A stretch of 64,000 nucleotides of DNA from Antedon bifida (taxonomy: Eukaryota; Echinodermata; Crinoidea; Comatulida; Antedonidae), in the NCBI GenBank assembly GCA_963402885.1, contig OY727095.1, forward strand, positions 7,693,001 to 7,757,000. Direction: 5' to 3'. The notes under the pieces are model-generated. The model saw nothing but the letters and a program-made list of their open reading frames with translations. It was not told the origin of the DNA and ran no database searches. Position numbers and translations under genes: made by a program. Of the stretch, positions 1 through 64,000 are shown one piece after another. The first letter of the stretch is position 1. The number at the start of each line of letters is the position of its first letter.

Positions 1-130
1 TATTGTTTGTTTATTGAAGAAGTTGCTGTATCAAAAGTGAATTGTTTTGTTATTTTGTTGTTGTTTACTTCATAATAAACGCATGCCAAATCTATCAAGT
101 ATGTGTTGACAAGATATAGAACATCTCGTA

Positions 131-3100
131 TCAACCGAGTGGATGGTATCGTGAATTTTCTGTTGTAACTTTGTTATAAACTCGCGCCGAATCCATCAAG
201 TAAGCGTCATCAAGGTACAGCACATCTTGATCGATGGTTTGTAAGTCGTTAAACAGCGTATCATCTTCGTCGCGCCGTAACTCGATCGTCCAAAGCGGGC
301 TACGGAAAATACGCCTTCTCGGTTTAACCCAAAAGTGGTATACAATTAAGGCTACAATGGTGATAAATACAATTGATAGGGTTAGCGTAACGCCCACGAC
401 AGCTCCTACGCTACCCTTAGATGAACTTTTAGTAGGCAAAATCATTGACTGCTCCGTTACTGACTCTGTACTACTGACAACAGTCTTTACGGGATGTGTA
501 CTCGTCAAAGGTTTGTTTGATGGTTCGGTATTTGGATCCGACGACATTGTTGTTTTTATAGGTGAATGAACATGTTCTGTTGTTTCTACATTTATACTTG
601 TGCTGCGCCTCTTTGTTATTGGAGTATTTGAATCATGTGACATTGGTAGTGTGTCGCTGGTAATTGGTTGTACTGTTGTATCTGAAAATTTAAAAATAGG
701 AACAGATAAGAATGGAAAGCAGGAAAAACAGAGTTTCTAGCATGGTAGTCCTTATTTATTGATTTTTTTTCAGGACAGGATTAGAATGTAAAATAGGTTT
801 TTCTTTTACCTGATGTGTAATCCCGGATAAAGATGATGTTAAATAATTTTATACTTAAGTGAGAAACAAGGAGAGATAAAGAGGCTGATGATAGATTCGC
901 TTTTGTGGTTAAAAACTACAGCACCCTCTGTAGCAAACTTTCATGTGTCCTTAAAGTTATTAAGACACATTTTGGTTCCGTTTGTAATTGTTAAGGACCA
1001 AATTAAAATTGACAGTTTACTTCCCAGTTTTCAGGAAGTGCGCATTTGATTGGAGTGCAGCTGGAATATTGAATTGGGAGTAATTCGTTGAACTTGAGTC
1101 AGAGGAAATAATAAACTTTGTATTGATGGAACTAATAACATACAACCACCAGAAATGAATGCATTAGCAACTACAGTAGTTATACTGCAGTTGATTTTTA
1201 CGAAAGTAATCCCTCTACTTTGGGCTGGCAAAAAGGAAGTTTTGTTTTTCAAATTTTTTAATAGAACTATTATTTTTTACCTTTGTGTTGTTTTGTCTCA
1301 ATTATATAGGGTTAGCCTGATATGCTCTGAAATATTGTTTACATTTAAACTATAACGTTAGCTACCTCTGATATCTGTTAAATATCTATTATGAGAGCAT
1401 TTGTATGGCTGTATTCGTTACAATTTGCTATTGCGAGCATCCATACACATGGGGTATCAAAATGATGGCAATGTACTACTGTAGGACGGATTTAAACTCT
1501 GTATATATAAAACCACTTGGGAGATTGGGAGAGGCTGCTGGGAGTAGGAAAGGATTTGCAGGGCTAGTACAGTAGAACCTCCATTTTACGTACAGTACAG
1601 GACCGAAAGGCGTACGTAAAACAAGGGATTCGTAAAATCAAGGTTGACCTTAAATTGACCCCCAAATACGTAGATCGTAGCTAAAAAGGCTGCCGTGTTT
1701 GCCTACAGCATGCAGGTGGTCACTAGCTTAGCTAGGTCCTTGCTAGACTAATTTAGGCCAGGCTAGTAGGCCTAGCAAGATGTGAGGCCTAGAAAGTACA
1801 GTATATACAGGCTGTGCGATTTAGTTTAAATAAAGTGTTATAAATAAAAATATCAATGTTCTTGTATTTTCTATCAACAAAAACAGTCGCTGCTGTAGGG
1901 GAATGCACATAAGTTCCTCACACAGCCATGGCTTTGTGGTTTGTTGTTGTTAAATTGCGCCCTCAATGTAAGAAAATGATGATGTCATCGGTAATTTTAA
2001 GCGTACGTAAAATCAAGGGAACGTAAAATCAGGGTACGTAAAACGAAGGTTCTACTGTATATATGAATTTATTTTAGTAGTAGTAGTACCATCATCCATG
2101 GGATAAAAATAAAGAAATACAGTATATGCATACATTTTGGTAATTGATAATTTCACTTTTAATCATTCATAATGATCTTTAAAAGATCTTAAAATGTAAA
2201 CATCCATTGAAAGAAATCCACAGAACTACACAAAATAAGTAAATAACATCAAATGATGAGCAATAATATAAACACATTATTAAATTACTGTACATACCAG
2301 CGCATAAGGAACTTGGGGACGAAGCGTTACAAAGTGTACAAAGGTCATTGACCTTGTAATATCCTGGTAAACATGACTCACAACGCTCACCAACTGTTGG
2401 CTCTTGACAAATACAAAAACCTATGAAATAGTAATAGAGAGATACATTGCATATATACAGTTAATATTATTACACAATCACATAACATTAATCAATGCAA
2501 TCACTGACATCATTGTGTAATGTTTGTTCAATGTGTTCATTGTTATTCTAACAATGGAAAAGTGAATGTAAAGCAAAGAAATTTTACGTAAGGCACATCA
2601 CATTTTTTTGTCACATAAAGTTAGATAGTGTAGACAGAGATTTAGACATTACAGTAGGCTAAAATAAATTGAGGCAAAGATAATTTAAAAATTCCAATAT
2701 TTATACTTTATAGTCAACTTTTCCAATACCTGGCACCCTCGAGCTGGCCTAATTAAAAATGTCTGGTTTTCAAGAAAATCTGGTATTCTGAATGTGTTTT
2801 TAATGATAAATAGAATTTAGGATTTTTTAGAATTTAAAAAAAGTCTGGTTTGGGAGTTTCTTGTTTTTAGAGGCTGGTATTGGGGAGAGTCAATTGTAAT
2901 TTTATCAAAAACAAACTTATTAATAAATTAACTTATTTTATTATAAACGAAACCACAATAATTACAGTACAATCAAACCAAATCAAACGATTGCATATCC
3001 ACTGATCAAAATGAATTTGAGGAAAATATATCATTTAAAAAACAAATCATCAGAAAATCGATATTAAAATAAACAAATTCTTGAAATTTTAGCAAATCAC

Positions 3101-6100
3101 TGAAGCACAAAGGTCAACTTCCACACACTTTCTACATTCGTCTCTTTTCCTATTTCTAATTGTGACCAAGGAAATTACTAATTATAAGTTTCATGACAAA
3201 TTTAATATGTCATTTTCACTTTCTCAATTTCTCAAGTATTATATTGTACTTGAATTGTAAATGTGATTTATTATTTATTCAGAACAGAACGTTAGGCCCA
3301 TTCATTCATCATCATCATATCAGGATAGTCTTATAGCCACTGTTTGTTTACTGTAGCATTTACTGTAGAGGTTTCAACCCCTCGCTCTTTGGTACCAGTT
3401 GGTGTCCTTTATATTTAAAGAAAAATTTCTTACAACAAACGCAGCTTGACTTTTGACGAAACAATTTTTAAATAATTGTTCTTTATTGCTTTTTTTTCCT
3501 ATTTAATAATAATAAGAAATACTGATTTTTTATCAATTATTTTTGTTAAATAATAATCAGTAGTAAACATGTTATAATGTACATAGTCTGAAATGCTCTA
3601 TTTAATTATAAAGTAGGGCCTATCAGGTATTAAATACATAAATGTTTTGTAGATGTATATCATGATTGGATTCAGTTTTCTTTCTGTAGTGATTAGTACC
3701 TCTACATATTCATGGTAGCCATATAGATATGCATGGGTTAGTTTTATACTTCAATTATCCTATGCCTAGTTTGTACATCACATGGGATCCTGGTACCCTG
3801 ATAATCTAGTATTATTAGTACCAGTATGATTTTAATAATAAATGATAATGATTGTGTATCTCATACTATTTTATTCAGATTCTTAATATTTTAAGCCTTT
3901 GTACAATATCTACTGTATTTAAAATGAACTATAAATTTGATTTGATGGTTTTTGCTGCCAAGAAATAAATAGGAACATTAAAAAGTGAATTGAATCAATT
4001 TTCTTTTGTCAGCAGAAACAGGACAAATTAAAAATGTTGATTAAATGGGATTGTTAAAAAAATTGAAGTACGTAAAGCCAATTTACAACAGACGAGCGGT
4101 AACGGTAATATAATAAAAATATAGAATCTATGTAATTGCTTATGACTGTTTACAAACAACGCAGAGCAGACGAGCGGTTTCTGCTCTGGATAGATACAGA
4201 TTATATGTGGAACAAGCTACATACACGGTTTTCAGAATTACAGTACCGTTACCACTCATCTGTGTAAATTGGCCTTTATATGAGAAACAGAAATGAATTT
4301 TGTTGTTTATAACATGTAACCATGGATGTACAGTAGCCTGAAAAGTCTAGGGTGGAGGGTGGGGAAAAAGTTACTGTAGGGTTGGTGGGAAAAACAGAAC
4401 TGTTAAGTACCCAGATATGTTTTGGGTTAGGGATGTGGTGTTGAAATGGGTGGAAGGCCTTAAAAACCCTAGAGATATATTCCAAGAAAAATTAGGTACA
4501 GTATTTCTACAGAAATTGTATATTCCAGACCGCAATTTTAAAACAAAGCAAACATGAATTGTTTGTCTAGCTGGCTTACCTAATATGACATGTTTTCCTT
4601 TATGCAAGTCATCATATTATGTTTGTTAGAACTATTATAAAAGCTTGTTTGTTTTAATAAGACCTGAAGTAGATTAACAAACATTAGCGATGTTGTAATT
4701 GTGGACAAACAGTAAACTAAAGGTCTGTTTGAAATATTGTGAAATTATAACCATGTTTTAACATGGTGTGAAAATGTACTAACTCAATTTGTAAGAGAAA
4801 GAAGGTATTTTGTTCTGTAATTCTAATCTACAGAGCATGTCTGTAATTGGGGTGTCCTCTGATTACAAGTTGTCGCATATACTGTTGCTCGTTCAACTCT
4901 CGGAAAAAGCGTATTGTCTCATTTATAGTACGAATATATTACCCTTACTTAAACATGTATTGTCCCCCAAAAACATGAAAAATGACGATTAATAAAATCA
5001 GACTTAACATTTTTTAGTTTTAGAAGTTAATCACTTCTGGAAAAAAAAAACTAAAACAAATTATTTCACTTATAAAAAGACAAATAAACAGTTAATTTTA
5101 AGCAAAGACCATTGTCTGACAGACACTTTAAGTATTTTTTTCTTTAAATTACATTTTTTCAAATAAATCATTTTTTTTTTTCAAAGTGAATAACTATTGC
5201 ATGAAATGGCATACTGTATATTAAAAAAAAATTTTTTTAGGGGGACAATACATCTTTAATTAAGTATCCCCTGAATAGGGATGTGCCAAACTACATACAT
5301 CAGTTTGGTAAACATGACTCCGGCACGGTTCCGGTCCGGCGCCGGAAAATTCAATCGAACTTCAATGTTTCGTTTTCACGTGGCTACGCGCATATTGATT
5401 GGCGCATAGCCGCGTGGAGCGTTGTGAAAACGAAACATTGATGTTCGATTCGCCAGACCGGAACCGTGCCAGAACAGGTGTGAAAGACCCTTTAAACATG
5501 GTTTGTATGCACTCAAGTCTCTCTTGAAAATGAAACAACATTTTAAAGCTATTAAACAACTTTATGATTGAAAGGATTTAAAAAAACATTTAGGACGTCA
5601 ATCTTTCTAAAAATAGCTGATTAATGACTTGTAATTACTGTACTCAGTAGATTGTTTTTTTGACATCTCATGAATCTTTCTTCCAATATTATCATTATTA
5701 CTTGAACAATATTTTCTTTATTTCAACTGAATTGACACGAATGGTTTATTTCTGCAATGGGGAAATCATCACGATCTTCACAACAGAAACCATAAAGAAC
5801 AGAACTTATTTCACTCTTAACTGGTTAATTAAATGTTATTTGTTTGACCAAAAATGTCTACAATTTCAAGATAGGGCATACCATAAACCTTATAATTCAA
5901 TGTTTCTACTCAGAGATTCAGGATTTTTCAGTTTTTGTTGTTGTTGTTTTTGACTTTTTATACGGATTTTTTTCTATACATTTTTTGTTTTTTTATATGA
6001 ATTGTAAATATCCAATACTATATTTTTTTATATATTGATTGAAATAAAGATTGATTTGATACAAATAAAAAAAATAGGACACATAATTAGTTAAACATAA

Positions 6101-9100
6101 CATCTCACACTGTCAAGTGTTATTTTATCTCACAACTTCTTATTCTTACTGATGATGTGTATAATGTTCTATGCAAAAATGACCTTGGTACTATCCACTT
6201 TATATTCAAATCGCATTGTACTGTATGTACAATAAATGGCGTTTTAGGGATTCACCTACTAGTTTCTCATTATGTATAAAACATATTCCATTGACTGAAA
6301 TTATATGTATAGCATTCACTAAATTTAATTTACATTTACCCTAAACAATTACGAATAAGAAATACATGTGTATGTCAAAAATTAAATCTCAAAGGGTGTC
6401 GTCAACAGATTTTGACAATGAGATTTTATAAGTTGTTAGATTGGCCGACAAAAAAACATTACGTATGTAATTGTAACAGATTGCTCTGTCATTTCACAAT
6501 GTTATGGTTTTGTATTCAAAAAGGAAACATTTGTTAGCAGTAATAACTAACAATTACATCCTTAATACCTTAAGCTCAGATGTTTATTATAAATATTGGA
6601 ACTTGTTTTTTATATTTTGTTTGGGTGGGAGGGGGTTGGTTGTATTTCAATAATAGCAATCATCCTTAAAATATATTCCCATCATTCTTCTTTGTAATAT
6701 TATTGTTTTAAAATTTGATCATGTGTTTATAAAGTGTGAAGCATGTTATGTTATCATTTATGATATGCTTTTCCCTCCCATATTGATCAAATCAAATCTT
6801 TATTTGTTCCATAAAAATGTGTACATGGAAAAATTGAAATATGGTAACACATTCACAAATACATCATACATAGAACAAATTAAATTAAAACATTCATTAA
6901 AACATTCATCAATCCCACATAAAATTACTCGTTATATTTAGGTTTAAAAAAAATAAATAAATAACTCTGACACTGACCCACACTACTGTTACTCCTCTCT
7001 GCCTTTCCATTTTTAAAAAAATATTTCAATCAATATTTTATTGTTACATTTTATAACCAAATGATTGATTTGAATTTTTTATCAAGAGATATTTTGTTTT
7101 GGGGGTTGCGGACAGTTGTGCTGTGTAAAGGCGGCGCAACACAAATTTAATGAAAGTTAAAATAACATTACAGTACAAACCTGTTGTTTTATTGCACGCT
7201 TGACCACTACACTGACATTCCACACAAGTGTCGTTCAAATTATAATATCCATCAGCACATGCGTCACACTTATTGCCGATCCAGTTACCATGACAACTGC
7301 AAACACCATTGCTAAATATAAATATATAAACAAAAAATGCAATTACACCAACAGAAAAGGAGAGGGGTTAATACTGTATACAAATGTAATTTTAATTTAT
7401 GGATAAAATTATCTGAACTTTAGATAATTGATGATACAGTAGTAAAATCCGTTCTGTTGTAAAAACCCTATTCAGGGGACACCTCTATTCGGGGGACACC
7501 TCTATTAAGGGGGCACACCTCTATTAATTAAGGGCACACTTTTCCATGAAACAAAGCAATTTACTATACTATTAATGTGTGTCACTACACTACAGCCAAT
7601 CTCTATTAAGAGGACACTCTCCTGCTTGAGGGGTAGGGGGTCCTGGGGGGTGTCGATTCTACTGTCCTTACCTATCGCATGTATTGTTCACTACTCCGTT
7701 GGCATGGCAATCACATGGTTGGCAAGCCTCGGAAGAGTTTACCTGGAAGAAGTCGCTATCACATAGCTGACAGAACTCTCCGCTGTACCCATGTACACAT
7801 GCGCATACTACGGTTTCGTTCGTACAATTAGCGACGTCTATTGTTCCTAGCGAATCACAAATACAACCTGAAATATTAACATTTTAAAAGGTGAACCTGT
7901 ATGCCTAAATATGGCATAGTGATATGACATCCTCATGTCCATATATGGACATCACATTTTTTTGTCACATAAAGTTTAAGCTACATTCACAAACGCAAAA
8001 GTTTCCTTAAACCTAGTTACTTGTGCGAACCTAGCTTTTAGCCAATGGCTAGAATGTCGACATTACATTAGTGTAGAAGGTGCTTTTTAAAATATAGACT
8101 GGTACCTACTGTAAGACCATCATGATTTTTTTTACATTAAATCTTGGATGGGTACAAAATAATTATTGACTCATTGGTGCGTCAAAAAACTTAGATGGTA
8201 GGTACGTCACATCAATGAACAATGGATGGTCACGGTGTGTCACTGTCTGTCACTTTACCACCCTTCATCATGAATAACATGGTCACAATGTGTCAAAATA
8301 CGTCATGGTCACCGAAAGGTAACTTTTTTTGATGCAGGGCCGGGTGCGTCATATTATTCATAAGGTATGACACACATAGGACAAATGATACACCTCTCCC
8401 AGGAGTCGTATAGTGGGTCATACAATTGACAAGTGCATAAATCTTGTATAGAACATTAAATTGCACACTTTTTATAGCCTAGTTCATACATTATTGTACT
8501 AATACTGTATGTTGATATTAGCATGTGTAATCAGGTTAATCGTCTTACCATTCTAAATCTGAATTAATTATGCATTTAAAACCAAATTATAATATTCAGA
8601 TCACTGTATATTATTGTTTCCAAGGTCATATATTTAATGTAATTCTTTATAATACAGTACAGTACTACAGAGTGTGATCATTAGACCGTGCAAATTGTCT
8701 GTTAATTATCAGAATTCTCCTAGTGTACAGAATATTCAAATATTAAGAATTTCGACCCAACTTTTACGGACGGAAATGAAGATAATAGGGGCTTTTTACT
8801 GAAATACACAAGAGGCTATCCTATGCCAAATTATAATTTGTTTTGGTCTTAAATTGAGGAAATCTGTGATGGCAAAACGCAATATGAAAAAAGCTATTAC
8901 GCTAATCAATACTGATCTTATTTAATAAATGTTTAATATATTAATTAATATAAAATATGCAATTAGCCTAAGAATAGATGTGGATAATGGATTCACATTT
9001 ATTTGAAATATTTTATTTATTTATACTGGGCGACCATCATATGACATCACAATGTTGTTCTGATTTATTAAAATGATGAATGATACTAAGCTAAGGCTTG

Positions 9101-9378
9101 TGGTGCCTCTACACAAGCTACGACTGTAACCTAGGATAGTCATAGCCTAGTAGTTTCAATTAGGCCTACATTCTGCGATTAGTCAAGAAAAAGGTCCTAG
9201 GCCTAGCAATTATAAACTAACAAATACTAGGCTAGGCCTATTAGCTTAGGTATAAAGCAGGTGGAAAGGCCCCGAAGAAGAGCCCCTAGCCAGTCGAAAA
9301 ATACCTACCCTGATAGTCCTGACATTTGACATCGATAAATGCTACCAAAATATAACAAATCCACAATGAAAATCGCAT
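131..9378 (-). CDS. MEGF9-like: MEGF9-like EGF-repeat single-pass membrane protein (five exons, complete)
   Basis: Coding exons in transcript order: 9378-9309, 7867-7672, 7311-7181, 2420-2298, 681-131 (stop included). All borders are GT/AG and phases join without a break, giving 356 aa. Exon 1 encodes a signal peptide (hydrophobic core WICYILVAF). Exons 2-4 encode three cysteine-rich laminin-type EGF repeats (about residues 25-160) plus a short fourth cysteine cluster. Exon 5 encodes a Ser/Thr-rich stalk, a membrane helix (about 265-292), a basic stop-transfer (KPRRR) and a cytoplasmic tail of about 64 residues containing PLWTIEL. Vertebrate MEGF9 has laminin EGF repeats, one helix and, from memory, a similar W-T-I-E-L tail. 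This protein is much shorter than human MEGF9 (about 600 aa) and lacks its long Pro/Ser N-terminal region. Its role is unknown; a cell-surface adhesion or receptor function is inferred. It could instead be another small LE-repeat membrane protein, but the tail motif favours MEGF9. Confidence 0.82.
682..2297. other. MEGF9-like intron 4
   Basis: Intron between exons 4 and 5 of the MEGF9-like gene. Apart from the TA-flanked inverted-repeat element at 1570-2057 I see no coding or RNA signal here. Confidence 0.7.
1570..2057. mobile_element. TA-flanked MITE, pogo/Tigger-like (488 bp)
   Basis: The element starts CAGTAGAACC and ends GGTTCTACTG. The terminal inverted repeats match at 22 of 24 positions, and TA dinucleotides flank both ends (1568-1569 and 2058-2059), as for Tc1/mariner/pogo insertions. 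Subterminal motifs of the type CGTAAAATCAAGG recur at both ends. There is no transposase ORF, so it is non-autonomous. The same terminal ten bases bound elements at 36477-37064 and 39763-40023 and the left end at 28949, but the interiors differ. Confidence 0.85.
4075..4276. repeat. Short inverted-repeat element (MITE)
   Basis: The left end (AAGCCAATTTAC... GACGAGCGGTAACGGTA) and the right end (TACCGTTACCACTCATC... GTAAATTGGCCTT) are imperfect inverted complements over about 33 bases. The GACGAGCGGT motif appears a second time inside. There is no ORF. Confidence 0.7.
4958..5250. mobile_element. TATTGTCCCCC-family MITE, copy 1
   Basis: Starts TATTGTCCCCC and ends with its exact inverted complement GGGGGACAATA. 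The interior has ACATGAAAA, GATTAATAAAATCAGACTT and a GTTTTAGAAGTTAATCAC stretch that recur in related copies near 47880-47990, 51516-51702, 61146-61395 and 62256-62584. It is non-coding. Confidence 0.85.
5322..5470. repeat. GC-rich long hairpin (about 149 bp)
   Basis: The left arm begins GGCACGGTTCCGG and the right arm ends CCGGAACCGTGCC. The arms stay complementary inward through the CAATGTTTCGTTTTCAC stretch, about 55 bases with few mismatches. The loop is itself near-palindromic (CGTGGCTACGCGC ... GCGCATAGCCGCG). It is strikingly GC-rich in AT-rich surroundings. It is most likely a fold-back MITE; a structured RNA is possible. Confidence 0.75.
7437..7664. mobile_element. MITE with GGGGACACCTCTATTAA repeats, abutting a MEGF9-like splice donor
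   Basis: Bounded by CAGTAGTAAAATCC on the left and GATTCTACTG on the right. The interior has three tandem copies of a motif like GGGGACACCTCTATTAA, related to the unit of the large minisatellite at 28949-31607. TA flanks the left end; the right flank reads TC. It lies inside MEGF9-like intron 2, and its right end is only one base from the six-base donor GTAAGG (7671-7666). Confidence 0.65.
7868..9308. other. MEGF9-like intron 1
   Basis: A 1.4 kb intron. Around 7906-7980 it carries a fragment of the GCTCTGTCTACACTATCA-type MITE (GTGATATGACATC ... CACATTTTTTTGTCACATAA). I see nothing else that can be supported. Confidence 0.6.
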
Positions 9379-9593
9379 TATTGGTTATCAACCATGTGCA
9401 TGTGCCGAAATTCTCAAACTAAATGTCTAAACGGAAATAATTTGATGACATAAAACGATGACTAACAGAAATCACGTTCTTTAAAAACTTCGACAGCCAA
9501 CAAGGAGAAGAAGAATTCAGTTTCTCATATTTTTCTCATTATAAACACCAAACAATAGATGGCGCACCTGTAAAAACCGAAATGCTCATGACA

Positions 9594-10040
9594 AAACCAA
9601 ACTTACAAAATGAAAGTGGCAATAATAATTTTATATTAATCACAAATTAAGGTACATGCTGATAGCAGTTTTGCGTAGTTGACACCACTTCTGTGTTCTA
9701 AACAATTAAAATTATACTGAACGAAATACATAGGAGCAGATGCACATGTGCAGTAACAGAGCACCATTTGGAAGAACACCATCAACACACTAATTATGTT
9801 TTAAAAATAGAATTTACCAAACCAAACTTACAAAATGAAAGTGGCAATAATAATTTTATATTAATCACAAATTAAGGTACATGCTGATAGCAGTTTTGCG
9901 TAGTTGACACCACTTCTGTGTTCTAAACAATTAAAATTATACTGAACGAAATACATAGGAGCAGATGCACATGTGCAGTAACAGAGCACCATTTGGAAGA
10001 ACACCATCAACACACTAATTATGTTTTAAAAATAGAATTT
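9594..10040. repeat. Tandem duplication, 222 bp unit, essentially identical copies
   Basis: 9594-9815 and 9819-10040 read the same by eye at an offset of 225 bases. The lack of visible divergence implies a recent duplication, or an assembly artefact. Confidence 0.9.
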
Positions 10041-10135
10041 TATTTTATTTTTTATATTATTTTATTCAATCAAAACCAACAGCGATATAAATACCCACCA
10101 CTAAGAGGTTTGAAACATAAAACAATACAACATCA
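10041..10135 (-). repeat. SINE 3'-tail fragment
   Basis: TTATTCAATCAAAACCAACA ... AGAGGTTTGAAAC matches the 3' tail of the 5S-headed SINE at 61600-61960 in the same orientation, but lacks the 5S head. It is a 5'-truncated copy of that SINE, or of a LINE sharing its tail. Confidence 0.6.
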
Positions 10136-10984
10136 AAAACAGTGAATGTATAAAAGAATAAACTAATATACATAAATTACTGTTGATTCATTTTTTATTT
10201 CATATTCGATTTTTTGACAGTGAGATCACCTGTTCAAATTAATTATACAGATACTTTAAATTTAAAAGATTATTATGAGCGTTAAAATACATATTGGGCT
10301 GCTGATAGCCAGTGACATAATGCAGAGCCCTGAGGCCCCTGGTTTAGGAATGCCTAATTGGCGCTCCAGTCATTGTGCGTTTTTAGCCTTTTTCTACATA
10401 TTTTAATGCATTTTTTTCTTGGGCCCTGCTTAGGGGCCTCTGGGTTTAGCCAGTGAGCCCTCATGCTGTTACGCCACTGCTGATAGCATACTGTATACGC
10501 TGTATGTTGAGATTGTATAGAACTTGGATCAGATGGTGATCCTCTTGATTTATAGAACTTAAATTTGAAGACATGATATAAAGATATCAGCATTCAAACA
10601 GGAGTGCACATAAGTACACAGAGGCAGATATAAATTATATCTTGAAACAATTTCTTAATCAATACATTCAGGCTGTTAATTTGATTTCATTGAATAAATT
10701 CATTAAATTCAATTTATATTTCCCAAAATTGCTTTGCTCTTCTATATCTAATAATGGTAATTTCTTCTTTCTAAAAGAATACTTATTCGATTGTACAAGT
10801 AAAATGAATTATCACCATTTAGCAATTTCATCATAAAAAAAGAACCTTAAAAAAATGACAGATGTTTTATGTTTATAGTAGTACAGGTTGTACATTCTTA
10901 CATAAAACTGCCTCAGTCCTATCTTTCCACAAAAAGCACGATGGATTAAGACACACACTAGCTCTGTTTTCAAGCTGACAATGA

Positions 10985-13900
10985 TTAATAACCCCCTCTA
11001 AAACCACCCCTTCTGCCACCTCGGAAACCTGGAAAACCTTGAAAGTTACCACCACCACCTCGTCCTCCACGATAACCTCCACCACCTCCTCCCCCTCGAT
11101 AACCCCCTCTTCCTCTATATCCATCTCCATCCCTACTGAAGTTTCCACCTCCATAGGATCCACCACCTCGTCCTCGGCCAAAGCCTCCTCTAAATCCACC
11201 CCCTCTAAAGCCTCTTGACGATTCGTAACCTGGGGGTGAAGAAAAACGGGGTCTTTGTTGTGGGGGCCCTCTGAAGTCATCCCTCCTGTGAATAACAATA
11301 AGAAATTGGGTAAATTTAACTATACACTAAAATATAGTAATATTTTGCTAAAATATGCTTTTTGCTAGAAGAATGTTAAATCTCACAGAAGTCATAGAAG
11401 TTGTTAATAACAAATCTATTTATACATTACAGCTTGGGTATATTTATTTATTTCAATATTACTCACGGTTTTTCTGGTCTTTCTGCTCCATTTGTGAACA
11501 CGCCAGCATTAAATCCAGACATCGCTCGCAGTACATTTATCAGGAGATCATCTGTGAGGCTTGGCGTTAATATCTCCTCAGGATTACCAGATATACGGAA
11601 TAAGAGAGATTCAATTACTGGATGCAGAGCAACCACCTTGGCTGCCTGATGGAAAGGTATTTGAAGCTGTACCCTAAATTAAGAAAACAAAATGCAAAAC
11701 ATGTTAAAAGGTATTTGAAACTGAACCCTAAGGAAAGATAACATAAGAAGGGTTAAAATGTATTTGACGCTGTACCCTACATTAAGACAAGATAATTCAC
11801 CCAGGCAAAAGGTATTTAAAGATGCAACCTAAATTAAGACAACATAATTCACCCAGGCAAAAGGTATTTAAAGATGTAACCTAAATTAAGACAACATAAT
11901 TCATCCAGGTAAAAGGTATTTGAAACTGAACCCTAAATTAAGGAAAGATATCATAAGAAGGGGTAAAATGTATTTGACGCTGTACCCTACATTAGGACAA
12001 GATAATTCACCCAGGCAAAAGGTATTTAAAGATGTAACCTAAATTAAGACAACATAATTCATCCAGGTAAAAGGTATTTAAAGCTAAACCCTAAATTTAG
12101 ACAAGGTAATTCAGCCTAGACAAAGGTATTTGAAGCTGTACCCTAAATTTAGAAATATAGAAACATAGTCTAAACAAAGCACAAGTTTATCTCTTTGCGT
12201 ATCAATGTAGTGTTTACCAGTCATCAAGTTTAATTATACTGCCATCACTGTCCACTTGACGAGCACCGAACATCAACAATTGCAGAGGTGTCACCATTGT
12301 CATTGTTTTAGCCGACACAGCTCTTGTTCTGATCTATAAACAAATAATCACATTTTTTATTTGTAACCATTACAAATTTAACACCAGCAATATATACATA
12401 AAGTGTCATAACCATGTAAATATATCCACCAATAATATCATTCTACTACAATGCAACTCAATGGAGTAATACAAATTATTATAGGGCCTAGATTGCCAAC
12501 AAATACTGAATATTCATTATTGCTTCAACCAATCAAAGCATAGCATGCCTAAATATGGTATTAGAATGAATTAATTCTAATTTACATGGGAGTTACTGTT
12601 CTACAAAGACTTCTCTCAACTTACTTTCTCGCCAAATATGAAAAATGGCAGCGGGAATGATTGCTCGATCTTGCTGAAGTTGACGGACGACTTATGTATG
12701 AGGGCAGACTTGTTTTCAGTTGTCAACAGCTTTCGTTTCTCCTTGTGGTAACAGACATTTGGATATAGTGCCATGACTAACAATGACACGACCACATCTA
12801 GATTGTTGTCTGGTCCAGAGTAGTTAAAATGCTCAGGCATCAAACATTCTAAATGAAAATTGAATTAAGAAATAAGATAATATTATGGGATCTATCAACA
12901 AATTGGATTTTCATTCTTAATAACATTCCAATTTAGAGTTAATTGACAGTCAAAGTGATAGTGATTCAAGTAATTCTTTTCCAGATTTTATTTGTTGATC
13001 TATCGTTGCCATTCGTTGCAAATTTAAAAATGGTACTAGCCATTCGAAAAAAAATTGTGTTACCTTCTGGAAATCCTTCCATTAAGAGAATATCCTTTAA
13101 TTGATTCTGAAAAAATTTAAATACTCTAAATCAGTCCTTCTATTTCTGGTAGATAATTATCATTTTTTAATTACTTTTGTTAAATATTAATATTGCATAG
13201 CATATTTTGCCACCAACATGTTGTTTACATCCACACCACATTTGTTGTACACCACCAATATTCTTTCCGATCACAAACAATTTCATAGGTAACACCATTT
13301 CCATCCAAACCACCACCACCACCACTTTCATCCACATTTCAATCAATCAATACTACAGCTAATACATTTAACAAATCCATCCCCACTCAAAAATAGTGGA
13401 GGGGATATGTCCCCACAGGATCTGCACCATTGACCATCACCCCATCACTTACCCTGGCTTCATAGGTCATTCTTAGTGAGGTCATCTGTAGACTCTTTCT
13501 GTCACTGTATTCCATAGCTGCATTTTCACCACCTTGCATTCTAAAATATACAAAATATATGTTAAAAGAGTTACTTATATTGGTTGATAGATTTTATTAT
13601 GTACAGTTCAGAAAACATGTTACTGTAAATTATCTAAAATATACTTACAGGGCATTCTCCCATTCCTGGAAGGCAGCAAGCATTGCGATATGGTCGCTGT
13701 GTCGCATTCCACAGTAGCGTTTGTGGAATGGTGCCACTCTCCCAGCAATGGTCACAAATGGTTCAGTGAAGCAACTGGCAGCTGCAATTAGACACATGGC
13801 ATCTCCAAGTCTGTTACAGAAAGAAATGAAAAAAAAAAACAAATGTTGTGATAGCTTCCCTTTTCTGGGACTACCCCAAAGTCTGGCGATGTCATGTACA

Positions 13901-16900
13901 TGATGAGAAGCTGTCACACTGGTTGTAATGCTGTGCTGCTTTCTGGTCACATGATAAAAAGTTCCCAATAAGAAATTTGGAGAAGATCTATATTAGGCTA
14001 TGTATAATTAAATTGAAAAAATTAATAGTTTATATAATCAATTATTATTAATGGTAATCAGCCTTACTTCATTATGCAACCCATGATGATCATCTTGCCC
14101 AAACGAGGTTCAATGGGCATTTTGGCAAGTACTCGCCCCAATGGTGTCAACTCTTCAGCTTCATCAAGGGCATGCATATCTATAAAAAAAAACAGCTAAA
14201 TCAAATTGTACAGCAGTCTATTTTTAAGACTACATTAACACAGTCTACAGCTGGACATAGGATTATGTATGTGTACTATTATATACACTAGGCCAAATAC
14301 CATTCGGAATAAACGTTTTACTCAACAAACCTTTGAGGGCAGCGACTGCTTCCATGACAGAATCCAGGGGTGGTGGTTCAATAGCGTTGCCAAGAAATTC
14401 CTTAATCATGCCCAATCTGAGCAATTTAATGGTCAATGCTAGTTCATGCAGAGGCGTTCTGAAGATTTCTGGTGTGGTGTGTTCTTCAAGTTTCTCGTAT
14501 CTGGCTCTGCTAATCAAATGAAATGCAAATCCTGGCCTCACACGTCCAGCACGACCTTTACGTTGTTCCAAGTTAGTCTTTGAGGCCCAGACAACAGCGT
14601 AGTTTGTCATGTTATTGTGTGATGTAAACAATTTCATTTTGGCTCTAAAGGAGAAAAAAATTTTTTTCAAAAAACACTAGTTAAAGCAGTTTTTGAGCTG
14701 GAGAGCATTCCTGGTTTTTATCATTTTTTTTCTTACAGCTGGAATGTTACATTTATCTTAGAGGGGTGTTTGCACTATATAATTTGAGAAATAACACTCA
14801 CTTGCAAATATCAATGACATAAACAACATCATTAATTGTAACACTGGTCTCTGCTATATTTGTTGACAATACAATCTGAAAATAATTTAAATTAGTATAT
14901 AAATATAATAATTCTAGAATCATATATCACAGATGATCAATGATATGATATGCGTACTCATACTAGCCCGCTTCTGAAAGAATTGCATTGGTTGCCAGTT
15001 GAACAAAGGGTTAAGTTTAAAATTTTAGTTCAAGTTTATAATTGCGTAAATGGTCAAGCACCGGTTTACATGTGTGACTTAATTAGTAGGTATAATTGTC
15101 AAAGAGCGGGTCTTAGGTCAGAACACGATCCGATTAAACTCAATGTTCCTCGTGTTCACCGATCATCTGGTGAACATTCATTTTCAAAGCTAGGCCCAGA
15201 CCTTTGGAATAACCTTTCACGCACAATTCGTGACTCATCTTCAATTATAATTTTCAAAAAACTATTGAAAACCAATATTTTCCCGAAATAACTATGTTCA
15301 CCAGATGATCAGTCATTGTAAAGCGCTTTGATCATTGTAAAGGCGCTATATAAATTGAAATGTAATGTAATGTAATGCAAACACCTACCAAAAGGTATTC
15401 ATAGTATTTTCAACACTGTTCACCAACATTTATATATTTGTGTTTAATTTAAATGTAGAGACAATGTTATGTTACCTTGGTTACACCCTCTGGTACCGGC
15501 TCAAACACACGGTGTTGTTCTTCTCGTGGGATCTGGGAATGAAGCGGTAGGATTAGAAATCCTGGCCCACCTTTAAGAACAAATTTTATAAATGTTAGAA
15601 TCAATGAGGATGAATGGTGTTAGCAAAAAAAATGACATTTTTTTATTTTTTCCCTTACCAAACCTTGGGCTTTCCTGTAAATGTCGCATAATTGCAAATA
15701 TCCAATTCCAACCAGGCAGAAACACCAGGACAGCACCCTTTACACCTAGTCCACATATGTAACCTAGCAACGCATCAATGAGTTCAAAGTTCATCTCTTT
15801 TTCACTCATCATATTCATAGCAGCTTTTGTCTTGTGTGTGTAATCTCCTTTTATTTCTCTATTCATATTTTCCTATAAAACAATTGTTATGAAAAATCAA
15901 CACCCACTGACATTTAAAATGTTCATATCTTATATCATAACCACCATCCTTCAGTATAGTAACTTACATCTCCTTCTACTTCTTCATCACTGTCGTCATT
16001 TCTTCGCTTCTTTCTGGAAGTTAGTGTTGGAACAAAACCCAACATCTGAACTATATCCTCCAGAAAGTATTCTGCAAATATGAAAATATTCTTGTATTAA
16101 TTTTTTTAAGTAAAGAAGCATTATATTATTTTTAATTAAGCTATATTAATTATTTGTATTTCTGTTTAGTTGATTTAGTATGCAAAATTGATGACGTAAA
16201 ACATATGGTTAAAGTGTTATTTAAAGACATTACCTTGTACTGGATGTGCTCGACCTTTGACCTCAAGTACCGGACTATCTCCAAAGTAGTTACTGAAAAG
16301 CCTAATGTCAATAGTGGCTGACATAAGAATAATACGTAGGTCTGGATTTGCTCGTGACATTTCTCGCAAAACAACCAATAAGAAGTCAGTCTATAAAGCA
16401 AACAATACAAGGACTATATATAAAACAATCTTCTTCAAGATGCTAGACCTGTAAACGATAGGTGACTGGTTCAAATCATTTAACTATTATTATTAATATT
16501 ATAATTATTGGTTAAGTCAAAAGAAATTTACGTTTAGATCACGCTCATGAATTTCATCAACAATAACATGTGAAACACCACGAAGTCCAGCTTCCAATTT
16601 ACGCAGAAGTGTACCTAAAAACGAGGGAAAAAATAATTTATTTGTTTTATTAATCCGTCCAAATTATTATATATTAATAACGTAAAGTATATTAATTTAT
16701 TTTAATTATTGAAATTGTGTACTTACCAACAGTGAGAAAAAGAATTGATCCCATAGGCCTAGGCTTGATGGAATCGAACCTGACAGAGTAGCCAGTACTA
16801 AAGCCTAGCTCCTCAGCACGCTCGGATGCAACACGCTCAGCCACTGACACAGCGCTGATACGCCGGGGCTAGAAACAAAAAGAAAACTATTTTAAATTAT

Positions 16901-19900
16901 TCTCAACAGGGATTATTACATGCTTTAATACTGCGCATTCTCATTTTGTGAGTACAAAAAAGTGCTGTTACACATAAACATAGATACAGCCAAAAAAATA
17001 GACTACCAACGAATGAATGTTTACATGTTGTGGCCAACTATCCTAACCAATTGGATCAACAATTAAGCGAGTGAGTGACAATCAAGGAATATAGAACATT
17101 GGACCATTCATGGTATATTCATCATTATATCATTACATGAATGTGGCTTACCTGTGTGACCACAACGTTGCAGAAGGCACCTTTACCACATTTGATGTAG
17201 TCATCCAAAATAAACTGAGGCACCTGCGTAGTCTTACCACAACCAGTGGCACCTCTAATTATAACAACTGGATTGCGCTGTATCTCGTCCAAAATCATTC
17301 CCTGGGCGTGAAAGATTGGGAGACCCTGACGACTTTCCATGCTCTGGAAGATAAATTTAAATTTATGTTTTATTTCATTTTAATTGGGAAAAGAGAAAAT
17401 TTGAGACCAGTGTCTCTTGCTGAGGTCATAAAGGGATCGTCGTCCTGCTTTTTGTAAAATTCTTTTGCTTAACTAGAAAAGTTCCTTCACCAACCCCTTC
17501 TAAATGAGACCTATACCAGAGTAGGATTGTAATCTTTTTATGCTGGCCAACAAGACATAAGTATAAACTTACCCGTATGTACTCTGGTTTCTGACTGGTC
17601 ATATTAGCATTGTTTAGAAGATCCTGGCTAACTTGCTCTAGAGACATCTATCAAAATAAATACATAATAAAATTCTACAAATTTAATTTAACAACATTTC
17701 ATTGTAGGTTGATTAGGCCTCTATTTCAGTAATGCTAATGTATAACAAATAAATGTATTTTGTATATAAATTCAATCAAGAAAATGGAAGACAAACTTAA
17801 ATGTTTTATTATTAATTAAAATATTTTATGATTAAATTCAATGATATCATTGATTTATTGCATTCAAGGAAATTTGTATTGTTTTTAATTGTTGGTCATT
17901 TTCAAACTTTTGTAGTTTTTGTAAGAAACAATTACTGTTCAAAATTTACTATAAATACACTAGCACAGAAATCAATTATTAACTTTGGTGTTTCAACTTT
18001 CATACCACAATACCTGACAAACAATCTCTGTTTTATTTTACACACCATATCTAGATACAAGTTATATACTGTCTGTATGAGACTGCAGAACAATACTTAC
18101 ATAGGCTAGTGGGCCTTCATCAATGTTGCAATTTGACCATGGGTTCCAATTAGCCTGGGGAGGGGACCATGACACACCCCAGCAACCCCTTGGCCCTTCT
18201 GGATTTTCAAAGTCATTCTGGTTTGATGCAGTCTTTAGTGATTGCGGCTCCTGTATAAAAATAAAAAAACATAATAAAAACTAGAAACAAAATATACACA
18301 AAGAATGAAATAAAAGAAACATGTAATAAATAATGTATTATAACTAACCTGTTGCGATGACTGTTGAACAGGTTGAATGTTAAGGGCGCTAAGAGTAGAG
18401 TCTATGATCTCCTCAACGTCGGGCACTATTTCTACAATGTATGGATCCAGCTGGAAATTAACATTTTAAGACTAGTTATTGTTTATTATTACTTTATTTT
18501 TATTATGTACTGTGTTAATATTATTATTACTTCAAATTTTTGATATTGTGATTTATCATTTTTGTAATTTATAACATATTTATTGCATATAAATGCAATC
18601 TGTGCAAACTAATAATACATAACTATACATTATTACTAATTTTGAGTATTAAGAGACTTTTTTATAAGCTTGTACAAATGTTTTACTTTTAGGCCTACTT
18701 GGTACAATATTTTTTGTATTTTTGTATTTCGATGTTTTTTAAGGGGTAACTGACTCTTTGAGTTATAGTAATTGTTTTGCTTTAGTTGCCCCTTACCATT
18801 GTGCTTTGTTTATGTTCTGTATCTGTTTATTGGTCGAATTAAATAAATGAAATGAAATAAAAAAGAAACAATGTTTTGAAGACTTGAGACCAGGCTTTAT
18901 CTAAATGAGTATTATACAAAAACATAAAGTAATAAAGGCATACAGTTTATTTACTTAGAAAGGAAAACGACCATTATGTTCTTTTAATGGTGCTATTAAT
19001 TCTATTTTATAATATAATTGTAAAATGCTTATAGCTTCAAAGGAATCAAAAACGTGCCGACATGGTTGTTATAAACAAGTAAATACAAATTCTTATCTAA
19101 AATGAGGTCACATAAACATAAAGTAATAACCACTAATGTTCTTTTATTGCTATTATCATTTAGATAACACTCAAAATTCAAAACATTCAAAACTCTATGC
19201 CATGGCTGTTAAAAATAGTAAATAAATATAGTTGTAAAATAATCAATAATTACTTTAGTACCCACAATTTATATCTGTTATTTATTGCAGTAAAATAACA
19301 GTGTCCCTAAAAAACAATCCCACTTTTGATTTTGTATCAGTCAAGTCAGCAATTACCACGTATACAGATGATCTTCAATGCAAGATTGATCAAGGTAAAG
19401 ATTTCATATTTCATTTTTTTTTTTTACAATAAGAAATTAAGTATTTCCAGAAAACTGTGTGAAATGTGAAAATGTGAAAACACTATAGTGCCCTAGTAAT
19501 TTCAATAGTCATTTTATGTGACTTAATTATTCCTTGATTTAAATCTCAATCCTAATCATTATCTTTCTTATACAGTACATGCTCTCTATCTAACTTAATT
19601 TGTGCTACTTAGTTTAGTTTAGTTTTGTTATTTTTGTATTTTATAAGTAATGATGGAGTAAAAGCAGTTTTCTGTTTGGGCTTATGCCTATTACTTGCTC
19701 CTGGCAAGATGAATTGTGAAATGTACTTTAATGAACTTTTGCCGAATAAACATTATTATTATTATTAACCCATAAATGATCTCACATAGTGTAAAATCTT
19801 TGATTTCTAACACACCGAAGAAAATTATTGTCATTTGATTGGAGGAGGTCAAATGATATTTAATAACTACTTCATTGAACTCTACACCATCAACTTTGCA

Positions 19901-22900
19901 ATTTTGGTATATGCAAGTGTAATTTTGTTATCCTGTTTTGTTATGAAGTTCATTCTTGTTACACAACACAACAACCGCGTGTGACACAAGGTTTAGCTAT
20001 TGTTAAGCATGTTCGAAAAGTAGTGTGCGCAATCTATAAATGTTGTACTTCAAGTCCAAAATTGGAGTGCTGCCTTCTGGAATGGTTTAGCCTCTGTTTA
20101 AAAGTAGGTGTGTTTTAAAATAAATTGAGTGTTATGTTTGTGCAATAGAACAAAAATCTTATTCGGTGAAAGATGAAATATTCTATTTTCACTTGGCTTT
20201 TCTTTCTTCTTTCACCACATGAAATTATTTTTACTGCACTCATAAACATTCATTATTTTTAAACATTGTTATTGTAGGATGGCAAAAAGTAAAGATATAG
20301 ATGAGAAGCAAAATATGGATCTTAAGAAAGTTGAGATGAAATGTATTTGTGAAACTAAAGAACCGGTAGAACACTACTGCCAGGAATGTGAACATTACTT
20401 GTGCCACAACTGTAGCAACCATCATAAACTACTTCCAATAACCAAAAAACATACTCTACTCTCAGCAGACGAAGTGCAATCAATGACTCCACAGCAATTT
20501 GCATTATTAAAACCTATGATGTGTTCCTCACATAAGAAGCCACTAGAGATGTACTGTACAACATGTAAAGTACCAATATGTATAAATTGTTTAATAACAA
20601 AGCACCAGGCAACAGGTCATAAACAAATCCATGTTACATATGTGTTCACTACAATGAAACAAACTGTTGAAGAGAAAGATTTTGATAAATGCAGAAACAA
20701 ACTAGATCATGAAATAAAATCATGTATCAGGAGATCGAAGGAACTAAAAGAAAGCACAGAAAGATGTTTAAGAGAAATTGAAAACCAAGTTCAAGAAATG
20801 CCAAATATAATTACCAAAAATGTTCAAGCAGTTCAAGTAATGTACGAATCCCATGAATCTCTTAATCAGGTAGTAAAGAGTGAACCAGCAACTGCTATGA
20901 CATCAAGTGAAAATGTATTAAAAACACTGAAAGATCAAAACAAATCTGTAGAAATCGATTCACATGATAAAGGTAATACTTTCTTCCTTGAAAATGGAAA
21001 ACAAATTGACTTGCAGAAACAAGACCAGATTGGAAATGTAGAACATCTGAAAGTTACAGCACCAGAAGCAGTGACCCAAGGTCAACCAATTGTTGTCAAA
21101 ATCAGCAAACCACAAACATGTATTCTACCAAATCAACTGAAAGCAACATGGACACTACCTTCAGGAGAAACCAACACTGCTCTTGTTGAAGATGATAACA
21201 ATGACAATTATGTTATAAGAGGAGTATGTACAACTGAAGGAATCTGTACTTCAAATGTACACATCAATGATACACCAATCAGCCAATCACCAATTAATAT
21301 CAAAGTAGAGAAGGAAGGATTGGTAAATAAAATTAAACTAGAGGCCTCTCCTAGAGGAGTGATAAAGTGTGATGATGGTGATTTGCTCATTTCTCACCAA
21401 TCAAATAAAATTTACAAATACAGACAATCAGGAAAATATGTAAACAAGATTATATTACCTGCTGGTGTTAAAGTTAACAAAATGTACAAAATGAAGAATG
21501 ACAAAATAGCATTCACTGATGCTGGTAATAAATGCATTCAAGTATGTGATATGAATGGTAAAGTGATAAGATCAATTGGCACATTTACAGTCCCACTTGG
21601 TATTCATGTAGATGAGGCAGCACAGGTTGTGTATGTAGCTGATGACACAGCTAACTGTAGCCTGTTTAAATTTAACATTAATAGTGGTGAGAAGTTGATG
21701 AAGATAGAACAAAAAGGATGTAAATTTAAGTACACTGATGTTACACTTACAAAAACTGGTAATGTAATTGTAACAGATGAAGACAATAGTCAAGTGTTAT
21801 TATATAACAATAAGGACGAGTCATTTAGAGTATTAATAGATAAAGGATATGAAGATGGTAAGGTGTGTGGCCCATGGGCAGTTGTAGTTGATGATGATGA
21901 TAACATCATTGTATCAAGTGAACACAAACTACAACTATTTAGTGGTGATGGACAATTCATCAAAAAAATTTGTGACCGTAATAAATCATTTCAGCTATGT
22001 GTCATTTCAAGTCACCCACGCAAGATTGCCATATCAGATATATATGATGACACATTTAAAATATTTAATTATTAAGTTTTTATCTAATTTTCAAAACTAA
22101 TGGTGAGTAAGTGAGTTTAAATTTGGAAAGTTAATGTCAACATACCGATTCTATTATATTAGAAAATCAATCTCATAGCCATAGGGGTTCATAGGGTTTG
22201 AATGACACTTTCCCCCTTTTTGCTGTTACTCAGAAGATGAGGGACGATAAAGTAAAGTAAATATTATTTCTATAATACACTGTAGTTGAAACAAGTTCAT
22301 AGTAATCTTTATTGTTCTTTCATTTTTAAGCTTAATGTTATTTTTCTACCAGTTTTAAGCTCAATATTTAGTATAACCTGATTTGACTGCAGAAAAATAA
22401 AATCACCTACTTTTTGTAGCACTCAAAGGCATTATAATGTAACAAAAAAGAAGCCAAGACAGTGAGAAAAGTAAATAAATGTAGTGATCAAATTACAGTA
22501 TTTAACAAATTGACAAAAAAACTACATCAGGTACCAGAATTAAAGAACCAGAATGTATTTGAGAAAAGTTAAGGAAATAGTAGATAATTTTCTAGTAAAA
22601 AGTTATGTCATTTCAAGTCACCCACGCAGGATTGCCATAACAGATTGGAATAACAATATTAAAATATTGAATTATTAAATTGTGTACAGAAAATTAAATA
22701 TCCTAAATTTATGATGAAATTAATGTAATGATAAATAAATGAAATTGACTAAATGAAATAAGTAAAATCACATTATCAGCCTAATAATTGCAAAATGTTC
22801 TTGTTGAACGTGAATACCCTAAAGACTTTCTCAAAGCAGTTTAAGTTTTTCATTCATCTGATGTTAATGTGATATTTACTTGATAATATTTTACAATTGT

Positions 22901-25900
22901 GCATTCAGTGATATTTTAAAGCTTTGCATTCATTTAGTATTTTTTATATTTTTAAGTTTTACATTCATTTAGTGTTTAAATTAAGTGATATTTTCTTGAT
23001 AACAGTTTTAAGTTTTGCATTTATTTTGTGTAAATGGGATACTTTCTTGACATTTTTTTAAAAATTCATTTTTTTATAAATGAGTTAGAAATTATTGCAG
23101 GTGTAAAAAATGTAACAAATGTTAATCGCATAACTGAAGTTGAATAAAACAGTAATAATAAATCAACAGTTATTGTATATGGGACTATTAGTAATAAACT
23201 ATTTGATGGTGACTAGTTTTTTTGTGTATTTTATTATATAGTCTTTTTATCATGGTAAATCAGCTACTTTAGGGCAACAGTTAATCTTACCAGAACTCAT
23301 TAGTTCAAGTCTTCAAGTCAAGATGTTGAGGACTAACAAAGTTCTTGAGGAAAGCAATGCATTATGGGAAAATACATAAAAAACATTATGATTATGCTAC
23401 ACTAGTAGAGATAATTAAAAAACGTAATGCTTTGGACTTGAAACCATGCTTATTTAGTAGGTGTGACAAAGCTGAAAAATAACTAATCCAAACATTTGTT
23501 ACATGAGGGCAAATTAGTGGCCTGACAATTATGTGGCGCTGTTCATTTACAGCATATTGTAAATGCTTCAAAATATTAAAAACAAGCAAGACAGCATAGA
23601 CATGGCTGTTAGGTTAAAGTAAATAAATCCAGCGATAAAATCTTTAATAGTATCCACACTTTGAGATCACTCTTTATTGACTTACTACAGTAATTGATTT
23701 AACTACTGTACCTTACAGTGATAAGAATATTCAACTTCAAGGCCCGTCAGCACGTAACACAAAAGCTCAGGAGTACAAGATTGTAAAGGTAAATTTATAA
23801 TACTCATTTTGTACAATATAGGATTACCATATAACTAGTTCTATAAATCAGGTTGCAGAAGTGATTATAATTTGAGAATAACAGTTATGATCAGTTTATA
23901 AAGTTGGTAAATAATATATTTCTACTTCAATCTACAAAGGTCAAAGTAAAATACTATACAAAAGGAATCAATGAATGTTTTTACTTCTTTATTCGCATTG
24001 TTCTTTTCATTGGGTTTGTACTACCATCTTCCTTTGGTTCACAATCAACGTCATCACGTTATCAGCCTTTATACTAAGTTATCCTCCAACTTTGACAAAT
24101 CCCATCAAAGACCTCACATGGTCAGTGTTAATAACATCATTACACTCACTCCTAAAACTACAACCAAATGTTAAATAACAAGCAAAAAAAAAAAATTATA
24201 CTGATTATTATTGCAGGATGGCGACAGAGACAGATATAGACGAGAAGGAACATATTATGGATCTTAGTTAGACATCCAGAAATTGAAAATAAAGTCAGAA
24301 TAAAATGTATTTGTGAAACTAAAGAACAGGTAGAACACTATAACTGCCAGGAATGTGAACATTACTTGTGTCGCACCTATAGCAACCATCATAAAATGTT
24401 TCCCATGAATGAAAAACATACTCTACTCTCAGCAGAAGAAATGCAGTTAATGACGCCACAAAATAAGATTGGAAATGTAGAATATCTGAAAGTTACAGCA
24501 GAAGAAGCAGTGACCCAAGGTCAACCAATTTTTATCAAAATCAGCAAAACACAAATATGTACTGCACTATGTCAACTGAAAGCAACATGGACACTACCTT
24601 TAGGAGAAACCAACAATGCTCTTGTTGAAGATGATAACAATGACAATTATGTTATAAGAGGAGTATGTACAACTGAAGGAATCTGTACATTAAATGTACA
24701 CATCAATGATACACCAATCAGCCAATCACCAATTAATATCAGAGTAGAGAAGGAAGGATTGGTAAATGAAATTAAACTTGAGGTCAAAGGACTGGTCAAA
24801 TGTGAAGATGGTGATTTGCTGATTTCCTGTTGGACAAATGAAATTCACAAATACTAACAATCAGGAAAATATGTAAACAAGATAATACTACCAGAAGGTG
24901 TGAGAGTTTACAAAATGTACAAAATGAAGAATGACAAAATAGCATTTATTGATTGTGGTAATAAATGTATTCAAGTATGTGATATGAATGGTAAAATGAT
25001 CAAATCAATTGGCAAAGGTAAATTGACAGACCCACTTGGTATCCATGTAGATGAGGAAACAAATGTTGTGTATGTGGCAGACTCAACTGAATGCTTCATT
25101 TTCATATTTGACATTAATAGTGGTGAGGAGTTGATGAAGATAGAACAACAAAATAGAGGTAAATATGAATACTCTGATGTTACAGTTACACTTACAAAAA
25201 CGGGAAAAGTTCTTCTGCTAGATTTGGTGAATAATCGAATATTTGTATACGATAAGGAGAACAATTCATTTAAAGTACTAATGGATACAGGATATAAAGA
25301 TGGTGAGGTGTTCTGGCCACGTTCAATAGTAGTTGATGATGATGATAACATCATTGTATCAAGTAACAACAAACTACAACTATTTAATAGTGATGGACAA
25401 TTCATCAAGAGAATCAGTAGATCTGATCCACTACATCTATGCGTCATATCAAGTCACCCACGCAGGATTGCCATGTCTTATGTATATGATAAAAATATCA
25501 AAATAGTGAATTATTAAATAATTTTATAGATTATTAAATTCATAAAACAGTGATGTGGGTTCAATTGGTCTTGGTTTTTTTTTTGGTTTTTGTCAAAATT
25601 ATCAGTAGTATTTAGGTTTGGTTAATTTGTTTTATGGTTTTCACAAGCGCCTTGAGCACTATTTTTTTTTATCCTTTTTTACATACTGTATTTTACTGTT
25701 TGTATGATGTGAATAAAGTTGAAAGTTAGTTATGAAAATATAGAAGATTATCTAACTTGACTCACATTAAAAATATCTTTTAGTAGACTTTGGACTTGAG
25801 ACTATGCTATCTAAATAACTGACAAAGCATAACATTATCAAAGCTGACGTACATTTGCTTGCTTGAGGGGAATAAAACCCTGATGATGTTCATTTTATAG

Positions 25901-28900
25901 AATTTGTAAAATACTTGAGCTCAAAAAGAATAAAAACCTGCAAGATAGTGTTGCCTTGGTTGTTATACAAAAGTAAATAAATGTCGTTATCACATTATTT
26001 ATTTAGTTTTTAGTTTCAAGGCTTTTATCTTTTAACATTGTTCTTTAACGGACATACAGTAAATGATTTACCCATACTAACTACTTCCCATGACGCGATT
26101 AAAGATTACCTCACTTTTGATTTTGAAACGGCCACGTCAGCACGTAACACAAAAGCTCTGCAGTACCAGATTTTTCCAGGTAAATTTTTACACTAATTTT
26201 TATACAATAGGAATTAATAAACATGATATTATAACAATTACTGATAATCACAATCTAGTATAGAAGATTAGTATCAGCATTAAAAATATAATCACCAAAT
26301 AAAAAAAAATTATATTTTACTAATTACAGGATGGCGACACCTAACAATCCAGAATTGGCAAAGAAACCAGAAGTGAAATGTATTTGTGAAACAAAAGAGG
26401 TTGAACATTACTGCCAGGAATGTGAACATTACTTGTGCCACACCTGTAGCAACCATCACAAAATGCTTAAAATATCAAAAAAACATACTCTACTCCCAGC
26501 AGACGAAGTGCAGTCAATGACACCACAGCAATTTGCATTATTAAAACCAGCCATTTGTTTTACTCATGATAAGCCACTAGAGATGTACTGTACAACATGT
26601 AAAGTACCAATATGCATAAATTGTTCAATAACAGAGCACCAGGCAACAGCAGACCATAAACCAATTGATATTACAAAAGCATTCAATACATTTAAAGAGA
26701 CGGCAAAAGAGTTACAAAGAGCTGCTGATAAATACACAAACAAACTAAACTATGGAATACAATCTGGTAACATGATTGCTGAGAAACTTAAAGAAAGTAA
26801 AGAAACAAGTTTAAGAGGTATTAGACACCAAGTTCAGGAAATGATAAACATAATCAAGAAAAATGGAGATAAAATAGAAAAAAAGGTTCAAGCGGTTTAT
26901 GAAAATTATACAGCTGTAAATGACGGACACATGAAGAAATTACGAGAAATTAAATCTGAATTGAAAGAAAATGAGGAATTTCTTGATGAGTTAGTAAAGA
27001 GTGAACCAACAACTGCTATGACATTAAGTGAAAGTGCATTAAAAACACTGAAGGATCAAATTAATAATTCTATAGAAACCAAACCACAAGACAATGGGAA
27101 AATTTCATTCTTTGAAAACAGAAATCAAATTGATTTGCTGAAACAAGACAACATAGGAAATGTAACACAAGTTATAGACTTGACAGTTACAGCACCAGAA
27201 GCAGTGACCCAAGGTCAATCAATTGTTGTCAAAATCAGCAAACCACATTGTATTCTACCAAATCAACTAAAAGCAACATGGACACTACCTTCAGGAGAAA
27301 CTAACAATACTCTTGTCGAAGATGATAACAATGACAATTATGCTATAAGAGGAGTATGTACAACTGAAGGAATTTGTACATTAAATGTACACATCAATGA
27401 TACACCAATCAGCCAATCACCAATTAATATCAAAGTAGAGAAGGAAGGATTGGTAAATGAAATTAAACTTGAGGTCAAACCTACAGGACTGGTCAAGTGT
27501 GATGATGGTGATTTGCTGGTTTCCTGCTACACAAATGAAATTTACAAATACAAACAATCAGGGAAATATGTAAACAAGATAATACTACCAGAAGGTGTTA
27601 AAGTTTACAGAATGTACAAAATGAAGAATGACAAAATAGCATTCAGTGATGATAAATGCATTCAAGTATGTGATATGAATGGTAAAATGATCAAATCAAT
27701 TGGCAAAGGTAAATTGACAAACCCATATGGTATCCATGTAGATGAGGAAACAAATGTTGTGTATGTAGCAGATTGGACAACTGGATGCAGCATTTTCAAA
27801 TTTGACATTAATAGTGGTGAGGAGTTAATGGAGATAGGACAACGGAAAGGAGGTAAATATGAATACACTGATGTTACACTTACAAAAACTGGTAAAGTGC
27901 TTCTAGTAGATTATGGAAACAATCAAGTATTATTATATAAGGACAACAAGTCATTGAAAGTACTCATAGATGAAGGATATGAAGATGGTAAGGTGTATCG
28001 CCCATGTGAAGTTGTAGTTGATGATGATGATAACATCATTGTAGCATGTGTTAACAAAGTACAACTATTTAGTAGTGATGGACAATTCATTAAGAGAATC
28101 AGTGAAGATAATTCATTTCAGTTGTGTGTCATTTCAAGTCACCCACGCAAGATTGCCATAACAGATTATACAAATAGCAAAATTAAAATATTGAATTATT
28201 AAATTGTGTACAGATAATTAAATATCTTAAATTTATGATGAAATTAATGTAATGATAAATAAATGAAATGGACTAAATGAAATAAGTAAAATCACATTTT
28301 CAGCATAATAATTGCAAAATGTTCTTGTTGAACGTGAATACCCTAAAGACTTTCTCAAAGCAGTTTAAGCATCTGATGTTAATGTGATATTTACTTGATA
28401 CTATTTTACAATTGTGCATTCAGTGATATTTTAAAGCCTTGCATTTATTTAGTGTTTGTGATATTTTTAAGTTTTGTATTCATTTGGTGTTTATGTGATA
28501 TTTTCAGTTTTACGTTTTGCATTTATTTTGTCTAATTGGATATTTTCTTGATAACTAAACTTAGTATTTATTTAGTTTATTGTGATATTTTTTTCAAAAT
28601 TCCATTTTTTATAAATTGCAAGTGTGAAAAATGTCAAAAATGTTAATCACATAACTGAAGTTGTTATTATGGGACACTATAAATAATAAACTATTTGATG
28701 GTGAAATCTAGTTTTCTTGTGTATTTGATTATGTAGTCTTTTTATAACATTCTTTTAACCGTGGTAAATCACTTTGGGGCAACAGTGAATCTTACCAGAA
28801 ATCATTAGTTCGAGTCTTATGTGAAGATGCTGAAGGCTAACAAAGTTCTTGAGGAAAGCAATGCATTATGGGAAAATACATATGTGCTTGATTGCAACAA

Positions 28901-31900
28901 GGTTTAACATCCTGGTCACTGTAGGGTAAGGGCAATTCAATTTATATACAGTAGAACCAGCCTTTGGGATACTCCTATTAAGGGGACACTTTCACATGGG
29001 AGCGAATCAGGAGAAATATGTTTTAACAACATAGCCAACCCCTATCCAGGGTACCCCTCTATTACACGTTGTTGGGTCCTGATATGACCAACCCCTATGT
29101 AGGCTACATCTCTATTACACTTTGTTGGGTTCTAATATGGTCAACCCCTATCCAGGGTACCCCTCTATTACACTTTGCTGGGTCCTGATATGGTAACCCC
29201 TATCCAGGGTACCCCTCTATTATACTTTGCTGGGTCCTGATATGGCCAACCCCTATCCAGGGTACCCCTCTATTATACTTTGTTGGGTCCTGATATGGCC
29301 AACCCCTATCCAGGGTACCCCTCTATTACACTTTGCTGGGTCCTGATATGGCCAACCCCTATCCAGGGTACCCCTCTATTATACTTTGCTGGGTCCTGAT
29401 ATGGCCAACCCCTATCCAGGGTACCCCTCTATTATACTTTGCTGGGTCCTGATATGGCCAACCCCTATCCAGGGTACCCCTCTATTATACTTTGCTGGGT
29501 CCTGATATGGCCAACCCCTATCCAGGGTACCCCTCTATTATACTTTGTTGGGTCCTGATATGGCCAACCCCTATCCAGGGTACCCCTCTATTACACTTTG
29601 CTGGGTCCTGATATGGTAACCCCTATCCAGGGTACCCCTCTATTATACTTTGCTGGGTCCTGATATGGCCAACCCCTATCCAGGGTACCCCTCTATTATA
29701 CTTTGTTGGGTCCTGATATGGCCAATCCCTATCCAGGGTACCCCTCTATTACACGTTGTTGGGTCCTGATATGACCAACCCCTATGTAGGCTACATCTCT
29801 ATTACACTTTGTTGGGTTCTAATATGGTCAACCCCTATCCAGGGTACCCCTCTATTACACTTTGTTGGGTCCTGATATGGTAACCCCTATCCAGGGTACC
29901 CCTCTATTATACTTTGCTGGGTCCTGATATGGTAACCCCTATCCAGGGTACCCCTCTATTACACTTTGCTGGGTCCTGATATGGCCAACCCCTATCCAGG
30001 GTACCCCTCTATTATACTTTGCTGGGTCCTGATATGGCCAACCCCTATCCAGGGTACCCCTCTATTACACTTTGCTGGGTCCTGATATGGCCAACCCCTA
30101 TCCAGGGTACCCCTCTATTACACTTTGCTGGGTCCTGATATGGTAACCCCTATCCAGGGTACCCCTCTATTACACTTTGTTGAGTCCTGATATGGCCAAC
30201 CCCTATCCAGGGTACCCCTCTATTACACTTTGTTGGGTCCTGATATGACCAACCCCTATCCAGGGTACCCCTCTATTACACTTTGTTGGGTTCTGATATG
30301 GCCAACCCCTATCCAGGGTACCCCTCTATTACACTTTGTTGGGTTCTAATATGGTCAACCCCTATCCAGGGTACCCCTCTATTACACTTTGTTGAGTCCT
30401 GATATGGCCAACCCCTATCCAGGGTACCCCTCTATTACACTTTGTTGGGTTCTGATATGGCCAATCCCTATCCAGGGTACCCCTCTATTACACTTTGTTG
30501 GGTTCTAATATGGTCAACCCCTATCCAGGGTACCCCTCTATTACACTTTGTTGAGTCCTGATATGGCCAACCCCTATCCAGGGTACCCCTCTATTACACT
30601 TTGTTGGGTCCTGATATGGCCAACCCCTATCCAGGGTACCCCTCTATTACACTTTGTTGGGTCCTGATATGGCCAACCCCTATCCAGGGTACCCCTCTAT
30701 TACACTTTGTTGGGTCCTGATATGGCCAACCCCTATCCAGGGTACCCCTCTATTACACTTTGTTGGGTCCTGATATGGCCAACCCCTATCCAGGGTACCC
30801 CTCTATTATACTTTGTTGGGTCCTGATATAGCCAACACCTATCCAGGGTACCCCTCTATTACACTTTGTTGGGTCCTGATATGGCCAACCCCTATCCAGG
30901 GTACCCCTCTATTACACTTTGTTGGGTCCTGATATGGCCAACCCCTATCCAGGGTACCCCTCTATTACACTTTGTTGGGTTCTAATATGGCCAACCCCTA
31001 TCCAGGGTACCCCTCTATTATACTTTGTTGGGTCCTGATATGGCCAATCCCTATCCAGGGTACCCCTCTATTACACTTTGTTGGGTCCTGATATGGCCAA
31101 CACCTATCCAGGGTACCCCTCTATTACACTTTGTTGAGTCCTGATATGGCCAACCCCTATCCAGGGTACACCTTTATTACACTTTGTTGAGTCCTGATAT
31201 GGCCAACACCTATCCAGGGTACCCCTCTATTACACTTTGTTGAGTACTGATATGGCCAATCCCTATCCATGGTACCCCTCTATTACACTTTGTTGGGTCC
31301 TGATATGGCCAATCCCTATCCAGGGTACCCCTCTATTACACTTTGTTGGGTCCTGATATGGCCAACCCCTATCCAGGGTACCCCTCTATTACACTTTGTT
31401 GGGTCCTGATATGGCCAACACCTATCCAGGGTACCCCTCTATTACACTTTGATGGGTCCTGATATGACCAACCCCTATCCAGGGTACCCCTCTATTATAC
31501 TTTGTTGGGTCCTGATATGGCCAACCCCTATCCAGGGTACCCCTCTATTATACTTTGTTGGGTCTTGATATAGCCAACACCTATCCAGGGTACCCCTGTA
31601 TTACACTTACAATATGTAAACAAGATAATATTACCATGGTAATAAATGCATTCAAGTATGTGATATCAATGTTAAAATGATCAAATCAATTGGCAAAGGT
31701 AAATTGACAGACCCGCGTGGTATCCATGTAGATGAGGAAACAAATGTAGTGTATGTAGCAGACTCAACTGAATGTTGCATTTTTGACATTAATAGTGGTG
31801 AGGAGTTGATGAAGATACAACAACAAAATAGAAGTAAATATGAATACTCTGATGTTACACTTACAAAAACGGGAAAAGCTCTTCTGCTAGATTTGGTCGA

Positions 31901-34900
31901 ATATTTGTATACGATAAGGAGAACAATTCATTTAAAGTACTAATGGATACAGGATATAAAGATGATGAGGTGTTCTGGCCACGTTCAATAGTAGTTGATG
32001 ATGATGATAGCATCATTGTATCAAGTAACAACAAACTACAACTATTTAATAGTGATGGACAATTCATCAAGAGAATCAGTAGATCTGATCCACTACATCT
32101 ATGTGTCATATCAAGTCACCCACACAGGATTGCCATGTCTGATATATATGACATATATATATATATATATATATATATGACATACATAAATTCATCATGA
32201 AATTAATCTAATTTAAATCTCCAGAAAAGCCTAAAAATAAGTAAAACCACATTTTCAGTATAATAATTGCAAACATTGTTCAAAGCAGAAATTGCAAGAA
32301 CATGTTTACATAAAATACAAGCTACAATTTACTTAATGCAACATGTTAAAACAATTGTAGATCAAGTTTTAAGTATAAATAATTAATGATATGCAGTTTT
32401 AAGCTTCCTTCACTGAGGGATGTAATAGTATCTAGATAAAACTCCTGTATTACTTTTTCAAAGTTGAAAATTTCAATTTATAAGATAAATTTTAAATGAA
32501 GTTCTGTAAAAAAAAACAATGTAATCAGTGAAAATTACACAACTGAAGTTGAATAAAATAAATATAACTTACTGTTTATATTTAAACATTTATTAAGAAC
32601 TATTCTATTGTAAAATGTATGGTAAGTTGACAAATGTTGGGCAACAATAAATTTTGGACAGCAGCGAATTTTGATCTACAATGAAATTTGGTTACTTAGT
32701 GAATTTTAGGCTTCATCGAATTTAATTAATAAATATAACATGCAAAATAACTCACACAACATATAATATGAATATAATTTTATTTACACTTTCGAAATTC
32801 TTGTGGTATGCAGTGCATTGTGGGAAGATACAGATGTTAGTGCTGAATTGATTTGACAGATGAATCCTATTATTAACATGGCGTATTCAACACAAATATA
32901 AAAAAAAATTTACAATTAAAATTAAACTTACAATCTCATAGGAAATAATAGAAAATGTACCTCTTCAAGATTTAAATTCATAAATGTAGTTAAATGTTTA
33001 CTTTCACGAAAACATTAATGTTAGTCCTTGTTTACTTTATTTCTTTTATTGTTGTCTTTCTTATTGAATTATTGTTGTTAAATCAAAATTTATGCATTTT
33101 GACTAATTTATTTTTTGTGACAGAATCAATCCTCGATTAGTGAAAGCTATTTTTTGGCTCCTTTTTTACATATTGTACTGTTTGTATGATGTGAATAAAG
33201 TTGAAAGTTAGTTATGAAAATATAGAAGATTATCTAACTTGACTCACATTAAAAATATCTACAGTACACCAACTTTTAGTAGATGCTTTGGACTTGAGAC
33301 TATACTATCTATTATGACTGACAAAGCATAAATTATCAAAGCTGCCATACATTTGCTTGCATGAGGGGGATAAAACCCTGATGATGTTCATTTTATCATA
33401 TTTGTAAAACACTTGAGCTCTAAAAGAATAAAAACCAGCAAGATAGTGCTGCCTTGGTTGTTATACAAAAGTAAATAAATGTCGTTATCACATTATTTAT
33501 TTAGTTTTTAGTTTCAAGGCTTTTATCTTTTAACATTGTTCTTTAATGGACATACAGTAAATGATTTACCCATACTAACTACTTCCCATGACGCGATTAA
33601 AGAATATCTCACTTTTGATTTTGAAACGGCCACGTCAGCACCTAACACAAAAGCTCTGCAGTACCAGATTTTTCCAGGTAAATTTTAACACTAATTTTTG
33701 TACAATATGAATTAATGAACACGATATTATAACAATTACTGATAATCACAATCCAGTATAAAAGATTAGTATCAGCATTCAAAATATAATCACCAAATAA
33801 AAAAAAAAATTATATTTTACTAATTACAGGATGGCGACACCTAACAATCCAGAATTGGCAAAGAAACCAGAAGTGAAATGTATTTGTGAAACTAAAGAGG
33901 TTGAACATTACTGCCAGGAATGTGAACATTACTTGTGCCACACCTGTAGCAACCATCACAAAATGCTTAAAATATCAAAAAAACATACTCTACTCTCAGC
34001 AGAAGAAGTGCAGTCAATGACACCACAGCAATTTGCATTATTAAAACCAGCCATTTGTTTTACTCATGATAAGCCACTAGAGATGTACTGTACAACATGT
34101 AAAGTACCAATATGCATAAATTGTACAATAACAGAGCACCAGGCAACAGCAGACCATAAACCAATTGATATTACAAAAGCGTTCAATACATTTAAGGAGA
34201 CAGTAAAAGAGTTACAAAGAGCTGCTGATAAATACACAAACAAACTAAACTATGGAATACAATCAGGTAACATGATTGCTGAGAAACTCAAAGAAAGTAA
34301 AGAAACAAGTTTAAAAGGTATTAGACACCAAGTTCAGGAAATGATAAACATAATCAAGAAAAATGGAGACAAAATGGAAAAAAAAGTTCAAGCGATTTAT
34401 GAAAATTATACAGCTGTAAATGACGGACACATGAAGAAATTAAGAGAAATTAAATCTGAATTGAAAGAAAATGAGGAATTTCTTGATGAATTAGTAAAGA
34501 GTGAACCAACAACTGCTATGACATTAAGTGAAAGTGCATTAAAAACACTGAAAGATCAAATTGATAATTCTATAGAAACCAAGCCACAAGATAATGGAAA
34601 GATTTCATTCTTTGGAAACAGAAATCAAATTGATTTGCTGAAACAACACAACATAGGAAATGTAACACAAGTTATAGACTTGACAGTTACAGCACCAGAA
34701 GCAGTGACCCAAGGTCAATCAATTGTTGTCAAAGTCAGAAAACCACATTGTATTCTACCAAATCAACTGAAAGCAACATGGACACTACCTTCAGGAGAAA
34801 CCAACAATGCTCTTGTTGAAGATGATAACAATGACAATTATGTTATAAGAGGAGTATGTAAAACTGAAGGAATCTGTACATTAAATGTACACATCAATGA

Positions 34901-37900
34901 TACACCAATCAACCAATCACCAATTAGTATCAATGTAAAGAAGGAAGGATTGGTAAATGAAATTAACCTTTATGTTAAACCTGAAGGACTGGTCAAGTGT
35001 GATGATGGTGATTTGATGGTTTCCTGCTACACAAATGAAATTCACAAATACCAACAATCAGGAAAATATGTAAACAAGATAATACTACCAAAAGGTGTAG
35101 GAGTTAAAAGAATGTACAAAATGAAGAATGACAAAATAGCATTCAGTGATAATAAATGCATTCAAGTATGTGATATGAATGGTAAAATGATCAAATCAAT
35201 TGGCAATGGTAAATTGACAGACCCATTTGGTATCCATGTAGATGAGGAAACAAATGTTGTGTATGTAGCAGACTCAACTGAATGTTGCATTTTAACATTT
35301 GACATTAATAGTGGTGAGGAGTTATTAATGAAGATAGGACAACGGCAAGGAGGTAAATTTGGATACAAAGATGTTACACTTACAAAAACTGGTAAAGTGC
35401 TTCTAGTAGATAAGGACAACCATCAAGTATTATTATATGATAAGGACAACAAGTCATTGAAAGTACTAATAGATAAAGGACATGAAAATGGTAAGGTGAT
35501 GTACATATGGGCAGTTGTAGTTGATGATGATGATAACATCATTGTAGCATGTGTTGACAAACTACAACTATTTAGTAGTGATGGACAATTCATCAAGAGA
35601 ATCAGTGGAGATTATTCAATGCAGCTGTGTGTCATTTCAAGTCACCCACGCAGGATTGCCATAACAGATTATACAAATAACAAAATTAAAATATTGAATT
35701 ATTAAATTGTGTACAGATAATTAAATATCTTAAATATATGATGAAACTAATCTAAATGAATTAAATCATAGAATAATATAGTATCTGTTTGATGAAATGG
35801 ACTAAATAAAATATTAAGTAAAATCACATTTTCAGCAATAATTGCAAAATGTTCTTGTTGAATGTGAATACCCTAAAGACTTTTTCGAAGCAGTTCAAGT
35901 TTTTGATTCATTTGATGTTAATGTGATATTCACTTTATAACATAAGTTTTGAATTCAGTGATATTTTCTAATAACATTTTAAAGCCATGCATTCATTTAG
36001 TGTTTATGTGATATTTTTCTGGTAACAGTTTTGCATTTATTTTGTGTAAATTGAATATTTTCTAAACTAACTTAGTATTTATTTAGTTTATTGTGTTATT
36101 TTTTTCAAAATTCCATTTTTTATAAATAAGTTAGAAATTATTGCAACTGTGAAAATGTCAAAAATGTTAATCACATAACTGAAGTTGTTATTATGGGACA
36201 CTATTACTAATAAACTATTTGATAGTGAAATCTAGTTTTCTTGTGTATTTTATTGAGTAGTCTTTTTATAACATTCTTTTAACCATGCTAAATCACTTGC
36301 TTTGGGGTAACAGTGAATCTTACCAGAAATCATTGGTTCGAGTCTTATGTGAAGATGCTGAGGGCTAACAAAGTTCTTGAGGAAAGCAATGCATTATGGG
36401 AAAATACATATGTGCTTGATTGCAACAAGGTTTAACATCCTGGTCACTGTAGGGTAAGGGCAATTCAATTTATATACAGTAGAACCAGCCTTTGGGATAC
36501 TCCTATTAAGGGGACACTTTCACATGGGAGCGAATCAGGAGAAATATGTTTTAACAACATAGCCAACCCCAGTCAGTGTACCCCTCTATTACACTTTGTT
36601 GGGTCCTGATATGGCCAACCCCTATCCAGGGTACCCCTTTATTACACTTTGTTGGGTCCTGATATGGCCAACCCCTATCCAGGGTACCCCTCTATTACAC
36701 TTTGTTTGGTCCTGATATGGCCAAACCCTATCCAGGGTACCCCTCTATTACACTTTGTTGGGTCCTGATATGGCCAACCCTATCTTGGGTACCCCTCTAT
36801 TACACATTGTTGGGTCCTGATATGGCCAACCCCTATTTAGGCTACATCTCTATTACACTTTGTTGGGTTCTGATATGGTAACCCCTATTTAGGCTACACC
36901 TCTATTACACTTTCTAGGGTACCTCTACTAAGGGGACACTTTCTTTCACATTTTCTTAAATCTGAGGAAATATGTTTTAACATTATGGCCTACTCCTATT
37001 TAGGCTATACCTCTATTACACTTTGTTTGGTCCCAGAGATGTCCTCTTAATAGGGGTTTTACTGTACTTACCGTTTCTGCCTTTTTGGGCTTCTTTTCAC
37101 CAGTATAGCCCTCAATCTGTTTAAGATGGTACAGCTGTCTTACTAACGATAGAGCACAAGCGATTGAAGCCGTCTTCTTGTTGGAACCGTTTTCTCGTGC
37201 ATGGATAGCTAACATTGACAACAAAAATTACAGAAATTTACTTTTGAAATTTGTGTTGAAAATTGTAAATAAAAACAGATGATTATTTTGAACTCTGGTT
37301 AGTGAGCGTATCCCCATACCTTAGTTTGGGTTCTGGCATGTACATCTCCTTTCTTTCTTTCAATGATCTTTCTTGAGACTTTTTTTGGGCTTTACAAATC
37401 CATAACCATTTATCTTTGTTAAAGAATCTATAAACTGAAGTGGACGACAATGTGATTTGAGGATTGAAATGAAGAATGTGACTTACTTTTTCTCAGTGGT
37501 TTGATGAATATCGACAACTCTGCAACAAAGCTCCTATAGCAAGCAGAAAGAAAAAACATTCAATCAATTCATGTTTAACCAAATAAAAAAAACACAATTA
37601 ATTAACAATAATCCTTCTTCTAATAAATTCACCAGTATATGCTCACCCCTGTTGATCTTAGAACTTGGGTTAGGTCTGGAATGCGAGGATTAACTGAGTC
37701 TAATTAATTTGACCAATCAAAGACCAAATATGGTAGTGATATGACATCATATTGTCCATATATGGGCAGATCACATTTTTTGTCACATAAAGTTGGATAG
37801 AGTGTATGTAACAGGGTAACAGATATGCTTATACCCAAATACTTGAATGATTTATCTGCTGAATCTGACTTGAATCTGAGAAACCTTGTGGGACCCATTA

Positions 37901-40900
37901 AAGTAAAAGCTGGAATGATAAGTGACCATGCTATAAATAGATGAGTCACCTCATCCAAGTGGCGGGAAAATGGTCATGAATATTTAGTGCATAATGTTTC
38001 AGTATGGGTCAGTTCATAAATGGACAAGGGATTTTGTTTAATTGATTTGCATTTTTAATAGTTTCTTTTTTTGTATAACCGAACTTTAAATTGATAATTA
38101 CATGTGTATGACTCGAGTTACAATACAATCGTTCTGTAAACTATGAAATAACGTTATGGTAAATGTATGTACCATCGGTTAAAAATTGTCATAGTACCCA
38201 ACTGATAATGGATGACACTTACTAGTGCCTAGCCCAAAGTGAAGGTTTTCATCTCCTTCTGACTGGTTACTAGGTAAGCATCTATATTTTTATCTCTCTT
38301 AATTTTAGAATTGTTTTACTATAGTTAATATAGTTGATTAGTTATTTGATGTTATACTATAGTTAATATAGTTGATTAGTTAATTGATTGTTATACTAGA
38401 CACAACGCAATAGTAGCCTATACTGTCGTTTATGATACGATTGATCGATCGATCACTGATATGTTATCTTAAATAGTAACACTGTTTTGTTCTATCTCCT
38501 TCTGACTGGTTACTAGACTGGTTACTAGCTTCAATAAAAGAATTTAACTTTTCCAAATCAAGAACTGTCTTTGTGGATGATTTTATTGTGTTTGTGCCAG
38601 TGCTGCAGCTCCGGAAAATACTACGCGATACAGCTACGACGCTAGTAGTACGAACCTGTTACATGTAGGCAGAGTCTAATTTTGCATGCACATTATGATT
38701 CAAATCTAGCTTGGCTCAGTAATAAACATGTATCTACAAAATACTTAATAAATCAAAGTTTATCTATACGGAATGAATATACTGATTAGTAGTAGTTTTA
38801 TGTACTCTAATTACAACAAACCTGATTGGTGGAACGATGACAGCTTACAGTCACCATGGTAACCTTGCAAGGCAACATTGTTGGCAACTAACAAGTAGAA
38901 TGCAGAAAAGATGACACAGATAATAATTATGCGACTCTAATAGCCAATGAATGAAGCCATCTGGGATCACATGATAGCAACAGTCATTGTCATTGAGAGC
39001 TTTATGTATGCATTATCTGTATCAAATTTCCTTATTTCTTTTTTCTTATTCAATAGAAATCTTTAGAATGTTTCAAACTATAGACTTCTAAGTCTAAATA
39101 TTTATGATTACTCATGAATATTCATGATTTCTTTGCTCATGAATATTGATGAAATATCTACAAATACTATAAATATTCACAATAGTCATGAGCATAATTA
39201 GGAAATATTCATTAATATTATAATATTCATAACTGATTAAATGCATAAGTCATACATATTCATGAGTAATACTTTTCATATGTAATACAGCTAAATGTGT
39301 ATATGATATATGAATATTCAAGAGATTATTGATAATATTCATGAATATTCAACAATTACAATACTTTTGCCTTGCAAGGTTACCTTGGTAAAAACATAGG
39401 TTATACACATGTAAACAATAATGGGAAAAATACAAGTATAATAAAAAAAAGGCAAAAATTACATAAATCAGTAGTGCACATGCCCTATAAAAATGTACAA
39501 AATGAATAAGGATTTGGTAAAAGTTTAAATTATTGTAAAAATAGCAGATTCAACTCATGCATAATTCATTAATATTCATGAGGATATCTTAAGTTTAATG
39601 TATATTCATAAGAAGACCTATAGACCTGAGGTATTCTCAACCCACATTATGAGTCATATGTATCATAAAGATGGCCTTTCCATGAGTGTATTAAGCAATT
39701 AAAATAGCTTTTTCAAGGAAATAATGGACAAAAGGTCCCCTCCAAAGATAAAGACAACAATACAGTAGAACCTGTATTATGGGGACATATTCGGCGTCCA
39801 CACAACATACAAGTGTTTAAAAATAAATGTCACCTTTTTTGTTAAACCAGTTGTCAAGTACTTACTTGCTACGTTTCGGCTATTTTCAGTAGCCTTGGTC
39901 ACACAAATGACGTTGACATGATGTTATGTCATTCAAAAAAGTTACCATTTATTTTTAAATATCCATTTGAAACCAGATGAAATTTTTTGAGAACATACAT
40001 GTACTAAAGGAATGGTTCTACTGTAGTAGTAATAATAGCACCCCTTATTTAGTAAGCACTATAGGACCTTGTAGACGTGAGTACCTGTTGTGATCAGGAC
40101 CAATCATACTATACTTATAATCTGCTGGTAGTCTATTCATTTGTAGATACTGATGAAGACGAGATTTAGCATTCACTAACGTCCAGTTACCATGGATACC
40201 GGCATTCACATCAATGCTTTCAGACTAAAATAAAGTGGAAAAGTTAAACATAGTGCTGTTTAAGGTCACCCTCTATAAATAAGGTTGAATAAATACAAAA
40301 GTAGTACTATTTTTGGTGATAAAAACAATCCTAGTACTGTGAGTGAGCAAGGATTTGAACCCAAGCCCTTAGAGATGGTATGCAAGCATGTTCATCAGCA
40401 AATCGCTTTGCATATTCATTACTGATAAAACCTTTCTTACTTCCTCTAATCTTCTTTTTTCTCCTTGTCTATCAAAGAAGTTAAGTTGGTAGCCTGGAAC
40501 ACCTCCTCCACCACCAGGGGGTCCAGACGGGCCGGGTGCCATGTCATAACCCATCTGAAGGTTGCTCTTCATTCCACTTGTGGACATACCTACATAAGAA
40601 AAAATAGTAGTAAATTTGAATCACAGTTAAGCCTAAAAATGTCTAAATAGATTTGATAGAGTGATAATTTTGGTGGGTAACATTGCTTTCAATGACAAAT
40701 ACTGCTGAATATCCTTGTGGTTTCTTGGGTTTATTTAATTTACTATTGGTAATCCTTTGCGACCATTTGCTAAATGTCTCTTCCAAAGTTTATTTTTTGT
40801 GTCTGCATTTACTTGTTGCACATTATAACAAGGTAAACTTACCCATCTCTGCAGCTAGTGCAACATGGGGTGCAGGAGCAGCTCCCTCTGGTAAGTCTGC

Positions 40901-41953
40901 AGGACCAGAGCCACTATCATGCCCTCCAAGGTCTGTCTCTTCCAAGCCACCAGTTAACTAAATTACAGATACCAATATATATATATATATAATTTGCAAG
41001 AAAATTGATAATATTGAGATGATAAAGGCAACAATTACAGTTTATACTTGTGATAAAATTGATAGATATGTTGCTGATGGTACAGTAGTGATTGACCACT
41101 TACTTTGATGATAACATTGACAATTTACTAGGTATAGTAGTTTAGATGTTTATATTAGTTTCCCTTTTTTTAATGTTATTTATTTGTTATGGATATGTTA
41201 TGAGCACTTTTATCAAAATAAAAAGATGAATTAAATGAATGATGTAATAATAATGATAATTAGACCATGGAGCAATAAACTAAATTATATCTCCATGATT
41301 AAACTGTGATATCAATTTGACAACATTGTAATTTAAAGATCATATTGATACTAAAATAAGAATGTACTAACTTGGTGATGGTGATAATAGGACTAAAATG
41401 ATGGTATTCTGAAACGGTACTAAAAAGTGGTAAAGTACTTTATCTCTACCTGTAAAGATGGAACTTCTGATTGTGGCAAAACACCTGTACGGACTAGATA
41501 CTGTAAGAAGTCTTTGGCAGCATTCGTTTGTGAATCTTTCTTGGATGTAGAGTTTCCGCAACCTGTGTAGCTGTGTCCAGTTACACGAACCTATAAAAAC
41601 ATTACAAATACATACTCATATTATTCAAAATCAAGTTAAAACTGCCTCAATATCAATGTATTAATATGGCATATTTCAGCTTTTTAAGGAGTGTTTTTAT
41701 AACTATGCCTTTCGTTTGTTGGCATCTTTGATTGGCTGATTTGTTTTATTATGTAATTTTGTATTGAGTATCTAAATTGTACACTGTTATCTATATTACT
41801 GAAATTTGGCCCATTTAAGGGATATTTACTAATTCTCACCTCGCACATAAAGCGCTGCCGATGTTTTGGTCCAGAGGGCCGCACATCATACTGGGGAACT
41901 ACTTTCTGTTTAGCGCACCATTGGTATAAGTAATTCTTCATCATAGCCGACAT
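10985..41953 (-). CDS. DHX9: ATP-dependent RNA helicase A / DHX9 (27 coding exons, complete)
   Basis: Exons in order: 41953-41840, 41590-41450, 40957-40843, 40589-40441, 40224-40085, 37533-37487, 37208-37072, 18450-18349, 18250-18101, 17647-17573, 17343-17152, 16868-16727, 16614-16532, 16390-16234, 16071-15968, 15872-15659, 15570-15476, 14875-14802, 14644-14331, 14179-14068, 13810-13649, 13540-13453, 13106-13064, 12848-12625, 12333-12218, 11673-11467, 11285-10985. All have GT/AG borders and compatible phases; total 3798 nt, 1265 aa (human about 1270). Order: dsRBD1 (about 3-75), dsRBD2 (about 176-255), DEAH helicase core with [10 protein letters not shown] (421-430), DEIH (521-524), SAT (553-555), STNIAETS (723-730) and QRKGRAGR (771-778), then HA2 and OB-fold, and an RGG-rich tail of about 100 residues. 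DHX9 unwinds RNA and RNA:DNA duplexes with ATP, mainly in the nucleus, and in vertebrates also senses foreign nucleic acid. Intron 7 (18451-37071) contains the TRIM-like cluster. A 3' splice site at 41966-41968 shows that the 5' UTR is spliced. Confidence 0.97.
11652..12152 (-). repeat. Tandem array copying the exon 26 3' splice site of DHX9
   Basis: About ten imperfect units of roughly 50-60 bp. Read on the minus strand, each carries a version of TTTAGGGTACAGCTTCAAAT, which is the acceptor and first coding bases of DHX9 exon 26 (exon start 11673). The array extends upstream from the exon border into the intron, so copies of the 3' splice site lie ahead of the genuine one. Some units keep an AG acceptor; others have lost it. 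Confidence 0.8.
14940..15376 (+). mobile_element. 5'-truncated non-LTR retrotransposon (LINE) 3' end
   Basis: A plus-strand ORF (14950-15291) encodes the end of a LINE reverse-transcriptase polyprotein: [27 protein letters not shown] and LGPDLWNNL are characteristic of this family (CR1/L2-like). It is followed by a short 3' UTR with AAAGCGCTTTGAT and GCGCTATATAAATTG, then a TGTAA-type microsatellite tail. It lies antisense within DHX9 intron 17 (14876-15475). The upstream reverse-transcriptase and endonuclease parts are missing, so it is a dead-on-arrival copy. Confidence 0.85.
18451..20277. other. Start of the 18.6 kb DHX9 intron and 5' flank of TRIM-like gene A
   Basis: No coding signal. 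From about 18880 the sequence (GACTTGAGACCAGGCTTTAT and following) resembles the 5' flanks of the other TRIM-like copies at about 23420, 25795 and 33290, which suggests a shared promoter block duplicated with each gene. Confidence 0.55.
19300..19394 (+). promoter_or_regulatory. Probable 5' UTR exon of TRIM-like gene A with overlapping uORF
   Basis: The exon ends ...GATCAAG before the donor GTAAAG at 19395. The matching acceptor (TTGTAG) lies at 20275-20277, so the main exon begins with one G followed by the start codon. Transcript start is not determined. After splicing, an upstream ATG in ACAGATGATC reads into GAT GGC AAA AAG TAA, overlapping the main ATG in another frame. Similar exons precede the other copies. 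Confidence 0.55.
20279..22075 (+). CDS. TRIM-like B-box/filamin/NHL protein A (598 aa)
   Basis: A single coding exon, starting one base after a 3' splice site. Order: a B-box-1-like zinc module (about 22-50), a canonical B-box 2 (about 82-120, C-x2-H-x7-C-x2-C-x4-C-x2-C), a coiled coil (about 140-215, shorter than in its paralogues), a filamin-type Ig domain (about 258-355, with APEAVTQGQ and ATWTLPSGE), and a C-terminal NHL-like beta-propeller (about 360-598, with GIHVDE and [10 protein letters not shown]). There is no RING finger, so classical E3 ligase activity is not expected. The closest family is TRIM2/3/45/56/71-like, which is expanded in many marine invertebrates. The gene lies antisense within DHX9 intron 7. 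It is more diverged than copies C and D. A role as a scaffold or innate-immune factor is inference. Confidence 0.88.
   Translation: MAKSKDIDEKQNMDLKKVEMKCICETKEPVEHYCQECEHYLCHNCSNHHKLLPITKKHTLLSADEVQSMTPQQFALLKPMMCSSHKKPLEMYCTTCKVPICINCLITKHQATGHKQIHVTYVFTTMKQTVEEKDFDKCRNKLDHEIKSCIRRSKELKESTERCLREIENQVQEMPNIITKNVQAVQVMYESHESLNQVVKSEPATAMTSSENVLKTLKDQNKSVEIDSHDKGNTFFLENGKQIDLQKQDQIGNVEHLKVTAPEAVTQGQPIVVKISKPQTCILPNQLKATWTLPSGETNTALVEDDNNDNYVIRGVCTTEGICTSNVHINDTPISQSPINIKVEKEGLVNKIKLEASPRGVIKCDDGDLLISHQSNKIYKYRQSGKYVNKIILPAGVKVNKMYKMKNDKIAFTDAGNKCIQVCDMNGKVIRSIGTFTVPLGIHVDEAAQVVYVADDTANCSLFKFNINSGEKLMKIEQKGCKFKYTDVTLTKTGNVIVTDEDNSQVLLYNNKDESFRVLIDKGYEDGKVCGPWAVVVDDDDNIIVSSEHKLQLFSGDGQFIKKICDRNKSFQLCVISSHPRKIAISDIYDDTFKIFNY
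22607..22678 (+). pseudogene. 3' remnant of a TRIM-like gene
   Basis: Encodes only the final 23 residues ([13 protein letters not shown] ... KILNY) and stop, then continues for about 700 bases with the same 3' flank as genes C and D (GCAAAATGTTCTTGTTGAA, TTGAGGAAAGCAATGCATTA). A whole copy evidently once stood here and lost its body. Confidence 0.85.
22679..24217. other. 3' flank of the remnant and 5' flank of pseudogene B
   Basis: 22680-23370 is the duplicated 3' flank. About 23420-23788 is the duplicated 5' flank and 5' UTR exon, which ends at a GTAAAT donor after 23788 and contains CCCGTCAGCACGTAACACAA, shared with copies C and D. No other gene seen. Confidence 0.6.
24218..25517 (+). pseudogene. 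TRIM-like gene B, inactivated
   Basis: It keeps the usual acceptor plus G-ATG start. The frame stops at 24269-24271 (TAG after 17 codons), and a second in-frame stop interrupts the propeller at 24855-24857 (TAA after EIHKY). The B-box-1-like module has lost a cysteine (CRTY for CHTC). About 600 bases covering B-box 2 and the coiled coil are deleted, so the sequence jumps from MTPQ to [10 protein letters not shown]. The filamin and NHL parts otherwise align well with its neighbours. A short peptide from a downstream start (24900-25517) is conceivable but unlikely. Confidence 0.88.
25518..26089. other. 3' flank of B and 5' flank of C
   Basis: From about 25795 the sequence matches the 5' flank of gene D at about 33290 nearly base for base. 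It contains a conserved run GTAAATAAATGTCGTTATCA ahead of the 5' UTR exon; the promoter presumably lies in this block. Confidence 0.55.
26090..26344 (+). promoter_or_regulatory. Overlapping uORF across the 5' UTR intron of gene C
   Basis: The uORF starts at 26090, runs 30 codons to the donor at 26180 (CCAG|GTAAAT), and after splicing to 26330 continues GAT GGC GAC ACC TAA. It ends at 26344, overlapping the main start codon at 26331 in another frame. The same structure is present in gene D. The exon also has CCACGTCA, the complement of the TGACGTGG motif bound by XBP1/ATF6-type factors; this may be chance. Confidence 0.5.
26331..28202 (+). CDS. TRIM-like B-box/filamin/NHL protein C (623 aa)
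   Basis: A single coding exon after a TTACAG acceptor. It has a B-box-1-like module (residues 17-43: CxC, C28-x2-C31, C36-x2-C39, HH), a canonical B-box 2 (about 80-120), a long coiled coil (about 125-245), a filamin-type Ig domain (about 285-385) and an NHL-like propeller (about 390-623). No RING. By eye it shares roughly nine residues in ten with gene D, and the flanks are equally similar, so the C/D split is recent. An AATAAA is present about 55 bases after the stop. The full coiled coil suggests dimerisation as in other TRIM proteins; the propeller is the likely target-binding face. Function is not established. Confidence 0.9.
   Translation: MATPNNPELAKKPEVKCICETKEVEHYCQECEHYLCHTCSNHHKMLKISKKHTLLPADEVQSMTPQQFALLKPAICFTHDKPLEMYCTTCKVPICINCSITEHQATADHKPIDITKAFNTFKETAKELQRAADKYTNKLNYGIQSGNMIAEKLKESKETSLRGIRHQVQEMINIIKKNGDKIEKKVQAVYENYTAVNDGHMKKLREIKSELKENEEFLDELVKSEPTTAMTLSESALKTLKDQINNSIETKPQDNGKISFFENRNQIDLLKQDNIGNVTQVIDLTVTAPEAVTQGQSIVVKISKPHCILPNQLKATWTLPSGETNNTLVEDDNNDNYAIRGVCTTEGICTLNVHINDTPISQSPINIKVEKEGLVNEIKLEVKPTGLVKCDDGDLLVSCYTNEIYKYKQSGKYVNKIILPEGVKVYRMYKMKNDKIAFSDDKCIQVCDMNGKMIKSIGKGKLTNPYGIHVDEETNVVYVADWTTGCSIFKFDINSGEELMEIGQRKGGKYEYTDVTLTKTGKVLLVDYGNNQVLLYKDNKSLKVLIDEGYEDGKVYRPCEVVVDDDDNIIVACVNKVQLFSSDGQFIKRISEDNSFQLCVISSHPRKIAITDYTNSKIKILNY
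28203..28948 (+). repeat. Conserved 3' flank of the TRIM-like duplication unit
   Basis: Matches 22680-23370 and 35706-36476, including TTGAGGAAAGCAATGCATTA and the final stretch ending TTTATATACAGTAGAACC. This defines the duplicated unit as 5' flank, gene, 3' flank and MITE. Confidence 0.8.
28949..31607. repeat. 53 bp minisatellite (about 49 units) grown inside a MITE
   Basis: The left end is the MITE terminus CAGTAGAACC, with TA before it. After about 80 bases, units such as CAACCCCTATCCAGGGTACC ... TTACACTTTGTTGGGTCCTG follow at a 53 bp spacing; some units are 51 bp (GATATGGTAACCCC). A higher-order repeat is visible: the unusual block ACACGTTGTTGGG ... TATGTAGGCTACATC at 29064 recurs at 29751, 687 bases later, about 13 units. 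The right end of the MITE is missing; the array runs directly into pseudogene E. A short sister array of about nine units lies in the complete MITE at 36477-37064. Confidence 0.95.
31611..32160 (+). pseudogene. TRIM-like fragment E (NHL propeller part only)
   Basis: Begins within the propeller immediately after the minisatellite. It has a deletion near 31635, a frameshift near 31895 (the reading passes from ...[10 protein letters not shown] to a second frame at 31943), and decays into a TA microsatellite (32150-32178). It resembles pseudogene B more than C or D ([23 protein letters not shown]). The B-boxes, coiled coil and filamin domain are absent. Confidence 0.88.
32161..33587. other. Spacer between fragment E and gene D
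   Basis: AT-rich with no gene. From about 33175 it matches the 25700-26090 flank, so it carries the duplicated promoter block of gene D. Confidence 0.6.
33588..33844 (+). promoter_or_regulatory. Overlapping uORF across the 5' UTR intron of gene D
   Basis: The ATG at 33588-33590 opens 30 codons to the donor at 33678. After splicing to 33830 the frame reads GAT GGC GAC ACC TAA, overlapping the main ATG at 33831. Length and stop position are the same as in gene C, with only a few substitutions between them. Confidence 0.5.
33831..35705 (+). CDS. TRIM-like B-box/filamin/NHL protein D (624 aa)
   Basis: A single coding exon directly after a TTACAG acceptor. Same architecture as gene C: B-box-1-like module (17-43), B-box 2 (about 80-120), coiled coil (about 125-245), filamin-type Ig (about 285-385), NHL-like propeller (about 390-624), no RING. 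Differences from C cluster in the filamin domain and propeller (for example [13 protein letters not shown] for [13 protein letters not shown], and VMYIWAVVV for VYRPCEVVV), while the B-boxes are almost unchanged. That fits a conserved dimerisation module with a diversifying binding face, though I could not test for selection. It is antisense within DHX9 intron 7 and about 1.4 kb from DHX9 exon 7. Confidence 0.9.
   Translation: MATPNNPELAKKPEVKCICETKEVEHYCQECEHYLCHTCSNHHKMLKISKKHTLLSAEEVQSMTPQQFALLKPAICFTHDKPLEMYCTTCKVPICINCTITEHQATADHKPIDITKAFNTFKETVKELQRAADKYTNKLNYGIQSGNMIAEKLKESKETSLKGIRHQVQEMINIIKKNGDKMEKKVQAIYENYTAVNDGHMKKLREIKSELKENEEFLDELVKSEPTTAMTLSESALKTLKDQIDNSIETKPQDNGKISFFGNRNQIDLLKQHNIGNVTQVIDLTVTAPEAVTQGQSIVVKVRKPHCILPNQLKATWTLPSGETNNALVEDDNNDNYVIRGVCKTEGICTLNVHINDTPINQSPISINVKKEGLVNEINLYVKPEGLVKCDDGDLMVSCYTNEIHKYQQSGKYVNKIILPKGVGVKRMYKMKNDKIAFSDNKCIQVCDMNGKMIKSIGNGKLTDPFGIHVDEETNVVYVADSTECCILTFDINSGEELLMKIGQRQGGKFGYKDVTLTKTGKVLLVDKDNHQVLLYDKDNKSLKVLIDKGHENGKVMYIWAVVVDDDDNIIVACVDKLQLFSSDGQFIKRISGDYSMQLCVISSHPRRIAITDYTNNKIKILNY
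35706..36476 (+). repeat. 3' flank of gene D (duplicated unit)
   Basis: Nearly the same sequence as 28203-28948, ending at the same MITE border. Confidence 0.8.
36477..37064. mobile_element. Complete TA-flanked MITE containing a short 53 bp array, abutting a DHX9 splice donor
   Basis: Starts CAGTAGAACC and ends GGTTTTACTG, with TA on both sides (36475-36476 and 37065-37066). It contains about nine units of the 53 bp minisatellite plus degenerate units. The right-hand TA lies inside the donor region of DHX9 exon 7: on the minus strand the intron reads GTAAGTA and then the element begins at intron position 8. Confidence 0.88.
39100..39375. repeat. Cluster of ATATTCATGA-type palindromic motifs
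   Basis: Repeated copies of CATGAATATTCATGA-like sequence on both strands, with further copies at 39555-39605. At least one copy contains ATGAATATTCAT, which fits the palindromic POU-dimer (MORE) consensus ATGMATATKCAT. It could equally be simple AT-rich repeat drift. Confidence 0.45.
39763..40023. mobile_element. TA-flanked MITE (261 bp)
   Basis: Starts CAGTAGAACC and ends GGTTCTACTG with TA on each side (39761-39762 and 40024-40025). Only the termini match the other members of this family. The interior includes GCTACGTTTCGGCTATTTTC, a stretch of a type common in marine invertebrate repeats. Confidence 0.85.
40340..40400 (-). repeat. tRNA-like fragment, probably SINE-derived
   Basis: The minus strand carries GGGTTCAAATCC, an RNA polymerase III B-box-like motif, within degenerate tRNA-like sequence. 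No cloverleaf can be supported. Confidence 0.35.
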
Positions 41954-41965
41954 GTTTAAATGTTC

Positions 41966-42900
41966 CTGAAAAACATACAATTTTACTAATAAGTACACTT
42001 TTATTAAAATTTATTACCTAAATTTTGTACGGACTATAGGGATATGCCCAAGTTGCCATATTTGGCCTGGGATGTGTAGGGATATGCCCAAGTTGCCATA
42101 TTTGGCCTGGGATGTGTAGGGATATGCCCAAGTTACCATATTTGGCCTGGGATGTGTAGGGATATGCCCAAGTTGCCATATTTATTTGGCCTGGGATGTG
42201 TAGGGATAGGCCGAAGTTGCCTTAGAGAGGAACAATTTATTGTTATATTTTATACAACTTCAGGGGTGGATGTAGGCCCTAGTTCAATTTTGAGGTGTGC
42301 CTTGTTTGTGGGAAAACTAGTCTTCTGGAAGCTGTGGTTTTTCACACTATATTTGAATAATACACATTGAGTTTCCAAAATGTATCTTTGGGCCCCAGCC
42401 CAGGTCTATCTTGTTCTTCGTCAGCATTTTATTTTATCATCCAGTAAAATTATTTTTAATATAAATAAAAATTATTGAACTTTATATTATACAGTAGGCC
42501 TACACATGTACCATCCTACCCTACCATTAATTTATGGACTTCGAAACACGATTGAATAGGCCGAAACAGCCCTGCCTGAGTGGGCAGAATCTTTCTGCTA
42601 CCTGGCTGCCTAGATTACAAGCTTATTAGAGTGGGGTAGGCCTAGGCCTAGAGTAGGCTGGAGGCCTAGCCTCTCTGTCCTCTATTCTAGCTAGCTAGAT
42701 ACAATTAAGGCGTGCCGAAAATAAGAATAATATTTATTATAATAGGTTAATTATTATATTTATTTTAAAACATAAACAAGCAATTCTTACTACTCCTCCC
42801 CACACACTCTACTAAACATAAAACACGCGAAAACAACACAACCAACCAATTTGAAATAGCGCCACCAACGACTGAGATAATGTCGAAATTATTTTGAGGT
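41966..42900 (-). promoter_or_regulatory. DHX9 upstream region with possible non-coding first exon
   Basis: An acceptor (TTTTCAG) at 41966-41968, 12 bases before the DHX9 start codon, requires an upstream 5' UTR exon. The best candidate donor I see is GTAAGA at 42790-42785, which would make the first exon end at 42791 and start within about 100 bases upstream. This is tentative. The 40 bp tandem repeat at 42038-42222 lies in the resulting intron. Confidence 0.4.
42038..42222. repeat. 40 bp tandem repeat, about 4.5 copies
   Basis: The unit GGGATATGCCCAAGTTGCCA plus TATTTGGCCTGGGATGTGTA is repeated with few changes; the last copy is degenerate. It shares the GATATGCC and CCATATTTGG words with the MITE at 58225-58382. 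Confidence 0.9.
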
Positions 42901-44380
42901 AAAAAAATTAACTTTTTTTTTTATGAAATATTAATATTCCTCAATACATTTTATACTTTTAAAAGTCTTTATCATAAATTTTACATTATTTTTTTGACAA
43001 AATTGTCAAGTCTCACTTTATAAATATGTAATTGGCTGAATAACATTTTAAAATGATTATTGTTGATTTTATATTAATTTGCACATGCACAAGTAGAAAG
43101 AAACTGAAAAAAAAAGAAAAAGAAGACAAATTGGAAGACCGGGATCGTATTAGAAAATCAGTGAATCAAGCACCATGCAGGATCATAAACATGCATCACC
43201 TAAAAAGCTGCCACAAAACTGACTGGAAAAGTAGCGTTATTGATAGTTTTAGCCTACTAGTAGGGCCTATTTCATCAAAGAAATTTGAAAACTTACTTGT
43301 TAATTTTTCCAATGACTACTTTGTCTTCAATTTCCAAATTGGCCCACAGAAGACTCTCTGAGATAGATGTTATAATTATGTTTAATTGTTCCAAATCCGG
43401 GAACATCGATCGAATAGGCTAAAATATGAAACAAAATTGTATTTTCATAACATTAAAACTGTATTTTTTTGTTCCAATTTGATCCACGGAACGATAACGC
43501 TTGTTATTGTTGTGAGGCGTTTTCCCGATTAATCGTACGATAACTAAGGCGCGCCTACCGTATATAACTTTGTGTTCGATGGTTATAAACTGACTCACGG
43601 ATAAAGTTGTAAAGATGAAGACATTTTATTTGTTTTAATGAGAGAGACCAGATATATCACTTCGGAAAACATTGTTCCAACATAAATTATGACGTTTGAT
43701 TTCATTTTTTTAAATTTAATTTTGGCACGAAAAAATAATAATATATTTATTATAGAAACTAATGCTGCGAACACGGTTTTGTAGATATGAATAAATGTGG
43801 CAACTAATTATTCCAAGCAGTTTCAGCATCATGAAACGTAATTAAATGTATCATTTCATTTATCTGATTTCGGCAACCCTATAAAACCATGGCGGCCCGG
43901 AGTTGTCAAAGGCGTTGAGATGATTTGAGACTTCCCTACAAATATTCATAATATATAAATTAAATTCAGAGTAGAATGTAATTAAGTACAATAAAACCAA
44001 TAACCCATTAATTATCTATGTTGAAAAAATTATTATTGCAAAAAAAGTTTAGGCATAAAAGTGTCAGGTGATTTTATATAAATCGCGTTTTTGTTCTGAC
44101 TCGCATTACAATTTAACTATAAGCTGATGAACATTTGTAATTCTGTCTATATAATAATAATTAATAGTTTCTTAATTATGTGTCGTACTTTGATATAAAT
44201 CTTTTCGCCCTGGGTAGGAATGTCAGGAATCTCGGTTGAGAAGACATTCCCACAATTCGCAGATAGCTGCTTCGTTACGCTTCACTGAGTTTGATTGCAC
44301 CAAAGTGCACTTAATTTTCTTTAGGTACTTTTGATCGCTTTTGTAGGCTGGTAGTAGTGTGTGACGGTAGATAGAGAACC
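42223..44380. other. Divergent intergenic region between DHX9 and laminin gamma
   Basis: The two genes are head to head, with about 2.4 kb between start codons. I found no convincing TATA box. A short ORF at 43053-43361 has no family features. The laminin 5' UTR occupies the last part. Confidence 0.6.
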
Positions 44381-47300
44381 ATGGCGGGTGTTGGGGATTT
44401 GTTGAACGCAAGACAAACCAGCTACAAATCGGCCATTTTTGGTCTAATTCTAACCAGTTTATTTACAAGGAGTATATCACAAGCTCTCGATGCTGGGGAT
44501 GAAACGGGCATGAGTAAATGTTACGATTCTTTTGGTGATGCTCAGAGGTGTGTTCCTCCATTTATGAACGCGGCGTTTGAACTACCCGTGGTGGCTGGAA
44601 ATACGTGTGGACAACGGGAAACCCCGACTAAATACTGCCTACAAACTGGAGTAACTGGCGTAACAAAATCATGTCATCTTTGTAATTCTACACATCCAAC
44701 AGCCTCACATCCTTCCAAATATTTGACGGATTTTCACGATGAAGATGCAATTACGTGGTGGCAAAGTGAGACGATGTTGGAGGAAGTACAATTTCCAAAT
44801 TCTGTCAACCTCACCCTCAACTTAGGTAAGAATGGGCGATATCAAATCATTCAGATGCACTAACATTTACTTATTTCTTATGTATGCAGGGTTTATCACC
44901 ATATAAAAGAGTTGTCTTGTGTAAAATGTTATTAGAGATACAACATTTTTTGTTTCAATTCCTTTTTTCAATTACAAAAAGTTTTGTTTTTAAATTAAGT
45001 TAATACAATACAGTGTTCTTAAATTGTGTCTACTTTTTTTTCATCTAACAAATAATTTTTTGAATTCTTTTTTAAAAAATTATTAAATTCAATATTAATA
45101 TTAATTGTGTGAAAATTAATATTTATTATGAAATAAACTATTTGAATAATCGCAGATTTTCTCATATTGCATTAAGTCCTTCCTATATAATAATAATGCA
45201 TTCCTTTTTTCTGTTTATAAAGAGGAAAATATAAGGAGTAGCCTGAAATTAAGGCCCCACCTTATCGACTGTACGATATCACCCCGACATTAAGATATTA
45301 AAATAAAGCCATTATGAAAATATGAATTCATGCTCAAGCTATGCCTCCTTTGTTTGACATTTGTTCTTGTATGGAAGCTATTAATTTTAATGAGGACTAT
45401 TATGTTAGTGGGGTCATATTACACAGGATAAATGATTTACCATTTAGATTAGATCAGTGTGCTTAACAATAAATAAAACTCCTTGAATCCGATTAATAAC
45501 TATGCTATTTAAAATAATTTATTTAAAAAAAATTTCAGCCATACTGTATTTTCTTAATTTTTTATTTCTTTATTCTGACATAAAATCATAGGATAAAAAC
45601 ACAATAAAGTACCGAGATGGCAAACTTATTTCCATTGTGGTCGTAAAATACAGTATAAATAAAAATAAGGTAACACATTGGAATGGGAAAAGTTCCCCTT
45701 GTGTTATACCACTGAAGAGTAGAAATACCACTAATGTGGTAATTGATGTGGCCATCCATAATTACTTACCAGTAAATCATATAGATTTGTATTAAAATGC
45801 TAAGGCAGATAGTATAAACATTTTCTTTTCTTTACTCTTCAACAATGATGATTAAAACATTTGTAATTAACAAAAGTATACTGTATTTCTATATTTATTA
45901 AATTATTATTTATTAAATATTGTTTGTTTGTATCACTGTACTTTTTACTTCACACAATTTGATGTGTACAGTGTTATTCCATTTTAAAGTTTATATTATC
46001 TTATTCAAATTCATAAACGAAAAATCGATATTTAAAAAAAGTAAAACAAAAGCAAAGTTTTATAAAAGCCAAGATCAAGTCAAGGTCAAATATTAATATC
46101 ACCATTTTAATAGTCTGTTACCAGACAAATTTACAGTGGGAAAATTGACAACGACTCATTTTTGTTTTATTGGATACGGTTGATGCCCAAAATGAAGGTG
46201 GAAAAGGAACCATTGAAATCCGCTACCGTGCAATTAATAACAATTACCTTTTCCTGAGTTAAAAATCAAATCTACTGTTAAACTACAATGCAGAGAAAGA
46301 TAACGCCTTGGAAAAATATAGTTTTTAAAATTTTATACACATTAGGTAGACTTTATGATGATACATTATGAAAGGAATCCAATTTGATGAAATTACACAA
46401 ACCAATAGTGGTGTTAGTAGTCTATGAGTGTTAGCTTACTTGTTTAAACCGACAATAGCCTGTGCTCTCCAGAGGGAGGGACTTAGATACGAAAGTAAAA
46501 AGTTCCTAGAACACCCCCACGTCATAATGGACTAGTCCGCAACCACGCCCTCATGTGTTTCAACGTACCACCATCATTTTTCTTTTGTAACATGGAAGAA
46601 ATAGACTGATTTATTTTCCACCAAAGCAATCTTAAACTGGTGATAGTTTACCAATATGATACATTACTTTTATCTTTATAAAATGTAATTTGAAAGGAAA
46701 ATTAGTTTTAGAAATTTATCAAATTCAATTAATCTGTTACTAGTCTACAGTAATTCAAATAAAAATAAAATCTTTCATTATATAATACAGTAAAATCAAT
46801 AGAAAAGTCAAAATAATATTTAAAAGTTATACAAAATAATTCAACAACATTTTCTACCAATTACAGTACTCAATGCTTCTAATGCATGAATTACTGTATG
46901 TATGTAGTGAAAAGGGATTTGAAACTGCCCTTTATATTATTATTTATTATTAAACTGTTTACAGTTTTATCACCAGCCACTTGGTATGTGTAATATTAGC
47001 CTGTGTTTTGCTAGGCCTGATGATCATCTTATTTCTGATGCTGAATATAGCCACATACAGTAGGTTTATGGTGTCTTTTAAATGCCTTTAGGCCTCTACC
47101 ATGAACTCTCTAAAACAAATTTGCCCTACATCCACAGTACAGGCCTTCATGTTACTGTACTATACTAAATGTAGTGGATTGATAGTTGAAATGTTTTAAA
47201 CCACTTTTCCCTTCTGTTAGGGCTTCTCTTTCAACCACATATTCCTTTCTTGCAAGCATGTAATGCCTGTCTCTTGTTTTATAAGGTCCCTTATTAATGT

Positions 47301-50300
47301 TAAATAATTGAAACCTAAATTTATTCTACGATAACTAGTTTATATACATAATGTATGTACAGTAGTATCTAGGAAAACTTTAAATTGAATGTTAAAATGT
47401 TTTTATTACTCCCAATATACTGTATACAAAGTACAGTATTACAGTAACGCAATACAGTACTGTACACATGCGATGTACAGTACTGTAATAACTAATGTCC
47501 ACCGGCAATTAAATAGTAAAGTACTGTAAGGATAACTTTTAACATGTAATATTTCTCTCAACATAAGACCTGGTCCACAGATGTTGTAATGTTGAGTAAC
47601 ACAGTACACATGTAAAGTAATGGACATAGCAGCTTTATCGTAGCCTAGCCTCTACCATGCTTCAAAACTAATGTCCACCATGCAGTGCAGGCCAGTTTTG
47701 AGGTCATCTGGAATTTAAAGTTTGAATTATCTCCTGCTGGTTGGAAATTGGGAAATGTCTCCTTAAATAGTCCCTGTTCAACCCCAACTGGGGTTAAACT
47801 GACTTTGGTTAAGTTTTTATTATGTTTGTGTCTGTAAGAAGAAGACATATTTTATTTATCCATTCAATAACGTTTCATTTGTCCTCCAAAAACATAAAAA
47901 CCTATCTTTTTAAATTAAATTTTTGGTAAAAGTGAATAACTTTGTGCAAAAAAATGTTTTAGATTAAAATTAATTTTTCAGGGGACAATATGCCTTTAAT
48001 CTAAGATTATTATCCTGTAAACTGTGAATTTTATATTAAAATTTAATGATAAAATATATCAAATTCAATGCATTTTTTTGGTTTGAAGCAAATGTAAATG
48101 TGTACCTTTATTCACTGGTATTGGCAATGGCGATATTGGTGATATTATTGGACGTATCAAATGAATACTATATGAATATATATTTATTTTTTGTTGAGCA
48201 AGAAATGTTGCGGGTTTCAAGTTCACTAAATGTAATTATTTTCATGTTTTAGCTTGTTCCACCGAGAGGAATTAAAAAGAAGTATTCCAGTGTTTATCTT
48301 AATAATAGCATGCTTCATAGACTACGGTTTGAGTTGACGGTTTCTTTTGAAATGCGTTGTAGTTTTACACTATTGGCCTAACCTTGCCCTTACTCAATAT
48401 TATTCATAAAACTGTTGTGCTTGGGTTCTGTAGACTTAATTTGATCACTTTAATGAGTTTACCAATCCTAAAGTTTTCTACACTTTATAGTACAGTATAA
48501 CAATGTAATAACAGAGAACCAGGATTGCACATTGTATCAATCAGGCACACTGTATATACAGTAGGTAACTTGCTAAGAATGACTACAATTTTACTGGACA
48601 GAGCTAGGCATCCACCCAGCCTAAAAATTACTGTATGGCCTTTTGCCTACAGATAGCCCCTCTGTATGCTGTAGCTAAAAGTGCTGATTTTTCAACCACC
48701 CTTACTTACTTTTGATACATTATTGCTTTTAAACCGCATATATGCCAACAATCCCGTATTTTAGACTTTTCTCCAGGCCTAATATTGTGCTCCTGGTTTT
48801 CCACATTTTTTCCGGGATTTCCAAGAAAACTGAATTGTTTTTTATTTTTTGCATTAAAAAATAACAAAAATGCTTACAAGCAAATTTACGATAATTAATT
48901 TTTGTATTTTTCTTAATAAGAAAGGGATTCCCCTCACATAGCCGCCATGCGATTACTCTTGTCACACACTGCACTCCTTACCTCTCGATAATATTGATAG
49001 ATATAGGGCGCTGTTGACCTAAAAAAACACCACAATTTTTTTGACTAACCCCACACCCACAGTCTCCAAATGTGCACTTACAATGACTATCTATACAGCA
49101 TCAGCTGAACCCCACACCCACAGTCTCCAAATGTGCACTTACAATGACTATCTATACAGCATCAGCTGAACCCCACACCCACAGTCTCCAAATGTGCACT
49201 TACAATGACTATCTATACAGCATCAGCTGAACCCCACACCCACAGTCTCCAAATGTGCACAATGACTATCTATACAGCATCAGCTGTTAGTGTTTTTATT
49301 GGATTTTGATGCGTAATTTGATTGATGATTGCTATGTTATGTGATATGAAATCATTCTGTAATTGACTCAAATTAAATTAAGCTTTTAAGAGGACTTCAC
49401 TGAGAGTTCATAGAATGTATTTTCAAGGAGGCAGTGCAGTGTGGACTCATAGTGAAGGTTTACAGTACAGTATATCTAGCTCTTTTATTGTTAAAGCTGA
49501 TTAAAACCTTCTACAGTACCTTGCCTCAAAATACATATTTGTATGTGCAATAGGCCAGCCATAGCTACAGAGGTACTGTAGCCCATAGTCGTCATAATTG
49601 GCAAGGTTAAAGGCACTCCTCAGCAGCTAAAACAAAATAAGAAAAAAGATTAAAATACATAAAGTATAAAAATAAAGATATTTTAGGATGAAACTGAGCA
49701 AAATTTTTTGATTTAAAAAAAGTATGTGAAAAGTCGCAGTCTGAATAGGCCCTAAATTGATATACACTGTATTATATAGTTCTCAAACTCAGTGGTGGGA
49801 ATATTCCTCTTTAGATAATTACTAAATACTTACTATGGAGAAACAGGTAAACATTATATACTTTATGTATAGTGCTTTTTAACTTGAATACAAGACAATG
49901 GTTGTCCATGATCATGGATGAATAAATGCAGTAATTGAAGTTATTATGACAAGAGGCGCCAAATGATTATGTAAACTAGAGATTAGTTCAAAGTCATATC
50001 CCTCCTGTGTAAACACTTGATTCTTTTGTATGTTGACAAGAACATGTACAATACTACCAAACTTTACTTTTATTTAGACGTTTGTTGTCACTTCATCAAG
50101 TAGACAAAGGTCATAGTAAGGTCAAGTATTTATCTGTGGTCCTTTGGGACAGATCAAAATTGCTATACCTCTAATTAGATTTGTCCAAGCAGATAAAATT
50201 ATTCTGGAAGGAACCCTCAAGCTGAAATAGTTTTTAAAAATGAAGAATATATGTAGTGACTGGAATAAATTTTAGAGTACCGACCATAAATATCTCCCAA

Positions 50301-53300
50301 TTTTTCGACAAGTCTGACGCATCATGAATTCGTTGAGATTTCGTCAATGACGCGTCTATGCAAGGCCTATTTCATCCTAACATTGTTATTGTGACGCATT
50401 CACACCCCTCGATATTGTTTAACAAATATTCAATCGTGTCGAAATAACAATCTCTATATTTGTGCCTACTGTAGCATGGTAATAATATCTAGATAACTTT
50501 TATTACCATTTTGTCTACCAAAGATAAAGTGAAATAGAAAGTTTCCAACAATGGTACAGTTCATGTCAAGCTAACACAACCGAACACACCAGTGTTATCA
50601 TTTCTGTTATTTTATCAAAGTATTTAAATACTGCAATGCAATATATCATTTTATTATTATACCGAATCTCAATTTTTAATGCTGATGTCATATCGTTTTA
50701 ACTCTGTAATTTAAATTCTCTCTGTATATTTATTTGTTTTATCATATTTAGATTTTAATACAACATCAACATATTTGCTATAATCTTTTAACCTCAGACC
50801 GTGTAATATCACTTTAATGTCCATTGTTTATCATATGTGCAATAAAAGTGGGCTGCCCCCACAAAAGAGAAAAAAAAACATTTCTGTTATGCTTTACTTT
50901 GTATTATAAAAATTGTAATGTCACATCCTGCTTTTAATGTTACTGCAATTGTTTATGTCGCATCTTCATTAAACCTCCTTAACAAAATAAACATTTCAAG
51001 ATATGTTGATTGTTTGTTAGTGGACATGTTTCATGTTTGTCACAGATCGTCCTCAAAAGTTGTTAGTGAAAAAGGAACAAAAAAGGAAAATGCTCCGATA
51101 TCTTTTACTTAAACGCTGAATCATTTATCTTATAGCTAAACAGTGATAATGAATAGAACATTGCAATGGAATACAATTTACAAAAGTTTTGTTTGTGTTT
51201 GTAGTTAGTAACCAACCATTGGTCCTTGGATTTCTAGTTTTAGTATGTAGTTTGTTGGTATTTTTGATCAAAGCAATTTGCTCAACTCGTTTAAGATAAC
51301 AAACATGTTGGCACTTAAAACTAATGTGGTGGTCTCTTTACAACTTTTATTTGAAACAGTGGTTTGTCTACTAAAGACTTTATTTCAATCAATTAGTTTC
51401 ATAGAAATGTGCGCTATTATATAAGTAAGTGTTAATGTTTATAACAGTTTATAACTAACAATATGTGAAATTTCTGGAAATAATAAACTGAATAAAAGAT
51501 AATAAAACTAGCATGTATTGTAACCCAAAAAAATGAAAAAGAAGATTAATAAAATCACTTTAAATAGGCCATTTTGCAGTTTTAATAAAGTTATTCACTT
51601 CTGTAAAAAAAACAAAATTTTACTATAATAAAAAGACAAAAGAAAATTTAAGTATTTTTTGCTTTAAAAATTAAATTACATAAAAGGGGGTGGGGGACAA
51701 TATATCTTTAACTATGATAATGTGTGAACATTAAATTAAAAATTGTGGAAGTTAAAATTCTCAACCCCACCCCAATTATTCTCACCAATATGACAAATTC
51801 CCTGTATATATATAAATGTTTGTTCGCCAAAGTGAAAAGAAGGAAAAACATCCACCCTAAAACAAACACCTTATTCAAGGTTGGGTAAAATCCAACGTTA
51901 ATAGTAAAAGAATAACTTGCTACGGAAACTGTCGAGACAAAATAATAATATCCATTAGTCGTTGATGCATGAAGTCAACAGTATGAAATGCTAGATTAAA
52001 GATAATAATTGAACCCATTGTTAAAAGGGATTGACTCTTGTACTCGTTTGAAAATACATAGTAAATGCATGATTGATTAAAACTGACAAATTTAGATTGT
52101 AAACGATAGGACAGTAAGTAAATATTAAGCATACAGTGCTTTAGTATGATTACATTATTTGATAAAAGGTAAATTCAAATTTGTAATAGTGTATTACATA
52201 CCAATTTGTTCAATTGGACAAACAAGAATGAAAATATATGCTAATAAACTATAAAAATTGACTAACTTCATCAAACTGTTGTCCCTGTACTAAATAATGA
52301 ATTTATTCATATACTTTTAAAACATGATGCCTTTTATTCATACTAAAAGAGAGTTTTAAAAAAGTAGCGAAGCAAAATCAGTAGATGTACAGTATTAATA
52401 TATAGTATGAATATTTAAACTTCCAAATAAATTGGAATTCCTATACAATGAATTGAAGTGTGGCTTATCTTTTCTTTGTATCAGCACTAGGTGCAACAAA
52501 ATGCTGAAATGTAGAACTTTTGTCAAAAAGTCTGTAAAAGCCACTGGCATATTATCGGTTGTTGTGAATTGATAATTAGAGCAGTGTGTTGTGCGGTGGA
52601 AACATGTTGATCTGGCCGATGATTCAACCAAGTTTCATGCTGGGTTCATGGTGCGCCCTCTGTAACTGGCTTTCTGCAGGCAGTTTGTTCTAAGGCTGCA
52701 TTCCACACGCATGCAATCGGTCTCACACTGCTTTCCCTGCTTCTACCAGCGACCTAAATGTTTTGACACTGACATTGTTCAGACTGGTTTACAATATGTT
52801 TGATTTCTTTAAATTTACCACTGTCAGACATTTGTGGTAGAAACAATATATAATGACTAAAAAAAGAAATCATTTTCATTCAGATTTCTTGTTGTTGAAA
52901 AAGTGAGTCACTGACGTTATCATTTTCACAGAATCTGTAAATTTTTCTCCACACTCTCTGGTGTTTATTTTTTTATTTGAATTTGAGCCTAAAAATATAT
53001 TATTTTTTCGGCAATTTGAGCCTCAAAATTTATTCCTTTTTTTTTGGCAATTTCAATTTCATTTTTAAAAAATTGTGTACATTTCTTTTTGAATTTGAGT
53101 ATTAAGGTGGTATGTTATATCAAACAATATAAATATTAACCCTGAGTTGCCCTTTAAAACTCAGTACAATATTGTATGTACTGGAAGCTTACTTTAAGCT
53201 TAGGCATTACACCTTGCTAATGGAATTTTAGGTGTATTAATATCAGCATAATCTGTACTGTTATCTCAGCCTATTATTTACCAGATTCTAGTTTCAGTCT

Positions 53301-56300
53301 GTGGTATGGTAACTTAAGATTGATTACGTCTTTAGTCAATCCTGTGTGTTAATGCCAAATTTAATAATAATACATTCGTTCATGGTATAAAATGGTATAA
53401 AACTTGAAAAATTGAACATTGAAAGCAGAAAAACATTGAAGATAAAAAATGTATATTTATAAATAGTTTAAAACTTTGAAGATTTATATAGCATACAAAA
53501 ATGTCTGGACTCTACAATTCAGGAATTTTAGCTAATATAAAACCCACAAACTACATTAACTGTACGTTTGATTAAAGACTGTCTACTAAAATAAACCCAT
53601 CCACTCCAATTAAAGTTTCCTCCATTCAAATCTTCATTTAAACCCAAATAAAAGATCGCCAAACCCCTGTAAATGTTCCAATAAAAGATCAACTAAAAAT
53701 CTGTTTTCTACACACAGACGTACTTACCATGTAAACTAGAAAATATATTTCTTTCTTTGAAAATGGTTGTCTTTTTCACACCTTTTATTGTTTATACAGT
53801 TTGACCTACTTTCCTGCATATGCCCCACCTACCCCACCTGGGAATTATCACCTGGAATTGGGTCAAGTATGTAACAAATAGTCTGATAACATATTTGAGC
53901 TGTTTTGTATATTTTCATTGAAGAAAATATTTACTTTTTATGCTGAAAATCTTGTTCCCAAATTATATGATACTTTCAGATTTTAATTTTTACTTTATAA
54001 TTTACACTCTTGACTTCTCTATTTTTCAGGAAAATCTTTTGATATTACATTTGTTAGACTGAAATTCCATACGAGTCGACCAGAGTCGTTTGCCATCTAC
54101 AAGCGTACAACTTCCGAATCCGATTGGACACCTTACCAGTATTATAGTGGCGACTGTCTGACAATGTATAACCTACCATTAAAGGAGTATATTACATATG
54201 AAATGGAAGATAAGGCAATATGTACTGACGAGTACAGTAACATTTCGCCACTCACTGGAGGTAATGTGGCATTCAGTACGCTGCAAGGTAGACCTAGCAG
54301 AACCGCTTTTGATCAAAGTCCAGTATTGCAGGTACAGTATATTCACTTAACAGAAAATACAATACAGCCTCATACGGATTAATTACATTTTAGCAATTTG
54401 TAACATTGACGCGAACAGCACAAAATGTAAAGTTATCAAGTCTACTTAGGAGGGCCTTTACCCTACAATGGGTTGAAAATAACTATCGATGATGACAACA
54501 ATGATATGATTAAACTTGCGATTAGTTATAGCAATTATGACACCCAGTTGCACACATTAGCAATACTATCAAGTGTAAGTTCAAAATTACAACTTTGCAC
54601 ATCTGTATAACAGATGAGGATTTTCGTATCATATTTGGAACGTTTTTGCACCTTGGGCTTATTTTATAATTGTATGAATTTGTTATCCTGAGATTTTTAA
54701 ATGTCTGTTTATTTGTGTACCACACATTGATAAGTGATTATTTGGGAGTACAACCTTAGCAGAAATGCGGTTAATTCTTAAATAAATTGGCATTGTGCAG
54801 CAGAAACAGGCCCATAGAAAAATAATGTTTGCAAGTATGATTTCTTGAAGTCTCTTTAAACTTTTGGCAAAACCGTTCACCTACATGAACACTCACTGTT
54901 GACACCCACTCACAGGATTATGTAGGTAGTATCAATATACAAATTGGATTGATGATGGTCCAGGCTATGATGCTAACAATAACAATGATTGTGATCATGT
55001 AGTGTATAAAAATACAGTTAAACAGTGTTCTTCTTGGGGGTTCTAGTAAATTAAAAAAATAGTACTTAAAAAGAATAGTACAATTACAGTACATTGGGGA
55101 AATAATTGTGCACATATTCAATGTATGTATAGGACTAATTGCTGTATGTCCTATTTGAAGGATGAGAAAACGTAATAGTGTCACAGGATGGCACACATAG
55201 GACTTGAACCCATGCCTCTCACATGTTTGTACAATTCTGTATCTCCTACTGTACTATTTTCCATACCACTCTCAATTACTGTAATTGTGCATAGAGTAGG
55301 GGACACATTCAGGACTCAAATAAGTGTCCCCTGAAAAAGTGTTGGTTGTGTTAAGACACTTTCTCTTGTTCATGTCATGGGAAAGTATTCCTTTTAAAAG
55401 GGATGTCCCCTGAATTAGGATATCCCCAAGAAAGAGGTTGTATTATATGTTATGGGTACTGTACAATATCTCTGAGTTTAAAATGACTTGTTTATAACAT
55501 AAAACATTTGCAACCCCAATGACAATAACCCCCCTTATTTTTCTTTTATATAGGAATGGGTTACAGCCACTGACATTAGAATAACTCTGAACCGACTCAA
55601 CACATTCGGAGATGAAGTGTTTAATGCGCCAAATGTGCTAAGATCTTACTATTACGCCATCTCTGACTTCTCTGTTGGTGCAAGGTTTGTTCAGCATTTC
55701 TGTCTTGTTTACCAAATTCCAGGTCCACCTAAAACATACTGGCAATTTGATTTGTTTCCTACAGTACTAGATTAACGTCTTGTAGGATTCTCGAAAATGT
55801 TTTCTGCTCATGCTTTGTAGTGTTAGGTCGAATTGTTATGAGCTCTCACTGGCTAAACCAATGGGCACCAAAGGGCTCCATTCTAGCGTGAGCGCCCCTA
55901 ATGCACAGTGATGTACTTTAGCCACAGGAAATAAAGTGGTGCGATTTTCGCAAGAAAAGGGACAATCTCTTTTCAAGCCACTGGGTTGTCAAAGGCCTCT
56001 GTGAAAATGGTCAGGTTGAAATCTTACCAACCATACTTGTGGATAAGGCCCTGATGCAACTACTCAACGTTGGAGGGCCCTTAAAAGTGCTAAACCAGGG
56101 GTCTTTGCCTTGTGCGTTTATACAGCTAAGTCTTGTTAGAAAGTTAAACCAATCACTTATAATGTGATTTTAAAAACTGTAAAGATCAGAAAATGTCATT
56201 GTACTGTTATACTTACTGTATGGTTATTTTTATCACCATTTCATAATCATGGGCGTGGCCATTTCATTTGAATGATAATTATATCATCATAGGCGTGGTA

Positions 56301-59300
56301 TGGCAGAACATCACCAGAAGTTCTCACTTGTAGTTGTACACAGCAGAGATCAAATTTATATGGTTTTTAAGGATAATTGAAGCTTTCAATTATATATACA
56401 AAAAATGGTATGATTTTTGTTATGTTTTAGATGTAAATGTAATGGCCATGCGAATCAATGCAAGATGAGCACTGCAGAAAATGGTGATGAGAGGATGGTA
56501 TGCGTATGTAGTCACAACACCGCTGGTGCTGACTGTGAACAGTGTAAACCCTTCTACAACAATAAGCCTTGGGGGCCGGCTACTGCAGCTGATGCACATG
56601 AGTGTGAAAGTAAGTATATTCAACAGCCTGATCATTTTGGCCGTTGTACTAATTCTTCTCCCTCCCCCTCTCAAAGACAATGGTGAGTAAACCTCCTGAC
56701 CTAACCCCTTGATAAAAGATATGAATTTAGGCTTTTTTAAACCGGTGGGTGAGATAACTAGTATCTCAAATAATCGTACATTGATTAACATGATGTATTG
56801 ATGTCTCCACCTATGCTGTTTGGTTTACATTTATTGGTGCATTGGCCATAGGATACAATTCTTTGAGTAGATAGGATTTAAACCCAGGACCTCAGTTTTG
56901 TAAGCAGCTATCACCCACTAAGTTACATTGCCACTGGGGATTTGTTGCTGTAGATCTTTGATTTCGGAGACTATCCATGAATAAAGCTGGAGTGTCTGAC
57001 AGACAAATCATGTATATATAATATTTGTTAACTTTCCCCTCTTCAGTTTATTAATTATTTTGAGGTTATAGTGGTTGCATGTAAACAATTATATATCTTA
57101 GTAGATTAGTTAAAAATGAAAATACCAAATATTCTGCTAACTAGTGTTTAGTCTGGTGCAAAAATTATTTTTAATGAAATAGCAATTATTTCGTTTTCTG
57201 TTTGTATTAGATGCCACAATTTAGATATTAAGTGTCACTGTTGTTGTCTCATCATATAGATGGTCTCATTTAAGAAACCAACTTTTAGTCTAGACACATT
57301 TCAGCATAAACATTCTGTATATATTTTGTTTATCTTTATTTGTTTATGTTTTTCACTGTGGATAAAGTTGATTAAACTCTCGTTAAGAACAATACACTAA
57401 TAATAGCAAGACATACTTGTATGATACAAAATACTAATTGAATTTTCTGTGCAATTTTATCTTTTTTGTTAATTCTGTTTTATTGAAATTATGTGGTAAA
57501 TGATGATGAACAAGCTTTCTGTTATAATTTTTATGTTTGTGAATTTATTATTTCGGTAATGCCTATTCTCAATTCCCCTAACATCACTAATTTTGCCCTG
57601 AGTAGATTCCATGACCCATTTCCATTCTTTAGTACTCTACAGTAAATAAATAGTGAATATTGTGCAAGTTAAAATCCTTTTCCATGTGACCCCTGTGTGA
57701 ACTCTTGGCTATTTAAGCATGGTACAATATTTGCATTGTTTATCTATAGTGTATTGTAAATATCTGTGCCCATTAAGTAGAAAGGGTTTATAAATTAATA
57801 TATTCACTTTACTATTCACCTAGGCCTGGTACCTTACAGGGTATTAGACAGTAAGGTATCTACGTAAATTATGAGACTTGTACCAACCTCCAATAGACAG
57901 GGAAACAATCCATTGCTCCCATTTAATGTTTATCCATTATTACTTCTTAGGTTACAGTTTCCTTCCTGAGCCCTAGTAAAGTAGACAGTGGGTTCAGTCA
58001 ATTGAAAAGAAAGGTGAACATTGTCATCTAGAACAGGAAGTGATTTGATCAGATAGTTTTTTTTTAGTAACAATAATATTTTCCCAAGGATTGTGATTTC
58101 TCGAAAGTTTCTCAACAATAGTTTGTTTTAATCACAGCTGAGCTTTTTCAGCATTTTGTATTTTCAGATAGCACAGTTTAATTTTCAGTTTAAACCCCTT
58201 TCACATTTAATAACAATCATTCAAGCTCTGTCTACACTATCACACTAGTTTGACAAAACAAGTTTGACCCAACCCAAATATGGTAGTGATATGCTTAAAT
58301 ATGGTAGTGATATGACATCATTATGTCCTTACATTGTATGGCCACATTTTTTTGTCGTCACATAAAGTTTGATAGACAGAGCCCAACAAAACTATTTAAT
58401 TCTTCATAGCATAATTGCACAGTATTTTTCTTAATTTGCTGCCCTCTATGTGATATTTACTGAACCAAAAGAAAGTTTATGAGCTTCTTTGCAGACTGTG
58501 GTTACCAGTGGGTTCACTAGGGTGATAAATCAACTGGTTGTAAACACTATCATCACCTTTAATGTGTTAATCCATGGCTAGGCACTGCATTCCAAGCAGC
58601 TTAGCTCATAAGTAACATTTTAAACTTTGTACATCACAGTTTACCACATGATGTTTTAAAAAAACGTGAACAGAGCGGAATGGTAGTAATGGCCTATGAC
58701 CTATATAATATTATTTTTAAAAACAAATTTAAATACATTAAACGATTATATATTATTCCCATAGTAAATTATTTCTTAAATAATATTATTAAAGCCAAAG
58801 GCTAACACTGAACCATATAAAAGCATGGATCACATTGTACAGAATTTACTAAAAATAATAAATATTTAAAACAAAACTGTATTCTAGTATCAACATCTGA
58901 ATTTAAGAAATGTTGTATTAATTTATAAAAACCAAGTAAATGTTGACATTGTTTACATTATTTCTCTTTAGTATATTTAGTTAGCATTTGGTTGCTAGGT
59001 ACAGACACAAGATTCTAATTGACCATTTGACCATTAGGTACCCTGATGAGACTATAATGAGTGACTGATAAGGCATCTTACTTAGCTTATACCTCCATAC
59101 TTAGCTAAGTCTTGAATGCATTTGAAGAAAGCGTTGGAGATGCTTAACAGCATACAAGTGTATTATACCAGTTTTAGACTTTACTAGATTTTCTGAACAT
59201 TTTCATTGAAAAAAAAAGTGGAAAACTGCTGTAATTTTCTTATCCAGTAATTTCTTCAAGATTTGTTGATGCTATTGAGATTAAATTTAATGGTTGGAAT

Positions 59301-62300
59301 TAAAATTAAGAATGCTGTAATTCCAATAATCTTCAGCAAGAACATTTCTATAATCTTACAACAAGAACATATTCTACATCAATGTTGAGAAAACTGCACT
59401 AACTTTGCTGCTGTGAAAGTAGCTGTCTAAATTTGTTGGATCACTATTTTTACATTTGATTAGATTGGTTGCTTGTTTTCTACAGTATTTCAAATATTGG
59501 ATGTTTTAACAAGGAAAGTTTCATATTAGTCTTGGAAACAGGCTAACTATTATACTTGCTAAGTCATTTGTTTTCAGATATTGATGTATTGGATTGAATT
59601 TGTATTGGATTGAACTTGTATTGGATTGAATTTGTATTGGATTGAATTTTTATTGGATTGAATTTGTATTGGATTGAATTTGTATTGGATTGAATTTGTA
59701 TTGGATTGAATTTGTATTGGATTAAATTTGTATTGGATTGAATTTGTATTGGATTGAATTTGTATTGGAAAGAATTTGTATTTGGATTTTGAAACTTTCT
59801 ACTATTTTGTAGTTCAATACTATTAAACTAAACCCGGATTCTGTCTGTATTTTTCTTTTCTCATTGAATAATAAATTACTACTTGCCAAGTTTGAAATGT
59901 TATTAAATTTCCAATTAACAAGGGAGTAATTTAAGTATTTGAAGGAAATCTAATTATAAGGAACTTTGTATTATATTTCAAATATTGCTTGATTTAAATT
60001 TTGGTAACACACATTTTTAACCTGGAGTACTTGCATTTCTGTTTTGATATTTCATTTTAAAGTTAGCCGAGCATTGAAGACATTCGCATTCAGATCACAG
60101 AGGAAAATAATTTGGATTATTCGTTTAAAAAAAATTGGATAAAGTTGAACTTTTGTTACGGTTTTGATTGGAAAAGTAAAGATATTAACTGTACTTCACT
60201 GTGTGAATTTCTCAATACTGTATTTTGTTCTGCAACTGTTCTGACTATCTGTTATTTTTACATTTTCTTTTCATTTGAATCAAGAAGCTATACGTAGTTT
60301 GATTTTTAGTTTTTTTTCTAGAGAATACCAAATAGTAGTGGAACGTTTTTCATGAGATATCGCCGTTTTATAATACTTCATTCAGAAGTAATCTTTTGTA
60401 TAACAGGATTTGTATAACTATTTACAGGATTGTAATAGTTGCATAAAGTATCTCATCGCATAGATTGATAGAAGATTTACGATTTGTGGACTTTGTAATA
60501 AAGAGCATTCGCAATAGGACATGGCTCTATTTACTTATATAAAAACTAAGTCTTTATTCGTCTTGTTGCTTGTTTCTGTTGCCAATGGTTACTGGTATTG
60601 GCACAAAGACCGTTGGAATTGTAAGTTACATTGAAAATTGTCAAGACCTTAGCTTATTTATATAATTTTCCAAAACCAAAAGATTTACAGACGGATAAAA
60701 CTTTGTCTTGATTGCTGTAAAAGGAAAACTGTGTTGATGCTTGACAATTTAATATGAAAATAAACTTTTGTATTTCTTAATAAAATTTACTGTTTTATTT
60801 CAGTATGCGACTGTAATGGTTTCTCGAACCGTTGTATGTTCAATCAAGATTTGTACGACAGAACAGGTTACGGAGGATTTTGCGTTGACTGCACACAGAA
60901 TACCGCTGGACCTAAATGCGACAGATGTAAGGAAAATTATTACCGATCGTCGCTTTCAGAGCCATGCAGACTGTGCGGCTGTAATCTTGTGGGTAAGGGA
61001 TAATTTAAAGCTATATCATTGTATTTTATCTGTTTTTACCAAATTGTAACCTTTTTAACTCTATTTTTATGTGAATTTTTAACGAAAATAATCAAGCCAT
61101 GTACTATATTTTACTGTTTGAACATGAATAAATGAAATTGAATTCTATTGTCCCCACAAAACATGAACAATAAAGATTAATAAAATCAGATTTTAAATAT
61201 ACTATTTTGTAGTTTTAACAAAATTAATCACCCCGAAAAAATAAGGTTTTCAGTTATAAAATGACCAAATAAGCTTCAAACTCAAAAAATATTACTGTAT
61301 TTTCAGGTAAATAATTTTTTTTATCCAATTTTTGGTTAAAAGTGAATAACTATAATGTGACATTAAGATGGCATATTAAAAAAAAATTAACATTAACAAA
61401 CAAACAAATTAAGCAAAACATTGTTAGTGATTGGTTCTTGTGGAGAACTTTGATCTTGGTAAAAGTGCCATAGAAGAGAAATGATTATATAAATATTAAT
61501 GATTAGATGATGGTATTCATTTAAATGTTTAATAATATGATTGTTCAGTTTGTGTTTCGTTTTTCAGAAACAATACAGTAACAATTCATTTATTTTTTAA
61601 CATTTTTATTTTATTCAATCGAAACCAACAGCGATAATTAATGCCACTAACAGGTTTGATACAAACAAAGCCAGGACTGTTTAAAGTACCTTGATTGGTC
61701 CTAACATTGATCAAGGATTTCTCTCGTCCAGTGCCCACCTTGACCAGAGAAAAGGCATAAGCCAATACGTCTGAGGCAGATACGAGATGCAGGGACTGCC
61801 ATAAGAGTCAGCAGTGTTGATTTCAAATGCCTGACGGGATCCCAGCTCCATATACAGCACCCGATATTCCCAGATGGTCTCCCATCCAATCTCTAACCAG
61901 GCCCAATGTTGCTTAACTTCGGTGATCTGACGAGAACGTTTCAACGTGGTATAAAGCTGTATATGTTCATATTGAATCTTATTGTGTGCCATATGGTTAA
62001 AGTAAGTGAATTGTAGTACTGTAGTATAGCTTAAAGAATCATTTGGCTAAGGTTGTTTATTTGTGTTATCTCATCTTTACAGGGTCACTCAATTTACAAT
62101 GTTCATCTAATGGTCAGTGTGTATGTAAACCTGGTGTGGGTGGTCTTAGGTGTGACCAGTGTTTGCCTAATTACTACGACTTTGGAATTACTGGATGCAG
62201 GTATCAATGGTTGCTAATATCAACACTATAGTTCTACAATCATACTTTAATGATGTATTGTCCCCCAAAAAACATGAAAACGAAGATTATACTCAGACTT

Positions 62301-63475
62301 AGGTTATTTTGTAGTGTTAATAAATGTTAAATCACTTTAGAAATGCAAGAAAAATAAACAAAATGCATTTCCACTTATAAAATGACAAAATAAATGGTTA
62401 AATTCAACCAAAAACCCATTGGCTGGCAGCCAATTTGACTATTTGTTGCTTTACATTACATTTTTCAGGTAAATACATTTGTTTTCGATCCAATTTTTGG
62501 TCAAAGTGGATAACTATTATGTCACATTATCATGGCATACTCAACAAAAAATTGTTTAAGAATGATTTTTTCAGGGGGATAATATATTATCTTTAATTAA
62601 TATTTTTCATAAAGAAATATTTTTGGCTTGCTCTTTACAGTACTCTGATATATCAAACTTTATTGTATCTGTATATGGTTTATATAAATAATCAACATTC
62701 AACAATGACGAAAATAGTTTTTTGCTATTCAATTAATTGTTTATTTTCATTGCCCATTGTTTACAGGGCTTGTAATTGTTATGGAGATGGTAGCCTGGGC
62801 AACCAGGAAGATTGTAATTCTAATTCAGGTGACTGCTCCTGTAAGCAGAATGTCGAAGGTCGCAACTGTGACAGGTGAGGTTTAATAGGTCAGAGTTCAC
62901 TACAGCTATAAATTCAAGAAGTGATAACAGTAACACATTATAACATGTACCTTTTACAAACCCATAAAGTACTGTAGTTTCAGATGACACTTGCCTTATA
63001 AAACAAAAGTAAAGTTAAAGTAATAATTCTTCTAACTGAATGAACACAATGTAAACTGATGATTTTATAGTTGTGGATGGTTGTTGAAGTGAATGGCAAT
63101 ACTATTAATGTTTCTTCATGAAAAGTAATTAAAACTACATTCACACAGAACGGAAGACATCTATTTTCTATTATTTAACAAACGATGCAGTCTTCCGTTC
63201 CATGAAACAGAAAAATGTGAATGTAGTTTAAGAAATCAAAACCACAGAAAAGAAGTATCAAATGGAACCATAATCCTATGCCTTAGTGAGCCTGAGAGCC
63301 TAGACAAATTTCACTGATATCGTTAAAATGTTTTTTAGGTGCAAGCCAGGATTCTTCAACCTACAAGGCTCTGATGAGTTTGGTTGTCTAGCCTGCTTCT
63401 GTCACGGCCATTCCTCTGACTGTACATCTATACCAGGCTATGAAAACTCTAAAATAGAAAGTAGATTCACTTTAG
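44381..63475 (+). CDS. LAMC1: Laminin subunit gamma-1-like, 5' part (8 exons; continues past the window)
   Basis: Exons: 44381-44825, 54030-54331, 55554-55684, 56431-56609, 60804-60992, 62083-62200, 62767-62874, 63339-63475. All have GT/AG borders and continuous phase, about 536 residues so far. The start codon has a strong context (ACCATGG) and is followed by a signal peptide (hydrophobic [11 protein letters not shown]). The LN domain spans about residues 45-292, with hallmark strings [32 protein letters not shown] and [14 protein letters not shown] repeats follow from residue 293 ([10 protein letters not shown], then [10 protein letters not shown], then [13 protein letters not shown] and onward), and the last exon enters the L4 (laminin IV) domain. 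Laminin gamma-1 joins alpha and beta chains in the cross-shaped trimer of basement membranes; its LN domain mediates network polymerisation. Intron 1 is 9.2 kb. Human LAMC1 is also close to DHX9. Confidence 0.97.
47880..47990. mobile_element. TATTGTCCCCC-family MITE, internally deleted copy
   Basis: A degenerate left end (TTGTCCTCCAAAAACAT) and a clear right end (AGGGGACAATA). It retains the AAAAGTGAATAACTTTGTGC stretch typical of the right half of this family. Confidence 0.65.
49045..49290. repeat. 61 bp tandem repeat, 4 copies
   Basis: The unit begins AACCCCACACCCACAGTCTC and ends TACAGCATCAGCTG. The first three copies are identical by eye; the fourth lacks six bases around GTGCACTTACAATG. 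Confidence 0.92.
51516..51702. mobile_element. TATTGTCCCCC-family MITE, copy 3
   Basis: Starts TATTGTAACCC and ends GGGGGACAATA, with the family's GATTAATAAAATCA motif inside. Confidence 0.75.
54332..55553. other. Laminin intron 2
   Basis: At about 55186-55255 the minus strand has a tRNA-like B-box (GGGTTCAAGTCC), probably a SINE relic. At about 55296-55450 there are GGGGACACATTCAGG and GATGTCCCCTGAATTAGG stretches resembling the interior of the minisatellite-bearing MITE, but with no clear termini. Nothing else seen. Confidence 0.5.
55685..56430. other. Laminin intron 3
   Basis: A moderately GC-richer stretch at about 55830-56110 (CTCACTGGCTAAACCAATGG and onward) looks repeat-derived. No gene seen. 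Confidence 0.45.
56868..56934 (-). repeat. tRNA-derived SINE head or tRNA relic
   Basis: On the minus strand: GTGGCAATGTAACTTAGTGG, then TGCTTACAAAACTGAGGTCC, then GGGTTTAAATCC. The B-box is near consensus and the D-arm region is recognisable, but the acceptor stem does not pair convincingly. This is typical of the tRNA heads of animal SINEs. Confidence 0.55.
58225..58382. mobile_element. GCTCTGTCTACACTATCA-type MITE
   Basis: Starts GCTCTGTCTACACTATCA and ends GATAGACAGAGC, an imperfect inverted pair. The interior has repeated ATGGTAGTGATATG words and CACATTTTTTTGTCGTCACA. Partial copies lie near 2595-2640, 7906-7980 and 37722-37800. Confidence 0.75.
59585..59790. repeat. 16 bp minisatellite, about 12-13 copies
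   Basis: Unit GTATTGGATTGAATTT with few substitutions. It lies about 0.73 kb upstream of the alternative laminin first exon. Confidence 0.93.
60521..60620 (+). CDS. LAMC1: Alternative first coding exon of laminin gamma (predicts an LN-less isoform)
   Basis: An ATG in good context (GGACATGG) opens 33 codons plus one base, ending at a GTAAGT donor at 60621. The peptide is a clear signal sequence: basic start ([10 protein letters not shown]), hydrophobic core [13 protein letters not shown], then [10 protein letters not shown]. The single leftover base matches the phase of the acceptor at 60804, so splicing into laminin exon 5 continues in frame as ...[13 protein letters not shown]. The product would lack the LN domain and LE1 and begin at LE2. 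Vertebrate laminin gamma-2 also lacks LN and starts with the equivalent CDCNG repeat after its signal peptide. An LN-less chain cannot take part in LN-mediated network assembly. The peptide features and phase are seen; use of the exon is inferred. A chance ORF with signal peptide, good donor and correct phase is possible but unlikely. Confidence 0.68.
61146..61395. mobile_element. TATTGTCCCCC-family MITE, copy 4 (right end decayed)
   Basis: Starts TATTGTCCCC and has GATTAATAAAATCAGATTTT and AAAAGTGAATAACTATAATG, but the terminal GGGGGACAATA is no longer recognisable. Confidence 0.7.
61600..61960 (-). mobile_element. 5S rRNA-headed SINE (SINE3-like)
   Basis: On the minus strand about 61959-61850 is 5S rRNA-derived: the internal control region is recognisable (GATCACCGAAGTTAAGCAAC, GGGCCTGGTTAGAG, TTGGATGGGAGACCATCTGG, GAATATCGGGTGCTGTA), with substitutions relative to animal 5S RNA. 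A body of about 240 bases follows, then a tail ending GTTGGTTTCGATTGAATAAA. That tail is also found without the head at 10041-10135. The head plus foreign body and tail identify a SINE rather than a 5S gene. It lies antisense in laminin intron 5. Confidence 0.85.
62256..62584. mobile_element. TATTGTCCCCC-family MITE, copy 5
   Basis: Starts TATTGTCCCCC; the right end is GGGGGATAATATA. Interior motifs match copies 1 and 4. It lies within laminin intron 6. Confidence 0.8.
63132..63229. repeat. 98 bp inverted-repeat element
   Basis: Starts AAACTACATTCACA and ends with its complement TGTGAATGTAGTTT. A second inner pair, ACGGAAGAC and GTCTTCCGT, extends the hairpin. A related end (AGCTACATTCACA) appears near 7980. 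Confidence 0.75.
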
Positions 63476-63549
63476 GTAAGGAATTGATATTTTAACACTC
63501 CACAAACCTGATGTAATTTCATCGGGTCTGGTCTCAAATTGAAAGGCAG

Positions 63550-64000
63550 GCCCGTAGCCAGAATGCATCAGAGGGGGGTTTTCTTGACACCAAGTCCACG
63601 GGGTCCAGGGGCCGAAGGCCCCTGGAAGCTTTGGCTCTCAGAGCAATGATCGGTTGTTTTAATCAGCTTACAGAGACATTTTTTACCTACTAAAATCTGA
63701 GTTATGCAGAGAAATTATATAGTACAGTATTATGGAAGTTAGTAGTACTGATCATGAAATACAGCTTTATTGTTGCAAAAAAGTATATTATATTAGGCCC
63801 TTAAAAATTTCTTATCCTATAAACATAAAAAACAAATAGTACCGTATATTTCGGTGTACAAGTCGCACCCGTGTATAAGACACACCCATAACGGAGACTG
63901 AAATATTAGTATTTTTTATGTAGTCGATGCATAAGACGCACTTATTTCTAGGCCGAAATTTAAACATTTTACAATCAAAACAATGGTATTTTAATAATAA
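63550..64000. repeat. Repeat-derived sequence in laminin intron 8
   Basis: 63548-63640 (GGCCCGTAGCCAGAATGCAT, CCAGGGGCCGAAGGCCCCTG) and about 63840-63965 (ACCGTATATTTCGGTGTACA, AGTCGCACCCGTGTATAAGA) are stretches of types widely dispersed in animal genomes. Their boundaries cannot be fixed because the window ends. Confidence 0.55.

What the first reader, a model, noticed from the sequence alone, without database searches (positions are those of the whole stretch)
60521..60992. Alternative first exon would make a laminin gamma-2-like, LN-less chain from a gamma-1 gene
A signal-peptide exon inside intron 4 has a good start context, a GTAAGT donor and the exact phase to join exon 5. The isoform would begin at the LE2 repeat (CDCNG...), where vertebrate laminin gamma-2 begins. 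In vertebrates LAMC2 is the tandem neighbour of LAMC1. If real, the gamma-2 form may have existed as a promoter choice before it became a separate gene (duplication followed by division of labour). The alternative is independent convergence.
Basis: partly seen in the sequence, partly recalled or inferred. Interest (0 to 1): 0.88.

Follow-up and report, generated by a model that had tools for sequence, protein, structure and literature searches.

The report
Hidden short-laminin start exon in crinoid
A feather-star laminin gamma-1 gene seems to contain a second, internal start exon that would make a shortened laminin without its network-forming tip, and gene models of insects and a water flea show just such a short chain.

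Summary
The sequence claim holds. Window 60521-60620 encodes a signal peptide plus a 10-residue linker and ends at GTAAGT in phase 1, like exon 4, so it can splice to exon 5 (60804) and start the chain at LE2 without the LN domain. The same filter passed one other locus in 628 kb of strand sequence from this genome, which looks like a genuine esterase first exon. The animal is a crinoid near Antedon. Unexpected: 17 LN-less gamma-1 proteins (16 from insects and a water flea, one unnamed and arthropod-like) join at this same residue. Junction residues fit a phase-1 intron in 16 of 17 pairs, and the 16 sit beside full-length gamma-1 of related species. So an LN-less gamma-1 by alternative first exon is well supported by annotation in arthropods. 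Against the crinoid exon: no transcript found, no LN-less crinoid entry listed, intron-like codon composition, no linker similarity to arthropods. I put it at about 0.6 that the exon is used. Common ancestry with LAMC2 or the arthropod exon is not shown.

The parts
44381..44825 (+). LAMC1 coding exon 1 (canonical signal peptide and start of LN domain), ends phase 1
   Evidence: Pfam Laminin_N 1.3e-82 over the spliced product
54030..54331 (+). LAMC1 exon 2 (LN), ends phase 0
   Evidence: 99% to P0002 Antedon mediterranea gamma-1
55554..55684 (+). LAMC1 exon 3 (end of LN), ends phase 2
   Evidence: 100% to P0002
56431..56609 (+). LAMC1 exon 4 (LE1), ends phase 1
   Evidence: 100% to P0002
60355..60520 (+). 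ATG-free stretch that could serve as promoter-proximal sequence and 5' leader of the alternative exon
   Evidence: 166 nt without ATG; 2.9% of 2287 ATG-ATG gaps in the window stretches tested are as long; no transcription start mapped
60521..60620 (+). candidate alternative first exon: signal peptide plus [10 protein letters not shown] linker, ends phase 1 at GTAAGT
   Evidence: one match of the region in the genome search
60804..60992 (+). LAMC1 exon 5 (LE2, CDCNG...), shared by both forms
62083..62200 (+). LAMC1 exon 6 (LE3)
   Evidence: LE numbering by eye
62767..62874 (+). LAMC1 exon 7 (most of LE4)
   Evidence: LE numbering by eye
63339..63475 (+). LAMC1 exon 8 (rest of LE4, next LE start and run-up to L4); the gene runs on beyond the window to about C8:7769160
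   Evidence: LE numbering by eye

Best explanation
The 100-nt exon is an alternative first exon of the crinoid laminin gamma-1 gene. A promoter inside intron 4 would start a transcript whose signal peptide replaces exons 1-4, giving a gamma-1 chain that begins at LE2 and lacks LN and LE1 but keeps LE2 onward, L4, the nidogen-type LE repeat (NIDSNAV) and the coiled coil. Such a chain should still form alpha-beta-gamma trimers, but the trimer would lack the gamma LN tip needed for the polymer node, so it would dilute, cap or loosen the basement-membrane network where it is made. Shown here: the sequence features, phase, rarity by chance, and the same architecture in arthropod gamma-1 gene models. 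Inferred: transcription, secretion, trimer assembly and the effect on polymerisation.
For: Signal peptide, GTAAGT donor, phase identical to exon 4, clean ATG context, 166-nt ATG-free leader. The one other locus passing the same filter in 628 kb of strand sequence looks like a real signal-peptide exon. Simulated introns: 0 of 3000 at the strict and 3 of 3000 at the GT[AG]AG setting. Precedent at the identical junction: 17 LN-less gamma-1 proteins with their own N-terminus, 16 of 17 signal-peptide-like by a somewhat relaxed form of my rule, 14 of 17 named 'isoform X2' by NCBI; junction residue compatible with a phase-1 intron in 16 of 17 pairs against a mean of 8.6 for random re-pairing. In a tree of the shared part (43 of the 163 proteins held) 16 of the 17 short chains sit beside full-length gamma-1 of related species, so they are most simply forms of that gene, not an old separate gene. 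Laminins with gamma-2, alpha-3A or alpha-4 lack LN domains required for polymerisation (PMC11260871, passages).
Against: No transcript evidence: no LN-less crinoid protein among the 120 listed of 366 hits (718-2283 aa), and none of 23 hits of 198-630 aa is near the crinoid sequence (best identity 60%). The very near relative Antedon mediterranea (P0002, one member) appears with the full-length form alone. Codon composition is intron-like. The donor's exonic side (ATT) is weak (score 1.3; the gene's eight tested donors range 0.5-9.1, donor table recalled). The linker does not resemble the arthropod linkers (1811 of 2000 shuffles score as high). With loose criteria about 5% of simulated introns give a comparable hit.
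Confidence: 0.6

Rival explanations
1. Chance open frame: an AT-rich intron happened to give a hydrophobic ORF followed by a GTAAGT in the right phase; nothing is transcribed from it.
For: Intron-like whole-codon composition; no LN-less start in the eight echinoderm gamma-1 entries listed; with loose criteria (any GT[AG], core >=3.0) 146 of 3000 simulated introns give a similar hit, and 41 looser candidate starts occur in 628 kb.
Against: At moderately strict settings chance gives about 0-0.02 per intron of this length; ATG-free leader, good start context and an independently annotated gene form at exactly this junction in arthropods.
Confidence: 0.35
2. Ancestral isoform: the LN-less gamma-1 start is older than the protostome-deuterostome split; crinoid and arthropod exons descend from it, and vertebrate LAMC2 is the same form fixed as its own gene after tandem duplication.
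For: Same residue and same phase in arthropods and crinoid, same residue in (recalled) LAMC2; the LN-less form is at least as old as insects plus Branchiopoda if its WDG linker is inherited; weevils show the duplicated state, with the three LN-less X2 forms in one of two gamma-1 paralogue clades.
Against: The linker shows no similarity between crinoid and arthropods; no LN-less form with its own start among the listed molluscs, brachiopod, annelid, hemichordate, amphioxus or other echinoderms (120 of 366 hits, cluster representatives). One phase-1 intron before LE2 makes independent gain easy.
Confidence: 0.1
3. A spliced internal exon rather than a transcription start: the sequence AATAG|GACATGG is an acceptor and the exon is joined to an untranslated first exon further upstream; the protein product is the same.
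For: An AG lies directly before the ATG context.
Against: The stretch before that AG is purine-rich rather than a polypyrimidine tract (by eye); no upstream exon identified or searched for.
Confidence: 0.08

Closest known systems
Arthropod LN-less laminin gamma-1 (NCBI 'laminin subunit gamma-1 isoform X2', e.g. Neocloeon, Bacillus rossius, Sipha, Zophobas, Nomia; also Cinara and the water flea Sida under other names)
   Same: Own signal peptide joined at the residue before the LE2 motif C[DN]CNG, phase-1 compatible junction, LN and LE1 missing, rest of gamma-1 kept
   Different: Their linker carries W[DN]G, mostly WDGITPWF (W[DN]G in 15 of 17); the crinoid linker [10 protein letters not shown] is tryptophan-rich but not similar; the crinoid form has no transcript evidence
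Vertebrate laminin gamma-2 (LAMC2)
   Same: Signal peptide followed within a few residues by LE2; start residue aligns to the same position of gamma-1 (LAMC2 letters recalled)
   Different: LAMC2 is a separate gene next to LAMC1 (recalled); here the exon lies inside the gamma-1 gene and no LAMC2-like gene was found; the crinoid chain keeps a NIDSNAV nidogen-type loop (motif meaning recalled)
LAMA3A versus LAMA3B
   Same: Alternative promoters within one laminin gene give a short and a long form (PMC8388930, passage); alpha-3A lacks LN (PMC11260871, passage)
   Different: Alpha chain, different domain position; promoters are described there, not here

Membership tests
Laminin gamma-1 chain gene | LN, LE repeats, L4 and coiled-coil C-terminus in one gene | tested here: met
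   Pfam Laminin_N and EGF_laminin, Laminin_B exons at C8:7759083 and 7759834, coil exons at C8:7763654-7769164, 86-98% to P0002
LN-less gamma-1 alternative-first-exon isoform (arthropod type) | Signal-peptide exon joining exactly before LE2 in phase 1 | tested here: met
   for the crinoid DNA; for arthropods junction and phase are inferred from proteins
LN-less gamma-1 alternative-first-exon isoform (arthropod type) | W[DN]G...PWF linker | tested here: not met
   1811 of 2000 shuffles of the crinoid linker score as high against 14 linkers; 15 of 17 proteins have W[DN]G
LN-less gamma-1 alternative-first-exon isoform (arthropod type) | Transcript evidence | tested here: inconclusive
   no crinoid LN-less protein or fragment; only two crinoid entries (P0001, P0002) were seen at all
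Laminin gamma-2 (LAMC2) | Chain starts at LE2, no LN | tested here: met
   predicted product only
Laminin gamma-2 (LAMC2) | Separate gene beside LAMC1 | tested here: not met
   the exon lies in intron 4 of the gamma-1 gene and shares exon 5 onward; whole-genome search with the full gamma-1 protein gave coil matches only at this locus, 29 of 289 first-look candidates being scored
Promoter-choice laminin (LAMA3A/B kind) | Two active promoters in one gene | not testable with these tools
   no RNA, CAGE or chromatin data at hand

The most novel reading that the evidence does not exclude
An LN-less gamma-1 chain made by promoter choice at the intron before LE2 is an ancient bilaterian form of the gamma-1 gene, kept in arthropods and crinoids, and vertebrate LAMC2 is that form frozen as its own gene after tandem duplication.
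Probability: 0.1. Interest if true: 0.85.

Novelty: new variant of a known kind. Interest (0 to 1): 0.62.

Why it matters
Insects are described as having a single gamma chain (abstract of PMC4515764, listing), and gamma-2 is usually taken as a vertebrate addition (recalled). The arthropod gene models say that one gamma-1 gene can make both a polymerising and an LN-less chain, with the short form seen in a mayfly, a stick insect, bugs, beetles, Hymenoptera and a water flea. If the crinoid exon is also used, the switch occurs in deuterostomes too, and a gene pair such as LAMC1/LAMC2 could have begun as a choice of promoter. It is testable at once in insects, where RNAi is routine, and in crinoid RNA-seq.

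Tried and rejected
Linker homology between crinoid and arthropods: tested, not supported. Second gamma gene in this genome: none found by full-protein search (29 of 289 candidates scored); the weaker LE2 matches are netrin-like (L002), laminin-beta-like by recalled resemblance (L004) and a divergent LE gene at C8:7298 kb (L003). LN-lacking rows not counted as the isoform: of the ten LN-lacking among the 120 listed, P0033 Lytechinus begins inside the LN region and P0072 is another LE protein; of the 25 hits, 12 were dropped because they keep LE1 or LN sequence, are marked partial, or start with sequence I judged not signal-like (P0064, P0127, P0130-P0135, P0137-P0140). P0077 Asterias also begins inside the LN region. 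The DNA search of phage records was uninformative. The Anneissia protein P0001 has exons 5 and 8 twice; it may be assembly or model duplication, so I did not use it as support. No gamma-2 chain was among the solved structures matched, so its letters rest on recall. Papers: no report of an LN-less gamma-1 appeared in the listings (one search is uninformative because of its hyphenated term; some searches listed 10 of 19, 12 of 111 and 12 of 14 papers); most subscription papers, including Fahey and Degnan 2012 (seen only as a reference), are not in that library. sought a genome paper for the species and listed none.

Full report
What the window is. The window is G000:C8:7693001-7757000 of a 315.6-Mb genome in 27 contigs. 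The laminin gamma-1 gene on the + strand is 98% identical to Antedon mediterranea gamma-1 over the shared part of the query and 79% to Anneissia japonica, so the animal is a crinoid near Antedon (inference). Eight coding exons lie in the window (44381-63475) and the gene ends near C8:7769160.

The observation. The exon 60521-60620 is as described: ATG in a good context, 33 codons plus one base, GTAAGT, phase 1 like exon 4, then a 183-nt intron to exon 5 at 60804. The product reads [39 protein letters not shown]; Pfam sees only laminin EGF domains in it, against Laminin_N plus EGF in the canonical product. A genome search with 60300-60803 returned this place alone.

How unlikely by chance. Simulated introns gave 0, 3, 17 and 146 of 3000 at four settings from strict to loose. 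A scan of 628,000 strand-nt of this genome (window, five downstream stretches, twenty other 10-kb stretches, exons included) gave 41 candidate starts at the loosest setting, 4 with a GT[AG]AG donor, 3 of these with core >=3 (two of them nested starts of one frame), and two loci with a positive n-region as well: this exon and the start of an esterase-like gene (COesterase 5.4e-5, below Pfam's cut-off). An earlier scan of 246,906 strand-nt gave one other hit at the candidate's own thresholds. The thresholds were chosen knowing the candidate, so I read this as roughly 0.1 to 5% per intron. The ATG-free leader of 166 nt is matched by 2.9% of 2287 gaps. Three or more tryptophans in ten codons occur in 7 of 8170 open 10-codon intron windows, an after-the-fact statistic. 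Against it, the whole-codon score is -10.2, lower than all 655 coding windows and ordinary for introns; the canonical signal peptide also scores low (-1.2), so hydrophobic leaders are a poor test. Synonymous choice alone is +0.9, in between.

The unexpected support. Searching with the short form returned LN-less gamma-1 proteins (of 120 listed from 366, ten lack the LN domain, eight of them with a signal-like start directly before LE2, read). A second search among proteins of 440-1400 aa gave 25 hits, 13 of this kind. Together there are 17: one stick insect, four Hemiptera, five beetles, four Hymenoptera, one mayfly, the water flea Sida, and one unnamed sequence P0136, closest by BLAST to Limulus and other arthropods but unresolved in the tree. 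Sixteen of 17 have a signal-peptide-like start by a relaxed form of my rule (Linepithema fails) and 15 of 17 a W[DN]G linker, mostly WDGITPWFSGS. Fourteen carry the NCBI name isoform X2; P0136 comes from a 4.6-kb contig that holds a 1326-aa frame, so it is probably a transcript, as the Sida entry may be (inference). In 17 pairs of short and full-length proteins, the partners picked by me from related species or the other paralogue, the residue before LE2 is compatible with a phase-1 split in 16 (Agrilus against the Tribolium entry is not), against a mean of 8.6 and 8 of 20,000 random re-pairings reaching 16 (relatedness is not corrected for). In a tree of the shared region (43 of the proteins held) the 16 named short proteins sit beside full-length gamma-1 of related species. 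They are therefore most simply forms of the gamma-1 gene. In the four weevils sampled gamma-1 is duplicated, and the three short forms there fall in one of the two clades.

What it does. LN domains of adjacent laminins join to form the polymer node; laminins with gamma-2, alpha-3A and alpha-4 lack the LN domains needed for polymerisation (PMC11260871, abstract start, passages). LAMA3 makes short and long forms from alternative promoters (PMC8388930, passage). A crinoid short gamma-1 would by analogy assemble through its coil, keep the nidogen-type loop (NIDSNAVGNCDR in the downstream exon; motif meaning recalled) and fail to contribute a gamma LN tip. Transcription, secretion and effect are inferred.

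The evolutionary claim. The crinoid short chain, the arthropod short chains and LAMC2 start at the same residue: C35 of the crinoid form and C28 of recalled human LAMC2 both fall on residue 311 of 4aqt, taking the equal-length matches as ungapped. That is what a shared phase-1 intron before LE2 would allow, by descent or repeatedly. Descent is not shown: the linkers are dissimilar, and the eight echinoderm entries listed (P0001, P0002, P0017, P0028, P0031, P0033, P0063, P0077) include no LN-less start; these are cluster representatives, and P0031, named isoform X1 with five members, could hide another form. No second gamma gene was found here (29 of 289 candidates scored), so the crinoid would show the single-gene state. 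DHX9 lies next to LAMC1 in this genome as it does in human 1q25.3 (recalled), which makes the locus a good one for tracing where LAMC2 arose.

Verdict. Observation confirmed; exon use about 0.6 likely; the general idea that an LN-less gamma chain can exist as a first-exon choice is well supported in arthropods by annotation and a conserved linker; descent of LAMC2 from it remains open, about 0.1.

Noticed in passing
P0013, P0014, P0016, P0021, P0026, P0042, P0052, P0066, P0121-P0126, P0128, P0129: An LN-less gamma-1 form in insects and a water flea, with its own signal-like start and, in 15 of these 16, a W[DN]G linker; no mention found in the paper listings searched.
   Followed up: yes
P0136 (unnamed contig, 4.6 kb): LN-less gamma-1 with its own signal peptide but a long basic linker without W[DN]G; nearest Limulus by BLAST, unresolved in the tree.
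   Followed up: partly
   Followed up: partly
window 10909-42010, minus strand: DHX9-like RNA helicase gene (dsRNA-binding motifs, helicase exon, RGG tail) lies head to head with LAMC1; the two are also neighbours in human 1q25.3 (recalled).
   Followed up: partly
window 20660-35612, plus strand: Several similar open frames with filamin-like and NHL-repeat sequence (TRIM2/3-like by recall) within the span of the helicase gene.
   Followed up: no
window 61849-61964, minus strand: 5S rRNA-like sequence (55.8 bits) inside LAMC1 intron 5, perhaps a 5S-derived SINE or pseudogene.
   Followed up: no
P0001 (Anneissia japonica gamma-1, 1704 aa): Stretches corresponding to exon 5 and exon 8 appear twice in the protein model; duplication or assembly artefact.
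   Followed up: no
window 59590-59780: Tandem repeat of about 16 nt (GTATTGGATTGAATTT, read by eye) upstream of the alternative exon in intron 4.
   Followed up: no
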